From Verrucomicrobiaceae bacterium (GTDB taxonomy: Bacteria; Verrucomicrobiota; Verrucomicrobiia; Verrucomicrobiales; Verrucomicrobiaceae): a stretch of DNA of 64,000 bases. Where the stretch lies: assembly GCA_016795365.1 (NCBI GenBank), contig JAEUHN010000042.1, positions 62,001-126,000 of the forward strand. Reading direction: 5' to 3'. The notes below the pieces were generated by a model. The model saw only the letters and a list, made by a program, of their open reading frames with translations, did not search any database and was not told the origin of the DNA. Shown here piece by piece: positions 1 to 64,000 of this stretch (positions are counted from its first letter, which is position 1; each line of letters opens with the position of its first letter). The translations under genes and the position numbers were made by a program.

Positions 1-1077
1 TGGACCGAACTGAAGCAGACTGCCGTATAGATGATCCCTGATGCTTTTCCACGTCCATTCCCATGGTGGGAATCGCTCGAACGGATCAAATGCGGCCTTC
101 ATTGCGGCCTTGGTTTGAGGCGACACATCCGTCACGCACATGAATGCCAGTTCACCTCGGAGGGCACGGTGAACCATCTTGTCGAAGTCGAACCGGGCCA
201 GACTTTGGTCGATAGCCAGGAGGCCCTGCTCACTGGCTTCGCCTCGGCGGAGGACTTCCCACGTGGCGTCGAGTGCGATTTTCAGCAACGTGAATCCAAC
301 AAGTGAGTCGATTACTAGCGGCTCATTCAAGCTGCCTTCCGCGATCCTGAGCATCATCTGCACGTCGCGGCAGGCGATGCTCGGTGCACCACCTGCACTG
401 GCTGCAAGTGCATGCAGGTTCAACGTTTTCACAAAAAGTATCAGTGCATCGGTTGCGGGATGCGCAACGTCTGTGATCGGCGTTGGCTTGTATCGGTCTG
501 CCCAGGCGGGAGTGAACTGCGATGCCCGCCGGCTCAGCGCTGCACCGAGTTCAGCAAGTAAAGGTTCGACTTCATTCATGCCTGCCAGAATGTCCATTCC
601 CGGATTTTCTGTGCTCGGCATCTGAAGCAATTGGGCCTCCCGAAAGTATCTTGCCCACGCGACAGCATCCCAGGGGATGCCGTAAGCGGCACCATTGCTT
701 GAATCAGGCCGTCCATCATGAACCTCTCGGAGACTCGCAAGCACCGAAATCAATCGGGCTCGCCGCTCGGCGGGCTTGCCTTTATCCACGTCGCCATCTT
801 CCGCTTCCGCCAAATCCTTCAGTGGCTCGCAGCCGAAGAAGTTGTCAGCATCACTAACGGCAGGCAGTGCGATTTGATTGATGTCCAGGACTTCCCCTGA
901 GGCCGCGATCTCTGCGATGGTGTTCCGCAACTGGCGCTTGCCCGCCCAATTGATACCCATCCAGCAGGTGACAGTCAGCAGCGCAACGATGCTGCCGAGC
1001 AATGCCAGACGCACGAGCAAACGACGGAAGGTCCACGAAGGCTTCGTGGAGGGACTGGGTGCATCGGGCTGGCTCAT
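1..1077 (-). CDS. Membrane-anchored protein of unknown function, 3' end beyond the window
   Basis: The minus-strand frame is open from the ATG at 1077 to the window edge (359 codons, no stop), so the C-terminus is missing. The protein begins with about 17 polar residues rich in Pro and Ser. One hydrophobic helix follows at about residues 20-42 (core LLVRLALLGSIVALLTVTCW), giving a single-pass protein with most of its mass outside the cytoplasm. The rest looks like a soluble, largely helical domain with Leu/Ala-rich stretches and no catalytic motif I recognise. Codon use matches neighbouring genes. It runs divergently from the cytochrome-type gene starting at 1391. Membrane-anchored proteins of this general layout are common in PVC bacteria, but no family could be assigned. 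The frame is reliable; the function is unknown. Confidence 0.7.
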   Translation of the reverse strand, partial: MSQPDAPSPSTKPSWTFRRLLVRLALLGSIVALLTVTCWMGINWAGKRQLRNTIAEIAASGEVLDINQIALPAVSDADNFFGCEPLKDLAEAEDGDVDKGKPAERRARLISVLASLREVHDGRPDSSNGAAYGIPWDAVAWARYFREAQLLQMPSTENPGMDILAGMNEVEPLLAELGAALSRRASQFTPAWADRYKPTPITDVAHPATDALILFVKTLNLHALAASAGGAPSIACRDVQMMLRIAEGSLNEPLVIDSLVGFTLLKIALDATWEVLRRGEASEQGLLAIDQSLARFDFDKMVHRALRGELAFMCVTDVSPQTKAAMKAAFDPFERFPPWEWTWKSIRDHLYGSLLQFGP

Positions 1078-1390
1078 CGTGGTCGATCATGAACGAGTAT
1101 CGCAGGCGAGCAACCGTGACGTTTGATGGGAGCGGCGACTGGGAGTGTGCCAAGCAAGCATTGTGGCTGGCGATGTTTGGCATTTGGCGCTCTTCAAGTG
1201 CCAGACCCAGCATGGCGATGGGTTCGCGCCAATCACCTTCGGTGCCAAACCCAGAGCTCGCTCGCTGAGGCTCGCAGTGCCCTGGGCTGGCATGTGGCCG
1301 CACCTTTGGTGCTCAAGAATTGCTGATCGAGGGCCGAGCAATCCGCTCGAAGACTGTCGATCGCACTGGCGTTGTGATGGCTGTCTCCGC
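1078..1390. other. Divergent intergenic region
   Basis: These 313 bases separate the minus-strand membrane protein from the plus-strand DUF1549/DUF1553 gene and must carry both promoters. No convincing -35/-10 pair, RNA gene or repeat is visible. The downstream frame stays open back to 1145, but this upstream extension lacks signal-peptide character and is judged non-coding. Confidence 0.4.
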
Positions 1391-4300
1391 ATGGCCAAAT
1401 TCTTCAAACACTTCGCCCACCTTTCAGGTTTCCTGCTCATCGTCGCTCCTGCCATCGCAGCCGACTTCGACAAGGACATCCGTCCGGTGCTACAGGAGCG
1501 GTGTGTGGAGTGTCATGGGGCGAAGAAGGCGAAGGGCAATTTGCGGCTGGATGTGAAGGTGCAGGCGTTCAAGGAGTCGGAGCACGGTCATGCGATCGTG
1601 CCGGGTGACAGTGCGAAGAGTCTGCTGGTGCAGCGCATCACCACGCAGGACGAAGACGAGATCATGCCGCCCAAGGGCAAGCCTTTGACTGCGGCGCAGA
1701 TCGTGGCCATTCGGCAGTGGATCGACGCGGGGGCGGTGTGGCCGGAGAATGAGGCGGATCGTGCGGCGCTGATCGACAAGCGTTTGCAGCACTGGTCGGT
1801 GCAACCGGTGGAGCGTCCGAGTGCGGGTGCTTCGATTGATGAGTTCATCGATGCGAGGCTGAAGGCCAACGGGTTGCAAAGATCGTCGGAGGCCGATGCG
1901 CGCACACGGGTGCGGCGGCTGTTCTTTGATCTCATCGGGCTGCCGCCGTCGCCGGAGGAGATGACAAAGTGGTCACAGGAGCCATACGAGGCGCTGGTGG
2001 ATCACTTGCTGGCCTCACCGCACTACGGCGAACGCTGGGCGCGGCATTGGCTGGACATCGCGCACTATGCGGACACGCATGGCTTTGAGCGCGATCAGCT
2101 TCGACCAGATGCGTGGCGCTATCGCGATTACGTGATCGAGTCGCTAAATCGCGACAAGCCGTATGACCAGTTCATCCGCGAGCAGGTCGCGGGTGATGTG
2201 CTCTCGCCGAACGATCCGCAAGCAGTGATCGCGACCGGCTTCCTGGCAGCGGGGCCGTGGGACTATGTGGGGCAGGTGGAAACGAAGAGCGATGTGCTCA
2301 AACGTGCGGCGCGTGCAGGCGATCTGGACGACATGGTGACGCAGGTGATCACGAGCACGATGGGCATCACGATCAACTGCGCGCGCTGTCATGATCACAA
2401 GCTGGACCCGATCACGCAGAAGGAATACTACAGCTTGTGGTCGGTCTTTGCAGGCGTGAAGCGCGGCGCTCGTGAAGTGAGCACCGAAGAGTCGAAGCGA
2501 GCGCAGCAGGACAAGACGAAGCTCACCAAACAACTCGCCGAAGTGCGTGCGGAGATCGGCAAGCTGGCGGGCGAGGGACTGGATCTCGCCGACATCGTGG
2601 GCGGTGGCGATGGTCGTGGGACGAGCGTCGCAGGGCAGGGGATCGAGTTCGCCAACGGCAACGCGACCAAGGCGAAGCTGGGCTACCACAAGGACATCCA
2701 GACGAACCGTTTGCAGAAGGTGAACGACTCGACCGATGCCAAGGCGCGGCGCATTGCGTGGGTCTTCGTGCCTGATGGTCGTGGTGAGGTGCTGGCGGAT
2801 GCGAAGCTGCCGATCAAAGGCATCCCAGCCACGTCGGGTCACGCCTGGGACGTGGTGCGCAATGGTCCGCTCAATGCGCAGGCGAGCACGGTGATTGATG
2901 GTGTGGACTACGCGACGAAGGGCCACTCCATCCTCGGACTGCACGCGAATGGTGGCATCACCTTTGATCTCGCGGGCATTCGGAAGAGTGGTGCAGCGAG
3001 TGATCTGCGCTTCACGGCGATGGTGGGCTTTGGTGCGAAGAAGGACGCGGCGAAGACGCTCGCGGACTTCAGTGTGTATGTCGATGGCGAGCAGCGCTTT
3101 CAGCGGTTGAAGATGAAGAAGACCGACTCTGCGCGAGTGGATGTGAGTGTGCCTGTGACGGCGAAGACGCTCACCTTGATCGCGACCGATGGTGGCGATG
3201 GGATTGGCAGCGATCTGCTCTTTCTGGGCGATGCAAGGCTGGTGCCTGCGGTGGCACCTAGTTCACTGAACGAGGTCGCGCGCGAGCAGTTGAAGCGATT
3301 GCACGATGAAGAGAAGTCGATCGATGCGAAGCTCAAGACACTGCCTTCTCCCGCCACCGTGTATGCGATTAATGCGGACGCTAAACCACCAGTGATTCAG
3401 GTGCAGCGTCGCGGCAATCCCGAGGACCTTGCAGATGAAGTCGCACCCGGTGCCTTCGCGTGGGCGACACATTTACCAGCGAGTTTCGGCAGCAACGAGA
3501 TGTCCGAAGGCGAGCGTCGTGTGGCTCTGGCGAAGTGGATCACGGATCCGAAAAACCCGCTCACGGCGCGCGTGCTGGTGAACCGGCTGTGGCATCATCA
3601 CTTTGGTCAAGGCTTGGTGAACACGCCCAGCGATTTTGGTCTGGGCGGGGACAAGCCGAGTCACCCTGAGTTGCTCGACTTCCTGGCTGATGAGTTCATG
3701 AAGAGCGGCTGGTCGATGAAGCACATCCACAAGCTGATCGTGATGTCGCAGACGTATCGGCAGGCGAGCGGAGAGCTAAGGGCGAAGAGCGAAGAGGCAG
3801 ACGCTTCGCGGGCAGCGGTGCCGAATCAGGATTCTTCGGTCTCTGCTCTTAGCTCTTCGCTAGACTCCAACAACCGTCTGCTCTCGTATCAGAACCCACG
3901 TCGCTTGGATGCGGAGACGTTGCACGACACGGTGCTGGCGGTGAGCGGCAAGCTGAACCTTGCGGCGGGTGGTCCAGGCTTCCGTGACTTCGACTACACC
4001 GAGGCCTACGCGCCGATCTACGACTACATCACGCCCGACAAGCCCGAACTGTGGCGGCGCAGCATCTATCGCTTCATCGTGCGCACCACGCCGCATCAGT
4101 TCATGTCCACGCTTGATTGTCCTGATCCTGCGAACCTAACACCTGCGCGTGTGCAAACGACGACCGCGTTGCAGGCACTGACGCTGACGAATAACGAGTT
4201 CATGCTCCAGCAAGCTCGCTACCTTGCTGAGCGCATCGAGGGCGAGATCACCGAGCCCGGTGCACGCATTGCCCGCGCGTTTGATCTCTGCTTTCAGCGC

Positions 4301-4411
4301 AAGCCGATAGGCAATGAGCAATCAGCCGCCTTCGCGCTGGTGAAAGAACAAGGCTTGTTCTCGTTGTGCCGCATGTTGCTGAACGCGAACGAGTTCGTGT
4401 ATGTGGACTGA
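1391..4411 (+). CDS. Secreted PSCyt1-DUF1549-DUF1553 cytochrome-type protein
   Basis: This 1006-residue exported protein has the planctomycete/verrucomicrobial layout. A signal peptide covers residues 1-23 (ATG at 1391, MAKFFKHFAH...). A PSCyt1 cytochrome c domain follows, with heme motif CVECH at 38-42. A DUF1549 region (about 145-360) contains YGERWARHWLD and a second heme motif, CARCH at 330-334. A beta-rich region at about 430-620 resembles an NPCBM or concanavalin-like carbohydrate-binding module. A DUF1553 region fills the C-terminal third (VLVNRLWHHHFGQGLV, NPRRLDAETLHD). Such proteins are often linked to polysaccharide catabolism beside sulfatases and DUF1501 proteins, but their reaction is not established. 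A roughly 30-residue low-complexity stretch before the NNRLL motif coincides with an inverted repeat (separate entry). It converges with the esterase gene. Confidence 0.9.
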   Translation: MAKFFKHFAHLSGFLLIVAPAIAADFDKDIRPVLQERCVECHGAKKAKGNLRLDVKVQAFKESEHGHAIVPGDSAKSLLVQRITTQDEDEIMPPKGKPLTAAQIVAIRQWIDAGAVWPENEADRAALIDKRLQHWSVQPVERPSAGASIDEFIDARLKANGLQRSSEADARTRVRRLFFDLIGLPPSPEEMTKWSQEPYEALVDHLLASPHYGERWARHWLDIAHYADTHGFERDQLRPDAWRYRDYVIESLNRDKPYDQFIREQVAGDVLSPNDPQAVIATGFLAAGPWDYVGQVETKSDVLKRAARAGDLDDMVTQVITSTMGITINCARCHDHKLDPITQKEYYSLWSVFAGVKRGAREVSTEESKRAQQDKTKLTKQLAEVRAEIGKLAGEGLDLADIVGGGDGRGTSVAGQGIEFANGNATKAKLGYHKDIQTNRLQKVNDSTDAKARRIAWVFVPDGRGEVLADAKLPIKGIPATSGHAWDVVRNGPLNAQASTVIDGVDYATKGHSILGLHANGGITFDLAGIRKSGAASDLRFTAMVGFGAKKDAAKTLADFSVYVDGEQRFQRLKMKKTDSARVDVSVPVTAKTLTLIATDGGDGIGSDLLFLGDARLVPAVAPSSLNEVAREQLKRLHDEEKSIDAKLKTLPSPATVYAINADAKPPVIQVQRRGNPEDLADEVAPGAFAWATHLPASFGSNEMSEGERRVALAKWITDPKNPLTARVLVNRLWHHHFGQGLVNTPSDFGLGGDKPSHPELLDFLADEFMKSGWSMKHIHKLIVMSQTYRQASGELRAKSEEADASRAAVPNQDSSVSALSSSLDSNNRLLSYQNPRRLDAETLHDTVLAVSGKLNLAAGGPGFRDFDYTEAYAPIYDYITPDKPELWRRSIYRFIVRTTPHQFMSTLDCPDPANLTPARVQTTTALQALTLTNNEFMLQQARYLAERIEGEITEPGARIARAFDLCFQRKPIGNEQSAAFALVKEQGLFSLCRMLLNANEFVYVD
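3772..3856. repeat. Imperfect inverted repeat inserted in frame in a CDS
   Basis: Arms of 25 bases lie at 3772-3796 and 3832-3856. The outer 9 bases match perfectly (AGAGCTAAG against CTTAGCTCT) and about 11 of the next 16 match, around a 35-base spacer. The repeat falls exactly on a Ser/Ala/Glu-rich stretch in DUF1553 where relatives usually have only a short linker. It looks like a small palindromic element tolerated inside a gene. Confidence 0.55.
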
Positions 4412-4440
4412 CGAGTCGGGCGGCAGAGTCCGGTCGCAGA

Positions 4441-5748
4441 TCAGGGCGCCTGCTTCTTCACAACATGATCAAGCACGGCCTTTTGCATGGCGGCGATGGC
4501 GGCAGGGGAGTTCGCGTGGCCGCTGGGGATGTCGTTGTAGATCTGCTTCGGGATGACGAGCTGGTTATACGTGGCATACACCGAACTTGGTGGGCAGGTG
4601 ACATCGATGAAGCCGACAGTGAACACGCAACCTGTAGCCTTGGCACGAGGGGCGAAGTTCATCGTGTCGAAGTAGGGCGCAGTTTTGAGCACGGCAGCGT
4701 TCGGTTTGCCATCGGGGCCATTGGGCACCAGCTTGGGCCAGCCTGCAATGCGATTCGCGATCATGCCGGTGTGATCACAACCTGCGGGGACGCCTGCGGC
4801 GAAGAAGGTGACGCGGGGATCAAGACCTGCGGCAACGATGGCTTGGAATCCGCCCTGGCTGCTGCCGTAAACCACCACGTGCTGACCATCCCACTCAGGC
4901 TGCGCGGTAAGGAAGTCGAGCGCACGCACGAGCCGGAGGAACATGCCAAGGAAGTAGCAGGTCTCGCGGAACTCGCGGCCCTGAGCGCGGTAGTCTTTGA
5001 GAGGGCCTGCGTCTTGCTCCTTGTAAAAGGCATCGGGTTTGCCGTTCGGTAGTCCGTGGGCGTTGATGTCCATGGCGATGAAGCCTTTGGCTGCCCAGCC
5101 TGCTGCGCCGCCGAGCGAACTGCCGCGGACACCCGCGCCATGCACCGTGAGGATGATGGGCAAAGACTTGGGCTTGGCACCCACCGGACGCACATAGTAG
5201 CCGGAGACAGGCGCTCCCACGCAGTCAGCTTGCATGTCGAAGGCATCGAGTGTCTTCGAAGTGGAGGTCACCGGTGTCAGACGTGCATTGACGGGCACCT
5301 TGGCGAGCTTGTCTTTCTGCGCGGTCCAGAAGGCATCGAAGTCATCGGGCACCGGCGTGCTGCGTTTGATCTCCGTGGGATCGATGGCGGCACCGGCAAG
5401 CGCCGTGATCGGAGCGGCTTTGGGATTGCTGCGATAGCTGACACGAAGCTGAAGGAACCCTGGCTCGTCGAGCCGTCCCTGCACCTTGGCCGTTCCATTG
5501 GTGATCGGTGCCTTGCCTGTTTGGTTGAGCGGCAGGCCGTCCTTGGTCAGCGTCCATTGCACTTCACCACTGGCGAGTGGCTTGCCCTTGTCCTCGGCTT
5601 TGATGACAAAGGTCACGACTTCATTGCGATGGTAGGTCGATCCAGGTTTCTCCGCACGAGCGGAGAGCTTGAGCGTGGATGCGACTGGCGTTTCGGCGTG
5701 GAGTGTGGCGACGGCAAGGAAGAGCGAGGCAACGAACGGGAGTTTCAT
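4441..5748 (-). CDS. Secreted acetyl xylan esterase-like alpha/beta hydrolase
   Basis: This 435-residue protein starts at the ATG at 5748, which gives a clean signal peptide (MKLPFVASLFLAVATLHA). An N-terminal beta-sandwich of about 120 residues is followed by an alpha/beta-hydrolase domain of the AXE1 (acetyl xylan esterase/cephalosporin-C deacetylase) type. The nucleophile motif is GSSQGG in VVVYGSSQGGF. The likely acid is the Asp in VGFIDVTCPP, and the likely His is in the C-terminal PSGHAN. The family removes acetyl groups from xylan and other polysaccharides, so a periplasmic or extracellular role in hemicellulose use is expected. The frame remains open upstream to 6363, but that part is antisense to the next gene and is not coding. 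It diverges from the serine hydrolase gene with 85 bases between starts. Confidence 0.85.
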   Translation of the reverse strand: MKLPFVASLFLAVATLHAETPVASTLKLSARAEKPGSTYHRNEVVTFVIKAEDKGKPLASGEVQWTLTKDGLPLNQTGKAPITNGTAKVQGRLDEPGFLQLRVSYRSNPKAAPITALAGAAIDPTEIKRSTPVPDDFDAFWTAQKDKLAKVPVNARLTPVTSTSKTLDAFDMQADCVGAPVSGYYVRPVGAKPKSLPIILTVHGAGVRGSSLGGAAGWAAKGFIAMDINAHGLPNGKPDAFYKEQDAGPLKDYRAQGREFRETCYFLGMFLRLVRALDFLTAQPEWDGQHVVVYGSSQGGFQAIVAAGLDPRVTFFAAGVPAGCDHTGMIANRIAGWPKLVPNGPDGKPNAAVLKTAPYFDTMNFAPRAKATGCVFTVGFIDVTCPPSSVYATYNQLVIPKQIYNDIPSGHANSPAAIAAMQKAVLDHVVKKQAP

Positions 5749-5833
5749 GAGGTGCCCATGATGAAGGGCGCGTGATGGAATCGTCAATACCGAAGCTTGC
5801 GGTGAGGCGGGGCTTTTGCGTATCACTGAGAGC

Positions 5834-7024
5834 ATGAGATGGACTCGTCGAACATTCGTGACCGCAGCGCTGGGTTTTCCTGCCGTGGTGAGGGCAGGTG
5901 CAGGCACGGAGCCTCTGGATGAGGCGATGCAAGGCCTGCTGGCGAAGCATGAAATCCCAGGCGGAGTGCTGGGCATCGCCAGGGCGGGGAAGATGGCGTA
6001 TGCGAAGGGCTTTGGCCTTGCGGATGCGAGCACAGGTGAGCGGGTGACGGTCGAATCGCGATTCCGTCTGGCCAGTGTGTCGAAGCCGATCACGGCCACC
6101 GCTGTGCTGAAGCTCTGTGAGCAGGGGAAGCTCGATCTCGATGAAGCGGTGCTGCCTCGGTTGGAGCTCGAACCCTTGTCCGGGAAGTTCGGAGACTCGC
6201 GTTGGGGCCAGATCACTGTTCGGCATCTTCTGCAACACTCGGGCGGCTGGGACAAGGCGAAAAGCGGTGATGCCTTGTTCAAGAGTCCGGAGATTTGTCG
6301 TGAAGCTGGCGTCGATGGGCCAGCCGATGCTCGTCTCACAGTGCGATGGATGATGGGTCGCAAACTTGACTTTGATCCCGGATCACGATTCGCGTATGCG
6401 AACTTCGGTTACTGCGTGCTCGGTCACCTCATCGAAAAGATCACCGGCCAGAGTTACGAGGTGGCGGTTAGGCACTTGGTGCTCAACCCATGCGGGGCAA
6501 GCGGCATGCAGCTCGGGCGCAGTCTGGAATCGTTGCCCAATGAAGTGCGCTATCACGAGCTAGGCACAGCGCCGAGTGTGTTCCCTCACCTCGGCGAGCG
6601 AGCCCCGTGGCCTTACGGAGCCTTCTCCATGGAGGCTAACGCGGCGAACGGTGGATGGGTGGCGAATGTCTCGGATGTGCTGCGTTTCCTGATGCCGATG
6701 GATGAGCAGTCGCGCAGGCCATTGCTGGCTCGATCATCGTTGGAGGCCATCTACAACAGCCCGGCTCCGGGTTCTGGCGAAGCCTCCTACTACGGGCTCG
6801 GCTGGATGGTGCGCCCTGGTGGTCAAGGTGGGCGACCCAACATCTGGCACATCGGAGGACTGCCTGGAACCAAGGTGATTGCCGTGCGGCTGGGCGATGG
6901 CTTTGACTGGGCGGTGATGTTCAATGCGCGACCCGGTGGCGATGCGGATGGCTTTGATCGCTTTAACGCGGAGGTGCAAAACACCATCCATCAAGCGGCG
7001 CGCAAGGTAGAGCGCTGGGGCTGA
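5834..7024 (+). CDS. Exported serine hydrolase of the beta-lactamase/DD-peptidase fold
   Basis: This 396-residue protein starts at the ATG at 5834. The twin Arg in MRWTRRTFVTAALG suggests Tat export. The penicillin-binding-protein-like signatures of PF00144 are visible: SVSK (SxxK, Ser81-Lys84), a YAN motif in RFAYANFGYCVLGHLI, and HIGG near the C-terminus replacing KTG. These fit class C beta-lactamase-like esterases, D-aminopeptidases and DD-carboxypeptidases; sequence alone does not fix the substrate. An in-frame ATG 18 bases upstream is less likely because it precedes the Tat motif. Its stop overlaps the next gene's stop within the palindrome TGATCA: plus-strand TGA at 7022-7024, minus-strand TGA at 7025-7027. 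Confidence 0.88.
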   Translation: MRWTRRTFVTAALGFPAVVRAGAGTEPLDEAMQGLLAKHEIPGGVLGIARAGKMAYAKGFGLADASTGERVTVESRFRLASVSKPITATAVLKLCEQGKLDLDEAVLPRLELEPLSGKFGDSRWGQITVRHLLQHSGGWDKAKSGDALFKSPEICREAGVDGPADARLTVRWMMGRKLDFDPGSRFAYANFGYCVLGHLIEKITGQSYEVAVRHLVLNPCGASGMQLGRSLESLPNEVRYHELGTAPSVFPHLGERAPWPYGAFSMEANAANGGWVANVSDVLRFLMPMDEQSRRPLLARSSLEAIYNSPAPGSGEASYYGLGWMVRPGGQGGRPNIWHIGGLPGTKVIAVRLGDGFDWAVMFNARPGGDADGFDRFNAEVQNTIHQAARKVERWG

Positions 7025-7666
7025 TCAAACGGGCCAGCGAAAGGGATTGGTGTCGATGAGCTTGCTCTGCGAGTAGGCGCTGATGCGGACGGAGTTGCTC
7101 GAGTTCCCACTCAGCAGCCAGACCTGGTCACCGACGATCGCGTGCAGGAATCCGACATGCCCCGAAGCACCCTGAGCCAGAGGCTTGAGGACCGTGATCG
7201 CACCATAGGTGGGACGCACCGCGCGTCCGAAGCCCGCCCATGAGGCTGCGTGGCCTGTGTTGGCGCTCGGCATTCCGGCTGCACGCAGGCACCAGTTCAC
7301 AAATGCACCGCACCAGGAGGTTTCGTCGGGACCATTGAGACCCACGCTGGCGAGGTATTGAAGAATGCGTGGATTGTCCCCAGGGTTCCACTCCGCGACT
7401 CCCACCTCGCGTCCTGCGATCGTCATCCATGGCGGAGTGGCCACCATCGGCTGAGCGACGGTCTGCACGGGCTGCGCAGGCTGCACCATCACGTGCCCAC
7501 CTCCACCTGCGCCCGGCACATTGACCGCCTGTCCGACATGCAAAACCTTGCACTGCGTGCCCACACAAAGCCCTGGGTTCATTGCACTGAACTGATCGAA
7601 GGTGATGCCAAACTTCTTGGCAATCTTCATCGGGTAATCGCCGGGCTGGACGAGGTATTGGGCCAT
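7025..7666 (-). CDS. LysM domain plus TIGR02594-type peptidoglycan hydrolase
   Basis: This 213-residue protein starts with a LysM-like peptidoglycan-binding module (LVQPGDYPMKIAKKFGIT to VLHVGQAVNVP, about 3-52). A Gly/Pro/Gln-rich linker leads to a cysteine-peptidase domain resembling the TIGR02594/CHAP-like family. The probable catalytic Cys is in SWCGAFVNWCL, the His in SGHVGFLHAI, and a polar residue may come from the GNSSNSV loop. The family is known from phage endolysins and secreted wall hydrolases. No signal peptide is visible, although LysM enzymes normally act on the wall, so it may leave by lysis or a non-classical route. It is transcribed toward the beta-lactamase-fold gene. The domain calls are firm; the in vivo role is not. 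Confidence 0.8.
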   Translation of the reverse strand: MAQYLVQPGDYPMKIAKKFGITFDQFSAMNPGLCVGTQCKVLHVGQAVNVPGAGGGGHVMVQPAQPVQTVAQPMVATPPWMTIAGREVGVAEWNPGDNPRILQYLASVGLNGPDETSWCGAFVNWCLRAAGMPSANTGHAASWAGFGRAVRPTYGAITVLKPLAQGASGHVGFLHAIVGDQVWLLSGNSSNSVRISAYSQSKLIDTNPFRWPV

Positions 7667-7809
7667 GGAGCATTCTCACGATGGAGTTCCCTCGATTCAA
7701 CTGGTGGTTACGACATTATGTTGGGGTTGGCGTTGCCGGGGTGAGGCTCTCGCTTGATGTTTATTGTGCCTTCGGCCCAGCGATCTGGTTGAAGTAAAAG
7801 GTGGAGGCT

Positions 7810-7843
7810 TTGAAAGATGCATAAAGAATGCTTCTTTTATAAT
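7810..7843 (+). promoter_or_regulatory. Candidate sigma-70-like promoter of the globin gene
   Basis: A perfect TATAAT lies at 7838-7843, about 70 bases before the globin ATG. The nearest -35-like element, TTGAAA at 7810-7815, is 22 bases upstream, longer than the usual 16-18. Only the -10 box is convincing. Confidence 0.4.
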
Positions 7844-7913
7844 GAGCCGATGATCCACTGTGCGTTCATCGGACTCCAACAACTACCTCAACCAAATCCA
7901 ACCTCTCGAATTC

Positions 7914-8483
7914 ATGAAGTTCGTATCGTCCCTGATTGTCTCCTGTGCCGCAGTGTTGCTCGCCTCCTCCTCCCTGAATGCAGAGGAGGTCAACAAGGTC
8001 TGCCCCATCAGCGGCAAGCCAGTCAATCCAGTCATCACCACGGTCTATGAAGGCCAGACGTATGCCTTTGCCGAGGACGCCTGCCGCGCCAAGTGGGTGG
8101 CCGCGCGCGAGAGCAGCCTGTATCACAAGCTGGGTGGCAAGGCTGCGATCGATGCGGCCGTGGAGTCCTTCTACAAAAAGGTGCTCGCAGATGATCGGAT
8201 CAAAGACTTCTTCAGCGACATCAACATGACTGCACAGCGCCGGAAGCAGAAGGCGTTCCTCTCCGCCGCATTCGGTGGCCCAACCCCTTGGACTGGCAAG
8301 GACATGCGCAAGGCGCACGAGAATCTTCCAGGCCTCAATGAAACCCACTTTAATGCCGTGGCGGAGAATCTGCAGAAGACGCTCGAAGAGCTGAAAGTGC
8401 CCAAAGACCTCATCGACCAAGTCATGACCATTGCCGCGAGCACGAAGGACGATGTGCTCAATCGCAAACCGAAAGCCAAGTAA
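7914..8483 (+). CDS. Exported group 1 truncated hemoglobin with N-terminal YHS/TRASH-like domain
   Basis: This 189-residue protein starts at the ATG at 7914, giving a signal peptide (about 1-23, MKFVSSLIVSCAAVLLASSS). A short cysteine module follows, with CPISGKPV at 30 and AFAEDACRAKW around Cys57. This resembles the YHS/TRASH metal-binding fold found with heavy-metal and copper proteins. Residues 67-185 are a truncated hemoglobin: LYHKLGGKAAIDAAVESFYKK opens the domain, and the probable proximal heme-binding His is His135 in MRKAHENL. Truncated globins bind O2, NO or act in peroxide and NO detoxification, normally in the cytoplasm. The export signal and metal-module fusion suggest a periplasmic redox or metal-linked role, which is inferred. 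A terminator follows and no partner gene is adjacent. Confidence 0.87.
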   Translation: MKFVSSLIVSCAAVLLASSSLNAEEVNKVCPISGKPVNPVITTVYEGQTYAFAEDACRAKWVAARESSLYHKLGGKAAIDAAVESFYKKVLADDRIKDFFSDINMTAQRRKQKAFLSAAFGGPTPWTGKDMRKAHENLPGLNETHFNAVAENLQKTLEELKVPKDLIDQVMTIAASTKDDVLNRKPKAK

Positions 8484-8520
8484 GTCTCTGGCACTGCTAA
8501 CAATCACTGCCCTTGTCGAG

Positions 8521-8545
8521 CCCAGTCTCGACTGGGGTTTTGTGT
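8521..8545 (+). terminator. Rho-independent terminator after the globin gene
   Basis: A 6-bp stem (CCCAGT/ACTGGG) with a CTCG tetraloop spans 8521-8536, followed by GTTTTGTGTT. It lies 38 bases after the globin stop and just before the stop of the converging DUF1501 gene. Confidence 0.7.
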
Positions 8546-8555
8546 TATTCCGCAG

Positions 8556-9911
8556 CTAAGCCAGCAGTTCCTTGGGCACGTGCCCTGCCACATTCGTGAG
8601 CCGGTAGTCGCGACCAGCGTAGCGATAGGTGAGACGTTCGTGATCGACGCCCATAAGGCGGAGGATGGTCGCGTGGATGTCGTTGACGTGCATCTTGTTG
8701 ACCGCAGCCTTGAAGCCGAAGTCGTCGCTCTCGCCATACGCCGTGCCACCCTTGGAACCGCCACCAGCCATGAACATGGTGAAGCCATGCGGGTTGTGAT
8801 CGCGACCGCTGCCGTTCTCGCTCACGGGAGTGCGACCGAACTCGCCGCCCCAAACGATCAGCGTCTCATCGAGCAGACCACGCTGCTTCAGATCGGCGAT
8901 CAATGCAGCGATCGGTTGGTCAATGTCAGCGGCGAGATTCTTCGTCGTCTTGTCGTGGTTCGAGTGTGTGTCCCACGGCTGGCCATTGCCATAATAGACC
9001 TGCACGAAGCGCACGCCGCGCTCGCACAAGCGCCGCGCGAGCAAGCAGCCGTTGGCGAAGTGGCTCTTGCCATACATCTCGCGCGTGGCCTGTGATTCCT
9101 TGTTCAAGTCGAAGGCATCGGTCGCTGCGGTCTGCATGCGATACGCGGTCTCCATCGCTTCGATGCGTCCCTGCAAGGCCAAGTCCACGCCGCCGCGCGA
9201 GGCGAGGTGCTCGCGATTCAAGTCGTTGATGAGATCGAGTTGCTTGCGCTGATCGTTCATCGCGAGACGAGGATTCTTCAACCACGGAATCAGCGAGTCG
9301 GGTTCAAGCTTCGAGTGATTGATGTAAACGCCTTGATGCTGCGCAGGCAGGAAGGCGCTGCTCCACAGGATGCTGAACCGCACCGGACGACCGGGGCAGA
9401 GCACGACATACGCGGGCAGGTTTTGGTTCTCGGTGCCCAAGCCATACGACATCCACGATCCCATGCTCGGCACGCGCTCGGTCATGGTGCCGTTGTTCAT
9501 CAAGAGCAGCGCGGGCCCGTGATTGGGATTGTCCGTGTAGCACGAGCGCAGCACGCACAATTCGTCCGCCTGCTGACCGAGCTTCGGCAGCAAGTCGGAC
9601 ACCATGAGCCCACTCTTGCCTTGCGGCGAAAACTTGGCTGGCGTGGCCAGCAGTCCGCCCGTGGGTCGCTCGGTGCGCAAGTCCGCTCCTGCTGGACGCT
9701 GACCCGCATACTTCGTCAGCGCAGGCTTCGGGTCGAAGAAGTCTGGGCCAAAGGGACCACCGTTCATGAACAGGTGAATCACTCGCTTCGCTCTCGGCGC
9801 GTAGTGAACCACGGGCGATGCCGCATCCAGCGCTGACGTGAGCCCGAGCATTCCCAAGCCACCTCCCATTCGGGCGAGGGCTTCACGGCGATTGATGGCG
9901 AGCGGAGGCAT
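8556..9911 (-). CDS. DUF1501 family secreted protein
   Basis: This 451-residue protein of the DUF1501 family (alkaline phosphatase/sulfatase-like fold) starts at the ATG at 9911. An alternative ATG at 9923 adds four residues. The N-terminus carries a Tat-like NRREALARMGG, then HLFMNGGPFGPDFFDPKP, the usual DUF1501 opening. Conserved blocks include SCYTDNPNHGPALLLMNNGT, GVRFVQVYYGNGQPWDTHSN and the metal-site-like VWGGEFGRTPVSENGSGRDHN near the C-terminus. These proteins are almost always encoded next to DUF1549/DUF1553 cytochromes, as here, and are thought to act together on sulfated or complex polysaccharides. The exact reaction is not established. It is the last gene of a three-gene unit, beginning 15 bases after the small membrane protein. 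Confidence 0.92.
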   Translation of the reverse strand: MPPLAINRREALARMGGGLGMLGLTSALDAASPVVHYAPRAKRVIHLFMNGGPFGPDFFDPKPALTKYAGQRPAGADLRTERPTGGLLATPAKFSPQGKSGLMVSDLLPKLGQQADELCVLRSCYTDNPNHGPALLLMNNGTMTERVPSMGSWMSYGLGTENQNLPAYVVLCPGRPVRFSILWSSAFLPAQHQGVYINHSKLEPDSLIPWLKNPRLAMNDQRKQLDLINDLNREHLASRGGVDLALQGRIEAMETAYRMQTAATDAFDLNKESQATREMYGKSHFANGCLLARRLCERGVRFVQVYYGNGQPWDTHSNHDKTTKNLAADIDQPIAALIADLKQRGLLDETLIVWGGEFGRTPVSENGSGRDHNPHGFTMFMAGGGSKGGTAYGESDDFGFKAAVNKMHVNDIHATILRLMGVDHERLTYRYAGRDYRLTNVAGHVPKELLA

Positions 9912-9926
9912 GCACTGGATCATACG

Positions 9927-10298
9927 TCATCTCGCCCGTGGCACTTGCGGCGGGGTTTTCTGTGAAGACAGAAGTTTCTGAGACTCCTCGAAGGCGTTCA
10001 TCAGAGGCAATGCGGTGGTGAAAATGTAGAAGGCACACAAGATGAGTATGTGGGACCAAAATGAAACTGGGCTCTCATTCTTGTCGGTCACACCTCCACC
10101 GTGTCGCCAGTGAATCCGTCCCTCCCGAATCGTCTTTGAAATGACGCCGGCCATCGGGACACACCACAACACAGCGATCAGACTGAACCATGTGAATCGA
10201 TGGATGAGCGCAGCCGCAAGAACCGAACTCAGGGTCAAGACAACCGCCGCCACCGTCCACGGAGAGCTGAATTCCATGGTCTTCGTGCGCAAGGTCAT
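9927..10298 (-). CDS. Small membrane protein between DUF1553 and DUF1501 genes
   Basis: This 123-residue protein starts at the ATG at 10298, only two bases after the stop of the upstream DUF1549/DUF1553 gene, so translation is probably coupled. About three hydrophobic helices are visible: WTVAAVVLTLSSVLAAALI, WFSLIAVLWCVPMAGVI and HILILCAFYIFTTALPLM. A polar loop (KTIREGRIHWRHGGGVTDK) lies between the second and third, and the tail is charged. I recognise no family. A membrane protein at this position in a DUF1553-DUF1501 unit is uncommon in my experience, so it may anchor or support the pair; this is inferred from position only. Confidence 0.7.
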   Translation of the reverse strand: MTLRTKTMEFSSPWTVAAVVLTLSSVLAAALIHRFTWFSLIAVLWCVPMAGVISKTIREGRIHWRHGGGVTDKNESPVSFWSHILILCAFYIFTTALPLMNAFEESQKLLSSQKTPPQVPRAR

Positions 10299-10300
10299 GA

Positions 10301-12271
10301 TCAATCGATGAAGAGGAGTTCGTTCGAGGCAAGCAAGGCCTGCGCATATTGCGACCACGCGGTGGTGTCGGACTCGCGGTCGCTGACGAAGGCTGTGCCG
10401 AGCGCGAGTTCTTTGCTCGTGGGCTTGCGTTGGAAAAGCCACTCGTAAGCACGTGTGATGCGGTCCCTTGGTGAAGGCACAGATTGGAGTCGTTCTGTGA
10501 GGCAATCGGCCATGTCGAGCATGAAGGGGCCGTTAAGTGCAAAGAGCTGTTGCAGCGGGGTGATCGTCTCCGAGCGCCACGGACTGTGCGCGCCGGGATC
10601 GGGGAAGTCGTGAATGCGCAGCATCGGATCGAGATCCTGGCGGTCGGCCTTGCTGTAGAGCGTGCGGCGGTAGTAGCCGGAGGTGGACACGATTTTCGAT
10701 TCGCCGCCGAAGCTGAGGTCGATGGTGCCGCTCGCGCTCAGCATCGAATCGCGCCACGATTCGAAGTCGAGTCGGCGACGTGACATGTGCGAGTAGAGCT
10801 TTCCTTCTGGGTCCCTCGGCGACGACGCGAGCGACGATTGCCTCCAGGCCGATGACAGCAAGATCTCGCGGTGCAGCCATTTGATCGACCAGTTGTTGGC
10901 GATGAAGCGAGTGGTGAGTTCGTCGAGCAATTCAGGATGCGTCGGTGCGTCGCCGAGATTGCCAAACTCGCTGGGCGTATCGACCAAGCCGCGACCGAAG
11001 TGATACTTCCACACGCGATTCACGATGACGCGGGCCGTGAGAGGGCGGGCATCATCGACGAGCGCTTGCGCAAGCTCCAGGCGACCGGCTCCGGTCTTGA
11101 ACGTGCGTCCGCCGAAGGCACCGAGGAAGCCGCGCGGCACCATGTCGCCGAGGTCGTTCGGGTTGCCGCGCTTCATGAGTTCCAGGTTGCGCGCCATCGC
11201 TGGTTTGTAGTCCAGCTTGGTGCCCTTCTTCGTATCGGCTTCCACCACGAAGAGCGCCGCATCCTCCACCGCATTCGCCATGATCATGTTGTAGTGCGGC
11301 GTCGCTTTGAGCTTGCCGATCTGTGCTGTGAGGTCGGCGGTCTTGGCGATGGCGTCCTTGTCCTTCTTCGCCACCTTGGCTTTCAGCGCGGTGACTTCCT
11401 TGTCGAGCTTGGCGACTTCCTCGCGCGCCTTGAGCACCGGCTTCGCAATCTCATCCGCCATGATTGGTCGCTCGCTGAGCTTCACACTCGCGAACACGCC
11501 AGCGAGTGCGTAGTAGTCGCGTGCGCTCACGGGATCGCTCTTGTGATCGTGACAGCGTGCGCACGCGAGCGTGAGTCCGAGGAAGGTGCGACCGAGCGCA
11601 TCGACGTGCTCTTCCCATTCATCAGCGACCGTGGTGCGGATGATCTCGGGCGGCAGTTGCAACTCTTTGAAGTAGGTCGGCGAGAGGCCGAGGAAACCCA
11701 GCGAGGGCAGATCGGTGACTTTGAAGCCGGGCATCTGATCGACCGCGAGCTGACGCATGACGAACTCGCGATACGGCATGTCGTCGTTGAAGGCCTTCAC
11801 CACCCAATCGCGATACAGATACGCGCCGGAGGTCGAGTCGAGCCAGTTCGGCGTCGAGTCCGCGAAGCGCGCAAGGTCCAGCCAGTAGCGGCCCCAGCGT
11901 TCGCCGTAGTGCGGCGACGCGAGCATCTGATTCACGAGCGCCGACCAAGCGGCCTCGCTCGGATTTGCTTCAAAGCCAGCGACTTGCTCGCTCGTTGGCG
12001 GCAGGCCGAGAAGATCGAATGACAAGCGTCGCACGAGTTCGCGTGGCGTAGCGGACGGCGATGGCTTCACGCCCGCCGTTTCCATCTTCGCCAGCAAGAA
12101 CGAGTCGATGCTCGTGCGCGGCCACGCCTTGTCCTTTACTACTGGCAGCGGGTGCGAGTGCAGTGCTTGGAATGACCAGGGCACCGGCTTGGGCTCATTC
12201 TTTTTGGCAGCCATGGACAAGCCACCCGTGAGGAGCAGGGTGGCGAGAGCGAATGAGATCGGACGATTCAC
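10301..12271 (-). CDS. DUF1549-DUF1553 cytochrome-type protein (lacks PSCyt1)
   Basis: With a GTG start at 12271 (NRPISFALATLLLTGGLSMA as signal peptide) the protein has 656 residues. An in-frame ATG at 12325 would overlap the preceding cupin gene by 22 bases. Unlike the paralogue at 1391-4411 it has no N-terminal PSCyt1 heme domain. DUF1549 (YGERWGRYWLDLARFAD) carries the only heme-type motif, CARCHDHKSDP. A Lys/Ala-rich coiled coil (EEVAKLDKEVTALKAKVAKK) joins it to DUF1553 (VIVNRVWKYHFGRGLVD, SRRRLDFESWRDSML). It is the first gene of the unit with the small membrane protein and DUF1501, the standard PVC pairing. A periplasmic role in carbohydrate use is likely; the mechanism is unknown. 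Confidence 0.88.
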   Translation of the reverse strand: MNRPISFALATLLLTGGLSMAAKKNEPKPVPWSFQALHSHPLPVVKDKAWPRTSIDSFLLAKMETAGVKPSPSATPRELVRRLSFDLLGLPPTSEQVAGFEANPSEAAWSALVNQMLASPHYGERWGRYWLDLARFADSTPNWLDSTSGAYLYRDWVVKAFNDDMPYREFVMRQLAVDQMPGFKVTDLPSLGFLGLSPTYFKELQLPPEIIRTTVADEWEEHVDALGRTFLGLTLACARCHDHKSDPVSARDYYALAGVFASVKLSERPIMADEIAKPVLKAREEVAKLDKEVTALKAKVAKKDKDAIAKTADLTAQIGKLKATPHYNMIMANAVEDAALFVVEADTKKGTKLDYKPAMARNLELMKRGNPNDLGDMVPRGFLGAFGGRTFKTGAGRLELAQALVDDARPLTARVIVNRVWKYHFGRGLVDTPSEFGNLGDAPTHPELLDELTTRFIANNWSIKWLHREILLSSAWRQSSLASSPRDPEGKLYSHMSRRRLDFESWRDSMLSASGTIDLSFGGESKIVSTSGYYRRTLYSKADRQDLDPMLRIHDFPDPGAHSPWRSETITPLQQLFALNGPFMLDMADCLTERLQSVPSPRDRITRAYEWLFQRKPTSKELALGTAFVSDRESDTTAWSQYAQALLASNELLFID

Positions 12272-12303
12272 GCTGGGACTACAGCCCGGCGCGTGGTGTC
12301 CTT

Positions 12304-12801
12304 TCACGCGAAGAGGCGATGCCAATCGTCCAGGGCTGCTTGAGTGCTCGGTGAGTTCTCTGGTGGTGCCCAGGGGGCAAAGACTTTGTCGTGAGCGGGA
12401 TCATAGGGGCCACGTTTGATCTCGATGATGACGGTGTCCGGCTCGAGCACGATGAAGCCGTGCCACACGCCAGGTTCGATGTCGATGAAGCCGAGGCCAT
12501 TCGAGCGCAGTTCGTGAAGTGATTTCACCGAACCATCCTCGTTGAAAATGATGAAGCCGAGCGCGCCGCGAATGACATGGATGGTCTCCGATGCATGTGG
12601 GAGGGGATGCAGGTGCGGCTGCAGGTAGGTGCGGGGCTGGAGGAAGTTGAGCATTCGCTGCACGAGGGCGTCCTGCGTCCGATGGAGCGGAAGAATGATG
12701 CGGCGGCGCGGGCTAGCTGAGGCTTCGGCGCATCCGGTGCGCAACGTGTTCTCATCGTATGTGAAAACGTCGCCGTGAACGTTGGGCAGAGCTTGAGGCA
12801 T
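12304..12801 (-). CDS. WbuC-like cupin-fold metalloprotein
   Basis: This 165-residue cytoplasmic protein starts at the ATG at 12801 (MPQALPNVHGDVFTYDE). An upstream in-frame ATG at 12879 gives an unconvincing extension. The cupin barrel has a metal-binding-like cluster in QPHLHPLPHASETIHVIRG and a second motif around GVWHGFIV. The RR(I/V)(I/L)PLHR and MLNFLQPRTYLQPH segments match the WbuC family, which often sits near O-antigen and polysaccharide genes. Function is unknown beyond probable metal binding. Its stop lies 32 bases before the GTG of the DUF1549 gene, so they may be co-transcribed. It diverges from the sulfatase with 134 bases between starts. Confidence 0.78.
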   Translation of the reverse strand: MPQALPNVHGDVFTYDENTLRTGCAEASASPRRRIILPLHRTQDALVQRMLNFLQPRTYLQPHLHPLPHASETIHVIRGALGFIIFNEDGSVKSLHELRSNGLGFIDIEPGVWHGFIVLEPDTVIIEIKRGPYDPAHDKVFAPWAPPENSPSTQAALDDWHRLFA

Positions 12802-12935
12802 GGGATGGTGTGGTGGTTGATTTTGAAATGAGAAGTTCGGAGGGGTTGCAACGTTGCTCAGCAAGTTCGACTCTGACAACCTCCGTCGGACGTTCCTTCC
12901 ATTCGACCAACCGTCTATCTGACTCGTTCCCTGCC

Positions 12936-14837
12936 ATGCGTTTCGTTTTCATCGCTCTAGCACTCGCCTTTCCGGCCTTTGCCGCCAACAAACCCAACAT
13001 TCTGTGGCTGACCTTCGAGGACAGCAGTCCGCACCTTGGCTGCTATGGCGACCCTGAGGCTGTGACTCCGAACATGGATGCGCTCGCCAAGGAAGGGCTG
13101 CGATATCAGCGTGCCTGGTCAAATGCCCCGGTGTGTGCACCCGCGCGCACATGCATCATTTCGGGGCGATGGGCCCCTGGCAATGGGGCCGAGCACATGC
13201 GCAGCGAGGTGCCGCTGGCTGAGGGCATGAACATGTTCCCAGAGTTGCTACGTGAGGCTGGCTATTACTGCACGAACAATGCAAAGGAGGACTACAACCT
13301 GACGAAGTCGGACAACGTGTGGGACGAGAGCAGTGGCAAGGCGCACTGGCGGAATCGCAAGGACGGCCAGCCATTCTTTGCCGTCTTCAATCACGAGGGA
13401 ACGCACGAAAGCAAGATTCGGGCGAAACCACATACTCTGATCCATGATCCTGCCAAGGTGGTGGTGCCGCGATACATGCCGGACACACCCGAGGTGCGTC
13501 ACGATTGGGCTCAGCACTTCGACAATCTGACCACTGTGGATGCGCAGATCGCGGCGAAGATCAAAGAGATGCGGGATGCAGGGCTGGGTGATGACACCAT
13601 CATCTTTTGCTTCTCCGATCACGGCACAGGCATGCCTCGGAGCAAGCGCTGGCCGTATGACTCCGGGCTTCGTGTTCCCTTCATCGTCTATTTCCCCGAG
13701 AAGTGGAAGCACCTCGCTCCGAAGGACTACAAGGCGGATGGCGTGAGCGAGCGGCTGATCAGCTTCATCGACCTCGCTCCCACGGTGCTGAGCATCGCAG
13801 GCATCAAGCCGCCCGAGTATCTGCATGGGCGTGCCTTTGCTGGAGCGCATCCAGGAGAAGATCGTGGGATGGCGTTTGGGTTCAGAGGACGCATGGACGA
13901 GCGAATTGATTGCACGCGCAGTGTCACCGATGGGCGGTTCATCTACATCCGCCACTTCATGCCCCATCTTCCCGAAGGTCAGCACGTGAACTATATGTTC
14001 GAGCAGGCATCGACGCGAGTGTGGTTCGATCTCTTCAAAGAGGGCCGGCTCAATGAATACCAGGAGGCATTCTGGAAGCCGAAGCACCAGGAGGAGCTTT
14101 ATGATCTACAGAAGGATCCCTGGGAGACCGAGAATCTGATTTTCGATCAAGGACAGGCCTACCTGGTCAAGAAGCAGGTGATGGAAGTGGCGCTTGCACA
14201 GTTCATGATGGAGACGCGAGACCTTGGAATCGTGCCGGAGGCGCTGAGGCTCCAGACCGCGAATGGAACCTCTCCTGTGGCGACCTATTCGAAGGATGAC
14301 GCCTTGCCCTATGCTGAGGTCTTGAAGAATGCGATGCTCGCTTCGGATCGCTCTCAACCTGATCCGAGCGCTCTGGAGCCGATGCTGCGGAGTCCGCGGC
14401 CAGAAGTCCGGTATTGGGGTGCCTTGGGCAGTGTGATGCGCGGCGAGAATGCGATCAAGGCCAACCACGAACTGCTGGCTGGTTTGCTGAAGGACAAGGG
14501 ATCATCGGTGCGCATCGCGGCGGCAGAAGCGCTTGCGGCTTATGGCAGCGAGACGGAGAAGGCGGAGTCGTGGAAGGTTTTGCTGGCCAGCGCGAATGCT
14601 GCCAATGGCTCTTCGATCGAAGCGGCAGAAGCTTTGAACGTCATCGATCGTCTGGGCGATGCGGCCAAGCCGTATGTTGCTGAGCTGGCGGAGATGCCGA
14701 CTAAAGCACCCGAGTCCAGTCCCGCTCGCATTCGCGAGTATCCGGTGCGGTTGCTCCAGTATCTGGGTGAGAAGCTGGGATTCGAAGCGCCAAAAGGGGA
14801 GCCCAAGAAAGGCAAGGGACGAAAGAAAGGCCAGTGA
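12936..14837 (+). CDS. Secreted sulfatase with C-terminal HEAT-like repeats
   Basis: This 633-residue protein starts at the ATG at 12936, giving a signal peptide (MRFVFIALALAFPAFA). The arylsulfatase signature CAPAR (CxPxR, Cys67) is the site of formylglycine formation, and the N-terminal Asp-rich strand (NILWLTFEDSSPHLG) and FSDHGTGMPRSKRWPYDSG provide metal and substrate contacts. After the catalytic domain (to about 465), the C-terminal 150 residues contain helical repeats of HEAT type (RPEVRYWGALGSVMRG, SSVRIAAAEALAAYGS) and a Lys/Gly-rich tail. It should hydrolyse sulfate esters on polysaccharides or related substrates in the periplasm. The maturation enzyme is not in the window. Its stop is six bases from the converging stop of the next gene. 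Confidence 0.9.
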   Translation: MRFVFIALALAFPAFAANKPNILWLTFEDSSPHLGCYGDPEAVTPNMDALAKEGLRYQRAWSNAPVCAPARTCIISGRWAPGNGAEHMRSEVPLAEGMNMFPELLREAGYYCTNNAKEDYNLTKSDNVWDESSGKAHWRNRKDGQPFFAVFNHEGTHESKIRAKPHTLIHDPAKVVVPRYMPDTPEVRHDWAQHFDNLTTVDAQIAAKIKEMRDAGLGDDTIIFCFSDHGTGMPRSKRWPYDSGLRVPFIVYFPEKWKHLAPKDYKADGVSERLISFIDLAPTVLSIAGIKPPEYLHGRAFAGAHPGEDRGMAFGFRGRMDERIDCTRSVTDGRFIYIRHFMPHLPEGQHVNYMFEQASTRVWFDLFKEGRLNEYQEAFWKPKHQEELYDLQKDPWETENLIFDQGQAYLVKKQVMEVALAQFMMETRDLGIVPEALRLQTANGTSPVATYSKDDALPYAEVLKNAMLASDRSQPDPSALEPMLRSPRPEVRYWGALGSVMRGENAIKANHELLAGLLKDKGSSVRIAAAEALAAYGSETEKAESWKVLLASANAANGSSIEAAEALNVIDRLGDAAKPYVAELAEMPTKAPESSPARIREYPVRLLQYLGEKLGFEAPKGEPKKGKGRKKGQ

Positions 14838-14843
14838 GAGTCC

Positions 14844-15872
14844 TCAGATGAGATGGCGAGCGAGGCTGTGCTGGAGATGCTTTTCAGCCACCTCGCCCAT
14901 GGACGTGCATGAGTTGAAGGCGGTGCTGTGGTGGTATTCGCCGAGTTCTTCCCTGAGGTTGTTCACTTTTTCGGCTGGCTCTGCCGGATTGTTTTTCATG
15001 CAGTTGAAGAGGGCGAGCACGCGCTGTTGCTCGGATAGATAACGGCGGGCAATCAGGGTCCGTTCCTCTTCCTGGTATTGCTTCATCGTCGGATAATTCA
15101 GGCACGACGAGCACATCTGAACGACGGGTTGGTTCTCTTTGAAGAACTGAGGCAGATACAAGTTCTTCCGGCCCTCGTAGCTCTGCTGGTCGAAGTCGAT
15201 GGCCCGCACGCGATACTGCACATCCTCGAAGTCGGGAGTGATGTCGATGACGTAGTTGTAGGCCCGCATGTCCCCGAGCAGCCTGACAAAGCAGCGCTCG
15301 CTGAACTTCACGAACTCCTTGGCCACGCGAACACGATTGAGATCCGGACGTTCAAAGTAGTCGCGGATGAACACGTCGCCAGGCACCCCTGCGATGTGTT
15401 CCTCCACAAGTGTGCCTTTGTGGGCGAAGTAGGTGATGCGATTCGGGGACAGCAGATGCTCCAAATCGAGTCCGTAGATGCGGGAAGCATCGGCGACCTT
15501 CATGTAAAAGTGGTCATAGTTGTCATTGTATTGGTTGACGACACGAACACGAAAGGGCTTCGAGTTGCCGAACTCACAGTAGTCCACGCGCTCGACATAG
15601 AGATGCGGCGCGGCCTGGAGTTCGCCGGTTTTCAGCAGCGAGTAGATACTGGTGAGCTTAGGCCACAGCTCTTGCTGCTTGGACCGTTCATACATCACCG
15701 TTGACCAGTGCGTAGGATGTCCGCTCCGGTCGTAAAGAGGGTAGCTCTGGTCGAACTCTTGAAGATCGTGGTAAGTCGCGGGAAGGGGGGAACTCCGGCC
15801 AAAACGATCTAAATAGTCACCCAGCTCAGAGGTGATGGGCAGGAAGTGTTTCTTTCGAGTGATCTCGACCAT
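14844..15872 (-). CDS. Unknown protein with protein-kinase-like sequence features
   Basis: This 342-residue cytoplasmic protein belongs to no family I can name with certainty. Kinase-fold hallmarks appear in the right order. Lys125 lies in HFYMKVADASR (VAIK-like), Glu139 in GLDLEHLL (helix C-like), and a hinge-like TLVEEHIAGVPGDVFI follows. A catalytic-loop-like GDMRAYNYVID has Asp201-x4-Asn206, and a DFG-like AIDFDQQSY has Asp226. A Cys pair (CSSC, about 254-257) follows. The pattern resembles atypical kinase or aminoglycoside-phosphotransferase-like proteins. Kinase activity is inference from motifs only. It starts 45 bases after the coiled-coil gene, so they may form one transcript. Confidence 0.7.
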   Translation of the reverse strand: MVEITRKKHFLPITSELGDYLDRFGRSSPLPATYHDLQEFDQSYPLYDRSGHPTHWSTVMYERSKQQELWPKLTSIYSLLKTGELQAAPHLYVERVDYCEFGNSKPFRVRVVNQYNDNYDHFYMKVADASRIYGLDLEHLLSPNRITYFAHKGTLVEEHIAGVPGDVFIRDYFERPDLNRVRVAKEFVKFSERCFVRLLGDMRAYNYVIDITPDFEDVQYRVRAIDFDQQSYEGRKNLYLPQFFKENQPVVQMCSSCLNYPTMKQYQEEERTLIARRYLSEQQRVLALFNCMKNNPAEPAEKVNNLREELGEYHHSTAFNSCTSMGEVAEKHLQHSLARHLI

Positions 15873-15917
15873 GATTGAATGGTGGCAGCAAGTGCCGGGC
15901 CATGCAATGCGTTCGGC

Positions 15918-16748
15918 TCAGCGTTCAGGCACAAGTTTGACAGCCTTCGACCGCGCGGCATGCAGATCGACTTCCATCTTGAGGATCTCATTGTCCAGCT
16001 GCTTCAGCAGCAGCTTGTATTTAAGCAGGGAAGCTTCGAGCAGAGTGGTGCTCTCTCCAGCTTCGTTGGCCTTCCTCACTGCTTCCTCTGCCTGTGCAAC
16101 GTCTCGCATCAGTGGCGTCTTGCGGCTTCGGAGCGAAGTGAGTGCTTCTTCGATGGTGCCGATGGCGTTGTCGCGATTCGCCCGTGCTTGAATATTCTGC
16201 TGTCGTGGACTGAGGGTTTTGATGTCCCGAACTTCTGTCGGCTTGTCCTCAATCAAGAAGCCCAGCATGTCCTGCAACGATTCGGGAAGGTCCTTGTAGT
16301 GGAGCTTCATGATGCCGCCATCGTGGGTGAAATTCACCTGCGAGTCGGTGATCTCCTTGAGCACCACGTGTTGATATGCCTTGCCATCGGCGCTGGTGAA
16401 GTTGCCGACTTCCAGACCGGGAGCGCGCTGCCGCATGCTGAGCTTATATTTGGATTTGTAAGTCTCGAAGTCCTTCTGAAGCTGCTGGAGGTCCTTTTGA
16501 GCACTCTCACGTTCGGCTTCCACCCTGGCCTTCTCTTCTTCGAGTTTTTTTCGTTCATTACGGGATGACTCGATCTGGGACTGCAGGCGGGTCACCTGTT
16601 GCTGAGTCTCGTAATTTTGATGGTTCAATTGATCGATCTCATCCCGGAGGCCCTTGATCTTGATGTTCGCCCCGCCGTCGTCGCACTGGCAAAGCAAGAG
16701 GACGAGCAAGCTCGTGGCAGTCGAGGTCAGGCGTGGCCGGTAGTTCAT
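15918..16748 (-). CDS. Probable envelope protein with long coiled coil
   Basis: This 276-residue protein starts at the ATG at 16748. The N-terminus (MNYRPRLTSTATSLLVLLLCQC) is a signal sequence ending at Cys residues that could be a weak lipobox, followed by acidic residues. A heptad-rich coiled coil occupies about residues 35-115 (RLQSQIESSRNERKKLEEEK, ESAQKDLQQLQKDFETYKSK). A small beta-rich region around 130-175 follows, then a second helical region to the end. I do not recognise the family. An envelope-associated structural or scaffold role is plausible. A hairpin lies just upstream, between thrC and this gene. Confidence 0.75.
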   Translation of the reverse strand: MNYRPRLTSTATSLLVLLLCQCDDGGANIKIKGLRDEIDQLNHQNYETQQQVTRLQSQIESSRNERKKLEEEKARVEAERESAQKDLQQLQKDFETYKSKYKLSMRQRAPGLEVGNFTSADGKAYQHVVLKEITDSQVNFTHDGGIMKLHYKDLPESLQDMLGFLIEDKPTEVRDIKTLSPRQQNIQARANRDNAIGTIEEALTSLRSRKTPLMRDVAQAEEAVRKANEAGESTTLLEASLLKYKLLLKQLDNEILKMEVDLHAARSKAVKLVPER

Positions 16749-16769
16749 AGGATGGCAAAATGATATATA

Positions 16770-16788
16770 GAGACCGTAGTAAGGTCTC
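16770..16788 (-). terminator. Hairpin between thrC and the coiled-coil gene
   Basis: A perfect 6-bp stem (GAGACC/GGTCTC) with a 7-nt loop is followed on the minus strand by TATATATCATTTT. It could terminate thrC or form a leader structure 22 bases before the next start. The T-tract is poor. Confidence 0.4.
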
Positions 16789-16839
16789 ATAAATGGGGCA
16801 AGAACTTTCCAGTGAACCCAAGCAAAGATGCCGAGGTCA

Positions 16840-18192
16840 TCAAGAGTGGGAAGCAATGAACTCCTTCACCGCTGCCGCCGTTGCCTCCAACGGGTGAGTC
16901 ACCAAAGGCAGCGCCTTCAACGCATCGAGAGTGGGGTGCGTGGGTTCATTGCCAGTCGCCTGGGTGACAACGTCAGGGAACTTGGCTGGACTTGCCGTGC
17001 TGAGCACCACGCTCGTGGCATCGGGCCGCATGTCGGTGAAACCGCAGGCGGTGTGAGGATCAATCACATAGCCGTGCTGGCGCCACACTTCGGCGATGCA
17101 CCGCTCGATCTGTGCATCGGTCATTCTAGAGGATCGAAAGCTGCTGCTCACGTGGGGTAGATGGATCGGCGTGCCCGATTTCATCTGGGCCATGACTTCC
17201 CGGACGCGATCTGGCTGCTCACGGAGCATGTAGTAGAGGTAACGCTCGAAGTTCGACGCGGCCTGAATGTCCATGCTGGGTGCATGACTGGGATGCACTT
17301 CTTCCTGCCGATACTCCCCAGTGGAGAAGAAGCGATGAAGGATGTCATTCTGATTGGTCGCGACGCGGAAGGAATCGATCGGAAGGCCCATTTGCTGGGC
17401 GAGCCAGCCAGCCAGCACATTGCCAAAATTGCCCGTGGGCACGACAAACTCCACCTTGGAGCGAGCCGATTCAGGAAGGCGCAGCCATGCCCAGATGTAG
17501 TAAACACATTGGGCCAGGACGCGTGCGATGTTGATGGAATTGACGGCGGAGAGGTGATGACGGGAGACGAAGCCGGAGTCGGCGAAGCACTCCTTTACGA
17601 CTCGCTGTGCGTCATCGAAAAAACCGGGAACAGGGATCGCATACACATTGGATGCGCCCGTGCAGGCCATCTGTCTCTCCTGCAGCGGTGCGACGCGGCC
17701 ATGCGGGTAAAGGATGAATATTTGAATACCCTCCTGGCCCATGCAGCCATGGATAGCGGCGCTTCCGGTGTCTCCAGATGTGGCTCCTAGAACGGCGAGT
17801 GTCTTGCCGCTTTGTTTCACTTGCCGCTTGTAGAGAAGTCCGAGCAACTGGAGGGCGAAGTCCTTGAACGCGAGCGTTGGGCCGTGCCACAGTTCCAGCA
17901 CGAAGGTTTTGTCATCGAGCTTCCGCAGCGGTGCCACATCCGGACTGTCGAATCGAGAATAAGCCTCAGCTGTGAGTGCAGTCCATTCGTCTGCGCTGAT
18001 CTCAGGAGCGAAAATTTGAAAAAACTCCGAGGCGAGCGCGGGGTAGGATAGCACTGACCACGACGACAATTTGTCAGCAATCGAAGGAAGGTGATCGGGG
18101 AGAAACAGCCCGCCATCAGGAGCCAGCCCAGCTTCAACGGCTTGGGTGAAGGTGTGTGGAGATGTCTGGCCGCGGGTCGAAATGTAGTTCAT
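16840..18192 (-). CDS. thrC: Threonine synthase
   Basis: This 450-residue enzyme converts O-phosphohomoserine to threonine and phosphate with pyridoxal phosphate, the last step of threonine synthesis. The N-terminus MNYISTRGQTSPHTFTQAVE matches the long bacterial/yeast-type ThrC. The PLP-lysine motif is GPTLAFKDFALQLLG. The phosphate-binding loop is VLGATSGDTGSAAIHG, and VVPTGNFGNVLAGWLA is also typical. Length and start fit the family. It is divergent from recF, and no other threonine-pathway gene is adjacent. Confidence 0.97.
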   Translation of the reverse strand: MNYISTRGQTSPHTFTQAVEAGLAPDGGLFLPDHLPSIADKLSSWSVLSYPALASEFFQIFAPEISADEWTALTAEAYSRFDSPDVAPLRKLDDKTFVLELWHGPTLAFKDFALQLLGLLYKRQVKQSGKTLAVLGATSGDTGSAAIHGCMGQEGIQIFILYPHGRVAPLQERQMACTGASNVYAIPVPGFFDDAQRVVKECFADSGFVSRHHLSAVNSINIARVLAQCVYYIWAWLRLPESARSKVEFVVPTGNFGNVLAGWLAQQMGLPIDSFRVATNQNDILHRFFSTGEYRQEEVHPSHAPSMDIQAASNFERYLYYMLREQPDRVREVMAQMKSGTPIHLPHVSSSFRSSRMTDAQIERCIAEVWRQHGYVIDPHTACGFTDMRPDATSVVLSTASPAKFPDVVTQATGNEPTHPTLDALKALPLVTHPLEATAAAVKEFIASHS

Positions 18193-18334
18193 GCTGCTTT
18201 GGAGTTAACGCAAATCATGGCGGGATAAAGTCGCGAATGATGAAGGAATGAAGTGGAGCAGAGGCTCGGTGGCAAGCAAACTGACAAGAATGGATTTCTC
18301 TTTGACCCCTTCTCGCCTGACGATAACGAGCAAG

Positions 18335-19411
18335 ATGCTCAGTGAGATCGAGGTGCGGGACTTCCGCTGCTTTGCCCATCAACGTCTGGAACTGCACCCC
18401 CAAATGACGGTGTTGGTGGGGCGCAACGCACAGGGCAAGACTTCGCTCCTCGAAGCGGCGTGCGTGCTCCTCCGGCTGCAATCGCCGAGGACATCGGTCC
18501 GAACAGACTTGATCCGGTTTGATAGCTCGACGCTGATGGTTGAGGGGCGATGGAATGGTGTGTCTTTGCGCTGTGGCATGTCTGACTCACGTCGAAGACT
18601 CGCGATCGATGGGACTATTTGCGGCAAAAGCAGCGACTACTTGGAGAGAAGTGGGTTGGTCGTGTGGATGGACCATAGCGATATGAATCTCCTGCGTGGC
18701 ACGAGCGAGCATCGACGCCGTTATCTTGACTTTGCAGCCAGTCAGATTGAACCCGGCTATCTTGAGGCTTTGCAAGGTTACCAGCGGGCCCTGAGGTCAA
18801 GGAACTACATCCTCAAGCGAGATGCCACTGTGCAATGGCGACAAGTCGATGCCTATGGACAACTCATGGCGGGATTCCACCAAACGCTGGTGCTTCATCG
18901 CGAGCAGTTGGTGCGGGCGTTGAAGCCCAAAATGGGGGAGGTCATGTCCAGGCTTAGCTTCGCAACGGAGGAAGTGGGCATTGAGTATCTGCCCGCATGC
19001 AGTGCTGAGGGGTTGATGGATGCGTTGACGAGGCATCGAGCCGAGGAAGAACGCAGCCGAACAACCTACACCGGCGCACACCGCGATGACTTTGCCTTGT
19101 CGATCAACGGACGCAATGCGGAGGCCTTCGCATCCGAAGGTCAACAGAGGTCCATATCGATCGCGCTCAAGATTGGACAGGCGCGAGTGCTGGACGAAGC
19201 GCGTTCGATGGCGCCGTTGTTGTTGGTGGACGATGTGTTTGGGGAATTGGACCCTTCGCGGCGACGGGCATTGCTCAGCGGGTTGCCCCTGGGCACACAA
19301 TCCATCTTCACGACAACCCATCTCGACTGGGCCGGAGAATTGGGAGAAGGCTGTCAAATCGTCGCTGTCGAAAAGGGCGAGGCGAGGGCGAAGATTCTCA
19401 AGAGGGTCTGA
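18335..19411 (+). CDS. recF: DNA replication/repair protein RecF
   Basis: This 358-residue SMC-like ATPase loads RecA onto gapped DNA together with RecO and RecR. The ATG at 18335 gives the canonical start MLSEIEVRDFRCF; an upstream ATG at 18248 adds an unlikely extension. Visible motifs are Walker A GRNAQGKT, the ABC signature SEGQQRS, and Walker B LLLVDDVFGELD, followed by the switch TTTHLDW. In many bacteria recF lies with dnaA, dnaN and gyrB; here it is separate, between thrC and mreB. Confidence 0.96.
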   Translation: MLSEIEVRDFRCFAHQRLELHPQMTVLVGRNAQGKTSLLEAACVLLRLQSPRTSVRTDLIRFDSSTLMVEGRWNGVSLRCGMSDSRRRLAIDGTICGKSSDYLERSGLVVWMDHSDMNLLRGTSEHRRRYLDFAASQIEPGYLEALQGYQRALRSRNYILKRDATVQWRQVDAYGQLMAGFHQTLVLHREQLVRALKPKMGEVMSRLSFATEEVGIEYLPACSAEGLMDALTRHRAEEERSRTTYTGAHRDDFALSINGRNAEAFASEGQQRSISIALKIGQARVLDEARSMAPLLLVDDVFGELDPSRRRALLSGLPLGTQSIFTTTHLDWAGELGEGCQIVAVEKGEARAKILKRV

Positions 19412-19617
19412 ATTTCTGTCATTTCCATATCCGAAAGACTAGGGGTAAACTTCCCTTGCGGAGTGGACGCCGATATTTTAGCTTCATTACTGTCCGGGCC
19501 GCGATGCCCTCATTTTCTTGTGATTCTCAGTTTAGCGAGGAATTCTGCGAAGTGAAGGGGTCGCTTCGGTCAGTTTGTCACATTACATTTCTTTAACCTT
19601 CTCCCGCTTACACTTTC

Positions 19618-20646
19618 ATGCTTGGACGTTTTTTTGGATTTGCCTCGCGAGACATCGGAATTGATCTCGGCACCGCCAACACCCTTGTTTACGTCAAGGA
19701 TCACGGCATCGTTCTCCGCGAACCCTCTGTGGTCGCCGTAAAATCTGGCACTAATGAAGTGGTCGCTGTCGGAGATGACGCCAAGCGGATGCTTGGACGC
19801 ACTCCGGGGGGCATCACGGCCATCCGTCCACTCAAGGATGGTGTGATCGCTGATTTCCGAGTGACGGAGGCGATGCTTCGTCACTTCATTCGCAAGGTCC
19901 ACAATCGCCGCTCAATGGTTCGTCCTCGCGTCGTGATTGCGGTTCCGTCTGGGATCACTGAAGTTGAAAAACGAGCCGTCAAGGAATCGGCCGAGCAGGC
20001 TGGTGCACGTGAAGTTTATCTCATGGAAGAGCCCATGGCGGCTGCCATCGGGGTGGGACTGCCAGTGCAAGAAGCTGCGGGTAACATGATTGTGGACATC
20101 GGTGGGGGCACCACGGAAGTAGCTATCATCTCGCTCTCGGGTATTGTTTACGCACGTAGTGTTCGTGTGGCCGGCGATGAGCTTGACGAGGCCATCATCA
20201 ACTACATGAAGCGCGCTTACAATCTCATGATTGGCGAGCGCACGGCTGAGGAAATCAAGCTTCGCATTGGCTCCGCTTTCCCGCTGGGCAAAGAGGCGAC
20301 TATGGAAGTGAAGGGCCGCGATATGGTCGCGGGACTTCCCAAGACCATCACCATCACTTCGCAGGAAGTTCGCGAGGCAATGCTTGAGCCTCTGAATACC
20401 ATCATTGATGCAGTTCGCACCACACTCGAGCGTTGCCCGCCGGAACTTTCTGCTGACCTCGTCGATCGTGGCATCATGCTGGCAGGCGGAGGTGCATTGC
20501 TGCGTGGGTTAGACAAGCTGCTTCAGGAAGAGACGGCTCTTCCCGTTCATGTGGCCGAAGATCCTCTCAGTGCTGTGGCTGAAGGAACTGGGCGCGTGCT
20601 CAGCGAACTCGAATTCTTGCGCAAAGTCGGCACCACGGACGTCTAG
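19618..20646 (+). CDS. mreB: Rod-shape actin homologue MreB
   Basis: This 342-residue MreB forms membrane-associated filaments that direct lateral peptidoglycan synthesis. Diagnostic actin-fold motifs are [16 protein letters not shown], the second phosphate loop [18 protein letters not shown] and the adenosine motif [16 protein letters not shown]. The start [15 protein letters not shown] puts an amphipathic stretch at the N-terminus, consistent with membrane binding. No Shine-Dalgarno sequence is visible in the pyrimidine-rich leader. It is the first of four shape genes (mreB-mreC-mreD-PBP2), which marks this organism as having the elongasome that planctomycetes lack. Confidence 0.98.
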
Positions 20647-20701
20647 TTCGCTGGCTGTGACTTGCTTCTTGTAGCGGTGAAGGAGTCTGTTCAGACGCTC
20701 C

Positions 20702-21535
20702 ATGAAAACGCTTAACCTCATCGCTCTCTCGGTCTTCATGGCAGCAACCATTGCGGTGCTGACTCTGGATACGCCGACGACACGTGCGGTGCAGGCGAAG
20801 GTGCTGGCGGTCTTTGCTCCCTTCATCCATGCCAGTGGCACGGTGCAGGACACAACCTCCCAGGCCGCCGCACCTGACATTGATCCGAAGGAGTTGTTGC
20901 GCTACAACGAGCAGTTGAAGCTGGAGGTCGCAAAGCTGAAAATCCTGAGTCAGCGTCACGACGAACTGCTCGAAGAGAACAACCGTCTTCGGGAAATGGC
21001 GGGTTACAAGATGCGTGCGCCGTTCAAGCAGCTCATTGCCGCGCACGTGATCAAGCGTTCAGCGGCTATGTGGTGGAACACGCTGATTATCGACAAGGGC
21101 AGTGAAGATGGCATCGAGCCTGATCGCGCGGTTCTCACAGATGCGGGCCTTGTGGGCAAGACCGGACGTGTCACAGCCAACATGGCGGAAGTGGTCCTGC
21201 TGACCGATGAATTGTGCCGGGTGGCGGCCATGGTCGAAGGCACTCGCGAGAAGGGAATTTTGAGCGGTGAGCGCGGCGCATTTACTTCTACGCCGGATCT
21301 GCGCTTGCGCTTCTTGAGCCGTAATGGTGAAATCGCTCCCGGAATGAATGTCTTGTCCTCTGGTGATGGTGGTGTGTTTCCTGCGAAATTGCTGCTGGGG
21401 CGCGTCAAAGTTTTCGAAAACAAAGACATCGCCGGCGAGGCAGTCGTAGAGCCTGCCGTTGATTTTTCCAAACTGGAGGATGTCTTCGTTGTTGGCACCG
21501 ATGTCGTCCGCGCCATTGAAATTCGAGCCCCCTAA
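20702..21535 (+). CDS. mreC: Rod-shape-determining protein MreC
   Basis: This 277-residue bitopic protein has a short cytoplasmic tail, one membrane helix (LIALSVFMAATIAVLTL), a periplasmic coiled coil (LLRYNEQLKLEVAKLKILSQ, about 65-100) and a C-terminal beta-barrel domain (WWNTLIIDKGSEDGIEPDRA, GLVGKTGRV) characteristic of MreC. It links MreB and PBP2 in the elongasome. It begins 55 bases after mreB and 12 bases before mreD, so it is part of the same operon. Confidence 0.94.
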   Translation: MKTLNLIALSVFMAATIAVLTLDTPTTRAVQAKVLAVFAPFIHASGTVQDTTSQAAAPDIDPKELLRYNEQLKLEVAKLKILSQRHDELLEENNRLREMAGYKMRAPFKQLIAAHVIKRSAAMWWNTLIIDKGSEDGIEPDRAVLTDAGLVGKTGRVTANMAEVVLLTDELCRVAAMVEGTREKGILSGERGAFTSTPDLRLRFLSRNGEIAPGMNVLSSGDGGVFPAKLLLGRVKVFENKDIAGEAVVEPAVDFSKLEDVFVVGTDVVRAIEIRAP

Positions 21536-21547
21536 ACTTTAGCGGAC

Positions 21548-22177
21548 ATGTTGTTCAACCTCGCCGTCATCTCTTTGACCTTCCTGGCCTTTGTGGTCGA
21601 GGAGTTTCTTCCGATGGTGGGCGTTGCGCACAATGCGAGGCTCTTTATCTCGCCGATCTTTTTCTTTTGCGCTGCGGTGGCCGTGCCGTTTCCGGTCATG
21701 CTCTTGCTGGCTTTCATCACCGGTTTTATCTGGGACGCCCGGTATCTTGTAGCCGTGGATTTGGATTCTGGTGCAGAGAAGCTGGCTCAGTTGAGTTCTT
21801 TTGGTTCTGCTATGGGTTACAACGCCGGACTGACCGGCATTTCGAATTTGGGTTTTGGTTCATCCATCATCTTGTTTGGAGTTCTTGGCTGCTTGATGCA
21901 GGGGATTCGTCCTCTGTTTCGAAAGGGCCGCTGGGAGCTTCCTGTTTTCATGGTCGGCTTCGTCACCGTCATCTGGTTGCTGGTGCAGTATGTGATTCTC
22001 ACGTTTCTGCGCGGCGACATGTTCTTTCCGAACGAGGTGTGGGTGAAGACAGTCTCTGTCACTCTGATGGCCATGCTCGCTTCGCCGCTGATCTATTTAG
22101 TTCTTCATACACTGGCGCGTGCGACCAATTACGAAATCCGGTATGAAGGACTGAGGTATCGGTTCGATGGTAGTTAA
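21548..22177 (+). CDS. mreD: Rod-shape-determining protein MreD
   Basis: This 209-residue hydrophobic protein has five to six predicted membrane helices (LAVISLTFLAFVVEEFL, SPIFFFCAAVAVPFPVMLLL, VGFVTVIWLLVQYVILTF). MreD sequences diverge strongly, and this one is slightly longer than the usual 160-180. Its identity rests on position between mreC and PBP2 and on the membrane layout. Its stop overlaps the PBP2 start by 11 bases, indicating translational coupling. Confidence 0.85.
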   Translation: MLFNLAVISLTFLAFVVEEFLPMVGVAHNARLFISPIFFFCAAVAVPFPVMLLLAFITGFIWDARYLVAVDLDSGAEKLAQLSSFGSAMGYNAGLTGISNLGFGSSIILFGVLGCLMQGIRPLFRKGRWELPVFMVGFVTVIWLLVQYVILTFLRGDMFFPNEVWVKTVSVTLMAMLASPLIYLVLHTLARATNYEIRYEGLRYRFDGS

Positions 22178-24428
22178 GTATCGTTTCCGCCTGTATCTTT
22201 TCAGTCTGGTCGTGATGGGTGCATTTGCGACGCTCATCTACCGGCTGCACTACCTTCAGATCGAGCGTCACGACGAGTTTGTGACCAGGATTCCCGGGGC
22301 CAAGCTGTTGAAGTCCCGCGTGCCGCCGGTGCGTGGTGAGATCAAGGACTGCAATGGCATCGTGCTGGCCAGCAATCGACCTACCTTCGAAGTGCGCATC
22401 AATCTCAAGGAAGTGGTCGATGCGAAGATCCAGGAACTCAAGATTGCTTCAGGGGGCAAGGATGTAGTGTTGCCCAAGATCAACGTCAAATACATGGACG
22501 GCGGCTTTGAGCGTATCAAGAAGGAGACCGACATCGTCACGCTCATGGAGGAGAAGGTGTTCAGGCCGCTCCGTGAAATGCATTTGGCGAAGGACGACTA
22601 CGATCCAGACCAACTCCGCATTCACTTCCGCACCTTTGCCGGCACAGTCCCATGGGTCTATCGCAGCGACCTTTCGTTCGAGGAGTTCAGCCGCTTTGCC
22701 GAACACAACCTACAGTTGCCTGGAGTGGTGCCAGAAGTCCGTCCGGTGCGCCAGTATCTATTTGATGCGCTGGCCTGCCATCTCATGGGTTACGTGCGGC
22801 TTCCCGATGAGTCCTTGGTGCCGAAAGAGGAGCGCGCTGCGTGGGATTTCTATGTGGGGGATGACTTTGGTTACTCGGGCGTCGAAAAGACAATGGACGC
22901 GATCCTTCGAGGAGAAGCCGGGGCCCGTGTGTGGCTCAAGGACGAAAAAGGACGAATCGTGCGGGAAGAGACTGACAAGTATGTAGCCCCCAAAAAAGGC
23001 AACGACGTGTGGCTGACCATCGACGCTCGAATGCAGGTGATTGCTGAGCGTGCGCTGCGCGATGCCAAGCTCGGGCGTGCGGCCATCGTCATGCTTGATG
23101 TGAATTCGGGAGAGGTGAAGGCGATGGCTTCGGTGCCGAGCTACAATCCTAACAAGTTTATTCCTACCATTAGCCTTCAGGACTTTGACAACTATCGCCT
23201 GAACCCCACTACGCCATGGCTGAACCGGGCTATCAAGCCGTATGCTCCGGGCTCGACGTTCAAGATCACGACCGCGTTCGCCGGCGTGCTGGCGAAGATT
23301 CAGAACCAATACTTCCCGTGCAATGGCAGCGTGACCTATGGCAACAAAGCGATGCAGTGCTGGATTCAGCGCCAGTTCGGTGGATCGCATGGCTCATTGA
23401 ACCTGTCGGACGCCATCATGCGTTCATGCAATTGCTTCTTCTACCAGTATGGCAATGCGGCGGGTATCGAGTCGATGGGCAAGGCGGGCCGGATGCTCGG
23501 AGTGGGGGAGAAGACTGGCATCGAACTGGAGGACGAAGATCCCGGTGTGCTGCCCACGCGTGAGTGGTTCCAGCTTCATCAGCCCAACGAAAATTGGAAA
23601 AGCCCCGGCTTGCTTGCCAACACGTCCATTGGTCAAGGCTTCGTCCTCGCCACGCCGCTCCAGATGTGTTCCGTGGCCGCTACCGTCGCCAACGGAGGCA
23701 AGTCCTACAAGCCACACCTGCTCAAGCGCGTGATGGCGGGCACCCAGCTTGTCAGTGAGCATGCTCCCGAGCTTCGAAGCGATCTGGAAGCGGAGGGCAT
23801 CAGCTCGAAGAACATCGAACTCATTCGCAATGGCATGTGGAAGGTGGTCAATGGCAGCAATGGCACGGGCAAGGCGGCGCAGATCCCTGAGCTGCCCGGT
23901 GTCGAAGTGGCAGGCAAGACCGGGACTGCTCAGTTTTGGCGCAAGGTGAAAGGCGAGAAGACTCCCGACAACCACACGTGGTTCATCTCGTTTGCGCCCT
24001 ACAACCAGCCGCGTTTCGCCGTCTGTGTTCTGATTCAAGGTGGCAAGTCCGGCGGCGGATGCGCAGCTCCTGTGGCCAAGCGAGTGCTCTCTCAGTCCCT
24101 TGCGCTCGATCAGGGTTACCAGGTTGCCATCGCTCCCATCAGCGAAGTCGAAGGCAGCTTCCAGCCCATCGAGTCCGTGGTGTATCAAGACGATGCCGCC
24201 ATGGCCAAGGTCGCCAGTCTCGGTGATGACAACGACACCGGCGCCCAGGCTGGTGAGCGCGAGTCCCAGGACGTGACCGTCCAGGACCGGAAGGTCGCCG
24301 ACGAGTCTATGATCCGTCGTGAGCGCCGTGCTGCTGAGAGTCAGCGCGAGTCCGCTCCTCAACCCGCCTCTCAACCTCAACCCCAACCCGAGCGCCGCGG
24401 CCTGCTGCGGAAGCTCTTTGGCCGCTAG
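22167..24428 (+). CDS. mrdA: Penicillin-binding protein 2 (elongasome transpeptidase)
   Basis: This class B PBP of 753 residues crosslinks peptidoglycan during cell elongation. It has an N-terminal membrane helix (FRLYLFSLVVMGAFATLIY), a pedestal domain and a transpeptidase domain. The catalytic motifs are STFK (Ser363), SCN in MRSCNCFFYQYG, and KTG in VAGKTGTAQF. E. coli PBP2 has about 630 residues; the excess lies partly in a polar, low-complexity C-terminal tail of about 90 residues rich in Glu, Arg, Gln and Pro (after YQVAIAPISEVEG). RodA is not encoded nearby. It overlaps mreD and is 42 bases before the RNase G gene. Confidence 0.95.
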   Translation: MVVKYRFRLYLFSLVVMGAFATLIYRLHYLQIERHDEFVTRIPGAKLLKSRVPPVRGEIKDCNGIVLASNRPTFEVRINLKEVVDAKIQELKIASGGKDVVLPKINVKYMDGGFERIKKETDIVTLMEEKVFRPLREMHLAKDDYDPDQLRIHFRTFAGTVPWVYRSDLSFEEFSRFAEHNLQLPGVVPEVRPVRQYLFDALACHLMGYVRLPDESLVPKEERAAWDFYVGDDFGYSGVEKTMDAILRGEAGARVWLKDEKGRIVREETDKYVAPKKGNDVWLTIDARMQVIAERALRDAKLGRAAIVMLDVNSGEVKAMASVPSYNPNKFIPTISLQDFDNYRLNPTTPWLNRAIKPYAPGSTFKITTAFAGVLAKIQNQYFPCNGSVTYGNKAMQCWIQRQFGGSHGSLNLSDAIMRSCNCFFYQYGNAAGIESMGKAGRMLGVGEKTGIELEDEDPGVLPTREWFQLHQPNENWKSPGLLANTSIGQGFVLATPLQMCSVAATVANGGKSYKPHLLKRVMAGTQLVSEHAPELRSDLEAEGISSKNIELIRNGMWKVVNGSNGTGKAAQIPELPGVEVAGKTGTAQFWRKVKGEKTPDNHTWFISFAPYNQPRFAVCVLIQGGKSGGGCAAPVAKRVLSQSLALDQGYQVAIAPISEVEGSFQPIESVVYQDDAAMAKVASLGDDNDTGAQAGERESQDVTVQDRKVADESMIRRERRAAESQRESAPQPASQPQPQPERRGLLRKLFGR

Positions 24429-24470
24429 GCCTTCCATTTCAACCCAATCACCACCACCCAACCAACCATC

Positions 24471-26054
24471 ATGGCTCTTACTTTTGTTCAACGTCTCAAG
24501 GAGTTCTTCACTGGAAAGAAGGACATCAAAACCGGCACCCGCATTGCCATCAGCTGCGAGGCACTCGAGAATCGCGTTGCGGTTCTCGACTGCGGAGTGC
24601 TCGAAGAATACACGATCGAACGTGTCGGAACGCAGACCCTCGTGGGCTCCATTTACAAAGGCCGGATCAAGAACATCGAGCAGGGCCTGAAGGCCATGTT
24701 TGTGGACATTGGTTTCGACAAGAACGCCTTCCTCCACTTCTGGGATGCCATCCCCGCAGCGATCGAGAGCGGCTTCGAAGAGATCCATCGCAGCAAAGGC
24801 AAGAAGAAGGCAAAGATTGAGGCCAAGGACATTCCCACGCTCTACCCAATCGGCTCCGAAATCATGGTGCAGGTGACGAAGGGGCCCATTGGCAACAAAG
24901 GCCCTCGCGTCACGACCAACATCTCCCTCGCCGGACGCTTGCTGGTGCTGATGCCATTGAATGATCAGTTTGGCATCTCGCGCAAAGTGGAAGATCCGAA
25001 GGAGCGCGCTCGCCTGCGCACGATCCTTGAGAAGCTCGATCTGCCCGAGGGCATGGGCGTGATCATGCGCACGGAGGCCACAGGCAAACGTGCCCGTCAC
25101 ATTGTGCGCGATTTGAGCATCCTGCTCGAGCAGTGGAACGACATCGTCCAGGTGCGTGACAACAAGAACGCTCCCGTCTGCTGCTTCCAGGAGCCCGATG
25201 TGCTCGAGCGCACCGTTCGCGACTTCCTCACGGACGATGTGGATGAGGTGATCTGCGATGACAAGGCGATCACCGAGCGCATGCAGGAGATGGCGGCGAC
25301 CGTGTCGCGTCGTGCCAAGCGCCGCATTAGTTTCTTCCAGGGTCCCGGCTCTTTGTTCGACGCCTATGGCATTCAGAAGCAGATCGACAATGCTTTCTAC
25401 CGCCAGGTCTGGTTGCCGTGTGGTGGCTATCTGGTGATCGACCAAACCGAGGCGCTCGTCTCGATCGACGTCAACACGGGGCGCAACAAGGGCAAGGACG
25501 TGGACAAGCTCTTGCTCGAGACCAATCTCGAAGCCGCTGCCGAAGTCGCTCGTCAGCTTCGCCTGCGCAACATGGGCGGCCTTGTCGTGGTGGACTTTAT
25601 CGACATGAAGCATCGCCGCGATCAGCAGGCCGTTTACAAGTGCATGCTGGAGAACGTGAAGCGTGACAAGGCGAAGACACAGATCCTGCCGATCAGCCAG
25701 TTTGGCCTCATGGAGATGACTCGTCAGCGCCTGCACGAGTCGATCGGCAGCGCCCTTTACGAGGCCTGCCCCGCCTGCAAAGGCCATGGCCAGGTGAAGA
25801 CTCCGCTCACCATGAGCGTGGACATTCAGCGTCGTTTGTCCGCCATTCTGTCCCGCAATCGTCCGGAGCAAAAGGACCTCATCGTGGTGGTGCATCCCGA
25901 CGTGATGCAGCGCCTGCGCAGCGAAGACGGCGAATTGCTTGCCGAACTCCAGCGCAAGTATGAAGCCCGCCTTGGCTTCCGCGTGGATCCTACTTACATG
26001 CGAGAGCAGTTCATGATCGCTCACGCTCAGTCTGGCGAAGAGATCAAGAATTAG
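24471..26054 (+). CDS. rng: Ribonuclease G/E family endoribonuclease
   Basis: This 527-residue protein matches RNase G (CafA) in size; it lacks the long C-terminal degradosome scaffold of RNase E. An S1 RNA-binding domain (GSIYKGRIKNIEQGLKAMFV) is interrupted by a Lys-rich insert (RSKGKKKAKIEAKDI). Catalytic acids lie in VSIDVNTGRN and VVVDFIDM. The zinc-link motif CPACKGHG (about 433) supports dimerisation. The family processes 16S rRNA and decays mRNA. Linkage to mre genes is common across bacteria. No Shine-Dalgarno sequence precedes the ATG. Confidence 0.95.
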   Translation: MALTFVQRLKEFFTGKKDIKTGTRIAISCEALENRVAVLDCGVLEEYTIERVGTQTLVGSIYKGRIKNIEQGLKAMFVDIGFDKNAFLHFWDAIPAAIESGFEEIHRSKGKKKAKIEAKDIPTLYPIGSEIMVQVTKGPIGNKGPRVTTNISLAGRLLVLMPLNDQFGISRKVEDPKERARLRTILEKLDLPEGMGVIMRTEATGKRARHIVRDLSILLEQWNDIVQVRDNKNAPVCCFQEPDVLERTVRDFLTDDVDEVICDDKAITERMQEMAATVSRRAKRRISFFQGPGSLFDAYGIQKQIDNAFYRQVWLPCGGYLVIDQTEALVSIDVNTGRNKGKDVDKLLLETNLEAAAEVARQLRLRNMGGLVVVDFIDMKHRRDQQAVYKCMLENVKRDKAKTQILPISQFGLMEMTRQRLHESIGSALYEACPACKGHGQVKTPLTMSVDIQRRLSAILSRNRPEQKDLIVVVHPDVMQRLRSEDGELLAELQRKYEARLGFRVDPTYMREQFMIAHAQSGEEIKN

Positions 26055-26121
26055 CGATCTCGATGAATAGGGTGCTGGACTGCCAGTTCAGCATCCGTCA
26101 TTCCGCATCCCACTTCCTGCC

Positions 26122-26916
26122 ATGCACGAATACCACCGTCTCCTTCGCAAAGTCCTCGAACAGGGCACCTTTCGCCCCGATCGAACAGGCACGGGGTCGT
26201 ATGCTGTTTTTGGTGAGCAGTCGCGTTATGATCTGTCTGTGGGCTTCCCGTTGGTCACCACGAAGAAGTGCCATCTGCGCTCCATCATTGTGGAGCTGCT
26301 GTGGTTCTTGAAGGGCGATACCAACGTTCGTTACCTCCAGGACAACAAGGTCACCATCTGGGACGAATGGGCCGACGAGCAAGGTGATCTCGGTCCTGTT
26401 TATGGAGCGCAATGGCGACGTTGGCGCGGCGCGGATGGCAAGGAGCATGACCAGATCGCGGATGTGATCGAACGCATTAAGACCTCGCCCAGTTCGCGTC
26501 GTCACGTCGTCAATGCCTGGAATGTCGCCCACATCGAAGAGATGGCGCTGCCGCCTTGTCATTGCTTGTTCCAGTTCTTCGTCGCCAATGGCAAGCTCAG
26601 CTGCCAGCTCTACCAGCGCAGTGCCGATCTGTTCCTCGGCGTCCCTTTCAACATCGCCAGCTACGCCTTGCTCACGATGATGATCGCGCAGGTATGCGAT
26701 CTGCAGCCAGGTGATTTCGTCCACACCTTTGGCGACCTTCACCTTTACGCTAACCATCTGGATCAGGCCAAGCTCCAGCTCACTCGCGAGCCTCGGGCCC
26801 TGCCCACCATGCGTATCAATCCCGAGGTCAGGAACATCGACGACTTCAAGTTCGAAGACTTCACCCTCGAAAACTACGATCCGTGGCCGGCAATCAAAGC
26901 ACCGATTGCCGTTTGA
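26122..26916 (+). CDS. thyA: Thymidylate synthase
   Basis: This 264-residue enzyme methylates dUMP to dTMP with methylenetetrahydrofolate, and has the standard ThyA length. The catalytic Cys is in [11 protein letters not shown]. The dUMP-binding [21 protein letters not shown] and the folate-contacting [13 protein letters not shown] are clear. It starts 67 bases after the RNase G gene. No dihydrofolate reductase follows. A 6-bp hairpin (GAGGGC/GCCCTC, 26953-26969) overlaps the converging cytochrome gene's stop. Confidence 0.98.
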
Positions 26917-26967
26917 TACTGCTCTTCAGCAGGCAGGGAGGGCGTCGGATGGGAGGGCGCGAGGCCC

Positions 26968-29247
26968 TCACGGAGCCGGGGTTGAACGCGTGGCCTCGAT
27001 TCGCATGAAACGGCGTGATTGCGAAGGCACACTGGCATTGTCTCGAGCTTTCAGTTCCACGCTGTTGTTCGTGATCACTGTTGTTGCCGACCAGGTTGTT
27101 AGGTCTGAGGAGGACTTGATGGCGAGTGTCATGTCGTTCGGTGGCATGGGGCCTTTCATCGCCCGTAGGGTGAGATAGGGCTGGCCGCTGATGTTCTCGA
27201 TTTGTGACTGCGGCCCGGTGCTGGTGCGGAAGGTGGTGTCGAGCCCGAGGGCGTATTCGATCCAGTCATTGATTCCGTCACCATCGGTGTCGAGCCGCTC
27301 GTTCCCGGAGCCGATCGTGACGGAGATGGTAGCAGGTTTTGAGTCAATGAAACTGCCGGAGTCGCTGGCGATGTAGGTGAAGTAGTCGGGGCCCTGGTAG
27401 CCGGTGTCCGGGAAGTAAGTCGCCACCTTCGCGGCGATCCCCACCGTGCCGTGCATCGGCTGTTGGATCACGCGCAGCTGCGGGTTGGAGCCACTCGCCG
27501 TGAGCGTGATGTTCGTGGGGGTATTCAATGGCACACTCAGCTGGCCGCTCGCCACCGTGGGCCCCACGTGAGTGCTCGGGTCGCTGCTGCTCGGGCCGTT
27601 GTGACAGTAGTAGCAACTCACTTCCATGCCGCGCTTCAGTGTGAGCGTGCCGAACTTCGTGTTCAGGGAGCGGTCCGCCTGAGCCCGCGAAAGCACCGTT
27701 CCCTTGTAGTCGCTCCCATGACACTCCCGGCACTCGTTGATGCCGATCGTGCGCGCGATGTCGGCGTGATCCACCACCCACGTCTGGCTGCCGATCGGAT
27801 GAATCCCATGCGGTCCTCCCACGGAGTTGGATGGCATGGACGCGTGGCAGACGGTGCAGTCCGCGAGCTTGCCTCGATGCCCCTGCTTGTTCCACGAGTA
27901 GAGATTGTCATCACGATGCAGGGACGGAAACTCTGCGTGGGTGGAACCATGGCACGCGCTGCACACCAGGCCGCCATGCCCTTTCGAGAAACGGAACAAC
28001 GACACGCCAGCAGCAGGCGTGTTCGCATTGGTGGCAAAGCGTTGGTTCGCCGGCACTCGAATCGTGCTGCCCGAGGCGAAAACGGACGTGAAGCGAATCT
28101 GACCTTCGTTCGCCAATGCGTCACCCGAGTGACAGGCCTGGCAGTTGGGCTCCATGAGCCAGCCCATGCGCGTCGATGCTCCGACGTCACTCATGTGGCC
28201 ATGACAGCTCTGGCATTGCATCACCAGTGAGCCATCATTCGCGTTCACCGCGCTGCCCATCGCACCCCGCAAACAACGAGTCGTCGAGCCCGGGTGGCAG
28301 AGGTAACAGGAGTTTCGGCTCAGGCTGTCGTTCATGAGCAGGCCATTCGTCGGGTTCACCACGTTCGCGTGTTTCGCATGCATCGACTGGGTTAGTGGTG
28401 GAACGCCTGCCGCCCCGCCCGTGCCGAGCGCCTCGGATGCATGGCATGCAGCGCAGAGGACCTGCTTGTTGGAGTTCACCACGCTATGATACAGGCCTTG
28501 CGATGGGTAACCCATCGACGCCAGCGCCGTCGCGTAGTTTGGGTTCGAGGCATTCTTTTCATCGTGCAGTCGCAGGATGTTCAGGCGGAAGTCACGCTTG
28601 TCGTTCGGGTCATTCACCCATCCAGCCGCAGGCATCGCTGCTGCGCCCGAGCCTGACTTGTGGCATGCTCGACAGTCCATCTCGTCGCTCACCGGCACCA
28701 CAACGTCTGCGCTCGCCAGCACCGTGTTGGTAGCATTTCTCACTGATACCCGCATCAGTGGATACGGATTGCGGCGACCGGCGTCATCCGTCGGGCAGAT
28801 CGGAATCCCCGCCGCCTCGAACCAGTTCATCCCGGCATTCCAAACCATTGTCTGTGGCGTGTTCGACGCGCCCGGCATCGACTTGCCAGCCAGCCCCTGG
28901 TCTATCGTGACCCCGGCGCCATAGAGCACCGCAGCGTAAGTGTAGAAGTTCGTCTTGTTCAGCGAGGTCGTATTGATCGAGCCGTCAGGACTCGCCAGTG
29001 CTTCATAGGTCACCGTGATACCAGCCGTCGTCGGATTGGTGATGAGATGTCCGGCTGCATCCATCACCTGCGCATTGATCGTGTTGAACGGCGGCAGGAT
29101 GGAGAAGACGCTGTAGTCATCGTCCATGCAGTGCATCCCCAGATTGTTCCAGGCAACCACTGTCCATTGACCACTGCCCGCGAAGGATGGGTTGAGGAGT
29201 GAACCCAGGACGAGACTGAGGAGCGCGAGCCAGCGAAAGTGCTTCAT
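26968..29247 (-). CDS. Secreted nine-heme multiheme cytochrome c
   Basis: This 759-residue exported protein starts at the ATG at 29247 (signal peptide MKHFRWLALLSLVLGSLLNP). An N-terminal beta region precedes a heme-rich core with nine CxxCH motifs at about residues 192, 265, 314, 345, 369, 429, 464, 506 and 545 (for example CRACH, CAACH, CYLCH, CQSCH, CQACH, CSACH). The C-terminal third is beta-rich, with a calcium-type repeat (DTDGDGINDWIEYALGLD, about 660) common in verrucomicrobial secreted proteins, and a tail distantly like the nearby InlB-repeat proteins. Many extra His residues could be distal heme ligands. It could carry electrons across the envelope or reduce an external substrate. 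fccB lies 420 bases upstream on the same strand. Confidence 0.9.
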   Translation of the reverse strand: MKHFRWLALLSLVLGSLLNPSFAGSGQWTVVAWNNLGMHCMDDDYSVFSILPPFNTINAQVMDAAGHLITNPTTAGITVTYEALASPDGSINTTSLNKTNFYTYAAVLYGAGVTIDQGLAGKSMPGASNTPQTMVWNAGMNWFEAAGIPICPTDDAGRRNPYPLMRVSVRNATNTVLASADVVVPVSDEMDCRACHKSGSGAAAMPAAGWVNDPNDKRDFRLNILRLHDEKNASNPNYATALASMGYPSQGLYHSVVNSNKQVLCAACHASEALGTGGAAGVPPLTQSMHAKHANVVNPTNGLLMNDSLSRNSCYLCHPGSTTRCLRGAMGSAVNANDGSLVMQCQSCHGHMSDVGASTRMGWLMEPNCQACHSGDALANEGQIRFTSVFASGSTIRVPANQRFATNANTPAAGVSLFRFSKGHGGLVCSACHGSTHAEFPSLHRDDNLYSWNKQGHRGKLADCTVCHASMPSNSVGGPHGIHPIGSQTWVVDHADIARTIGINECRECHGSDYKGTVLSRAQADRSLNTKFGTLTLKRGMEVSCYYCHNGPSSSDPSTHVGPTVASGQLSVPLNTPTNITLTASGSNPQLRVIQQPMHGTVGIAAKVATYFPDTGYQGPDYFTYIASDSGSFIDSKPATISVTIGSGNERLDTDGDGINDWIEYALGLDTTFRTSTGPQSQIENISGQPYLTLRAMKGPMPPNDMTLAIKSSSDLTTWSATTVITNNSVELKARDNASVPSQSRRFMRIEATRSTPAP

Positions 29248-29666
29248 GCTGGAGATTGTCCCACAGTGCCCATTTGTGCCGCACGTGAAGGATTGATAAC
29301 AAAGCCAACCCAGGGCCTTCACTGCGCAAGATAAGATCACCACCGCAATGAGTTGTTTGGTTTGTCCATTTTGTTCTGGGCCGCACTGTTCTCAGCGGAC
29401 AACGGAGAAGGTAATGAATGGAAATGCCAATGCCTCATCGAACAGCAGAACGCAAACAGCGCAACGTCAGCCGTCAAAGGGAGAAGGTGCAGAACTCATC
29501 TTCACGGGGCCAACCCTCCCAAGTCGGATCACCGGAGGATGAATAGTGCCCCTTCTCGCGTTGGCGGCTGCGTTGGCGACGGGTGCGTTGTTGCGGATGC
29601 GCGCGGCGGTCGATTCTGGTGCCGCGACCACGCACATCATCGTGCGTGATCGCGAGCGAGGGGACA
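29248..29666. other. Intergenic region upstream of the nine-heme cytochrome
   Basis: These 419 bases separate fccB from the nine-heme cytochrome gene and probably hold that gene's own promoter. Short open frames exist on both strands, but none has convincing codon use or signal features. No RNA gene or strong hairpin was seen. Confidence 0.4.
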
Positions 29667-30929
29667 CTACACGAAGGAGTCGGCGAAGATATTATTCGCC
29701 CACTGGAACATCTGCTTCATGCCGTCGGAGGTGGGCTTCGCTGCCTCGGCGAACGAGGCGTCCACGCGCTTCATGGTCTTGCTCACGGGATCGTATTGGA
29801 ACGAGGCGGTGAGCCAGGCGGCGGTGGTGGACGTGATCGGGCTGAAGCAGGCAGAACTGGTCACCGGATTCGGATCTGGTTCCTCACCATTGAAGGCGCG
29901 GATGATGGCGTCGGCGCAGACCTTGGCCTGTGAGTTGGCCATGTGGCCGGATTTGGGCTGGCCGGTGGCCTGCGAGTCGCCGAGGATGTGGATGTCGGGA
30001 TGCACGGTGGAGGCGTAGTTCAACGGGTTCACCGTGGACCAGCTTCCAGTAGCATCATTGGCGAGGCCAGCGGCAGTGACGATCCGTCCGGCGCGCTGGT
30101 TCGGGATCACGTTGAGCACGTTGGCGTTGAACGTGCCTGCGGCGGTGATGATCTTCTTGGCGGATGAATCCACTTCGTTCACGGTCGCATTCGGCACGTA
30201 GGTGAGGATGCCTTTGTAGGTCTTGGTGAAGGCGTTGCCGAAGTTGATCGGCTCGGCCTGGATGGAGGCATTCGCATCGAGCACGATGATCTTGCCGTTC
30301 TTCACCTTGCGCTTGAGGTAGTCGGCCACCGAGCATGCACGTTCATACGGCCCTGGCGGGCAGCGATACGGTGCCTTGGGGATGGTCATGACAAAGGTCT
30401 GGCCCTTAGTCATGGAGGCGAGCTGGTTCTTCAGAAGCAAGGTCTGCGGACCGGCCTTCCACGCGTGCGGTGTGAGCTGGTCGTTGTAGTTGCCTGCCGG
30501 ATTGATGAACTCGATGCCCGGTGCGAGCACGAGCTTGTCATACGCATAGGCATAGGTGGTGCCGCCGACATTGACGACGACCTCCTTTGCACTCGGATCA
30601 ACCGAGAGCGCCTCGCCCTGCACGACATTCACGCCGCGCTTAGTTTTGAGGCTGTCGAAACTGAGGTTGATGCGATCCATCGGCAGCGCGCCGGTGACGA
30701 CGAGGTTAGACAAGATGCAGGCGTAGTGGCTGGCGGCGCGGTCGATCAGGGTGACGTCGATATTGCCGCCCCAGAGCTTCAGATACTTGGCGACCGTGGC
30801 TCCGCCGAAACCGCCACCAATGACGACGACGTGAGGCGGTGTGGTGGCGGCGCTGACGGCCTTTGGGAAAGCCCAGCCTGCTGCAGCGAGCGCTGCGAAC
30901 TGAAGGAAGTCTCTGCGATTGGAGTTCAT
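29667..30929 (-). CDS. fccB: Flavoprotein subunit of flavocytochrome c sulfide dehydrogenase
   Basis: This 420-residue Tat-type exported flavoprotein (MNSNRRDFLQFAALAAAGW) matches FccB. The FAD-binding motif is VVVIGGGFGGATVAKYL, and VHPDIHILGDS is the second flavin contact. The C-terminal FCSD flavin-binding domain is present. The two redox-active cysteines have counterparts in YRCPPGPYERAC and SSACFSPI. The enzyme oxidises sulfide and passes electrons to its cytochrome c subunit, encoded 21 bases upstream as a CxxCH protein. Some homologues act on other substrates, so sulfide specificity is inferred. It appears to be the last gene of the b561-InlB-fccA-fccB unit. Confidence 0.88.
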   Translation of the reverse strand: MNSNRRDFLQFAALAAAGWAFPKAVSAATTPPHVVVIGGGFGGATVAKYLKLWGGNIDVTLIDRAASHYACILSNLVVTGALPMDRINLSFDSLKTKRGVNVVQGEALSVDPSAKEVVVNVGGTTYAYAYDKLVLAPGIEFINPAGNYNDQLTPHAWKAGPQTLLLKNQLASMTKGQTFVMTIPKAPYRCPPGPYERACSVADYLKRKVKNGKIIVLDANASIQAEPINFGNAFTKTYKGILTYVPNATVNEVDSSAKKIITAAGTFNANVLNVIPNQRAGRIVTAAGLANDATGSWSTVNPLNYASTVHPDIHILGDSQATGQPKSGHMANSQAKVCADAIIRAFNGEEPDPNPVTSSACFSPITSTTAAWLTASFQYDPVSKTMKRVDASFAEAAKPTSDGMKQMFQWANNIFADSFV

Positions 30930-30950
30930 GAGGTCAATGGACGTGAAGGG

Positions 30951-31277
30951 TTAACCATCGGAGTTCGCCCCCTTGGGCATGGTCGCGAGGTAGTTGGCGA
31001 TTTGTAGGATCTGGCCTGGTGTGAAGGCTCTTGCCTGCAGGTCCATGATGCCTTCTGGCGTCTTGCGTTTGCTCATCTCGAGCAGCTCGTTGTAGATTTC
31101 ACGGGCGCTCTTGCCTGCGATGCTCTCAAAGCCGCCCACGGCCTGTCCGTTGGTGCCGTGGCACTGGAAGCACATGGAGGCGAGGAGTTGACCAGGAGGC
31201 GGTGCCGCCCGGACGGAGGAAACCATGACCGCTGTCACAGCAATCACAGCTGACTGTATGTGTCGTTTGGTTTTCAT
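30951..31277 (-). CDS. fccA: Cytochrome c subunit of flavocytochrome c sulfide dehydrogenase
   Basis: This 108-residue class I cytochrome c starts at the ATG at 31277, giving a signal peptide (MKTKRHIQSAVIAVTAVMVSSVRA). It has one heme motif, CFQCH in LASMCFQCHGTNG. The probable axial Met is in GIMDLQARAF, followed by the typical C-terminal helix GQILQIANYLATMPKG. FccA proteins may be single- or double-heme; this is single-heme. It receives electrons from FccB and passes them to a quinone, cytochrome or oxidase. It begins 49 bases after the InlB-repeat gene. Confidence 0.85.
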   Translation of the reverse strand: MKTKRHIQSAVIAVTAVMVSSVRAAPPPGQLLASMCFQCHGTNGQAVGGFESIAGKSAREIYNELLEMSKRKTPEGIMDLQARAFTPGQILQIANYLATMPKGANSDG

Positions 31278-31326
31278 TTGGCGTTGTTGGGTTGTCTTGG
31301 TTGCGATGTGTGTGGCAAACAGGTCG

Positions 31327-33789
31327 TCAAGGGTGGGTGAGGCGGATGAACCGGCTCCCACTGGGATTGAGTATCGAGACATGCTTTTGGCCACCGCTCG
31401 TCGTGATGGGCAGCGCGGAGGTCGTCCAACCTGTCGGGCTGAGATCAGCGCTCTCCTCCAAGACCCAGCCGATGGCTGATTCCGGCCAGGCAAAACCGAT
31501 GGTGCCCGGTGTGGTGTTTGCGATGCCCACGATGGGAACGAAGTTTGCCACCAGCGCGCGGTTCGTAGCCGCGTTGAAGGAGAAGCTGTTGCTGCTGCTC
31601 ACCACGGTGCCGGCTTCGGTCCAGCCGGTGAATTGATAGCCTGCGGCGGGTGTGGCGAGCAGTGTCACCACGCCGCCGGTGGCGTATCCGCCGCCTCCGC
31701 TGACACTGCCGCCTGGCGCGAAGGATGGCGTCGTCGTGACGGTAAAGCCTGCGGCGAAGGTTGCCTGGAGCGTGCGCTGATTCAGCAGGGTGAACGTGTA
31801 GGCGGACGTGGTGCTGACGGTATTGCCACCTTCCTTCCAGTTGAGGAAGACATAGCCTGGCTTCGCTGTCGCCGTGGCGGTGACGCTACTGCCGATGATG
31901 AAGGTGCCAGCGCCTGCCACGGTGCCCATCGCGGTGGAAGAACTGGTGAGCGTGAGCTGATACGACGGCTGAAAATTTGCGACGAGCGTGCGATTCGCCT
32001 CCGCAGGAAAAGAATAGAGCGCAGACGAACTCACGATGGTGCCACCTTCGGTCCAGTTCACGAATGCGTAGCCATTTTTGGCCGTGGCGGAGAGGTTCAC
32101 CACGGCATCGAGCGCGAAGGTGCCCGCACCGCTGACACTGCCGCCATTCGCTGAGGAAGATGTGGCGGCGATGGCATAGCTAGTGGGCACATCCGCCGAG
32201 AGCGTGAGCGCGAGATCGCCCGTGCCGCTGTAGTAGCTGTTCCCGAGTCGGCGATAGTGCGCGTTGTTGCCACCCGCGCCGGTGGCGTGGCCCCAGGTGA
32301 GTGGATAGCCGTATTGTGAGGCTTCGATCTGAATCCAATAACCAACGCCTGCTGTGGCGACGAACGATGTCGGCAGCGTGACTGAGTAATCATACATCTG
32401 CACTCCGCCGACCAGTTCCGCAGCGGTTTGATTCGCGTTGCCGGTGACGGTGTATTTCTTGAGATGCGGGTTCACCAGGTCGGGGTAGAAGCCGTTGGCC
32501 GTGGAGCCGTAGATTTTGATGTTGAACTCCACCACTGGATTGGCCGCCGAGTTGTTGCCGATGTAGCCCCCGCGCCAGCGCAGATGCGAGATGCCCGTGG
32601 TGGTGGCCAGTGTGAACTTCTCAAAGCGATACTCCATGCCGTCCACGTTCCCATCCGGCGCGAGATACGAGGAGAGCAGCAGCGTGCCGGAAGTCGTCGT
32701 CGGCTGGGAAAAAACGATGCCGAGATTGCTGGCGGATGAAGTGAAGTTCGCGACGAGATCGCGGTCTCCCGTGGCGGTGAAGGTGTAGCTCGCGCTCGCA
32801 CTCACCGGCACGCCATTTTCGGTCCAGTTGACGAAATTGTAGTTCGCGGAAGGCGTCGCCTGCACGGTGACGCTGCTGCCATTCACAAAACTGCCGCCGC
32901 CATCCGTATTGCCACCTGTGAGCGGCGAGGAGGAGGTCGTGATGAGCGACCCAGTGGCGAAATTGGCCACCAACGTGCGGTTTCCCGTCACGGTGAAGGT
33001 GTAGTTCGGATTCGTGCTGACCACGATGCCGTTCTCCGTCCAGTTCACGAAGGCAAAGCCAGCGTTCGGCGTGGCGATGAGCGGTGCAGCGGCGTTTTGC
33101 GGATAGAGGCCCGCATTCGTGACCGTGCCGCTGCCGATGGGTGATTCAGTCGCCGCGATGCTGAAAGTCGGCCCATCAATGGTGACGATGCTGAACGCCG
33201 CGTCACCCGGCGCATACTGGAAATAGAAATCCGCCTGCCCGGCGATGCGCCGGAAGTGCGAGCCATTGCCTGTGCCCGCCGCGAATCCCCAATACGGCAG
33301 CCCGTTGGCAAACTCGGCCTCGATCTGCACCCAGTAGAGCTTTCCTGCCTGCGCCTGAAACACCGTTGGTAGCGTGAAGTGATAATCAAACATCTCCACG
33401 CCGCCAAACAGCCCCGCGCTCGTCTCCCCCGCTTTGTTTCCCGTGTCGTAGGCGATCAGCGTCGCAGGCGTGCCCGGGTAGCCCGGCCCCAGATGCGGCT
33501 GCGACAAGCCCGGCGTGGATTCATAGATCGACACGCGGAAGTTCACGATGTCTCCGCCCCAGTAAGCCATCTGCGGATCATAGCCGCCTCGCCAGCGAAT
33601 CTCCGTCACCGCCTGCGCCGTAGGCACGCTGAATGAGTCCCACACGAACTGATCGTTGTCCGTCCCATTCGGCTGATAGCGCGACGATGCCCGCAGCACT
33701 CCGCTGCCATCATGCGGCTGTTCAAAGACGACGCCCGCCTGTGCGACGAGCGAAGTCAGGAGCAGTAAGAATATGAGGAAGCGTTTCAT
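31327..33789 (-). CDS. Large secreted InlB-repeat protein, redox-operon member
   Basis: This 820-residue protein starts at the ATG at 33789, with a signal peptide (MKRFLIFLLLLTSLVAQA), just four bases after the b561 stop. It contains two copies of a roughly 190-residue beta domain, the first starting GVVFEQPHDGSG and the second GIVFSQPTTTSG, each with an RWRGGY motif. Five divergent InlB B-type repeats are placed two after the first copy and three after the second, each ending in a variant of NRTLVANF. The last 60 residues form the shared C-terminal module ending FIRLTHP. Such repeats are common in secreted adhesins. Its role in the redox operon is unknown; the gene spacing indicates co-expression. 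Confidence 0.82.
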   Translation of the reverse strand: MKRFLIFLLLLTSLVAQAGVVFEQPHDGSGVLRASSRYQPNGTDNDQFVWDSFSVPTAQAVTEIRWRGGYDPQMAYWGGDIVNFRVSIYESTPGLSQPHLGPGYPGTPATLIAYDTGNKAGETSAGLFGGVEMFDYHFTLPTVFQAQAGKLYWVQIEAEFANGLPYWGFAAGTGNGSHFRRIAGQADFYFQYAPGDAAFSIVTIDGPTFSIAATESPIGSGTVTNAGLYPQNAAAPLIATPNAGFAFVNWTENGIVVSTNPNYTFTVTGNRTLVANFATGSLITTSSSPLTGGNTDGGGSFVNGSSVTVQATPSANYNFVNWTENGVPVSASASYTFTATGDRDLVANFTSSASNLGIVFSQPTTTSGTLLLSSYLAPDGNVDGMEYRFEKFTLATTTGISHLRWRGGYIGNNSAANPVVEFNIKIYGSTANGFYPDLVNPHLKKYTVTGNANQTAAELVGGVQMYDYSVTLPTSFVATAGVGYWIQIEASQYGYPLTWGHATGAGGNNAHYRRLGNSYYSGTGDLALTLSADVPTSYAIAATSSSANGGSVSGAGTFALDAVVNLSATAKNGYAFVNWTEGGTIVSSSALYSFPAEANRTLVANFQPSYQLTLTSSSTAMGTVAGAGTFIIGSSVTATATAKPGYVFLNWKEGGNTVSTTSAYTFTLLNQRTLQATFAAGFTVTTTPSFAPGGSVSGGGGYATGGVVTLLATPAAGYQFTGWTEAGTVVSSSNSFSFNAATNRALVANFVPIVGIANTTPGTIGFAWPESAIGWVLEESADLSPTGWTTSALPITTSGGQKHVSILNPSGSRFIRLTHP

Positions 33790-33793
33790 GATC

Positions 33794-34510
33794 TCAGTCG
33801 TCATCGTGCTTGCGACCCTGCTTGCCTTTGTCGCCCTCGTTTTCGCCAAGCTGCAAAGTCACTCCGATGCCCGGCAGTATGACTGTGGCCGTGCTGGCGT
33901 TGTGTGCGGCAAACAGCGCCGCGATCCACACACCGGCCACGATGGCGATCACCACGCCCCAGACCGCGTGACTGGATGAGATGGCATCCTCCGCCTTGCC
34001 CGACTTTTTCCCCGTGACCATGGCGAGCGAGATATTCTCCCGATGCCGAATCGTGTGCCAAGCCAGCCCGGCCAGATGCATAACGATGACCATCAGCAAG
34101 CCCCAGGCAAAAACTTCATGCAATTCTTCGAGCGCTTCACCACCGGTGCCGATGCCCGAGATGAACAAGGCGGGCACCAGCAGAAACATCAGCACTGCCG
34201 CCACCGCCGAGCCAGGATTGTTCCCCGCATACAGCTTCGTCTTCGATACCAACGCGCTGATCAGGTAGCCGATGACTTCACGCGGATGCACCGGAAAGCT
34301 GGCGAACCGCGAGTAGCGCGAGCCCACGATTCCCATCACCACGCGCATGCCCAGCAAGAACAACGCGACGATGCCAAACAGCATGTGCAGCTGAAACAAC
34401 GGCGCATGATCATCGACCAGGAAGCCGATGGCGATGGCCGCACTGAGCGAGCCGGCAAAGGCCCAGTGAAAGAGGCGGGCAGGGATGTCCCAGACGAGAA
34501 TTCGATTCAT
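33794..34510 (-). CDS. Cytochrome b561-type membrane protein
   Basis: This 238-residue protein starts at the ATG at 34510 (MNRILVWDIPARLFHWAFAG), which matches the conserved N-terminal V-W-D-x2-R-x2-H-W signature of the bacterial b561/Ni-Fe-hydrogenase b subunit family. Four to five membrane helices carry candidate heme His ligands in RLFHWAF, FQLHMLFG, LEELHEVFAW and VIVMHLAGLAWH. The C-terminus has an extra helix and a charged tail (NEGDKGKQGRKHDDD). The family transfers electrons between quinones and periplasmic partners. It is the first gene of the likely b561-InlB-fccA-fccB operon, so it may exchange electrons with FccA/FccB; the direction is unknown. Confidence 0.85.
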   Translation of the reverse strand: MNRILVWDIPARLFHWAFAGSLSAAIAIGFLVDDHAPLFQLHMLFGIVALFLLGMRVVMGIVGSRYSRFASFPVHPREVIGYLISALVSKTKLYAGNNPGSAVAAVLMFLLVPALFISGIGTGGEALEELHEVFAWGLLMVIVMHLAGLAWHTIRHRENISLAMVTGKKSGKAEDAISSSHAVWGVVIAIVAGVWIAALFAAHNASTATVILPGIGVTLQLGENEGDKGKQGRKHDDD

Positions 34511-34776
34511 GATGTGTGGGTGCTGGCGGTTTTCACCACTGCCTTGCTGTCGCGAGCTGGTGGCATCATGGATACGTGTATCCTCCCACCCATGCGTGAT
34601 GTAGCACATGATGGTTTGGCCATGCAGCCAATCTGCGCGTAGCCGAGCGCAAGATTGAGCCGCCGCCGATGAGTCCCTCTACACAACATCGGCAGCGGAG
34701 TCAGGCCGCTGATGGCCGGTATGTTATCTCGATCCATATCGCGAAGCGCCAAGGCATGAGCAGAAGTGACGAGGCA
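34511..34776. other. Promoter region of the redox operon
   Basis: These 266 bases separate the RND pump gene from the b561 gene. GGATAC-GT-GTATCC at 34570-34583 has perfect 6-base half-sites and lies about 60 bases upstream of b561, a possible operator. No coding region is credible. Confidence 0.35.
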
Positions 34777-37700
34777 TTACATTAATGGGACGGCCGCATC
34801 AGGAATGGCTTCTGGGTCAGTTCTTGGTGCTACAGCGGAGATTCTGCCCTCACTACTCAGAGCCTGCCAGCTCATTACCCAGCGATAAAGAACGGGCAAC
34901 AGCACGAGCGTGAGGAAGGTGCTGCTGAGGATGCCGCCAATGACGACCGTTGCCAGCGGGCGCTGCACTTCGGCACCGGGACCCGTGGCGATGGCCATGG
35001 GGATGAAGCCGAGCGCAGCGACCATAGCGGTCATCAAGACGGGACGGAGACGCGTGATGGAGCCTTCGATCACGGCATCGCGTAGCGAGCGGCCTTCTTC
35101 GAGCAGCTCGTTGAAGTAGGTGACCATCACCAGGCCGTTGAGCACGGCCACACCACTGAGCGCGATGAAGCCGACGGCGGCGGTGATGGAGAACGGCATG
35201 CCACGCAGCCACAGCGCGACCACACCACCGGTGAGTGCCAAGGGAATGCCCGTGGCGATGACGAAGGTCTGCTTGAGGCTGCCGAACGACATGAAGATCA
35301 GCAACAAGATCAACACCAGCGAGGCGGGCACCACGATGGCGAGACGCTGCCGCGCTTCGTTGAGGTTCTTGAACGAGCCGCCGAACTCGAAGGTGTAGCC
35401 CTCGGGCAGCTTGAGTTCCTTTTGTAGCCGCGCCGTGGCTTCGTTCACGAAGCCCTCCATGTCACGATCCTTCACGCTGACCATGAGGCCCACCTTCCGC
35501 TGTGTCAGCTCATGCGCGATGGGTTCCACCACTTGTTCGCGCTTGAAATCAACGACCGTGCCGAGCGGCAGCAGGCCGTTCTCGCCGACACGAATCGGCA
35601 GTGCGGCGATCAGCTTCTCATCGGCGCGTTGTTCATCAGGAAGACGCACCACGATGTCGTAGCGACGATTGCCATCCATCATCGTGCCCACGGTTTCACC
35701 GCCGAGTGCGACGCTGACAGCTCGGTTCACTTCGGCAGCGGAGAGGTTGCGCTTCAGCATCTCGCGACGCTTCACATTGATCACGAAGTTGGTGGTGCGA
35801 CCATCGACTTCCAGTTCAGCATCGCCACCGGGCACGCTGGAGACGATCTGCTTCGCCTGACGCGCGACCTTCTCCAACTGATCGAAGTCGGAGCCAAAGA
35901 TCTTCAGCGACAACTCGGCCTTGGAGCCTTCCAGCATCTCGTTAAAACGCATCTCGATGGGCTGCGCGAACTCAAAGTTATGTCCAGGCACTTCCTTGTT
36001 AATCGCGGCTTCGATCTGCTCGCAGAGTTCCTTCTTGTTCTGCGGACGGCCTGCGGTGCGCGGCCATTCCTTGAGCGGCTTGTAGAAGATGTAGAAGTCG
36101 TTCTCGTTCGGCCCCATCGGGTCGGTGGCCACCTCGCTGGTGCCCACGCGATCAAAGACATAAGTCACTTCCGGGAAGTTCTTCAGCACGATCTTCTCAG
36201 CCTGCAACTGCATGGCCAGTGACTTGTCGAGGCTCATGCCCACCTCCTTGTAAACCATGGTGGTGATCGCGCCTTCATCCAGCTTCGGCACGAACTCCGC
36301 GCCCAGCGTGCCATACAGTGCCACGGCTCCGGCGAAGAGTGCGATGCCGCCCGCGACGGTGAGCCAGCGCAGCTTCAGCGCGATGCCGAGCGAGGGACGA
36401 TAGATCGCCTTCGCCGCGCGGATCATCCAGTTGTCCTCTTCGGAAATTGATCCGCCGAGGAAGAACGAGCACAGCACTGGCATGAGCGTCAGCGACAAGA
36501 TCAAGGCACCAACCAGCGCGAGGATGACGGTCATCGCCATCGGATGGAACATCTTCCCTTCCACACCACTGAGGCTGAGGATCGGCAGATACACGATGGT
36601 GATGATGAGCACGCCGAAGAACATCGGCTGGCCCACTTGCTTCGCCGCACGCAGCACCACTTTGCTGCGTTCTTCCGCATTCAGGACACGGCCCAGATGA
36701 TGCTGCTTCTCGCCGAGCTGACGCACGATGTTTTCCACCATCACGACCGCGCCATCAATGATCAGACCGAAGTCCACCGCGCCGAGCGACATGAGATTGC
36801 CCGAGATGCCGTAGTAGTTCATGCCGGTGATTGCGAAGAGGAACGACAGCGGAATCGCGAGCGCCACGATGATCGCCGCACGCCAGTTCCCGAGCAGAAG
36901 CAGGAGCACCACGATCACGAGCGCGGCTCCTTCAAAGAGATTGTGCTTCACGGTGCCGATGGTGCGATCCACCAGCTCGGAGCGTTGATACACACTGGTG
37001 AGCTTCATGCCTGCGGGCAGTTTCATGCGCACTTCCTCAAGACGCGGTGCCACACGCTGGCACACCACGCGTGCGTTCTCGCCCGAGAGCATCATCACGG
37101 TGCCCAGCACGCATTCCTCACCGTTGTAGGTCGCGGCTCCGGTGCGGTAGCGTTCACCAAGTTCCACCTTCGCGAGGTCCTTCACACGAATGGGCTCCAC
37201 TGCCGCGCCATACTTCACGGGCAGATCAGCAATCTCATCTGGCGACTGCACACGGCTCACGGCGCGGATGGTCAATTGCTTGCCGTCCTTCGAGATGATG
37301 CCGCCGCCCGCGTTCTCTGCGTTGGCACGAATCACGTCGGCAAGTTCAGCGAGCGTCAACGATGCAGCGCTGAGCTTGGCAAGATCAGGCTCCACCACGA
37401 CCTGGCGTTGATAGCCGCCGCTGCTGTTGATCTCGGCTACGCCAGGCACGGTGCGCAGCATCGGCTTCACGATGTATTCCTGCGCTTCACGCAGTTGCAT
37501 CAGCGCCTGCGCCTGATCAGCGGGTCGCTCTTTCGCATCCGGTGCCCAGCTCACGGTGTAGTAGAAGATCTCGCCGAGGCCGGTGCTGATTGGCGCGAGC
37601 TTCGGTGAGACACCGGCAGGCAATTGATCGAGCACACCTTGCAGACGTTCGGCCACGAGCTGGCGCGAGCGATAGATGTCGGTGCCATCCTCGAAGTTCA

Positions 37701-37983
37701 TCGTCACCTGCGAGAGGCCGAACTTGGTGATGGACCGCATCTCCGACACACCGGGCAGTCCTTGCATCTCCATCTCGATGGGGCGCGTGACCGCCTTCTC
37801 CGATTCCTCCGGCGCCAGCGCAGGAACCTCGGTATTGATCTGCACCTGCACGCCGGTGAGGTCTGGCACGGCATCAATCGGCAGCTTGATCACGGAATAG
37901 ATGCCCGCACCGAGCAAGGCGGCGGCAAGCATGAGCACGAAGGCTCGCTGACGGAGTGAGAACTCCAGAATCTTGTCAATCAT
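34777..37983 (-). CDS. cusA: CusA/CzcA-type heavy-metal RND efflux pump
   Basis: This 1068-residue inner-membrane RND transporter fits heavy-metal efflux pumps (CusA, CzcA) in length and start (MIDKILEFSLRQRAFVLMLA). Key segments are AVPDLTGVQVQINTEVP, LMSLGAVDFGLIIDGAVVMVEN with the proton-relay-type Asp of helix 4, GAEFVPKLDEGAI and, in the second half, LIFMSFGSLKQTFVI. A Met-poor pore region argues that Co/Zn/Cd-type substrates are also possible, so CusA is used loosely. A Shine-Dalgarno-like GGAGG precedes the ATG. Its TolC partner is 15 bases upstream, but the usual periplasmic adaptor (CusB/CzcB) is missing here. Confidence 0.92.
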   Translation of the reverse strand: MIDKILEFSLRQRAFVLMLAAALLGAGIYSVIKLPIDAVPDLTGVQVQINTEVPALAPEESEKAVTRPIEMEMQGLPGVSEMRSITKFGLSQVTMNFEDGTDIYRSRQLVAERLQGVLDQLPAGVSPKLAPISTGLGEIFYYTVSWAPDAKERPADQAQALMQLREAQEYIVKPMLRTVPGVAEINSSGGYQRQVVVEPDLAKLSAASLTLAELADVIRANAENAGGGIISKDGKQLTIRAVSRVQSPDEIADLPVKYGAAVEPIRVKDLAKVELGERYRTGAATYNGEECVLGTVMMLSGENARVVCQRVAPRLEEVRMKLPAGMKLTSVYQRSELVDRTIGTVKHNLFEGAALVIVVLLLLLGNWRAAIIVALAIPLSFLFAITGMNYYGISGNLMSLGAVDFGLIIDGAVVMVENIVRQLGEKQHHLGRVLNAEERSKVVLRAAKQVGQPMFFGVLIITIVYLPILSLSGVEGKMFHPMAMTVILALVGALILSLTLMPVLCSFFLGGSISEEDNWMIRAAKAIYRPSLGIALKLRWLTVAGGIALFAGAVALYGTLGAEFVPKLDEGAITTMVYKEVGMSLDKSLAMQLQAEKIVLKNFPEVTYVFDRVGTSEVATDPMGPNENDFYIFYKPLKEWPRTAGRPQNKKELCEQIEAAINKEVPGHNFEFAQPIEMRFNEMLEGSKAELSLKIFGSDFDQLEKVARQAKQIVSSVPGGDAELEVDGRTTNFVINVKRREMLKRNLSAAEVNRAVSVALGGETVGTMMDGNRRYDIVVRLPDEQRADEKLIAALPIRVGENGLLPLGTVVDFKREQVVEPIAHELTQRKVGLMVSVKDRDMEGFVNEATARLQKELKLPEGYTFEFGGSFKNLNEARQRLAIVVPASLVLILLLIFMSFGSLKQTFVIATGIPLALTGGVVALWLRGMPFSITAAVGFIALSGVAVLNGLVMVTYFNELLEEGRSLRDAVIEGSITRLRPVLMTAMVAALGFIPMAIATGPGAEVQRPLATVVIGGILSSTFLTLVLLPVLYRWVMSWQALSSEGRISAVAPRTDPEAIPDAAVPLM

Positions 37984-37998
37984 GGTGATGCCTCCGGT

Positions 37999-39273
37999 TT
38001 AGTTCTTAGCGACAGGAGCGGTGCTGCTGAGAAACTTCAGCCCGGTGAGCAGTTCGAGGTCCTGCAGGTTGGCGATGGCTTCACTGCGCGTGGAGAGCAG
38101 CGCATCGAGTGCGTCGAGATAGCTCTTCTGCAGCTCGATGTAAGTCGTCACCGGAATCGCGCCGAGCTTGTAGTGCTGGTTGCCGAGTTGTGCGGCTTCG
38201 CTGAACCGTTGCAGCGAATCGCTGCGCCATTGCGACATCTCTTCGAGCTGTGTGGCATACGTCGAAGCCTTCGCGACGACTTGCTTCTCCACCTCGCGTG
38301 TGGCCACGGCAAACGAAGCTTGTGCCTGCTGCTGGCGTGCTTCGGCAGCGGCGACGTTGCCTTTGTTGCGATTCCACAGCGGCAGCGGAATGCTCACCGA
38401 GATGCCCGCAGTGGTTTCTTTGTCGCTGCCCGCGCGTTGCGAGCTGACGAAGGGTTGCACGGTGATCGCTGGCTTGCCTTCGTTGTAGGCAAGGCTCACA
38501 GCGAAGCCCTGCTGGCGCAGTTCCGCCTCACGTGTGCGCAGATCGAAGTTGTTCTTCATCGCGGCTTTCAGCAAGGCCGTGAGGTCTGGTGCCTCCGGCA
38601 ACGTGAGGTCCGTCTTCGCAATGGTTAGCGCGGTCTCTGGACGGACTCCACGCAGCAGGTTCAGCTCGAGACGCGTGTTGTTCAGTTCCTGCTTCATCAG
38701 GCTCGTCTGTCGCGTGAGTGAAAGCACCGTGGCTTCCAGAATGCGAGTCTCCACCAAGGGCGCAGGTCCCGAAGGATCGCGCTGCACCAGCACGGCCAGC
38801 ACATCCTGAATACGCGTGGAGGCTTCATCGCTCGCAGCGACTTTCTCCTGCGTGATGAGTGCCTTCACAGCGAGCGCACGCACTTTGGTCGCGAGCGAGT
38901 TCTTGAACGATGCGAGGCCAAGCTCAGCGATCTCGATCTGACGATCCGCGATGGCCTTGCGAAGACCGAGGCGACCCGCCCATTCGAAGGTTTGCGAGAT
39001 GGCCGCCTGCCACGCCGGACCATCGCCGGTGTCTTTCACCGACCAGCGCGACAGCTCCGTGGTGAGTGTTGGATTGCTCTGCTTGCCAGCGTCGATGCGC
39101 TGACCTTTGGCGATGGCGAGCTGCGCTTCATAGAAGGCAATCTCGGGATTGTGAGCCACCGCGCTCGCTACAATCGTGGCGATGGATTGTGGTGTGGTGG
39201 CAGTGGTTTCGTTGGCGAACGACAGATGGGAAACGAGGCAAAGAGAAAGGATGAAAAGGGGGCGTGAAAACAT
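37999..39273 (-). CDS. TolC-family outer-membrane efflux protein (CusC/CzcC type)
   Basis: This 424-residue protein starts at the ATG at 39273, with a signal peptide (MFSRPLFILSLCLVSHLSFA). Long amphipathic helices with TolC-type repeats (IAFYEAQLAIAKGQRIDAG, FDLRTREAELRQQGFAVSLA, AEARQQQAQASFAVATREVE) build the periplasmic tunnel. It pairs with the RND pump 15 bases downstream. The substrate is probably metal, from the pump type. A short exported protein is encoded 143 bases upstream. Confidence 0.9.
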   Translation of the reverse strand: MFSRPLFILSLCLVSHLSFANETTATTPQSIATIVASAVAHNPEIAFYEAQLAIAKGQRIDAGKQSNPTLTTELSRWSVKDTGDGPAWQAAISQTFEWAGRLGLRKAIADRQIEIAELGLASFKNSLATKVRALAVKALITQEKVAASDEASTRIQDVLAVLVQRDPSGPAPLVETRILEATVLSLTRQTSLMKQELNNTRLELNLLRGVRPETALTIAKTDLTLPEAPDLTALLKAAMKNNFDLRTREAELRQQGFAVSLAYNEGKPAITVQPFVSSQRAGSDKETTAGISVSIPLPLWNRNKGNVAAAEARQQQAQASFAVATREVEKQVVAKASTYATQLEEMSQWRSDSLQRFSEAAQLGNQHYKLGAIPVTTYIELQKSYLDALDALLSTRSEAIANLQDLELLTGLKFLSSTAPVAKN

Positions 39274-39416
39274 GGGTGTAGAAGTGAGAGTTGAGTTTGA
39301 GAAGGCGGGCGCAGATGTGCGGTCCCGGTCAGCGCGCGATGGCGCGGGTGCGTGTGCCTTGATGGCTGTTCGCATCCGTGGCGGATGCGGCGAACTCGCA
39401 AGGCGCTAGGCCTTCT

Positions 39417-39911
39417 TCAAATCAACATCTGCACGGTGCATAGGCCGATAAGGCCTGGCGATGCGATCACTTCGTCCCGCGATGAGGCGTGGACGAGCGT
39501 GGTGTGGGTGCGAGCAAGATCAAGCCTTGTATCCACCCATGTAAAGGGCAGCGGCTGCGGTGCATGTTTGCTTCCGGCAGATTCGATCACGCTGCTGCGC
39601 TCGTAGCGATCTGTGGCGTTCTTGAACGAAAGCTTGTGATCAGGGTGCGTGCCGCCTTGCGATTGCGCGAAGGTCAACACCGCGCGTGTCAGCAGACCGT
39701 GCTGATGACCTTGGGGTAACGCGGTGTCGTTCTGCCCGAGCTTGCGCTGATGACGCAGCATCAGCGTGAGCCCGTCCGAGCCAGCGGTGAACTCCACCTT
39801 GTGCGAGCCATCAATCCACACTGCCAGCGCAGCCGCCGCAGGAAGGACCGGCGTTTGCGACACCACGAACAGCATCAGCACAATCACGCGCAGGGCGAGA
39901 TGACGGAGCAT
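39417..39911 (-). CDS. Small exported protein, paralogue of the 49271-49765 protein
   Basis: This 164-residue protein starts at the ATG at 39911. The signal peptide (MLRHLALRVIVLMLFVVSQT) is followed by a short beta segment (HKVEFTAGSDGLTLMLRHQ) and a His/Gln-rich stretch (ALPQGHQHGLL). It has the same length as the protein at 49271-49765. Both share the H-x-V-x(4-6)-G-x-L-x2-x-L-x-H pattern, an inner DH motif and a hydrophobic C-terminus. It precedes the TolC-CusA genes, so metal sensing or binding in the periplasm is possible but unproven. No named family was recognised. Confidence 0.7.
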   Translation of the reverse strand: MLRHLALRVIVLMLFVVSQTPVLPAAAALAVWIDGSHKVEFTAGSDGLTLMLRHQRKLGQNDTALPQGHQHGLLTRAVLTFAQSQGGTHPDHKLSFKNATDRYERSSVIESAGSKHAPQPLPFTWVDTRLDLARTHTTLVHASSRDEVIASPGLIGLCTVQMLI

Positions 39912-40306
39912 GGTGAACGATGTGCAGCAAAGCATGGTGAGAGAAAGACAATACGCGCATACTTCTTTCGCGCGCATGATGTTGAGATTGCTAGCAAGCC
40001 AGTCGAAGCCCGCAACTACCGGGCTTGTAGCGTGGATTATCGTTTCGTAATCATCGACACAACGTGTTATGGAACCGGTATGAGTGGTGTCGCATGTGTG
40101 TGCACGAGGCACATGGCCACTGCTCTCGCGTGCAGGTTTGTGAGGTTCCTTCAGTTCCAACCGTGTTATCCGCAATTAAAGAGGATGCCGGTTTGTTTGA
40201 CAAAAACGCAATGATTTGATCGTCAACGTCATATCATGCAAATGCATCTGGCGCTCGACGGAAGTGGGTGTGAACTCAGATATGGCGATGCTTCAGTTTG
40301 GATGCC
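39912..40306. other. Intergenic region with strong inverted repeat before the efflux genes
   Basis: These 395 bases hold no credible gene. A 7-bp perfect stem with 7-nt loop (AAGCCCG/CGGGCTT, 40006-40026) lies about 95 bases upstream of the small exported protein gene. A second short dyad, GATTA/TAATC, lies downstream. They may be operators or leader structure for the efflux cluster. Confidence 0.45.
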
Positions 40307-41293
40307 TCACGGCTTCACCAGACGGAAGAATTTGCCGCCCGTCGGATTCGCGATCACGGCACTACTTTGTGCTCCGGCTGTGGTGATGGGTAGGCTTGAA
40401 TTGACCCAACTGCCGGGACTCAAATCTGCGCTCTCCTGCAAGATCCAGCCTGCAAGCGATGAGGGCCAGTTCAGGACGAGGCTACCGTCCGATGCTGGAG
40501 GCGTGAATGCCATCACGGGTAGCTCAGCAAAGTTCGCAACGAGTGTGCGAGCGCTGCCGACAGTGAAGGTGTAGTTGGCTAGCGCACTGGCTGCGACAGT
40601 CGCCTCGGTCCAGTTCACGAAGTAGTAACCGGGACTCGCGGTGGCGATGAGCGTGGCGTTGCTGCCCGATGGATAGGAGCCTCCGCCGGTGACGGTCCCG
40701 CCGATGGGCGATGATGGGGTCGCAGTGACATTGAACGTCAGAGGAGGCGTGGGTTCCAATGAGACATTGTCATAGTGGACCAGCGCCTGATCGTTCTGCT
40801 GGGAGGCACCGATGGTGCCCAAGTAGATCACATGCACTCCGGGAGTGAGCGTCAGCGTCACTGTCTGATTGAGGTGCCACGCGCTCGGTGAACTTTCGCT
40901 CATGTAGGTTTTTGAGAAGAGAGCCTGTGATGCCGTGACATACCAGTTGTCGATGGCGATCTTGGCTCCGTTGATCAGCGTTCCCGCATTGGCGTTTTCG
41001 AGGTAGTAGTCGAAGGTCAGCGTGAAGGTGCCTCCGCTGCCCGCATCGAAGCTTTGGAAGACGTAGTATTTGTGCGTGTTGGCATTGTGAAGCCCCGCTG
41101 TGCTGAACCTCAAGTCACCGTTAAAAACGCCCGCGTTTTCCGTGCTGCCGTTCATTCCTGACCAGTTCGTCGGCAGGCTGATCGCAGGTCCCACGGGATC
41201 GTAGGTCTGGGAAAAGTCTCCGTTTGTCAGGAGATTGGCGTGGGCGTGAATTGCCCCCCAAGTCAGGAGGAGAAGTGCGAGTCGGGTTTTCAT
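40307..41293 (-). CDS. Secreted protein with one InlB repeat and the shared C-terminal module
   Basis: This 328-residue protein starts at the ATG at 41293 (signal peptide MKTRLALLLLTWGAIHAHA). Residues 20-190 look like a carbohydrate-binding jelly-roll (NLLTNGDFSQTYDPVGPAIS, a common CBM-like opening in PVC proteins). A single InlB B-type repeat follows (NWTEATVAASALANYTF, RTLVANF). The last 60 residues are the shared module ending FFRLVKP. It begins 17 bases after the upstream InlB-repeat gene, so both are probably co-transcribed. It may bind surfaces or glycans. Confidence 0.8.
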   Translation of the reverse strand: MKTRLALLLLTWGAIHAHANLLTNGDFSQTYDPVGPAISLPTNWSGMNGSTENAGVFNGDLRFSTAGLHNANTHKYYVFQSFDAGSGGTFTLTFDYYLENANAGTLINGAKIAIDNWYVTASQALFSKTYMSESSPSAWHLNQTVTLTLTPGVHVIYLGTIGASQQNDQALVHYDNVSLEPTPPLTFNVTATPSSPIGGTVTGGGSYPSGSNATLIATASPGYYFVNWTEATVAASALANYTFTVGSARTLVANFAELPVMAFTPPASDGSLVLNWPSSLAGWILQESADLSPGSWVNSSLPITTAGAQSSAVIANPTGGKFFRLVKP

Positions 41294-41310
41294 GTGCTGA
41301 CAATGAAAAT

Positions 41311-43251
41311 TCATGGCCGTGCGAGACGGAAGAACAGGCTGCCTGTGGGGTTCGGGATGGAGATTTGGTTTTGCCCGCCGCTGGTGGTCACTGGCAGTGC
41401 CGAGTTCACCCAGCTCGCGGGGCTCAGATCAGGGCTCTCCTGCAAGACCCAGCCCGTCGCGCTTTCTGGCCACGAGAACCCCAAACCTCCTCCTGCCGGC
41501 GCTGAAATGCTGACGACTGGCAGCGCGATGAAGTTCGCCACGAAAGTGTAGTCGGCGCTGGCGGTGAAGGTGATGGGATTAGTGCTGCCTGCGGGAGCGC
41601 CACTGAGGGTCCAGTTGCTGAAGATATAGCCTGAAGATGGAGTCGCGGTGAGCGTGACGGTGGCTCCATTGCCAACGACGCCTGAGCCGCTGACGCTGCC
41701 GCCTGCGAGGGGAGCAGCGCTGGCGGTGATGGTGCGATTGGTGGCGATGTAGGCGGCCGTGAGCGTGGTGTGATTCGTGATCGTGAAGGAGTAACTAGGG
41801 CTGGTGCTCTTGATGGTGCTGCCTTCCTTCCAGTTCGCAAAGGCATAGCCGACCGCAGGCGTGGCATTGACGGTGACATTGGAACTGTGCGCAAAGGTTC
41901 CCGCTCCGGTATTGGTGCCTCCTGCCACGGGAGATGAGGCGAGGGTGAGCACGGGATTGTTCGGCTCGAAGTAGGCGGTGATCGTGGTGCCGTAGCAGAC
42001 CATGTGCTTGAGCGTGGGATTGGTGCCCACAACATGCGGTGCGCCGCTGATGTCGCCGAGACCCGCGCCCTGCTTCCAATACGCGAAGTGATAGCCGGGA
42101 TAAGGTGTGGCATTGATGGTGAGCAGCGTGCCGCCATAGTAGCTGCCGCCGGAGAGTCCCGCCGTGCCTGCGATGACCATCGTGCCGGATGAGACCGGTG
42201 AAACGACGCCGTTGATGAAGCTCGTGTAAGCCGGATAGGCGAAGTTGGCCACGAGCGTGCGGTCTGCCGTCGCGGTGACTTCAAACACCTGCGTGGCAGC
42301 GTTGAAGGGGAGGTTCACGATCTCGCCATTCTCCGTCCAGCCGACGAACGACAGGCCGTCCGCCGGCGTGACATCAAGTTCGCGGATCTCGCCCGCGTTG
42401 ACCATGCCTGCACCACCAACGGTCCCGTTCACTGAGGGATTCGCGATGGCGTTGATCATGTAGGGGCCGGTGTTGGGGCCTGAGAAGTTGGCGGTCAGCG
42501 TCTTGTTTCCATCGGCGGCAAAGGAGAAACTGGCGCTCGTGCTGACAATGACTCCAGCTTCGGTCCAGTTCAGGAAGGTGCGTCCGCTGGCGGCGGTGGC
42601 GGTCGCCGTGACATTCGCTCCCCCTGAATAGGTGCCGCCACCCGTGACTGTGCCGCCCGCCGCTGGAGCTTTCGCAAGAGTGATCGTCACGGGCACGGTG
42701 GCCTGATTGAGCAGCGTGAACGCGACATCGCCGCCCGCGCCGACGTAGCGGTAGTCGCCCGTCACGGCAGGCACTTGTGCGAGGTGTGAGCCATTGCCGC
42801 CCGTGCCCGCGCTCCATTGCCAGTAAGGATAGTAGTTGTCCACCAAGCCAATGACCTGGAGCCAGTAGCCCTGTCCTCCCGTGAGCACGAAGCCCGCTGG
42901 CAGCGTGAACTTGTAGTCATACACGCCTGGCGTTGCGGTCGGTGTCTCGCTCGCCACGCCATTTGTATGCCACACGGTGCCGCCAGGAATGGCAATGGTG
43001 TTGATGCTGATCTGAAAATCCAGCGGCGCAGGACCTGAACGCGGGCCACGCCACTGAATCTCCCGCAGCGTCTGCGTTGTTGGCGTGCCAAAAGAGTCCC
43101 ACACGAACTCCTCCAGATTGCTGCCGCCATTGCTGTAGGTGGAGGAAAGGTAGCCCATCGATCCCGCATTGGGCGACTGCTGGTAGATGACTCCTGCCAG
43201 GGTGAAGCCGGACAGGGCAAATACCGTCAAGGTGAGAGCGACGATCTTCAT
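41311..43251 (-). CDS. Secreted protein with five InlB repeats
   Basis: This 646-residue protein has a signal peptide (MKIVALTLTVFALSGFTLA). An N-terminal domain of about 170 residues (GVIYQQSPNAGSMGYLSS, EFVWDSFGTPTTQTLREIQW) is homologous to the domain doubled in the 31327-33789 protein. Five divergent InlB B-type repeats follow, each centred on a (F/Y)-x-x-W-(T/K)-(E/Q) core and ending in ANF-like strands. The C-terminal module ends FFRLARP. It lies 30 bases after a small exported protein gene and 17 before the next InlB-repeat gene. A cell-surface or adhesive role is inferred. Confidence 0.82.
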   Translation of the reverse strand: MKIVALTLTVFALSGFTLAGVIYQQSPNAGSMGYLSSTYSNGGSNLEEFVWDSFGTPTTQTLREIQWRGPRSGPAPLDFQISINTIAIPGGTVWHTNGVASETPTATPGVYDYKFTLPAGFVLTGGQGYWLQVIGLVDNYYPYWQWSAGTGGNGSHLAQVPAVTGDYRYVGAGGDVAFTLLNQATVPVTITLAKAPAAGGTVTGGGTYSGGANVTATATAASGRTFLNWTEAGVIVSTSASFSFAADGNKTLTANFSGPNTGPYMINAIANPSVNGTVGGAGMVNAGEIRELDVTPADGLSFVGWTENGEIVNLPFNAATQVFEVTATADRTLVANFAYPAYTSFINGVVSPVSSGTMVIAGTAGLSGGSYYGGTLLTINATPYPGYHFAYWKQGAGLGDISGAPHVVGTNPTLKHMVCYGTTITAYFEPNNPVLTLASSPVAGGTNTGAGTFAHSSNVTVNATPAVGYAFANWKEGSTIKSTSPSYSFTITNHTTLTAAYIATNRTITASAAPLAGGSVSGSGVVGNGATVTLTATPSSGYIFSNWTLSGAPAGSTNPITFTASADYTFVANFIALPVVSISAPAGGGLGFSWPESATGWVLQESPDLSPASWVNSALPVTTSGGQNQISIPNPTGSLFFRLARP

Positions 43252-43281
43252 AGGGACTTGGGCTTTGCGCGAGGATGCGAT

Positions 43282-43671
43282 CTACTTGATCACGGCTTTC
43301 GCTGTGCCCTGATCGATGATCGCGCCCAGCTTGCTGTAGAAGGTGATCGGGCCAGCGTAACTGCCGTCAGTTTGCAGCGCGAGGCGAGCATCACCATTGG
43401 TCTCGTAGTTGGGCGTGTAGAACCAGGTGAGGCTGGTGCCATACAGTGTGCCGGGATAACGCTTGCCACTGATATTGACATTGCCCTGATAGGCCACACC
43501 CCAGCTGCCCACGCGCACTGCTTTGACGGCAGTGAACTTCATGGTGCCAGACTTCTTCGGTGTGACGAAGGTCCCAGTGACGGAGGGAGCAGCTGCAAAT
43601 ACGGTGCCGATACTGAGTGCAAGGATCGCGATGACAGAGGCGAGGATGGTGCGGCGATGGTTCGTTCTCAT
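43282..43671 (-). CDS. Small secreted protein of unknown function
   Basis: This 129-residue protein starts at the ATG at 43671. It has a signal peptide (about 1-27, RRTILASVIAILALSIGTVF) and a beta-rich body (TGTFVTPKKSGTMKFTAVKA, WGVAYQGNVNISGKRYPGTL, SYAGPITFYSKLGAI). I recognise no family. It is the first of a three-gene run with two InlB-repeat genes, 173 bases after the giant gene. Confidence 0.75.
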   Translation of the reverse strand: MRTNHRRTILASVIAILALSIGTVFAAAPSVTGTFVTPKKSGTMKFTAVKAVRVGSWGVAYQGNVNISGKRYPGTLYGTSLTWFYTPNYETNGDARLALQTDGSYAGPITFYSKLGAIIDQGTAKAVIK

Positions 43672-43844
43672 GACGCTGTTGAGTTGGTTCTGGTTTGGGT
43701 GATGGAGGAGATCTTTTCAGCCGCCGCCGAAGAGAGAAGGGGCTTAACCCTCCTTTGTTGCTCCCAACCCTCCCAAGTCAGGTGCAATGAAATCGAGTGA
43801 AGCACCTCCTCTCGGCGGCGGCGGCACCGTAGAGCGGAGTCGTG

Positions 43845-46800
43845 CTATGGATGAGCGAGGCGATAGAAGGTCATTCCGCCCGCGCTGTTGATGGTGACAG
43901 TGCTCACATTGCCGACGGTGTTGATGACAGCGGTGGAGTTCGTCCAAGTTGCCAGGTCAGGGCTCTGCTGGAGCACCCAGCCGGTGGTGTCGCTGGTCCA
44001 CTGGAGCTGCAGGGTGCCGGGGGCGGTGACGGTTTGCGTGATCTTCGGAATCGCGTTCGCGGTGGGCGTGGCGAGAGCGAAGGGCGAGAGGCTTGCGGTG
44101 GTGACCGTGATCGTGTCGTTCACCGTGTCCACGCGACCGACGAGCTGTTCCCACGCGCCGTTGGTGAAGTGACGGATCGTCAGTTTGGACTCGTCGTAGC
44201 CGGGCGGCAGCAGGGTGGCGTCGTAGTGGAAGACGAGCTTGATGCGACCATTGTGCGTGCCGCTGTAGGTGAGGTTCCAGAGCTGCGTGACGGTGCCGTT
44301 AGGAGTGTCGAAGGTGGGCAGGAGAAACTCGCCGTCGTCTTCGCGCTCCTGGAGTTCGAGATCATCGGCTTCCGTGAACTCACCAAAGAAGGTGCCCTCA
44401 GTGTTGATGTCTTCGAACTCAAAGTCGAGACCGCCAACATGCTGGCTGCCGCCATTGCAACTGCCGCCACCGGTGTTGTTGCCGTTGCCTCCGCCGGTGA
44501 TGGTGACCGTGGTGCCGGTAAGCAGGCTGAGCACAATATCAAAGTTCAAGCTCTGGCCATCCGCAATGGTGCCGAGGTCCCACCGTTGACCACCCGAGAC
44601 CCAGCGATTGGCCGGAGCGAAGTAGTCCCGGTTCTTGCGAGCGAGGAAGGGCGCGCTCTGCCAGTTGTTCTCGATGGACAGATGCACACCATCGCTGGGC
44701 TTGCCGACGGAGTGATCGTCAATGCCATTGCCCTCGGTGCCATAGGCTCCGATCTCAAACGCGGTCGGTGCCACCTTGGAATGGAAGGCGATGTAGTCTT
44801 CCAATCCCGTGGTGCTCGCGCCATCGGCTCCGACGCTGGTCTGATCCACTCCTGCGAGCGTGGCGTCGTATTGATACGGGCTGAGCTTGCCTGCATACGA
44901 GCGGTTGTCATACACGCCGCGCTGCGAGGTGAAGCCGTGCAGCAGTTGGAAAAGCTGCACATTACTCACAGAGCCGCCGCTGATGTTCTTCACCGTGAAG
45001 GTCTGGTTCATCACATAGCGGTTGCTGTTCACCGACTTCGGAGCACCGGCACCGCTGGCCTGCGTAACGCCCATCGGTGTGCCGGTGACGGTGTCCACCA
45101 TTTCAAATCGCAGGGTCACTTCCAGGTCGTTGTTGGCGATGATGGAGCGTGCGATGGGCAGGCCGTCGAGATTCGTGCCGACGAGGTGAATGCCTTCCAC
45201 GACATGGAAGTCGGAGTTCGTCTTCCAGTCGGGGAACATGAAGTTCGGCTCCATCCACTTGGGCGAGACCGTGTTCCCATTGCTGCGTGTGTAAGCAACC
45301 GCACTGCCCCATTCGCCGCTGAGGTATTCGCGACCGACAAAACCAGGTGTGTTGTCGAGAAGGAAATCCGAGTAGCCGAAGTCCGTGAGCGTGATGTTCC
45401 AGTTCGGATTCGAGAGCGTGAGCGAGCCACCGAAGTTGCCGCCGGGGCTGACGACGATGTCATCTATCAGGAACTTCTGCGCACCAGCGGGCAGGCTGGG
45501 CAGCTCAATGCGGATGGTGTCGAAGGGACCGTTCGCGGAGTTGAACGTGAGCTTGCCGCTCGGCAATGAATCGCCTGGAGTGACGGTGCCGTGCGCGATG
45601 GCCGTTCCGACGAGCACCGGCTGGCCGCTGCTGTTGTCATAGGCGGTGACTTGCACATCGGAAGGCACGGCAACGTTTAGGGCCTCGACGGTTGCGAAGG
45701 TGAGTTCCACACCGGTGAGCTGCATGTCGAACGCGACTTCGACCACGGTGCCGGTGTCGTTCGAAGGCGCGAGATACTTGCCGCTGAACTTCGAGAGCGT
45801 GTAGCTTGTGCTGCCTGCGTTCTCGATGGAGGGAGGGTTTGCATTCGGCGTGCTGAAGGTCGCGGTGATGCCTCCCGAAGTTTGAGCCAAGGGCATAGGC
45901 GCGTGAAGGGCGAGCAGTGGCGTGCCGGTATCGAAGTCGAAATGAACGCCCACTACGGGCGCTTCGAAGTTCGCGATGAACGTATCGCTGGCCGTTGGTG
46001 TGAAGGTGTAGCTCGCGTTCGTGCTAACGATGTTGCCCAGACCATCGGTCCAGTTCAGGAAGGTGAAGCCCGCATTGGCGGTGGCTGTCAGCGTGGTGCT
46101 GGTCCCGGACGGGATCGAGCCATCACCTGTCGTCAAACCTGCGCCCGGCGGCGACACATCCGTCAGGATCTCCACGCCTTCGGCGAAGTGCGCGACGAGA
46201 GTGGCGCTCGCCGCCGCAGGGAAGGCATAGACCGGATTGCTGCTCACCACGGTGGCACCGTTGGTCCAGTGGGTGAAGACGTAGCCCACAGCGGGGGTAG
46301 CGGTGAGCGTGACGTTCGAGCCGCTGTTGTAAATGCCCGCGCCCGTGACCGAGCCTCCAAGCGCAGGTGCAGCGCTGGTGGCGATGTTGAATTGCACCAC
46401 CTGCACGAAGTTCGCGACGAGCGAGCGGCTGGCAGTGGCGGTGAAAGTGTAGTCCGCGCTGCTGCTCACAATCGTTGCGCCTTGCGTCCAGTTGGTGAAG
46501 GCATAGCCGGGGTTCGGGATGGCACTGACGGTGACGCTGTCACCAATCAGATAGCTGCCTGCACCAAGGGCGTCGCCGCCCGCGACAGGAGCGGAGGCGG
46601 TGTTGATGTTCACGCCGCCAATGAGAGCGAAGTTTGCCACGATGGTGCGGTCTGCAGCCACCTTGAACGAGATCGGATTGTCAGCGCTGAACACGACACC
46701 GTTTTCACTCCAGCCAACAAACTCGTAGCCAGCGTTCGGGAAGGCATCGACCCGCGCATTCTCATTGAGCTTGTAGCTGGAGCTGTCCGTCTCCGTGGTG

Positions 46801-49076
46801 CCGCCTACGGCAGGAAAGACATCCGCTGTAACGTAATACACGCGGTTGAAGCTCGCGGTGAGCGTGACGTTGGCGCTGGCCGTGAAGGTGTAGCTCGGGT
46901 CAAGGCTGACTTGGGTGCCTCCGATCTTCCATTTGGCGAACTCATAGCCCTGCGCAGGGGTGGCCGTGACAGTTACACTCGAGCCATCGGCATACACTCC
47001 GGCACCCGACAAGGTGCCACCAGCAACGGGGCTGCTACTGGTGCTAATTGTGCGGAGTGTAGCGCCGATGACCGAGAAATTGGCGACGAGCGTCTGGTTC
47101 GCCGTGACGGCAAAGGTGTAGCTCGCATTAGTGCTGACCTGCGTGCCGTTCACCGTCCAGTTCACGAAGAAGAAGCCGGCGTTCGGCGTGGCGGTGAGGG
47201 TGGCATTGGTGCCCGAAACAAATGAGCCATCACCCGTGGTCGTGCCGCCTGCGACCGGCGCGGCGCTGGTGCCGATGGTGTAAGTCGGCAGCGCGGTGAA
47301 GTTCGCAACGAGATCGCGGTCAATGCCCGCAGCAAAGGTGTAGCTCGCGCTGTTGCTCACCGGTGCGCCCGTTTCAGTCCAGTTCGTGAAGGTGTAGCCA
47401 GCGTTCGGTGTTGCCACCACGGTGACGTTCGACGCATCATCATAGAGGCCGGCGCCTGTCGTGGTGCCACCGGCAACCGGTGCCGCGGCGGTCGTGATGT
47501 TCCACTGCATGACATCAGGCGCAAAGTTCGCGACCAGCGAATGGTTCACGTCCATCGCAAGCGTGTAGCTGGTGTTGGTGCTGACCACCTGCGCATTGTC
47601 CGTCCAGTTCAGGAACTTGTAGCCAGGGGCGGGCGTGGCGGTGACCGTGGCGTTCGTGCCGGGCGCATACGATCCGTCGCCCGTGGTCGTGCCGGTGCCG
47701 ACGGGTGACGCGGCGGTATCGAGCAAGGATTGCGCTGGCAGCGCTGCATTCACGGCAGCGATGCTCATCGTGTAGTTCTTCTGCACGTCAGGGTTGATAC
47801 CATCGCTGGCCGTGACGGTGAACTTATACTGACCGGAGGTGGTGGGCGTGCCGCTGAGGATGCCTGTGGCATCGTTGAAGCTGAGACCCGGGGGGACGGT
47901 GCCGTCGTGGGTGCAGGTGAAGGGCAGCGCGCCTTCCACCACGACAGCACGCGGCGCTATGGCTTTGTTCACCTTGCCTTCGCCCACGTGGTCAATGAGG
48001 CCCACGGGTTCATTCACATCCACGGCGGCCATTTGTGAGCCAGTGAACTCGCCCACGATCTCAAAATTGGCCATGTCATTGGTCACGGTCACCCATTCCC
48101 CTCCGACCATGTGATCATTGTAGGTCCTCATGCCAGTGCCATGAAGGTCATCCGCGCCCACGGCGTCAGCCATGGCTTCACCGCTCTCGGCATCCAACGG
48201 TCCTGTATATTTGTAGAACTCATAGCGGCGGGTGACGACTTCATCGCCGCCGGGCAGATCTTCGGGCGCGCCCGCAAGTTCGGCATTCGGCCCTGGGTCA
48301 CCGACGACATTCTTCTTTTGCAGGATGCGCCATTCGACTTCGACCTCGTCGGGCTCGCCCTTCTTCCAGTTTTTGTCGTTTGGATCAGCGGGGTCGTCGG
48401 AGACGAGTTCGCGCAGCTTGATCTTCTCCGGGTTGTGCGTGGTGGTCTTGATCTCCTTCACCCAGACAGCCTTGCCGAACTGCTTCACCGGTGGCGCAGG
48501 GGGAGGCGGTGGAGCGATGACGGCCACGACCTGCGCGGGTTGGGCAGCCACGGGGGGATAATACGTGAATGTGGGCGTGGAGACCTGCACCGCGCCGCCA
48601 TGCACGAGCGTGCCGGAGCCATTATCAATGAGCCAGTTGTAATGCACCGCCGAGGGCTGGACCTTGTAGCCGACACCAAAGTGTTCGCCGCCGAAGTTCA
48701 CAGCCGGATTGGTGAACATGTGGCCGTTCGTCGGAGCGATGGGTCCGCTCGGGATCGCTGTGTAGGCTGCCCATGTGCCGTTCGCGTTCTTCTTGCTCTG
48801 CCACTTGATGAAGCACTTCGGGTGCGCCGGATCGGTCTTGTCCTCCGTGATCTCGGGCACGCCGTAGTGGTTGTAGTTGTAGGTGTAGGTGATGTCGGTC
48901 GAGTGGCAGTCGTCGAGTTCGATCTCAAAGCCGTGACACTCATGTCCTGTGTCGTTGACGGTGTCGAAGTTGTTAATGCTGCCGTAGGCGATGCTGGCAT
49001 CGGCCCGGAAAGGTGTGATGGCCAGCAGGCATGCGATGAGAGCGCTGGCACGTGAGATGGGAGAAAGGCAGTTCAT
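43845..49076 (-). CDS. Giant secreted protein with putative-Ig domain and eight InlB repeats
   Basis: This 1743-residue exported protein starts at the ATG at 49076 (signal peptide MNCLSPISRASALIACLLAI). A Cys/His/Tyr-rich N-terminal domain (about 28-175, with GHECHGFEIELDDCHSTDI) leads to a Pro-rich spacer (VIAPPPPPAPPVKQFG, about 187-202). A putative-Ig (He_PIG-like) domain follows at about 365-442 (PPGLSFNDATGILSGTP). Eight divergent InlB B-type repeats occupy about 451-1035. Beta-rich domains follow, including FDFDTGTPLLALHAP and a calcium-like acidic stretch. The last 60 residues carry the shared module ending FYRLAHP. It is the largest gene here and probably a surface-exposed adhesin or matrix protein. 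No enzymatic motif is visible. Confidence 0.85.
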   Translation of the reverse strand: MNCLSPISRASALIACLLAITPFRADASIAYGSINNFDTVNDTGHECHGFEIELDDCHSTDITYTYNYNHYGVPEITEDKTDPAHPKCFIKWQSKKNANGTWAAYTAIPSGPIAPTNGHMFTNPAVNFGGEHFGVGYKVQPSAVHYNWLIDNGSGTLVHGGAVQVSTPTFTYYPPVAAQPAQVVAVIAPPPPPAPPVKQFGKAVWVKEIKTTTHNPEKIKLRELVSDDPADPNDKNWKKGEPDEVEVEWRILQKKNVVGDPGPNAELAGAPEDLPGGDEVVTRRYEFYKYTGPLDAESGEAMADAVGADDLHGTGMRTYNDHMVGGEWVTVTNDMANFEIVGEFTGSQMAAVDVNEPVGLIDHVGEGKVNKAIAPRAVVVEGALPFTCTHDGTVPPGLSFNDATGILSGTPTTSGQYKFTVTASDGINPDVQKNYTMSIAAVNAALPAQSLLDTAASPVGTGTTTGDGSYAPGTNATVTATPAPGYKFLNWTDNAQVVSTNTSYTLAMDVNHSLVANFAPDVMQWNITTAAAPVAGGTTTGAGLYDDASNVTVVATPNAGYTFTNWTETGAPVSNSASYTFAAGIDRDLVANFTALPTYTIGTSAAPVAGGTTTGDGSFVSGTNATLTATPNAGFFFVNWTVNGTQVSTNASYTFAVTANQTLVANFSVIGATLRTISTSSSPVAGGTLSGAGVYADGSSVTVTATPAQGYEFAKWKIGGTQVSLDPSYTFTASANVTLTASFNRVYYVTADVFPAVGGTTETDSSSYKLNENARVDAFPNAGYEFVGWSENGVVFSADNPISFKVAADRTIVANFALIGGVNINTASAPVAGGDALGAGSYLIGDSVTVSAIPNPGYAFTNWTQGATIVSSSADYTFTATASRSLVANFVQVVQFNIATSAAPALGGSVTGAGIYNSGSNVTLTATPAVGYVFTHWTNGATVVSSNPVYAFPAAASATLVAHFAEGVEILTDVSPPGAGLTTGDGSIPSGTSTTLTATANAGFTFLNWTDGLGNIVSTNASYTFTPTASDTFIANFEAPVVGVHFDFDTGTPLLALHAPMPLAQTSGGITATFSTPNANPPSIENAGSTSYTLSKFSGKYLAPSNDTGTVVEVAFDMQLTGVELTFATVEALNVAVPSDVQVTAYDNSSGQPVLVGTAIAHGTVTPGDSLPSGKLTFNSANGPFDTIRIELPSLPAGAQKFLIDDIVVSPGGNFGGSLTLSNPNWNITLTDFGYSDFLLDNTPGFVGREYLSGEWGSAVAYTRSNGNTVSPKWMEPNFMFPDWKTNSDFHVVEGIHLVGTNLDGLPIARSIIANNDLEVTLRFEMVDTVTGTPMGVTQASGAGAPKSVNSNRYVMNQTFTVKNISGGSVSNVQLFQLLHGFTSQRGVYDNRSYAGKLSPYQYDATLAGVDQTSVGADGASTTGLEDYIAFHSKVAPTAFEIGAYGTEGNGIDDHSVGKPSDGVHLSIENNWQSAPFLARKNRDYFAPANRWVSGGQRWDLGTIADGQSLNFDIVLSLLTGTTVTITGGGNGNNTGGGSCNGGSQHVGGLDFEFEDINTEGTFFGEFTEADDLELQEREDDGEFLLPTFDTPNGTVTQLWNLTYSGTHNGRIKLVFHYDATLLPPGYDESKLTIRHFTNGAWEQLVGRVDTVNDTITVTTASLSPFALATPTANAIPKITQTVTAPGTLQLQWTSDTTGWVLQQSPDLATWTNSTAVINTVGNVSTVTINSAGGMTFYRLAHP

Positions 49077-49270
49077 GAGATTTGATGGGAGAATGGGGGG
49101 CTGGGACGGCGGGCACACGGCATGGAATCACCTGCGAGGTGATGGTGGAGGCGCCGCATGAAGAAGTCCGGCAGGCCGCATCAAGGCGACCACGGGCTAC
49201 AGGCTTGGAGAGAAGGGAGGCTCTGAAGATGCCTCAAAGTTCCGACGAGCCATGCGGCTCAGGAGCGGTA

Positions 49271-49765
49271 TCAAACGAGGAGCACAAGGGTGCCCATGTA
49301 GGGCCGTGCTGCGTCGTTGCTCGCGCGCATGTCAATGATGGCGCGGGGCATGGTCCAGTTCGTCACTCGATGAAGAGGGAAGAAGCCTTCAGCAGAAAGC
49401 GACGACCATGGGGCGCTCCGTTCGTTGCCAGTCCTCGCCGCAGCGTCGGCGCGCGAAGCCTTGGGCTCCATCGTCGGAGCCGAGGGTGACATGTTGAAGA
49501 CATGGTCGCCTGCGTCATCGCCTTTGCAGAGCGAAGCCAGGATGCGGTCCACCGTTCCTGAGTGATCACGCACACAAGGAGTATAGGTATGGTGGTGATG
49601 AAGCACGACTTCCAGCGAGCCTCTGCCATCCATCACGATCTGCACTTCATGTTCCTCGCTGACCAGCGCCATGCCCATGAAGGCGAGCGAAGTCACAGGC
49701 GTCGCCGCCATGCCATAAAGGCAGAGCAGCAGCAGGGCGACGCATCTGGAGCGGATGAAATTCAT
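49271..49765 (-). CDS. Small exported His-rich protein, paralogue of the 39417-39911 protein
   Basis: This 164-residue protein starts at the ATG at 49765 (signal peptide MNFIRSRCVALLLLCLYGMA). A beta segment (HEVQIVMDGRGSLEVVLHHHH) corresponds to HKVEFTAGSDGLTLMLRH in its relative. The HHHH run, a nearby Cys (YTPCVRD) and a second Cys (LCKG) could bind metal. A DH motif in AGDHVFNMSP and the hydrophobic C-terminus (GTLVLLV) also match. It precedes the giant gene by 194 bases. A periplasmic metal-related role is inferred only from composition and from its relative's location beside efflux genes. Confidence 0.7.
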   Translation of the reverse strand: MNFIRSRCVALLLLCLYGMAATPVTSLAFMGMALVSEEHEVQIVMDGRGSLEVVLHHHHTYTPCVRDHSGTVDRILASLCKGDDAGDHVFNMSPSAPTMEPKASRADAAARTGNERSAPWSSLSAEGFFPLHRVTNWTMPRAIIDMRASNDAARPYMGTLVLLV

Positions 49766-49877
49766 GCGAGAGACTCGAACGATGCCGAGTCTCTCAAATC
49801 GGCGTGCGAAAGCCAAATGACCGTTTGGTCATGTCGTAGTTTCTGAAGCGGGCAAACTCCCAGCGTTCGGGCGTGGC

Positions 49878-52094
49878 TTATTTCTCGAAGAACGACTCAT
49901 CCTCACGATCCGCCACCTTGAGGTAACGATAATAGACCTCAAGCTGAAGGGTGCAGAGAGCGGTCTTGTAAACGCCGCCTTCCATGTTGCCTGGACCACC
50001 ACGTTCGGCTTTCCAGCTGCCATCGTTGGCTTGATTGTTGAGCAGCTGAGGAAGCACCTGCTCGTTGTAGAAGCGCCAGTCGTCGCCACCCTTCTGGAAG
50101 AAGGCCTGGGTGTAGTAATACCAGGCGTAGAGATTGGCGTTCTTGTTCCAGTCGAGCGGCTCAGCCGTGATGAAGGTGCGCAGGAACTTGATGCCACCGT
50201 CAATCACCTTGGTCTTGCCTTTGCCCAGCGTTTGAAGGCCAAGAACGCCAGTGCCAGTGAGGTTCCATTGATTGTAGCCTGCGTCGCGGTTGTTGTTACC
50301 GATGCCGCCGTCCTTGGTCTGCTTGCCTTCGAGATACTTCATCGTGTTGGAGATGGTCTCATGCAGCTTGGGAATCTTGAGGCCGGTGTGCTTGGCTGCC
50401 TTGAGCGCCTGATACTGCCAGCCCGTAACGGAGAGGTCCTCGCCGTTGCCGGCGACGTAAGCGATGTCGTCCTTGCCACCGTAAGTCCAGGAGCCCTTGG
50501 TTGTTTGGTTCTTGATGATGAGCGACACGCCTTTCTCAAAGGCATCCTTCATGCCGGGCAGGCTCTTCGATCCCAAGCGGGCCAGCGTATACATCTCACC
50601 GAGCGCATAAGTAGCGATGCCGTGCTCGTAGGTCGCGCCGTTGTCTTTGATGTTCTCGGCGATCATGCCGTATTGGTTCTTCTTCGAGAGCTCGATGAGA
50701 TACATGATCCCCTTCATGACATTCTCCCCGTAGAATGGAGACTCGGGTGTTTCGCAGCGTCCGAGGTAGCAGAGCAAAGCTAGGCCGGTCATCGCAGACT
50801 TGTGGCCTGAACCCCAGGAGCCGTCTTTGTTTTGCTTGGTCTTCAGCCACTCGAGGGCCTTCGACACCGCAGCCTCGCACTCGGCGCTGCCACCATTCTG
50901 CCGCAGCTTCTCAAGACGTTCCGCCGTGCTGCAGCGAGCGCGCATCGTTGGCGGCAGGCTCACGAAGCCACCGGCCGCGCCCATGCCCATGCCGTTGCCG
51001 AATCCACCACCGCCACCACCTTTGCCAAAGCCGCCACCGCCGAGGCTGCCGCCGCCGAGCATGCTGCTCACGTCGGGCACATCCAGGATGTCAGGTGGTG
51101 CTTCTGGTAGGCTGATGCTGGCGTTCTGGCTGTTGCTCACCACCTTCTTCATCGGGGTGGTCTTGGCGATCGTGCTGCGGCGCTTCTGTTGAACCTTATG
51201 CTGAAGGTCTTGCGAAGCCTGTGCCCCTTGGGCAGTGCCGCCACCGGGGAGGAAATCAACGTTCTTGGTGATCTGGGTGCTAGTGAACACGACCAAGCCG
51301 GCGACGAGCAAGATGCCTGCGTGGATCGCGACGGAGAGCGTGAGCGAACCACCACCGATCTTGCGCCACAGCTCGACGAAGTGATTGCGCTTGGGCGGAG
51401 GGCCGAAGTCGTGGGCTGCCGGAGGATGATAAGGATGTGGAAGGCCGTCTTCAGAGAGAGCCTCTGCATGAACTTCAGCAGCCGGTGCGGCGGCAATGGC
51501 GGCCGCGACAGGCACTGCCGCGACTGCGATGGGAGCTGGAATCGCCACGGGAACGGGCTGTGGTGCGACGGCAGGAGGCGGAACTGCAGCAACAGCCGTC
51601 GGGACCAAAGGTGAGGTGGGAGCGGCCATCGGGACCGAAGCGTGCGCTGGAGCCGCTGGCACAGGCGCTCCAACCGGAGGCGGCGGAATGGGGGCCGGGA
51701 GTGGACCCGTGGCCATACCTGGGTGCGGCGGCATGCCATAGCCCGGGGGCATCATGGGCTGTCCGGGATAAGGTTGGCCTGGGTAAGGCTGGCCAGGATA
51801 CGGTTGCCCTGGGTAGGGCTGACCGGGATACGGTTGGCCAGGGTATGGCTGGGGATAACCCTGGGGCGGGTAGCCCGGCGGCATCTGTTGCGGATACTGA
51901 CCCTGCATGGGCTGCGGATATCCAGGTGGGTAGCCCATGGGCATCTGCTGAGGATAGCCCTGCGGCGGCACCATTCCCGGCGGATACCCAGGTTGCTGAG
52001 GGTAACCCGGCGGCATGGCGGGGTAACCGGGAGGCAAACCGGGATCGTTGGAGGGAGCGGGTGCTGGAGGAACGGCGTTCGGATCTTGACTCAT
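49878..52094 (-). CDS. Membrane-anchored squalene-cyclase-like alpha/alpha-toroid protein with Pro-rich arm
   Basis: This 738-residue protein has four parts. A cytoplasmic N-terminal arm (about 1-225) is very rich in Pro, Gly, Gln and Tyr and includes six PYPGQ units. One membrane helix follows (LTLSVAIHAGILLVAGLVVF, about 255-275). A Gly-rich linker (GGGSLGGGGFGKGGGGGG) comes next. The C-terminal toroid domain (about 410-730) has prenyltransferase/squalene-oxidase-like repeats such as ALEWLKTKQNKDGSWG, TKGSWTYGG and LLNNQANDGSWK. Such proteins are frequent in PVC bacteria, lack the catalytic Asp motifs of true cyclases as far as I can see, and are thought to act in the envelope. Function is unknown. 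A tiny membrane protein gene lies upstream. Confidence 0.85.
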   Translation of the reverse strand: MSQDPNAVPPAPAPSNDPGLPPGYPAMPPGYPQQPGYPPGMVPPQGYPQQMPMGYPPGYPQPMQGQYPQQMPPGYPPQGYPQPYPGQPYPGQPYPGQPYPGQPYPGQPYPGQPMMPPGYGMPPHPGMATGPLPAPIPPPPVGAPVPAAPAHASVPMAAPTSPLVPTAVAAVPPPAVAPQPVPVAIPAPIAVAAVPVAAAIAAAPAAEVHAEALSEDGLPHPYHPPAAHDFGPPPKRNHFVELWRKIGGGSLTLSVAIHAGILLVAGLVVFTSTQITKNVDFLPGGGTAQGAQASQDLQHKVQQKRRSTIAKTTPMKKVVSNSQNASISLPEAPPDILDVPDVSSMLGGGSLGGGGFGKGGGGGGFGNGMGMGAAGGFVSLPPTMRARCSTAERLEKLRQNGGSAECEAAVSKALEWLKTKQNKDGSWGSGHKSAMTGLALLCYLGRCETPESPFYGENVMKGIMYLIELSKKNQYGMIAENIKDNGATYEHGIATYALGEMYTLARLGSKSLPGMKDAFEKGVSLIIKNQTTKGSWTYGGKDDIAYVAGNGEDLSVTGWQYQALKAAKHTGLKIPKLHETISNTMKYLEGKQTKDGGIGNNNRDAGYNQWNLTGTGVLGLQTLGKGKTKVIDGGIKFLRTFITAEPLDWNKNANLYAWYYYTQAFFQKGGDDWRFYNEQVLPQLLNNQANDGSWKAERGGPGNMEGGVYKTALCTLQLEVYYRYLKVADREDESFFEK
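51759..51848 (-). repeat. Six 15-bp tandem units encoding PYPGQ
   Basis: Six consecutive units of 15 bp each encode Pro-Tyr-Pro-Gly-Gln in the N-terminal arm of the toroid protein. Codons alternate (Tyr TAC/TAT, Gln CAA/CAG), giving a roughly 30-bp higher-order period that suggests duplication of pairs. Such arrays may vary in copy number between strains. Confidence 0.85.
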
Positions 52095-52263
52095 GGCGGC
52101 AGGGGCAGACGACGGATAAAATCAGATCAGCACTCCCATGGGAAGGACAAAAATGGTTCATGCGCATGATTGCCCGGCCGCGGAACCGACGGCTGGCAGG
52201 CGCGCGTCGAGTTTTCCCTTCGATCCGACGATCTCCACTTCTCCGTGTGACCGTTGGGGCACG

Positions 52264-52431
52264 TCAGCGCTTGGCTGTATGCACGGGCTTCTCTTTGATT
52301 CGCTCCAACCGTAGATCGCGACTGAGCAACCAGTAGAACCCAAACGTTCCCGCCAGCAGCAGGGCCAGCAGCCAGAAAGCCCACTGATGCCGGGCAAGCA
52401 GCGAGCGACGATGACGATGGGAGGGGGCCAT
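52264..52431 (-). CDS. Very small single-pass membrane protein
   Basis: This 55-residue frame starts at the ATG at 52431 (MAPSHRHRRSLLARHQ). It has a basic N-terminus, one membrane helix (AFWLLALLLAGTFGFYWLL) and a basic tail (ERIKEKPVHTAKR). The positive-inside pattern and clean helix make it credible despite its size. It is encoded 169 bases upstream of the toroid protein and divergently from the HAD gene. I recognise no family. Confidence 0.6.
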   Translation of the reverse strand: MAPSHRHRRSLLARHQWAFWLLALLLAGTFGFYWLLSRDLRLERIKEKPVHTAKR

Positions 52432-52517
52432 GAGGTGAAACTATGCCGGAATGCGCCGCAGGGTAAAGCGGTTGCTTGCAGCGAGCGTGTCGGCTAGGCA
52501 CGAGGGCTTCGAATTCG

Positions 52518-53162
52518 ATGATCAAGAACCTCATCCTCGACTGGTCCGGCACGCTGGCCAATGACCTGCCTGCTGTGCTCCAGGCGCTCAACCGCATGCT
52601 GCGCCTGTTTCGCAAACCCCAGCTCACGGAGGAGGAATTCCGCGAGCGCTTTCGGCTGCCGTTCACCGAGTTCTACGACGAGGTGCTGCCCGGCATCCCG
52701 CTCGAAAAGGTGAAGTCCCTTTATCTCCGGTTCTTTCCCAACGCGGTGCCGCAGATCCCTCTCATCGATCATGCCCGCGACTTCCTGGAGCATTCGGCCG
52801 CCGCTGGCCGTCGCATGGTGCTCTTCTCGAGTGCGCCTGGCGACCACGTGGAGCAGCAGGCCCGCAACCTTGGCGTGTGGGACTTCTTTGAGCACGCCGC
52901 CTGCGGTGTGGTGGACAAGCGCGAGCACATCGCCTCCCTCATGACCCGTCAGCAGTTCCTCGCTCACGAAACCGCCTTTGTTGGCGACATGCGCCACGAC
53001 ATTGAAGCTGGCAAAGCCGCAGGTGTCCTCACCGTTGCTACCTGCACCGGCTACGAGTCGGTCGCCAAACTTCAATCCGCGCAGCCCGACCATCTCGTGG
53101 CCAATCTGCGCGAATTCATGAATCTCCTCGATCAACGCGCCACCACCTCGCCCTCACCATGA
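52518..53162 (+). CDS. HAD-superfamily hydrolase with DWSGT motif
   Basis: This 214-residue enzyme starts at the ATG at 52518 (MIKNLILDWSGTLANDL). HAD motif I is D8-W-S10-G-T: the nucleophile is present, but the usual second Asp is Ser, which recalls the DxAGT variant of phosphonatases more than typical phosphatases. Motif II is LFSSAP, motif III a Lys near VVDKREH, and motif IV GDMRHDIEAGKAAG. The overall shape fits Gph-like phosphoglycolate phosphatases, so the assignment is open. It overlaps folB by four bases (ATGA), implying coupled translation, perhaps because it dephosphorylates a folate-pathway intermediate. Confidence 0.8.
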   Translation: MIKNLILDWSGTLANDLPAVLQALNRMLRLFRKPQLTEEEFRERFRLPFTEFYDEVLPGIPLEKVKSLYLRFFPNAVPQIPLIDHARDFLEHSAAAGRRMVLFSSAPGDHVEQQARNLGVWDFFEHAACGVVDKREHIASLMTRQQFLAHETAFVGDMRHDIEAGKAAGVLTVATCTGYESVAKLQSAQPDHLVANLREFMNLLDQRATTSPSP

Positions 53163-53509
53163 ACCGCATTTTTATCGAAGGTCTCGATCTCCCTGTGCTC
53201 ATCGGCGTGCCCGATGACGAACGCGCCGACTGGCAGGTGCTCCGGGCCAATGTCACCTTCACTTCGCGCCTCAGCTTTGCTGCGATGAACGACGCCATCG
53301 ACGCGACCATCGACTACCAGGCCGTGGCCAATCGCCTCCGCGCCCTGGCGGCTTCTCGTCCGCGGAAGCTCATCGAGACCCTCGCCTCCGAGATGGCCGA
53401 TTGCCTGCTCACGGAGTTCGCTGCCACCTGGGTGCGCATCGAACTGCGCAAACGCATCCTCCCTGGCACCGACTGCGTGGGCGTCGTCCTGGAGAGGGCA
53501 GGGGAATGA
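53159..53509 (+). CDS. folB: Dihydroneopterin aldolase
   Basis: This 116-residue enzyme splits dihydroneopterin to hydroxymethyldihydropterin in folate synthesis. Family features are the N-terminal RIFIEGLDLPVLIGVPDDER, a substrate-binding Glu region in KLIETLASEMADCLL and the C-terminal strand WVRIELRKR. The length matches FolB. Its ATG sits inside the HAD stop (ATGA), so the two are translated together; the HAD enzyme might perform the missing pterin-phosphate dephosphorylation, which is inference. It converges with the DUF3500 gene. Confidence 0.88.
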   Translation: MNRIFIEGLDLPVLIGVPDDERADWQVLRANVTFTSRLSFAAMNDAIDATIDYQAVANRLRALAASRPRKLIETLASEMADCLLTEFAATWVRIELRKRILPGTDCVGVVLERAGE

Positions 53510-53525
53510 CAACGGTTCGCCTGCG

Positions 53526-54506
53526 CTAGGCGGCGAGGTGGAAGTAGCCGTGGATATGAGGCATGCCGCGGAAATACCAGACCATCTCAGGACCTTCGAT
53601 CTGCCAGGTGTCCCACACCTTGTCGTTGCCAATGTCGAAGGCACCGCCGTAGCAGGAGACGAAGAGCCGCTCGACCATGTTCTTGTCTTCGATGATCTTC
53701 ATCGTGGCGGTCACATCATCAGGTCGGAAACAGGCGAGCATGCGTCGCATGGTATCGAGGAGCTTGGCTTGCTGATCCTTGGTGAGGTCTGCCCCGCTGA
53801 GACCTGGGAGATCTGTTTTGCGCTTCACGATCACCGTGGCGGGATTCTCATCACGGGGCTCGGCACCGACGAGGATCTTCTCACGCTGCTTGCCATCGAG
53901 CGCGGTGTAGAACTCATTGAACAAGAGACCCTGATACCAAAACGGATTGCCCTCGTGGTCCTTGGTCTCGCGGAATGCCTTGGCGAAGTTGCCGTAGAAG
54001 ATCGGTGCGCCGCCAAAGCCGAGCCCGCGGTCGGTGTGCGCATTGCAGCGTCGTGTGACGTGATGGCCCGTGTAGATGAACTCGAAGTTCTTGTCTTTGG
54101 GCGTGCCGAAGAAGCCGACGGAGGGCGTGTTCTTGATCTGGCCCATGAGATCCTTTTGGACCTGCCAGTTCATCTTCTCGCGAAACTCCGGTGCATGAAG
54201 CGACTCGAAGATCTGCTTCACGAGGTCCTGCTGGTCCTTGGTGTAGAAGGTGTGCAGGCGTTGCTCGGGGCAGATATACCACCAGTTGCTGATGAACTTC
54301 CGTTTCGCGTGGTCCACGGGAAGGACGATCTTGGCATGCTGCTCTTCCGTCAGGCTTTTGTAGAACTGCATGGGCAGCGAGTCCTTGGCCGACGGTTCGG
54401 CGCGAAGACCTGGCAAGGCGGCCAGAGCGGTGCTGGCACTGAGTCCGCGGAGGATTTCGCGGCGGCTGAGGACCTGTCTGTCAGTGGAGTGGAGAAGTGT
54501 TTTCAT
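53526..54506 (-). CDS. DUF3500 family exported protein
   Basis: This 326-residue protein has a Tat-type signal (SRREILRGLSASTALAALPG) and a body typical of DUF3500: KRKFISNWWYICPEQR, FFGTPKDKNFEFIYTGHHVT, GGAPIFYGNFAKAFRETKDH and WYFRGMPHIHGYFHLA with several His. The family is common in PVC bacteria; its activity is unknown. The C-terminal His cluster could bind metal. It is transcribed from the same strand as the downstream-numbered concanavalin-like gene, 91 bases apart. Confidence 0.85.
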   Translation of the reverse strand: MKTLLHSTDRQVLSRREILRGLSASTALAALPGLRAEPSAKDSLPMQFYKSLTEEQHAKIVLPVDHAKRKFISNWWYICPEQRLHTFYTKDQQDLVKQIFESLHAPEFREKMNWQVQKDLMGQIKNTPSVGFFGTPKDKNFEFIYTGHHVTRRCNAHTDRGLGFGGAPIFYGNFAKAFRETKDHEGNPFWYQGLLFNEFYTALDGKQREKILVGAEPRDENPATVIVKRKTDLPGLSGADLTKDQQAKLLDTMRRMLACFRPDDVTATMKIIEDKNMVERLFVSCYGGAFDIGNDKVWDTWQIEGPEMVWYFRGMPHIHGYFHLAA

Positions 54507-54597
54507 GAGGTCATGCTCTCGCGAATCGAAGCAAAAGGCCAGCCCGAATTCGATGCGTGTGGTTCGATTGAATCAGAACCCTCATCATCATCGCGTG

Positions 54598-55269
54598 TCA
54601 GTTCATGCCCTCCCAGACCTTTACGTCGTCGATCAGGCAGGTGCCGAAGTCGATGGCTTTGAAGTCAATCTGGGCCTGCCCAGCCATGTCGATGTTCTTG
54701 CTTTCAAAGGTATGCTTCGTGCCGTCGATGGTGAGCAGGATGACGCCTTTCTTGAGTTCGATCGCCACGTCGTGCCACTGATTGATCGTGAAAAGAGGCT
54801 GCTCCGTGGACAGGGTCTCGACGTTCTTCTTGATCGCGAGCGTAGTGGCCTTGGCGCTAAAGCTGATCGTGTGAATGTGATGACCGAGGTCGAGCAAGGG
54901 AAAGCCTTTTTGGTAGTCCTTGCCATCGTAGCGAACGCGCATCGTGCAGACAAAATTCTCCGGCACCCTCTTGAGCCAGATGACCGGCTTCAAACCGGCG
55001 TGGGAAGGATCATCGCTGGCTTTCTTTTTGGCCTGAAACTCCTTCGACGACTCCCTGCCCAAGAGCACGCCGTCCTTGATGGTCCACGTGGTATTCTGGC
55101 GCACTTCCCAGAAGTCGGTGTTGATCTTGCCGCTGTCGAAGTTGTCGGAGTAAACCAGCCTGGTGGTCTTGAAGAGTTCCGGCTTGTATTCTGGGGTGGC
55201 GGCTTCGGATTGAGGGGCCAAGGTGAGTGCGAAAAGGGAAAGCGCAGCGAGGCGGGTGATGGGTTTCAT
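54598..55269 (-). CDS. Secreted concanavalin-like (DUF1080/LamG-type) protein
   Basis: This 223-residue protein starts at the ATG at 55269 (signal peptide MKPITRLAALSLFALTLAPQ). A beta-sandwich of the DUF1080/3-keto-disaccharide hydrolase or LamG type is suggested by LVYSDNFDSGKINTDFWEV, TIKDGVLLGRES, FTINQWHDVAIELKKGVI and the final IDDVKVWEG. These are typical verrucomicrobial carbohydrate-active or binding proteins, though it is short for an enzyme. Upstream extension of the frame is antisense to the cupin region and unlikely to be coding. Confidence 0.8.
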   Translation of the reverse strand: MKPITRLAALSLFALTLAPQSEAATPEYKPELFKTTRLVYSDNFDSGKINTDFWEVRQNTTWTIKDGVLLGRESSKEFQAKKKASDDPSHAGLKPVIWLKRVPENFVCTMRVRYDGKDYQKGFPLLDLGHHIHTISFSAKATTLAIKKNVETLSTEQPLFTINQWHDVAIELKKGVILLTIDGTKHTFESKNIDMAGQAQIDFKAIDFGTCLIDDVKVWEGMN

Positions 55270-55443
55270 GGTCGCCCGAGAACGGGACAATCGCGTGGAG
55301 CTTTCATCCGATGCGGATGGCGCCAACACGCTGAAGCCGTCGCATGAACTAGCGCTCGGCAGTCCTGCGCATGTCGGAAGGCATGAATTCAGTGGGCACC
55401 ATGAAGTGATTGCGCTCCTGTGGTGGTCATCATCCTTTCCTCC

Positions 55444-55905
55444 ATGAATCCCATCCAAGGCTATCATTTGATCAAACCGGAAGATCTCTTCTGGCGTCCT
55501 TCGAATCTCATGAAGATTCCGAATGCTGACTACCTGGAGCGCACCGGAAGCGAGAACATGGGTGCGCGTCTTTGGCGAATGCCGCCGAAGAGTGCCAACA
55601 CACTGCACAAGCACATTCGATCCGAGGAGTTTTACTTCGTGCTCGAAGGCACCGGGCGTCTGCGTGTGGGGGGTGAAACGTTGACCGTGCCGAAATACGG
55701 AGGAGTGCTGGTGGGACCCGAGCAACTGCGACAGGTCTTCAATGACACGGATGAGGAAGTGCTATGGCTGATCATCGGTGCTCCTGAGGAACTCGAGTTT
55801 GTGAAGGGCTCACAGTCCCAGGTGGACCTGAAGCTCTTCTATCCGACCGATCCGACACAGCTGCCCAAAGAACTGGCAGGCGTGCAGTGGCCACCCGTGG
55901 AATGA
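55444..55905 (+). CDS. Cupin-domain protein
   Basis: This 153-residue single-domain cupin starts at the ATG at 55444 (MNPIQGYHLIKPEDLFWRPS). Metal-binding motif 1 is TLHKHIRSEEFYFVLEGTG with two His and a Glu; motif 2 lies around GPEQLRQVFNDTDEE. Function is unknown: cupins may be isomerases, dioxygenases or binding proteins. It diverges from the concanavalin-like gene with 174 bases between starts. Confidence 0.8.
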   Translation: MNPIQGYHLIKPEDLFWRPSNLMKIPNADYLERTGSENMGARLWRMPPKSANTLHKHIRSEEFYFVLEGTGRLRVGGETLTVPKYGGVLVGPEQLRQVFNDTDEEVLWLIIGAPEELEFVKGSQSQVDLKLFYPTDPTQLPKELAGVQWPPVE

Positions 55906-56051
55906 TGCGTCCTCTTCTTGCCTCACGACGTCAGCCGCACGATGAACACGGCCTGCCCCATGTCACACACGCCCATCATGAACGAAGTCGCTGATCGCTC
56001 TCCTCAGCAGCGGAGCACCTTTGACTCGACGTGGTTTTGCTAAACGAGTTC

Positions 56052-57131
56052 ATGCATTACGTCTCTGCATCACAACGGTCGCTTCCCGATTTGTCCACCT
56101 GCGAGTTGGAGCAATGGATGGAGCACCAAGGTTACAAGCCTGCACATGCCGTTCGATTGCTGCGGCGTTTGTATGGAAAGGGCAGCGATGGAGCCTTTGC
56201 CAAGGTTCGATTGCCTGAGGGCTTGGAGCACCTGGTGGCCTCCAGTTTCAAAGCTGAAGCTGCCAGTCTGGCGATGCGCCAAGTGTCAGAGGATGGAACT
56301 ACCAAGTTGCTGTTGAGGCTGGATGACGGGCGAACAGTGGAGTCCGTCTTGATGCCGGACTACAACCCTGCACGTGCCGCTGGATGTATTTCGAGTCAGG
56401 TGGGCTGTGCGATGGGCTGCGACTTTTGTGCGACCACGCAGACGGGGTTCGAGCGCAATCTTACCTCAGGCGAGATTGTGGAGCAGTTCATTCGTCTTCG
56501 ACGCGAAGCCCAGAACGAAGGTCGCACCCTGCGCACCATCGTCTTCATGGGCATGGGCGAGCCGATGTTGAATCTGAAGAACGTGATCGCCGCTGTGCGC
56601 CGCATGGCTGATCCGCAGCTCGGTGCCCTTGGCTGGCGGCAGATCACCATCTCGACGGTCGGCATCGTGCCCGGCATTGATGAATTGCGGGAGGAAAACC
56701 TCGGAGTGCATCTGGCCTTGTCACTTCATGCGCCCGACGACGCTACGCGGGCGGACTTGCTGCCCGTTGGAAAACGTTTCGATGTTCGTGAAGTGCTTGC
56801 CGCCGCAGATCGCTATCAGGAGGCCAGTGGTCGCATCACAACGATTCAGTATTGCCTGCTGGAGGGTGTGAATGATTCTTTGGCCCAGGCACGCGATCTA
56901 TCGCGTCTGCTTGATCGGCGTCGGATGCACGTGAACCTGCTGCGATACAATCCCACCGGGCTCAGTTTGCAGGGGCGCTCCTATGCTCCGAGTTCGCTTG
57001 AGAGGACTGAGGCGTTCCTTGCAGAGCTGCGCAGCCACGGCACGGTCGCGCACCTTCGTCGAGCACGGGGGCCGGACATTGATGCGGCCTGTGGTCAATT
57101 GCGGCGTCGGCAGGCTGAGGCGATGGCCTGA
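56052..57131 (+). CDS. rlmN: 23S rRNA/tRNA adenine-C2 methyltransferase RlmN
   Basis: This 359-residue radical-SAM enzyme methylates A2503 of 23S rRNA and A37 of some tRNAs. The [4Fe-4S] motif is CAMGCDFC (Cx3Cx2C). The methyl-carrying Cys is in DIDAACGQLR, with SSQVGCAMGC and MGMGEPMLNL as other family marks. An in-frame GTG at 56031 would add seven residues; the choice is uncertain because neither start has a Shine-Dalgarno sequence. The gene is upstream of the small cytochrome. Confidence 0.92.
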   Translation: MHYVSASQRSLPDLSTCELEQWMEHQGYKPAHAVRLLRRLYGKGSDGAFAKVRLPEGLEHLVASSFKAEAASLAMRQVSEDGTTKLLLRLDDGRTVESVLMPDYNPARAAGCISSQVGCAMGCDFCATTQTGFERNLTSGEIVEQFIRLRREAQNEGRTLRTIVFMGMGEPMLNLKNVIAAVRRMADPQLGALGWRQITISTVGIVPGIDELREENLGVHLALSLHAPDDATRADLLPVGKRFDVREVLAAADRYQEASGRITTIQYCLLEGVNDSLAQARDLSRLLDRRRMHVNLLRYNPTGLSLQGRSYAPSSLERTEAFLAELRSHGTVAHLRRARGPDIDAACGQLRRRQAEAMA

Positions 57132-57209
57132 GGTAGTGATGTCAAAAGCAGACGATCAACAGACAAGATCCGTGGCACCTCGGCGATGCTCACTCTCGTT
57201 TCCTCCAAC

Positions 57210-57602
57210 ATGAAATGGTTCACGATTCTGCTGATCAGTTTGACGGCCCTCGTTGTGGCGAGAGCCGGCGAGGAGTCGTCTTATGAACCCACGAGGTTCT
57301 TTAATTCGAAGATCCTCCCCATTCTGAAGAACCGCTGTTTCGAATGCCACTCGAAGGATCATGAGGTCGATGGTGGTCTCGCTTTGGACACACGGTCTGG
57401 ATGGGAGACGGGTGGTGACCATGGCCCTGCGGTGAAGCCTCTGGATTTGAAACGCAGTCCCTTGATTCATGCGGTCCGACATCTCGACTCTGACAGCGCC
57501 ATGCCTCCCGACGAGAAGCTGCCGGCGCTTGAGGTTGCGTTGCTGGAGACCTGGGTGCTGCTCGGGGCTCCTGATCCTCGGGTGGAAGCGAAGAAGCCGT
57601 AG
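57210..57602 (+). CDS. Exported PSCyt1-type cytochrome c, standalone
   Basis: This 130-residue protein starts at the ATG at 57210 (signal peptide MKWFTILLISLTALVVARA). A single PSCyt1-like domain has the heme motif CFECH in ILPILKNRCFECHSKDHEVD, followed by the typical SAMPPDEKLPALEVALLETW. It resembles the N-terminal module of large DUF1549 proteins but stands alone, so it may be a partner electron carrier. It starts 78 bases after rlmN. Confidence 0.85.
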   Translation: MKWFTILLISLTALVVARAGEESSYEPTRFFNSKILPILKNRCFECHSKDHEVDGGLALDTRSGWETGGDHGPAVKPLDLKRSPLIHAVRHLDSDSAMPPDEKLPALEVALLETWVLLGAPDPRVEAKKP

Positions 57603-57635
57603 AACTGGATTTGGACGCGTTAACCGAAACCGGAA

Positions 57636-57668
57636 GACCGTCGCTCCCACGATGCGGAAACGACGGTC
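57636..57668. terminator. Bidirectional terminator candidate between converging genes
   Basis: A perfect 8-bp stem (GACCGTCG/CGACGGTC) with a 17-nt loop lies between the converging stops at 57602 and 57687. It is followed by GGTTTGGTT, and AAACC upstream can extend the stem past a small bulge. It may serve both strands. Confidence 0.5.
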
Positions 57669-57686
57669 GGTTTGGTTGGCTCGTGG

Positions 57687-58817
57687 CTACGGATTCGGAA
57701 TCCAAAGCACAGCATGGCGTGTGCCATCCGCTTTGGTCATCACCCCGGCGACGTTGCCCTCGGCATCAACATCAAGCGCTTGTGAGCCAATGAATCCAGC
57801 AGGCAGATAGGCATTGAGATCGATCGCCTGGAACGAAGCATCCCACACCACGGCCCGGTTGTAAGCCGGTGTGTTGATCTTGCTCGGCACATTGACATAG
57901 CCCGCGATGTATGGCCCTGCGACTTTGGTCGCGAAGCTGTGCTCGAAGAGAGCGCCGTCAGCATTGGATGCGTAAGGGTGAATGTTCAGTGCGCTGGCAG
58001 CGGTGCCAGTCCAGACGTGGGCATAGTTGAAGCGCTTGTCTTTCGCACCCTTGACTGCCTCCACCCGCACCCGGATGTCAAAACCTGCATATCCCACCTG
58101 ACGAAAGCCATCAGTGCCATTGGCAACGGACACCACGGCACCCTTCGGGTGCAGCAGCGTGTAGGCTTTGGTTCCACGCCACAGGGCGGCATTCGCGATG
58201 CCTTTCTGCACCATGCCCACCTGCTGCCCACTTGCCACATCGTAGAGGTTGGCGTCGGTGCCGATGTCGGTGGCAGTGCCGGAGGCCACATCCCAAATCA
58301 CGGCATGGGCGCTGCCGAGCGTGGTGCCGTCGCGAGTCAAGCCGATGGCTGAACCCACGATTTGCAGTCCATCCGTCGCATTCGCCTGGCCACCTGCGTT
58401 GGTGAAAGGAATGCTCAGCATCGTTGCGCTGGCGGCCGTGTCATGCCAGGCAAGCGGCACATTGCGATTACCTGTGGAAGCGCCAGCTCCGGAGCCGACC
58501 TGGAGGTTGCCAGCGAAACCCAGCACCACCGAGCGAGCGCCGGTGCCGTCGAGGAAGGAGGGATGTAGATCAGTGGCACCATCTCCAGTCCACAGCGTGG
58601 CGCGGCCTGTGAAGGCGTTGGGCACCGAGCCAGTGTATCCTGCGGCCTGGCCACCACTGGCTGCCTGTGCAGCCCCTGATGCCGACGTAGTGAGATCCAC
58701 GGCTGTGTAGGAAGTCTGTGCTGACAATGACGATGCGCCGAGGAGGTAAACGGCAAGGCCGAGGCCCTGGGTGAGTTTTCGAATCGAGAGACGGGGGATG
58801 GGAAGTCTGGTCTTCAT
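57687..58817 (-). CDS. Exported HAF-repeat protein
   Basis: This 376-residue protein has a long signal peptide (about 1-34, LTQGLGLAVYLLGASSLSAQ) and beta-propeller-like repeats of the extracellular HAF family, such as ATLWTGDGATDLHPS, HAVIWDVASGTATDIGTD and AVVWDASFQAIDLNAYLP, each with a W-(T/D) core. It ends GTRHAVLWIPNP. The function is unknown; the family is widespread in bacterial secretomes. Two strong dyads lie upstream. Confidence 0.8.
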   Translation of the reverse strand: MKTRLPIPRLSIRKLTQGLGLAVYLLGASSLSAQTSYTAVDLTTSASGAAQAASGGQAAGYTGSVPNAFTGRATLWTGDGATDLHPSFLDGTGARSVVLGFAGNLQVGSGAGASTGNRNVPLAWHDTAASATMLSIPFTNAGGQANATDGLQIVGSAIGLTRDGTTLGSAHAVIWDVASGTATDIGTDANLYDVASGQQVGMVQKGIANAALWRGTKAYTLLHPKGAVVSVANGTDGFRQVGYAGFDIRVRVEAVKGAKDKRFNYAHVWTGTAASALNIHPYASNADGALFEHSFATKVAGPYIAGYVNVPSKINTPAYNRAVVWDASFQAIDLNAYLPAGFIGSQALDVDAEGNVAGVMTKADGTRHAVLWIPNP

Positions 58818-58912
58818 GAGATAAATGGTGTGCTGATGGTTGTTCGGTTACTGATGTCCTGGCCGTGACACGCATCACCATGAAGGGGATCAGTTTCTGA
58901 CGCTACTTATTC

Positions 58913-58934
58913 ACCGTAACGAAGCGGTTACGGT
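58913..58934. promoter_or_regulatory. Inverted repeat upstream of the HAF-repeat gene
   Basis: ACCGTAAC and GTTACGGT are perfect 8-base arms around a 6-base centre, 96 bases before the HAF-repeat start. It could be an operator or an RNA hairpin in the leader. Confidence 0.5.
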
Positions 58935-59007
58935 CCAAGGCCGCGGTGTTCAGGAGAGCGCGGCGCAGATGCTCGATCGATGCGCTGAACATCCAAGCGG
59001 TTAGCAA

Positions 59008-59029
59008 TGATGCTGAAATTTCAGCATCA
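59008..59029. promoter_or_regulatory. 22-bp perfect palindrome, candidate operator
   Basis: The half-site TGATGCTGAAA is followed immediately by its exact reverse complement, with no spacer. A palindrome this long is unlikely by chance in 64 kb and is typical of a dimeric repressor site. It lies about 190 bases upstream of the HAF-repeat gene and after the small membrane protein gene. Confidence 0.6.
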
Positions 59030-59135
59030 CGGAGCACGGTGAGACATGAAAAAGCACATGGCCCATGCCGCCGGCCGACATCAGTGAAATGGCCGCGCTG
59101 ATAGAAGCACAAACACGGCGAGTCATCGGCAGCAT

Positions 59136-59348
59136 CTAGCGGCCTGTGATGAAATGCCGCCCCAGCAGGCAGAAGAGCCCAAGCGCCAGGTGGCAGATGC
59201 ACGTCGCGTAGAATTCTCCACGCTTCTCATGGAGCCGGATGATACCGCTTTTGCCCAGCGTGGTGCCACTCACGAGACCGATGATCCCAGCGGCCAGCAT
59301 GAAGGCACCGAACCGGCTTACGGTCTGAAGGTTGTCAGCCGAAGCCAT
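59136..59348 (-). CDS. Small membrane protein co-transcribed with phnA
   Basis: This 70-residue protein starts at the ATG at 59348, four bases after the phnA stop, so the two are probably coupled. Two membrane helices are visible (FGAFMLAAGIIGLVSGTTLG and ATCICHLALGLFCLLGRHFI) with a basic loop between them. I recognise no family. Confidence 0.6.
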   Translation of the reverse strand: MASADNLQTVSRFGAFMLAAGIIGLVSGTTLGKSGIIRLHEKRGEFYATCICHLALGLFCLLGRHFITGR

Positions 59349-59352
59349 CCCG

Positions 59353-59694
59353 TCAGCTCACCACTTTTTTCACAAAGCAGGCCTTCAATCCAATCGCAAT
59401 GCCGTCCATCTTGCACGAGATCTCGTGGTCGCCATCGACGAGGCGAATGGGCTTCGACTTGGTGCCGACTTTCAGGACTTCGGAGGAGCCCTTGAGCTTG
59501 AGGTCTTTGATCATCGCCACGATGTCGCCATCGGCGAGCACATTGCCATACGCATCTTTGACCACACGCTCAGCATCGGGTGCGTCGGCGACGGCTTCCT
59601 TGGACCACTCGTGTCCGCAGGTCATGCATTCAAAACGATCAGGGTGGGCGAGAACGTCGTTCATCTCGCACATGGGGCAGGCAGGGAGGCTCAT
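59353..59694 (-). CDS. phnA: PhnA/YjdM zinc-ribbon protein
   Basis: This 113-residue protein has an N-terminal zinc ribbon (CPMC ... CMTCGHEW) followed by the PhnA domain (VVKDAYGNVLADGDIVAMIK, GLKACFVKKV). The name PhnA is historical; the family is not required for phosphonate use in E. coli and its role is uncertain. Start and length match the family. Confidence 0.93.
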   Translation of the reverse strand: MSLPACPMCEMNDVLAHPDRFECMTCGHEWSKEAVADAPDAERVVKDAYGNVLADGDIVAMIKDLKLKGSSEVLKVGTKSKPIRLVDGDHEISCKMDGIAIGLKACFVKKVVS

Positions 59695-59762
59695 GAGCTG
59701 GCAGAGGACACTAGACCGCCCGTTGAATCAAGCCGCAGACACTCTTATTGCGGGCGCAGGGA

Positions 59763-59969
59763 TCACGGTTCCGCTGATGAAGAAGGTGCTTCGGGAGTGG
59801 GCGAGTTCGCCTGGGCGCTGTCGGATGCTTCCGCAGGCTTGCGGTTCCGCTCAAGGAACCTCGCCAGGAATGGTTTCTCAACGGGCGGCGCACTGCCAGT
59901 CCAATCACGTTTGTCGCGAGAAAGTTTGAAGGGACGCGGGGATCGGTTGCGGATTTTCTGGCTCCTCAT
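59763..59969 (-). CDS. Possible small basic protein
   Basis: This 68-residue frame starts at the ATG at 59969 (MRSQKIRNRSPRPFKLSRDK). The first half is strongly basic with Arg/Lys/Ser, and the tail is Pro/Ser/Ala/Glu-rich. Its codon use resembles neighbouring genes, but there is no family match or signal peptide. It lies in the gap between phnA and the chorismate mutase gene and may be spurious. Confidence 0.4.
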   Translation of the reverse strand: MRSQKIRNRSPRPFKLSRDKRDWTGSAPPVEKPFLARFLERNRKPAEASDSAQANSPTPEAPSSSAEP

Positions 59970-60059
59970 GGCGGGGAAAGGGTGCGCGCTTGAGATAGTG
60001 AAGAGGCGACATGCTGCAACCCCGTTCATCGAGTGCGCCGGCACAGTTCCGCTGTGACC

Positions 60060-60620
60060 TTAGCGATCAACTTTTAGTCCCGCTTCAAGACCCGCGATGG
60101 CTGGTGCGACGATGCTTTCTGAATACCCAGCGAGCGTCAGTGCCTGGCGAGCTTGGACGATGATCGACCCACCGGTGTTCGATGTTCGCGCTTTCTTCAA
60201 GGCTTCCAGCATACGCGTGCCGATTTCATCCAGGGCGGGGCGGATGGTCTTGGCCAGATCGGGGAGGGGCTCCGTCGCGGAAGAAGGCGGTGAGGTGTGG
60301 GAGGCGATCCACTCGAGCTGGAGTTGTTTGGCTGCGTTCATTTGTCCGGTGAAAAACGCCCGGACGGCAGACGCAGGAAGGTCCATCGCCAGTGCCCTCT
60401 GTTCCATGGCATCAAGGAGTTCAGCCTCGCGTTTCGGGTCATTGATAGGCAGGGAACGCGCCTGCTTCACACGGGCAACTTCATCCATCCAGGAGAGGCG
60501 ATCCGCCATGAGCTTGGGCAAGCTGGAAGGGGAAGCTTGACGGGTGAATGGCGTTGCGCATCCGACGAGGATGCTGAGAAGAACAAAGAGTAGCGGGCGA
60601 TGGCGAAGGTCGTGTGACAT
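60060..60620 (-). CDS. Secreted AroQ-gamma-type chorismate mutase
   Basis: This 186-residue protein has a lipoprotein-like signal (LLFVLLSILVGCA) and an all-helical chorismate mutase domain of the periplasmic AroQ-gamma class. Family marks are DRLSWMDEVARVKQARSLPI, NDPKREAELLDAMEQRAL and ASAVRAFFTGQMNAAKQLQL. It converts chorismate to prephenate outside the cytoplasm, where no shikimate enzyme is expected, so its role is unclear; homologues are known as secreted mutases in several bacteria. It lies after a strong terminator for the upstream gene. Confidence 0.82.
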   Translation of the reverse strand: MSHDLRHRPLLFVLLSILVGCATPFTRQASPSSLPKLMADRLSWMDEVARVKQARSLPINDPKREAELLDAMEQRALAMDLPASAVRAFFTGQMNAAKQLQLEWIASHTSPPSSATEPLPDLAKTIRPALDEIGTRMLEALKKARTSNTGGSIIVQARQALTLAGYSESIVAPAIAGLEAGLKVDR

Positions 60621-60655
60621 GATTGGGTGCAGAGAATCTCGCGTTCACATGACAA

Positions 60656-60694
60656 AGGCCAGACTCCTTGTCCATTCGACAAGAAGTCTGGCCT
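60656..60694 (-). terminator. Strong rho-independent terminator after the YHYH gene
   Basis: Arms AGGCCAGACT and AGTCTGGCCT pair perfectly, then after one mismatch CTTGTC pairs with GACAAG around a CATTC loop (17-bp stem in total). On the minus strand CCTTTGTC follows, giving a short T-tract. It separates the YHYH gene from the chorismate mutase gene. Confidence 0.8.
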
Positions 60695-60712
60695 GTTGAT
60701 GGGCGTCTTCGA

Positions 60713-63532
60713 TTACTTCAGTGGTGCACCTGACACATCGAGGTCGGGCTTGGTGTTCCAGCGAGGAGTCCAGCCGGGCTTCTCCACCTTCGTGCGGAAG
60801 ATGATGGTGTTGTCGAGCGCGAGATCGTCAGTCCAGATGAACTTGGCACCTTCGAAATCGCTCTCGAAGTAGGGCTGCTTGGGATCAACCTCTTCCACCG
60901 TGTATTCTTTCGCATTCTTCCAGGTGCTGTCATCGAAGTCCACAGCCCACCAGTTGGCAGGCAGAGGTTCTTGCTTTACCTGAGGATGGGCGGTGTCGCC
61001 ATTGACAGGACCGTGGAAAAAGTTCTTCGCCTTCCACGTGGCGTTGGTGACAGTGCCGTCGGCGAACTTCAGACAGAAGCCGCCGTCGCCCACGCTGGTG
61101 CCATATTCCATACCGGTCTTGGGATCGGCATTGTCCTTGGCCAGCACGGCGACAGTCATCGGATATTCGGGGAGAAAATCGACGCTCACGACATTGTGAG
61201 GGGTGAACTGGATCGGATCGACGGCCACCAGGCGACCATTGACGTAGAGCATGAACCAGTTATCCGCATAAACATTGAGCTTCATCGTATCAGCGATGCT
61301 CGGCTTGATCAGACCAGGAGGACCGCCTTTGCCCTTTCCTTTGCCGCCGCCTTTGGGCCGGTCGCTGCCAGGTCCATTGGCAGGCGGTGGCTCGGTGCCA
61401 CTGGGCGTGTTGAAGATGTTGTCGAGCGGACGCATGCCACCCGGTGCTGGCGGCGGAGGGGGAGCATCGGGACGTTCGGCCGGGCGGTCATTCATCGCCG
61501 CCTGACGAGGCCGTTCACCTTGGCCTGCCTCGCCTGCGCCCTTGCTGCTGTAAACGACTCGCAGGGATGAACTCCCCAGCACCTTGCCATTCATGGCCGC
61601 GATCAATTCCTCGGGCCCTGGCTTGCCGCGCACATCAAGCGGACTGGACAAGGCATAAAGCGTCATCACATACGTCTTGGCTCCAGGTCCCTTCGAGTGT
61701 GGTGGTTCGTAGCCGACTTCGCCTTTGAAGCCGGTGCCGAGTTTGCCAATGCTCTGCGAGTCCTTGGGCAGTTGAGTCGTGTTTGCCGGGATGTCATAGA
61801 GGGTCCAATACCACTTCTTGTCACCGCCTGGAGCCACGTGATCCATGATCAAAGCGAAGCTCTTGGTCGATGTAGGAGCGCCGGTCCATTCGAGAGGCGG
61901 GCTGATGCCATCGCCGTCGCCGGTGAACTCAACAGGTAGATCCTTGAGGTCCTCCACCACGGGACTGTTGAGGAAGAACTTGCCATCGCTGCTGCGAGGT
62001 TGATCCGGCAATGCGACGAACGCCTCCTGCTTGCCGCCACGACCACCGCCCTGACCTTTCTTCATCTCCTCATGGCGCGCGGGAGGTTCATCGCGCGGGG
62101 CGCGAGGTGCGTCTTGAGGCGGTGCTTGGCCTGCGAGTTCATCCAGTTCAGGCGTGTCCAGCTTGCCATCACGATTGTGGTCGAAAGCGGTGAATTGTTC
62201 CTTGGCTTTGCTCAGCGCCTCGGAGAGCGAAGCACCGGTCTTGGAGGCATTGGACTTGGCATTGTCTGCAAACTCTTGTGCGGTGACCACACCATCGCCA
62301 TTGACGTCGAGGATGCCTTGAACAGCAGCTTGCGGACGCGCGGGGCGATCTTCGCCTTCAGGACGCCGAGGGGGCTCATCACCACGGCGTATCTCGCCTT
62401 CGCGACCACCTTTGCCCTTGCCCTTTCCTTTGCCTTTCATGCCACCGGGGCCGCCTGGCCCCTCACGTGGCGGGCCACCACCTCCTCCACCTTGGCGGGC
62501 GGTATAGACTTCCTTCTCCTTGCCGTCGCGTCCGTTGTCGAACTCGAAGGGGTAAGTGCCATCCGCATGGATCGAATACGAGACGCTGCGCTTGTCGCCG
62601 TTCACCTCGAAGCTCAGCCGGTAACTATTCTTGCCGGTGCTTTCAAAGCCTGTGATCTTGGCTCCGCGCAACGCCGTCAACGCAGGCCGGACGGGATTGG
62701 CTCGCGGCTGTGGATCCACCTGCTCTTCGCGTTCCACCACCTCGCCATGGAAGCCACCGATCACATACGGATACTCGGTCGCCGCATGGTAATGATAACC
62801 GTTGGCCGACTCATGACCGTGGCATTCATCAAGCTTTCCCACGGGTGAGCCATCGGGCTCTGTGAGGCCATAGATCGGATAGCCATCCAAGGCGTAAGCC
62901 ACCGGCATGTCCTTGCCCACCACACCCTGCAAATGTAGCGGCGCGATGTGGTAGTGGTAGTCATCGGCCCGACCGCAGTGGCCGCCCCATTGATCGAGTT
63001 CGCCAATCTCATAGCTCACCTCGCCGCGATTGTTCTGAGGATTGAAGATGGGGATGCCATTCACGGCGAGAGCGATCGCTCCACGAAGGAAGCGACCCTT
63101 GATCATCGCTTGCTCCTTGGCTGGCACTGGCTTCAAGGGGATGCGCCAGGCGTTGTCGTCGAAATACTTTTGCGGCAGCGGCACCTGCTGCTGCCAGGCG
63201 GTGATGCCCACCATCATGTTGTGATCAGGCCAGGCGTCGGAGCCAACGTAAAGGAATTCACCGTCAGCTCGCAGGTCCAACTTCTTGAACGGAAGGAAAG
63301 CCTTGGCGGTGGCCGGAGCATTGGCCGCGTTGGCAACCGCTGCCGCAGCAAGCTGCACGCTGGAGCCTGCGGACGCAGTTTGGGTGTCACGCTCCCGTGA
63401 CCATTCCTCCAGGATGTGCGCACGCAATGCCTCGCGTTCGCCGGGATCGTTGCCTACCTTCCAAGAGTGAGCCGATGCCGACGAAGCAGTTGCGGCAAGG
63501 GCCAGAGTGAGGGCGATTCGATAGTGTGTCAT
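60713..63532 (-). CDS. Exported YHYH/EF-hand/PEBP-domain fusion protein
   Basis: This 939-residue protein starts at the ATG at 63532 (signal peptide MTHYRIALTLALAATASSAS). A YHYH domain follows, with ADDYHYHIAPLHLQG, AYALDGYPIYGLTEPDGSPV and ANGYHYHAATEYPY. Next are a Lys/Gly-rich basic segment (GMKGKGKGKGKGGREG), an EF-hand pair (DVNGDGVVTAQEF, DHNRDGKLDTPEL) and a PEBP (YbhB-like) domain (ISPPLEWTGAPTSTKSFALI, WYWTLYDIPANTTQLP). After another Pro/Gly/Lys-rich linker comes a C-terminal galactose-binding-like domain (LNVYADNWFMLYVNGRLVAV). YHYH proteins and PEBP domains are often paired in this lineage. The ligand is unknown; calcium binding is likely. Confidence 0.88.
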   Translation of the reverse strand: MTHYRIALTLALAATASSASAHSWKVGNDPGEREALRAHILEEWSRERDTQTASAGSSVQLAAAAVANAANAPATAKAFLPFKKLDLRADGEFLYVGSDAWPDHNMMVGITAWQQQVPLPQKYFDDNAWRIPLKPVPAKEQAMIKGRFLRGAIALAVNGIPIFNPQNNRGEVSYEIGELDQWGGHCGRADDYHYHIAPLHLQGVVGKDMPVAYALDGYPIYGLTEPDGSPVGKLDECHGHESANGYHYHAATEYPYVIGGFHGEVVEREEQVDPQPRANPVRPALTALRGAKITGFESTGKNSYRLSFEVNGDKRSVSYSIHADGTYPFEFDNGRDGKEKEVYTARQGGGGGGPPREGPGGPGGMKGKGKGKGKGGREGEIRRGDEPPRRPEGEDRPARPQAAVQGILDVNGDGVVTAQEFADNAKSNASKTGASLSEALSKAKEQFTAFDHNRDGKLDTPELDELAGQAPPQDAPRAPRDEPPARHEEMKKGQGGGRGGKQEAFVALPDQPRSSDGKFFLNSPVVEDLKDLPVEFTGDGDGISPPLEWTGAPTSTKSFALIMDHVAPGGDKKWYWTLYDIPANTTQLPKDSQSIGKLGTGFKGEVGYEPPHSKGPGAKTYVMTLYALSSPLDVRGKPGPEELIAAMNGKVLGSSSLRVVYSSKGAGEAGQGERPRQAAMNDRPAERPDAPPPPPAPGGMRPLDNIFNTPSGTEPPPANGPGSDRPKGGGKGKGKGGPPGLIKPSIADTMKLNVYADNWFMLYVNGRLVAVDPIQFTPHNVVSVDFLPEYPMTVAVLAKDNADPKTGMEYGTSVGDGGFCLKFADGTVTNATWKAKNFFHGPVNGDTAHPQVKQEPLPANWWAVDFDDSTWKNAKEYTVEEVDPKQPYFESDFEGAKFIWTDDLALDNTIIFRTKVEKPGWTPRWNTKPDLDVSGAPLK

Positions 63533-63889
63533 GGGGCCTCCAGGTTGAAGTGATGGTTCGAGACTCGTGGCCACCTGTCAAAAGACCATCACCACAATGG
63601 AGGAGATTTGTCAGGATTGCGTCAATGCTTCCCAACCTGAAAAGCGAAAGCCAGGCCGCGATTGCCTCGTCCTTGTTCGCCAAGATTACTGGGACGCAGA
63701 TGCCCGTGGATGGCGGGAATGACCAGGTGAGCTGACATCTTGCAAATTTTTTCCGACATAACATTCCGACATAACACCTCTGGTTCCCTTGATGCTGGAG
63801 GTTGTCGCAGCCGATCAGTTATCGGCTGCACTATCCACTGTTTTTGAATTTGGTTGCCCTCCTAGTTTGCTGCCTACTTTGAGCGGGCA
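63533..63889. other. Intergenic region with tandem repeat and hairpin
   Basis: These 357 bases have no convincing gene. A 13-bp direct tandem repeat (TTCCGACATAACA) lies at 63751-63776. A perfect 9-bp hairpin (GCAGCCGAT/ATCGGCTGC, 5-nt loop, 63807-63829) follows, with TTTTT 11 bases later at 63841-63845. These probably control the gene starting at 63890. Confidence 0.55.
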
Positions 63890-64000
63890 ATGAAAGCAAA
63901 ATCCGCTTGTTGCTCGCCCCGAAAGATGTCGCCATTCTCCGCGCATAACGTTCGAGAGTGGGTGGTCTTGATCATGGCCGTTGCTGCTGGTGGAGTGTTT
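63890..64000 (+). CDS. N-terminal fragment of a membrane or exported protein, right edge
   Basis: A plus-strand frame starts at the ATG at 63890 and is open to the window end (37 codons). After a basic/Cys-containing start (MKAKSACCSPRKM) comes a hydrophobic stretch (WVVLIMAVAAGGVF) that looks like a membrane helix or signal sequence. A GAGCGGG-like Shine-Dalgarno sequence is close. The rest lies outside the window. Confidence 0.4.
   Translation, partial: MKAKSACCSPRKMSPFSAHNVREWVVLIMAVAAGGVF

Follow-up and report, generated by a model that had tools for sequence, protein, structure and literature searches.

In the window, the whole 64,000-nucleotide stretch of a Verrucomicrobiaceae contig that was analysed, four adjacent minus-strand genes encode a cytochrome b561-type membrane protein, an 820-aa exported repeat protein, a monohaem cytochrome c (cytc) and an FCSD flavoprotein (fccB). 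Our preferred reading, to which we give about half of our confidence, is that they may form the downstream end of an island of same-strand genes whose products would act in the cell envelope against divalent-metal and sulfide stress, and in which the redox modules are exchangeable. It draws on czcA, on metal-type two-component genes, on the adjacency of b561 and ZntA-type ATPase genes and on a parallel in A. vinosum. A conserved unit made up of the four genes alone was rejected, as their order recurs nowhere among the genomes searched.

Four minus-strand genes lie within a longer same-strand run

The four genes were found at 29667-34510 as the original prediction had placed them, with the same gaps of 4, 49 and 21 bases between the window ORFs for b561, the repeat protein, cytc and fccB. 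The same-strand run extends past both 34510 and 29667, the island reaching from about 49.1 to 27.0 kb (Table 1). Upstream of b561 are czcA, tolC, two more repeat-protein genes, genes for small exported proteins and the gene for a repeat protein termed big, and downstream of fccB, after 419 bases, is the gene for a nine-haem cytochrome. The repeat protein encoded next to cytc, described earlier as giant, is only 820 aa long; the 1757-aa repeat protein stands upstream. Judged from their spacing, the four genes are likely co-transcribed. Promoter and terminator scans of 26800-43300 gave no excess over shuffled sequence (1 versus 4.3 and 10 versus 12.3) and therefore argue neither for nor against a break among the four genes. 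One terminator-like match, at 33752-33732 just inside the 820-aa repeat-protein gene, is at chance level.

Table 1. Features of the island and their positions in the window
Feature	Position	Strand	Details
Nine-CxxCH cytochrome	26968-29247	-	MtrC/MtrF II/IV-like domains, Big_9 domain
FCSD flavoprotein (FccB)	29667-30929	-	420 aa; twin-arginine-like N-terminus
Monohaem cytochrome c, FccA position	30951-31277	-	108 aa, one CxxCH; Cytochrom_C 25.7 bits
49-base gap	31278-31326	-	homologous to the 49-base leader between big and cytc in G156
820-aa exported repeat protein ('InlB' of the original prediction)	31327-33789	-	2 DUF7901 + 5 Flg_new_2
Cytochrome b561-type membrane protein	33794-34510	-	238 aa; Ni_hydr_CYTB PF01292, 80 bits
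CzcA/CusA-family RND exporter	34777-37983	-	1068 aa; TIGR00914; motif DFG-x3-DGA-x4-EN
TolC/CzcC-like outer-membrane efflux protein	37999-39273	-	PF02321, 100.8 bits
Small His-rich exported protein, no family	39417-39914	-	165 aa
335-aa repeat protein	40307-41314	-	335 aa
646-aa repeat protein	41311-43251	-	N-domain like DUF7901
129-aa exported protein	43282-43671	-	45% identity to a 135-aa protein encoded ahead of big in G025
big, exported repeat protein	43845-49118	-	1757 aa; 8 Flg_new_2, He_PIG, unnamed N-domain starting ASIAYGSINNFD

With Listeria internalin B, the 820-aa protein shares only the name of a repeat domain (PF18998, Flg_new_2, 'divergent InlB B-repeats'), and Pfam gave no match to a leucine-rich repeat or a Listeria-type anchor in this protein. 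Structure prediction for the N-domain of big (four sequences, mean pLDDT 47) and for DUF7901 (three paralogues from the window, pLDDT 62) was not good enough for use. A TNF-like jelly-roll fold for DUF7901 was set aside, the PDB fold search having returned weak matches only (best E 3e-3, TM about 0.3). On plasmids, the N-domain of big had only partial Ig-domain matches (five records, none covering 80%), while plasmid relatives of FccB and b561 were all below 60% identity.

Metal-export genes and a candidate role in metal and sulfide stress

The czcA product scored 1214.6 bits against TIGR00914 (cut-off 701), and its DFG-x3-DGA-x4-EN motif is one that we take to be typical of divalent-metal exporters. 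As in CzcCBA systems, a tolC/czcC-like gene directly precedes czcA in the window. CzcCBA has a periplasmic adaptor, whereas the tolC-czcA loci here are without an adaptor gene in all seven genomes searched: no CzcB match (HlyD_D23, PF16576) was found on the window's contig, the 14 matches in this genome lying elsewhere, and none was found within about 15 kb of tolC-czcA in six relatives (genomes and fetched loci carry G and L numbers below). The adaptor slot is filled by a repeat-protein gene with near-overlapping ends in two genomes, by big in G131 and by the orthologue of the 820-aa protein in G096. Adaptor-less tolC-czcA pairs are present in the window, at L133:6967-16589 and at L078:1-4229. 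By eye, similar small His-rich exported proteins, none with a family match above its cut-off, are encoded repeatedly ahead of tolC or big (in the window, the 165-aa protein of Table 1 and 49271-49816; L133:6344-6838; L135:14578-15069; L160:9855-10349; L140:7634-8176).

The N-domain of big is present in 26 of 189 genomes of the order. Together with G190 and G194, which were found via the nine-haem search, these make up the 28 genomes and 29 loci of our survey of big loci. The loci contain a metal-type (RR82 kind) response regulator in 17 genomes, the nine-haem cytochrome in 11, tolC-czcA in seven, cytc-fccB in five and a DUF7901 orthologue in four, with cytc-fccB and the nine-haem gene occurring together only in the window's genome. 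The kinase and regulator of the big locus, tested for G025 and G096, scored best against TIGR01386 and TIGR01387, which are models of the heavy-metal CzcS/CopS and CzcR/CopR proteins, and scored below the curated cut-offs. Beside fccB in G156 stand another regulator and kinase, for which neither model was the best match.

Across the class, b561 was found in 14 of 286 genomes, and 10 of the 13 others were fetched as loci. It adjoins a gene for a ZntA-type P1B-ATPase in five of the 10 (L187, L189, L190, L194 and L195), a two-component pair in five and one or both in seven. Several of the five loci with the ATPase gene also have the two-component pair.

A parallel comes from A. vinosum, in which growth on pyrite strongly induces FccAB together with the locus Alvin_0013-0025; the part of the report available to us lists for this locus an outer-membrane efflux protein, an RND adaptor (MFP), CzcA, FieF, dihaem cytochromes, b561 and a two-component regulator (PMC11267869). 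Common to that system, including FccAB (Alvin_1092-1093), and the island are a CzcA-type RND exporter, b561, c-type cytochromes and, at big loci of relatives, a two-component regulator. In contrast to the window, the A. vinosum locus has the MFP adaptor, dihaem cytochromes, DUF1924 and FieF, that part of the report lists no repeat proteins, and fccAB is located elsewhere in the genome (PMC11267869). The A. vinosum case is thus an analogy, not whole-locus homology. In the same excerpt, A. vinosum fccAB mutants oxidise sulfide at about wild-type rates (PMC11267869). The role of FccAB in vivo is unsettled, and the island gives a testable alternative, FccAB within a metal-sulfide stress response.

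In such a response, CzcA and TolC would export divalent metal, and FccAB in the periplasm would oxidise sulfide or some similar sulfur compound, passing electrons to c-type cytochromes. The b561 protein could connect these cytochromes to the quinone pool, the nine-haem cytochrome may take or deliver electrons farther out, and the repeat proteins would be exported scaffolds or metal/mineral-binding surface proteins. Several observations count against the stress-island reading. For 13 of the 28 genomes with big, the fetched stretch contains no redox module of either kind (cytc-fccB or the nine-haem gene), in several of them because contigs end. The two-component scores are below cut-off, as given above, and no two-component pair was seen in the window's own island. 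In G142, G113 and G087, b561 is flanked by ORFs that by eye look like lysS and a nucleoside transporter gene, among genes without a metal or fcc link. In G113, moreover, fccB is without big in the fetched stretch, and G051 has big on one contig and fccB on another.

cytc-fccB is a constant pair with big as its neighbour in relatives

The product of fccB matched FCSD_central (PF21706) with 119.7 bits, over the cut-off, and FCSD-flav_bind with 24.6 bits, just under the cut-off of 26, and aligned with 1fcd_A at E 1e-72. Counted on the 1fcd alignment, C71, C190 and C361 of FccB align with C42, C161 and C337, which we take to be the FAD-linking and redox-active disulfide cysteines. The window pair thus shares with the known FCSD (FccAB; 1fcd, 3vrd, 5n1t) the FCSD_central domain, the aligned cysteines and a cytochrome c gene directly before the flavoprotein gene. 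Its cytochrome subunit has one haem, like 5n1t_B, whereas the A. vinosum FccAB cytochrome has two, and unlike the known FCSD it sits in a repeat-protein and metal-export island. Because the FCSD cysteines align and the surroundings point to metal stress, the predicted sulfur or metal redox is possible.

An fccB of this kind was found in seven of the 189 genomes of the order, the window's own included, and cytc is directly before it in all seven. In four of these seven genomes big abuts cytc-fccB: it is directly upstream of cytc in G156, G025 and G087, at 49, 29 and 67 bases from the likely start, and on the other side, next to fccB, in G096. The rng, thyA and PBP genes flanking the window island had no match in the loci of 20 relatives, so what is shared is linkage of the island genes, not general synteny. 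Thus cytc-fccB is the constant pair, and big is its constant neighbour in relatives. The supposed link between a surface protein and FccAB holds to the extent that an exported InlB-repeat protein is conserved beside FccAB (4/7), with the correction that this protein is big and not the 820-aa one. In this lineage, FccAB comes with metal-export genes, a regulator of the metal type and repeat proteins that are exported.

Plain periplasmic sulfide oxidation or detoxification, in which cytc-fccB would act alone as a flavocytochrome c and the surrounding genes would be unrelated cargo, is a serious contender that we nevertheless consider improbable. It is in keeping with the alignment of the FCSD cysteines to 1fcd and with the 18 of 67 further fccB loci that were inspected, none of them from the seven order genomes: fccB there follows a cytochrome c gene with one or two CxxCH, and searches of its surroundings for b561, the nine-haem gene and the repeat proteins gave no match. 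It does not explain the abutment of big and cytc-fccB across several genera, which would be rare by chance in genomes of ~6 Mb. Among these further loci, L017, L018, L022, L024 and L030 have, by eye, cytc-fccB near a gene for a ~280-aa protein starting like MDAPSRLSLVASPALLRAVQRLLRPLARLL, and most of them also have a GIGGTG-rich protein nearby.

The nine-haem cytochrome recurs in the big locus

Of 68 family genomes, 10 have the nine-haem gene. Nine of these could be tested, and in each the gene belongs to the big locus; in G170, where it is on 5.0- and 6.8-kb contigs, it could not be placed. Some relatives carry it near big instead of FccAB. Its product has nine CxxCH motifs and a match to PF22113. 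The recurrence in the big locus and the MtrC/MtrF II/IV-like match would fit an extracellular electron transfer island, with the nine-haem cytochrome as the key component, FccAB as an alternative feeder and the repeat proteins as an outer-surface scaffold, and porin-multihaem clusters, which likewise place a multihaem cytochrome in an envelope cluster, are reported in other Verrucomicrobia (PMC5615132). For those clusters, the part of that report available to us describes eight-haem periplasmic cytochromes and a porin for which 20 or more transmembrane segments are predicted (PMC5615132), whereas by eye we recognised neither a beta-barrel porin nor a periplasmic multihaem partner in the loci here, and the search for a PDB sequence relative of the nine-haem protein found none. 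We regard this explanation as quite unlikely.

Among the genomes searched, the order of b561, the 820-aa protein gene, cytc and fccB is confined to the window's

The original prediction had proposed a conserved b561-InlB-fccA-fccB unit, and staked it on the gene order being kept in relatives. Among the seven fccB genomes, b561 or the 820-aa DUF7901 repeat protein is beside cytc-fccB only in the window's genome, and the order is absent in the six others, the very outcome that the prediction had named as refuting it. In the family, b561 is present in five of 68 genomes, in one as a fragment with a stop. Two of these, G113 and G087, also have fccB, in each case on a contig other than that of b561. 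The 820-aa protein is represented by orthologues in three of 68 family genomes, namely the window's genome, G096, where it is encoded between tolC and czcA, and G108, where it is encoded between the nine-haem gene and big; outside the family, the G032 orthologue adjoins big. Also outside the family, b561 is followed by an orthologue of the 820-aa gene with a 4-base overlap in G149, for which no fccB match is listed, so this pair recurs once, without fccAB. The G149 orthologue (L188:1-414) has a stop after about 90 codons.

These positions in relatives, the stop in the G149 copy and the expected periplasmic location of FccAB make it very improbable that b561, the 820-aa protein and FccAB form a redox chain at the surface that depends on contact, despite the tight gene spacing in the window and the overlap in G149. 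Contact dependence of the redox reaction, like the predicted physical tie to the surface protein, is speculation.

The 49-base gap as a rearrangement junction

Window positions 43849-49296 (big) align with G156 7168-1729, and 29671-31345 (leader, cytc and fccB) with G156 8828-7154. In G156, which is of the same genus, big runs directly into cytc-fccB, with the same 49-base leader between them. In the window the two parts lie about 12.4-12.5 kb apart, with a 12.5-kb block that contains the tolC-czcA exporter genes, b561, the 820-aa repeat-protein gene and others between them, so the 49-base gap marks a rearrangement junction. With this block in between, the 820-aa protein occupies the place that big has in relatives, and the predicted 'InlB-fccA' link is where the end of the block meets cytc-fccB. 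The breakpoint lies within the final codons of the repeat-protein genes, and big, the two smaller repeat proteins and the 820-aa protein resemble one another at their C-termini. As big-cytc-fccB is contiguous also in G025 and G087, from two other genera, the window arrangement is probably derived; deletion of the 12.5-kb block in the relatives is a conceivable alternative.

Going further, we tentatively suggest, as an idea that we think unlikely, a modular surface defence of Verrucomicrobiaceae against metal and sulfide, in which big would be fixed, a repeat protein would replace the RND adaptor and the redox module (FccAB or the nine-haem cytochrome) would be exchanged through recombination at the 3´ ends that the repeat-protein genes share. 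A literature search at title and abstract level found no published description of this repeat-protein, cytochrome and metal-export island, through which repeat proteins of unknown function gain a recurring genomic context. Finally, the big gene of G156 (L077:1943-7172) is split over two overlapping frames (1145 and 697 aa), apparently through a frameshift or an error of assembly.

Follow-up and report, generated by a model that had tools for sequence, protein, structure and literature searches.

The stretch of DNA analysed here (the window: 64,000 nucleotides of the genome of a Verrucomicrobiaceae bacterium, assembly GCA_016795365.1, contig JAEUHN010000042.1, positions 62,001 to 126,000) carries four minus-strand genes whose products open with a signal peptide, contain InlB-type repeats (PF18998, in all four) and close with one and the same C-terminal module. 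The four carriers and their module copies, the latter with the E-value of a profile built from the four, are as follows.

31327..33849, minus strand: carrier A, with a signal peptide, a DUF7901-like region in two stretches, five InlB B-repeats (PF18998) and the module
31330..31539, minus strand: module copy A, the C-terminal 70 residues of the 840-residue InlB-repeat/DUF7901 protein, stop codon at 31327; E 7e-37
40307..41314, minus strand: carrier B, with a signal peptide, an unassigned N-terminal region, one InlB B-repeat and the module
40310..40522, minus strand: module copy B, the C-terminal 71 residues of the 335-residue protein; E 1.5e-35
41311..43251, minus strand: carrier C, with a signal peptide, a weak DUF7901 match, five InlB B-repeats and the module
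41314..41523, minus strand: module copy C, the C-terminal 70 residues of the 646-residue InlB-repeat protein; E 1.5e-37; the copy modelled with AlphaFold2
43845..49118, minus strand: carrier D, with a signal peptide, a conserved N-terminal region, He_PIG, eight InlB B-repeats and the module; translation likely starts at MNCLSPISRASALIACLLAITPFRADA
43848..44051, minus strand: module copy D, the C-terminal 68 residues of the 1757-residue InlB-repeat protein; E 2e-33

The gene for carrier C and the start of carrier B overlap by four bases. Translated from the minus strand, carriers A, B, C and D end in RLTHP, RLVKP, RLARP and RLAHP, each followed directly by the stop codon. A preliminary description of this DNA had proposed that the four proteins end in one common pattern, and a MAFFT alignment bears this out to the last residue: the common region of 68-71 residues has 19 invariant columns, with 40-61% identity to the first sequence. 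In a search of the whole genome, the profile of the four copies returned those four at E 1e-33 to 1e-37 and its next match at 1e-4, and chance likeness among the four C-termini is thereby excluded. None of the four modules matched a Pfam or NCBIfam family.

Searching with the profile of the four C-termini, as the preliminary description had advised, found matches across the Verrucomicrobiota that are mostly C-terminal and mostly in proteins with signal peptides. A broader profile, obtained by searching relatives, then the phylum, and then iterating, placed the module in 40 of the 115 Verrucomicrobiota genomes sampled. The window's own genome holds at least 23 copies and one other (G100) at least about 50, these counts being lower bounds because only part of the candidates was scored in the richest genomes. 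The restriction to InlB-repeat proteins suggested at the outset is true of all four window carriers and does not extend to the rest of the genome, where the broad profile finds the module on other bodies too. Tight patterns run against one genome from each of 84,980 prokaryote species matched in Verrucomicrobiota only, diverged members being invisible to such patterns, and the consensus module had no match on plasmids. No Pfam or NCBIfam family covered the module in 55 diverse members scanned against the family models, and our search of the open-access literature returned no publication that describes such a sorting domain in Verrucomicrobiota. The module is thus a new, previously undescribed domain family that is spread through the Verrucomicrobiota, exported and mostly terminal, and that Pfam and NCBIfam leave unannotated. 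In a tree of its copies, modules from one genome tend to fall together (22 label changes, where shuffling gave a mean of 39), as is expected equally from duplication within lineages and from the sharing of one partner.

With full open frames rescored, 145 of 146 sampled proteins carry a single copy. The module ends within eight residues of the stop codon in 125 of the 142 cases in which a stop is visible (88%), compared with 2 of 40 (5%) for ordinary fn3 domains of Verrucomicrobiota, to which each protein family contributed one or a few; the C-terminal preference is therefore real and specific, yet not absolute. The remaining 17 modules (12%) are internal or N-terminal, some of them close behind the signal peptide (e.g. 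L165 and L196) and several leading into a TSP3-like stretch rich in Asp; the sampling, which started from C-terminal seeds and proceeded by score, may undercount such copies. The claim that the module is always C-terminal accordingly stands for the four window proteins and their close subgroup, which has no internal copy, and fails for the wider family, and the same division applies to internal occurrence as the finding that was to speak against a tag. Internal copies score below the window's group and occur only among diverged members. Proline is the last residue in 65 of the 125 terminal copies, and because prolines also follow several internal copies we take it to mark the edge of the domain and not to be a signal. 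A TSP3-like Asp-rich linker precedes 30 of the 125 terminal modules. Four proteins (L095, L097, L168 and L172) have the module before a TSP3-like stretch and share a similar C-terminus with an R-x-R-x-A-x-Y-L ending, suggesting one more protein family with an internal module.

That the carriers are secreted, as had been supposed, agrees with a simple heuristic rule by which 107 of 128 carrier frames have a signal-peptide-like start, compared with 83 of 300 control frames. The bodies that precede the module are unrelated to one another: they include GH2, GH10, an amylase-like region, M1 and M36 peptidases and chondroitinase B, as well as LamG, CBM96, CBM_4_9, BNR/sortilin propellers, PATR repeats and InlB repeats, and they may be short (a 148-residue frame in L047). 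A crude lipobox test for lipoprotein anchoring flagged 8 of 113 terminal-module proteins, several of which look spurious by eye. The N-terminal region of carrier D has relatives in 6 of 337 phylum genomes, its own included; among the homologues found by this region alone, L209, L210 and others end in the module, and L208 (genome G225) ends in a PKD-like stretch and has no module, so that the carrier D body can occur without it. DUF7901 bodies show C-termini with related-looking endings that the profile does not score, and among these bodies we found no clean exchange of a PEP-CTERM tail for the module. In two further D-type genes (L213 1892-7169, genome G001; L074 900-6177) the coding sequence is split into two overlapping frames of 1162 and 735 residues, which appears to reflect one frameshift, through sequencing error or decay.

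An AlphaFold2 model of 72 residues, computed from an alignment of the window's copies with copies from named contigs, is confident (pLDDT 91, pTM 0.74) and nearly all beta, with predicted strands at 7-9, 16-21, 28-32, 48-50, 53-58 and 66-70 in a compact Ig/FN3-like beta-sandwich. Foldseek matched FN3 and Ig domains weakly (E above 0.1); VIA-align ranked FN3 domains of cytokine receptors highest (Z 6.3, rmsd 2.6 over 70 residues), with Ig domains nearly tied. The fold is thus likely Ig/FN3-like, and on the model we read the strand order as A-B-C-C'-E-F, with the G strand absent. The conserved residues are W20, W27, L29, S32, D34, W40 and F66-R68-L69; we infer that the W, W/Y, W and F-R-L positions belong to the FN3 core, and conservation alone would then demand no receptor. 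Neither match list contained a T9SS CTD, to which the module may be related all the same.

It is very probable, in our judgement, that the module is an exported, Ig-like end-domain. As to what such a domain does, our best explanation, offered tentatively, is that it is portable and extracellular and retains or anchors exported proteins through a putative surface partner. Proteins routed out of the cytoplasm by a Sec signal peptide would each carry a single Ig/FN3-like domain, in almost every case as their final domain. Once outside, this folded domain would be bound by a surface component, which may be a polysaccharide or LPS matrix or an outer-membrane receptor, and very different bodies would thereby be held at the cell surface. 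The domain, its position and single copy, the export signals, the diversity of bodies and the spread across the phylum are computed features of these sequences, from which we infer retention. The occasional N-terminal placement fits a binding domain better than it fits a strict C-terminal signal. Against retention, the C-terminal bias is stronger than binding alone would require and agrees equally well with a sorting signal or a cap; the conserved residues can be explained as a fold core; and the scores of the fold matches are moderate (Z about 6).

In position, size, copy number, class of fold and variety of bodies, the module has its nearest described counterpart in the C-terminal domain of the type IX secretion system (T9SS CTD). 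The T9SS CTD is necessary and sufficient for export and is removed or processed by PorU. It is an Ig-like C-terminal sandwich of 60-100 residues in which the final strands bear the export signal and the very last one has a conserved basic residue (PMC4804311, PMC10202324). Like the type A form (PF18962/TIGR04183), the module would be an Ig-like sandwich placed at the very C-terminal end of numerous Sec-exported proteins that are unrelated to one another. It differs in having a single Arg, within FFRL, where T9SS motif E has Lys, in occurring in Verrucomicrobiota rather than Bacteroidota, and in being internal in 12% of copies of the broad family. Neither TIGR04183 nor PF18962 matched any of 55 module members at E 0.1, and SprA was found in none of 115 phylum genomes and none of 29 relatives, a count to be read with a control set that held no T9SS genome and stayed silent. 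We accordingly do not identify the module with the T9SS CTD, given the missing family match, the other phylum, the internal copies and the translocon that the search with its silent control did not find; a like function is compatible with this.

The preliminary description had recognised no PEP-CTERM-type system, and here the genome corrects it: two exosortases and nine separate PEP-CTERM matches are encoded outside the window. PEP-CTERM tails resemble the module as multi-copy C-terminal suffixes on diverse exported proteins of the same genome, but the module is a folded domain of about 70 residues that lacks the PEP motif, the transmembrane helix and the basic cluster. Exosortases occur in 39 of 40 module-bearing genomes and in 40 of 75 others (counted by eye from tables); since the module lacks every part of the PEP-CTERM tail, this co-occurrence probably reflects lineage and lifestyle or genome size. 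Identity with PEP-CTERM, LPXTG or GlyGly-CTERM signals was rejected, the module having neither transmembrane helix nor basic tail. With FN3/Ig domains (PF00041) it shares the predicted fold, W on strand B, an aromatic residue on C, W after C and aromatic-Arg on F, and it differs from them in lacking the final G strand and in being a single C-terminal copy instead of internal domains; PF00041 matched none of the 55 members at E 0.1.

What might the module be if it does not retain proteins at the surface? One alternative is a genuine sorting signal at the C-terminus, recognised by an outer-membrane machine dedicated to export or anchoring, much as the T9SS CTD is; the diverged internal copies would then have lost the role. 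We consider this unlikely, with the single copy, the 88% C-terminal placement, the export signals, the unrelated bodies, the many copies per genome and the predicted T9SS-CTD-class fold speaking for the sorting tag first proposed, and the 17 of 142 internal copies, some right behind a signal peptide, against it. T9SS CTDs are likewise Ig-like sandwiches of about 60-100 residues with their signal in the last strands (PMC4804311, PMC10202324), and the tight subgroup has an exact C-terminal end and a conserved last strand, F-(F/Y)-R-L. Our search found no candidate machine (for SprA, none in 115 genomes, the control being silent), and the terminal Pro, seen in 65 of 125 copies, may be a mere domain edge. 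Internal copies are confined to diverged members, so that a sorting role is still tenable for the window's tight subgroup. A somewhat different possibility, that the module is an inert structural cap or spacer which binds no partner and protects exported proteins that are long, repetitive or rich in beta structure against proteolysis and against aggregation through their edge strands, is also rather doubtful, if by no means far-fetched. It would account for conservation at likely core positions, for the many long and beta-rich carriers, for the TSP3-like Asp-rich linker ahead of 30 of 125 terminal modules and for the body homologue that has no module and ends in a PKD-like stretch. A cap need not, however, be one phylum-wide family on unrelated bodies, including ones as short as the 148-residue frame, and it does not predict the grouping by genome, though duplication alone could yield this.

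Improbable, in our estimate, is a carbohydrate-binding domain related to F5/8 type C (discoidin) modules that targets its carriers to external substrates. A profile search of PDB sequences gave a partial match to the discoidin domains of a glucanase/chitosanase (E 1.5e-4, positions 7-59), resting on an 'L-W ... Y-x-L-Q-x-S-x-D ... W' stretch reminiscent of F5/8 type C (discoidin, CBM32-like) domains; two of 55 members matched F5_F8_type_C_2 in a weak, scattered and partial way; and several carriers are glycosidases or bear CBMs. We take the discoidin match as a sequence-based lead and not as membership, the matches being partial and none covering the full-length family profile. The module is about half as long, the structural matches favour FN3/Ig domains, the peptidase, propeller and InlB carriers have no common substrate, and discoidin-type modules do not as a rule sit exactly at the end of the chain.

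The sets of adhesins and polysaccharide-degrading enzymes that Verrucomicrobiota export are very large, and the way in which such proteins reach the cell surface or stay there is, to our knowledge, largely unknown. The module, an unannotated C-terminal domain that many of them carry, would predict which exported proteins share one fate and offers a specific bait with which to look for a receptor or machine; even as a mere retention domain or cap, it is a common family missing from current annotation libraries. That Verrucomicrobiota have an undescribed system for sorting or anchoring at the outer membrane, one that works without T9SS parts and recognises a C-terminal, Ig-like domain akin to the T9SS CTD, seems to us unlikely; if real, it would serve, dozens to a genome, exported enzymes, adhesins and possibly multihaem cytochromes.

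The last of these enters through the neighbourhood of the carriers, where a redox gene cluster (26968-34609) includes a multihaem cytochrome.

26968-29343: nine-haem cytochrome (nine CXXCH motifs), MtrC/MtrF-like match, signal peptide with no evident lipobox
26971..27198, minus strand: tentative, diverged fifth module copy at the end of that cytochrome, ending RFMRIEATRSTPAP; proposed from motif and neighbourhood conservation
29667-30929: flavocytochrome c sulfide dehydrogenase-like flavoprotein
30951-31493: small c-type cytochrome frame
33794-34609: cytochrome b561-like protein

The C-terminus of the nine-haem cytochrome gave no score with the module profile, and we suggest only tentatively that it represents a fifth, diverged copy, one whose tail is longer. 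Multihaem cytochromes are neighbours of D-type InlB proteins, adjoining them or lying near them, both in the window and at L070 (seven CXXCH in that frame), L073, L077 and L211, and the cytochrome ends that can be read look like a diverged module (RFIRIEA, RFMRIEA). A CzcA-like RND efflux pump and an adjoining TolC-like outer-membrane factor are encoded at 34777-39375, between carriers A and B, and towards the end of the window (60713-63574) lies the gene for a 953-residue protein with YHYH, EF-hand-type and phosphatidylethanolamine-binding (PBP) matches.
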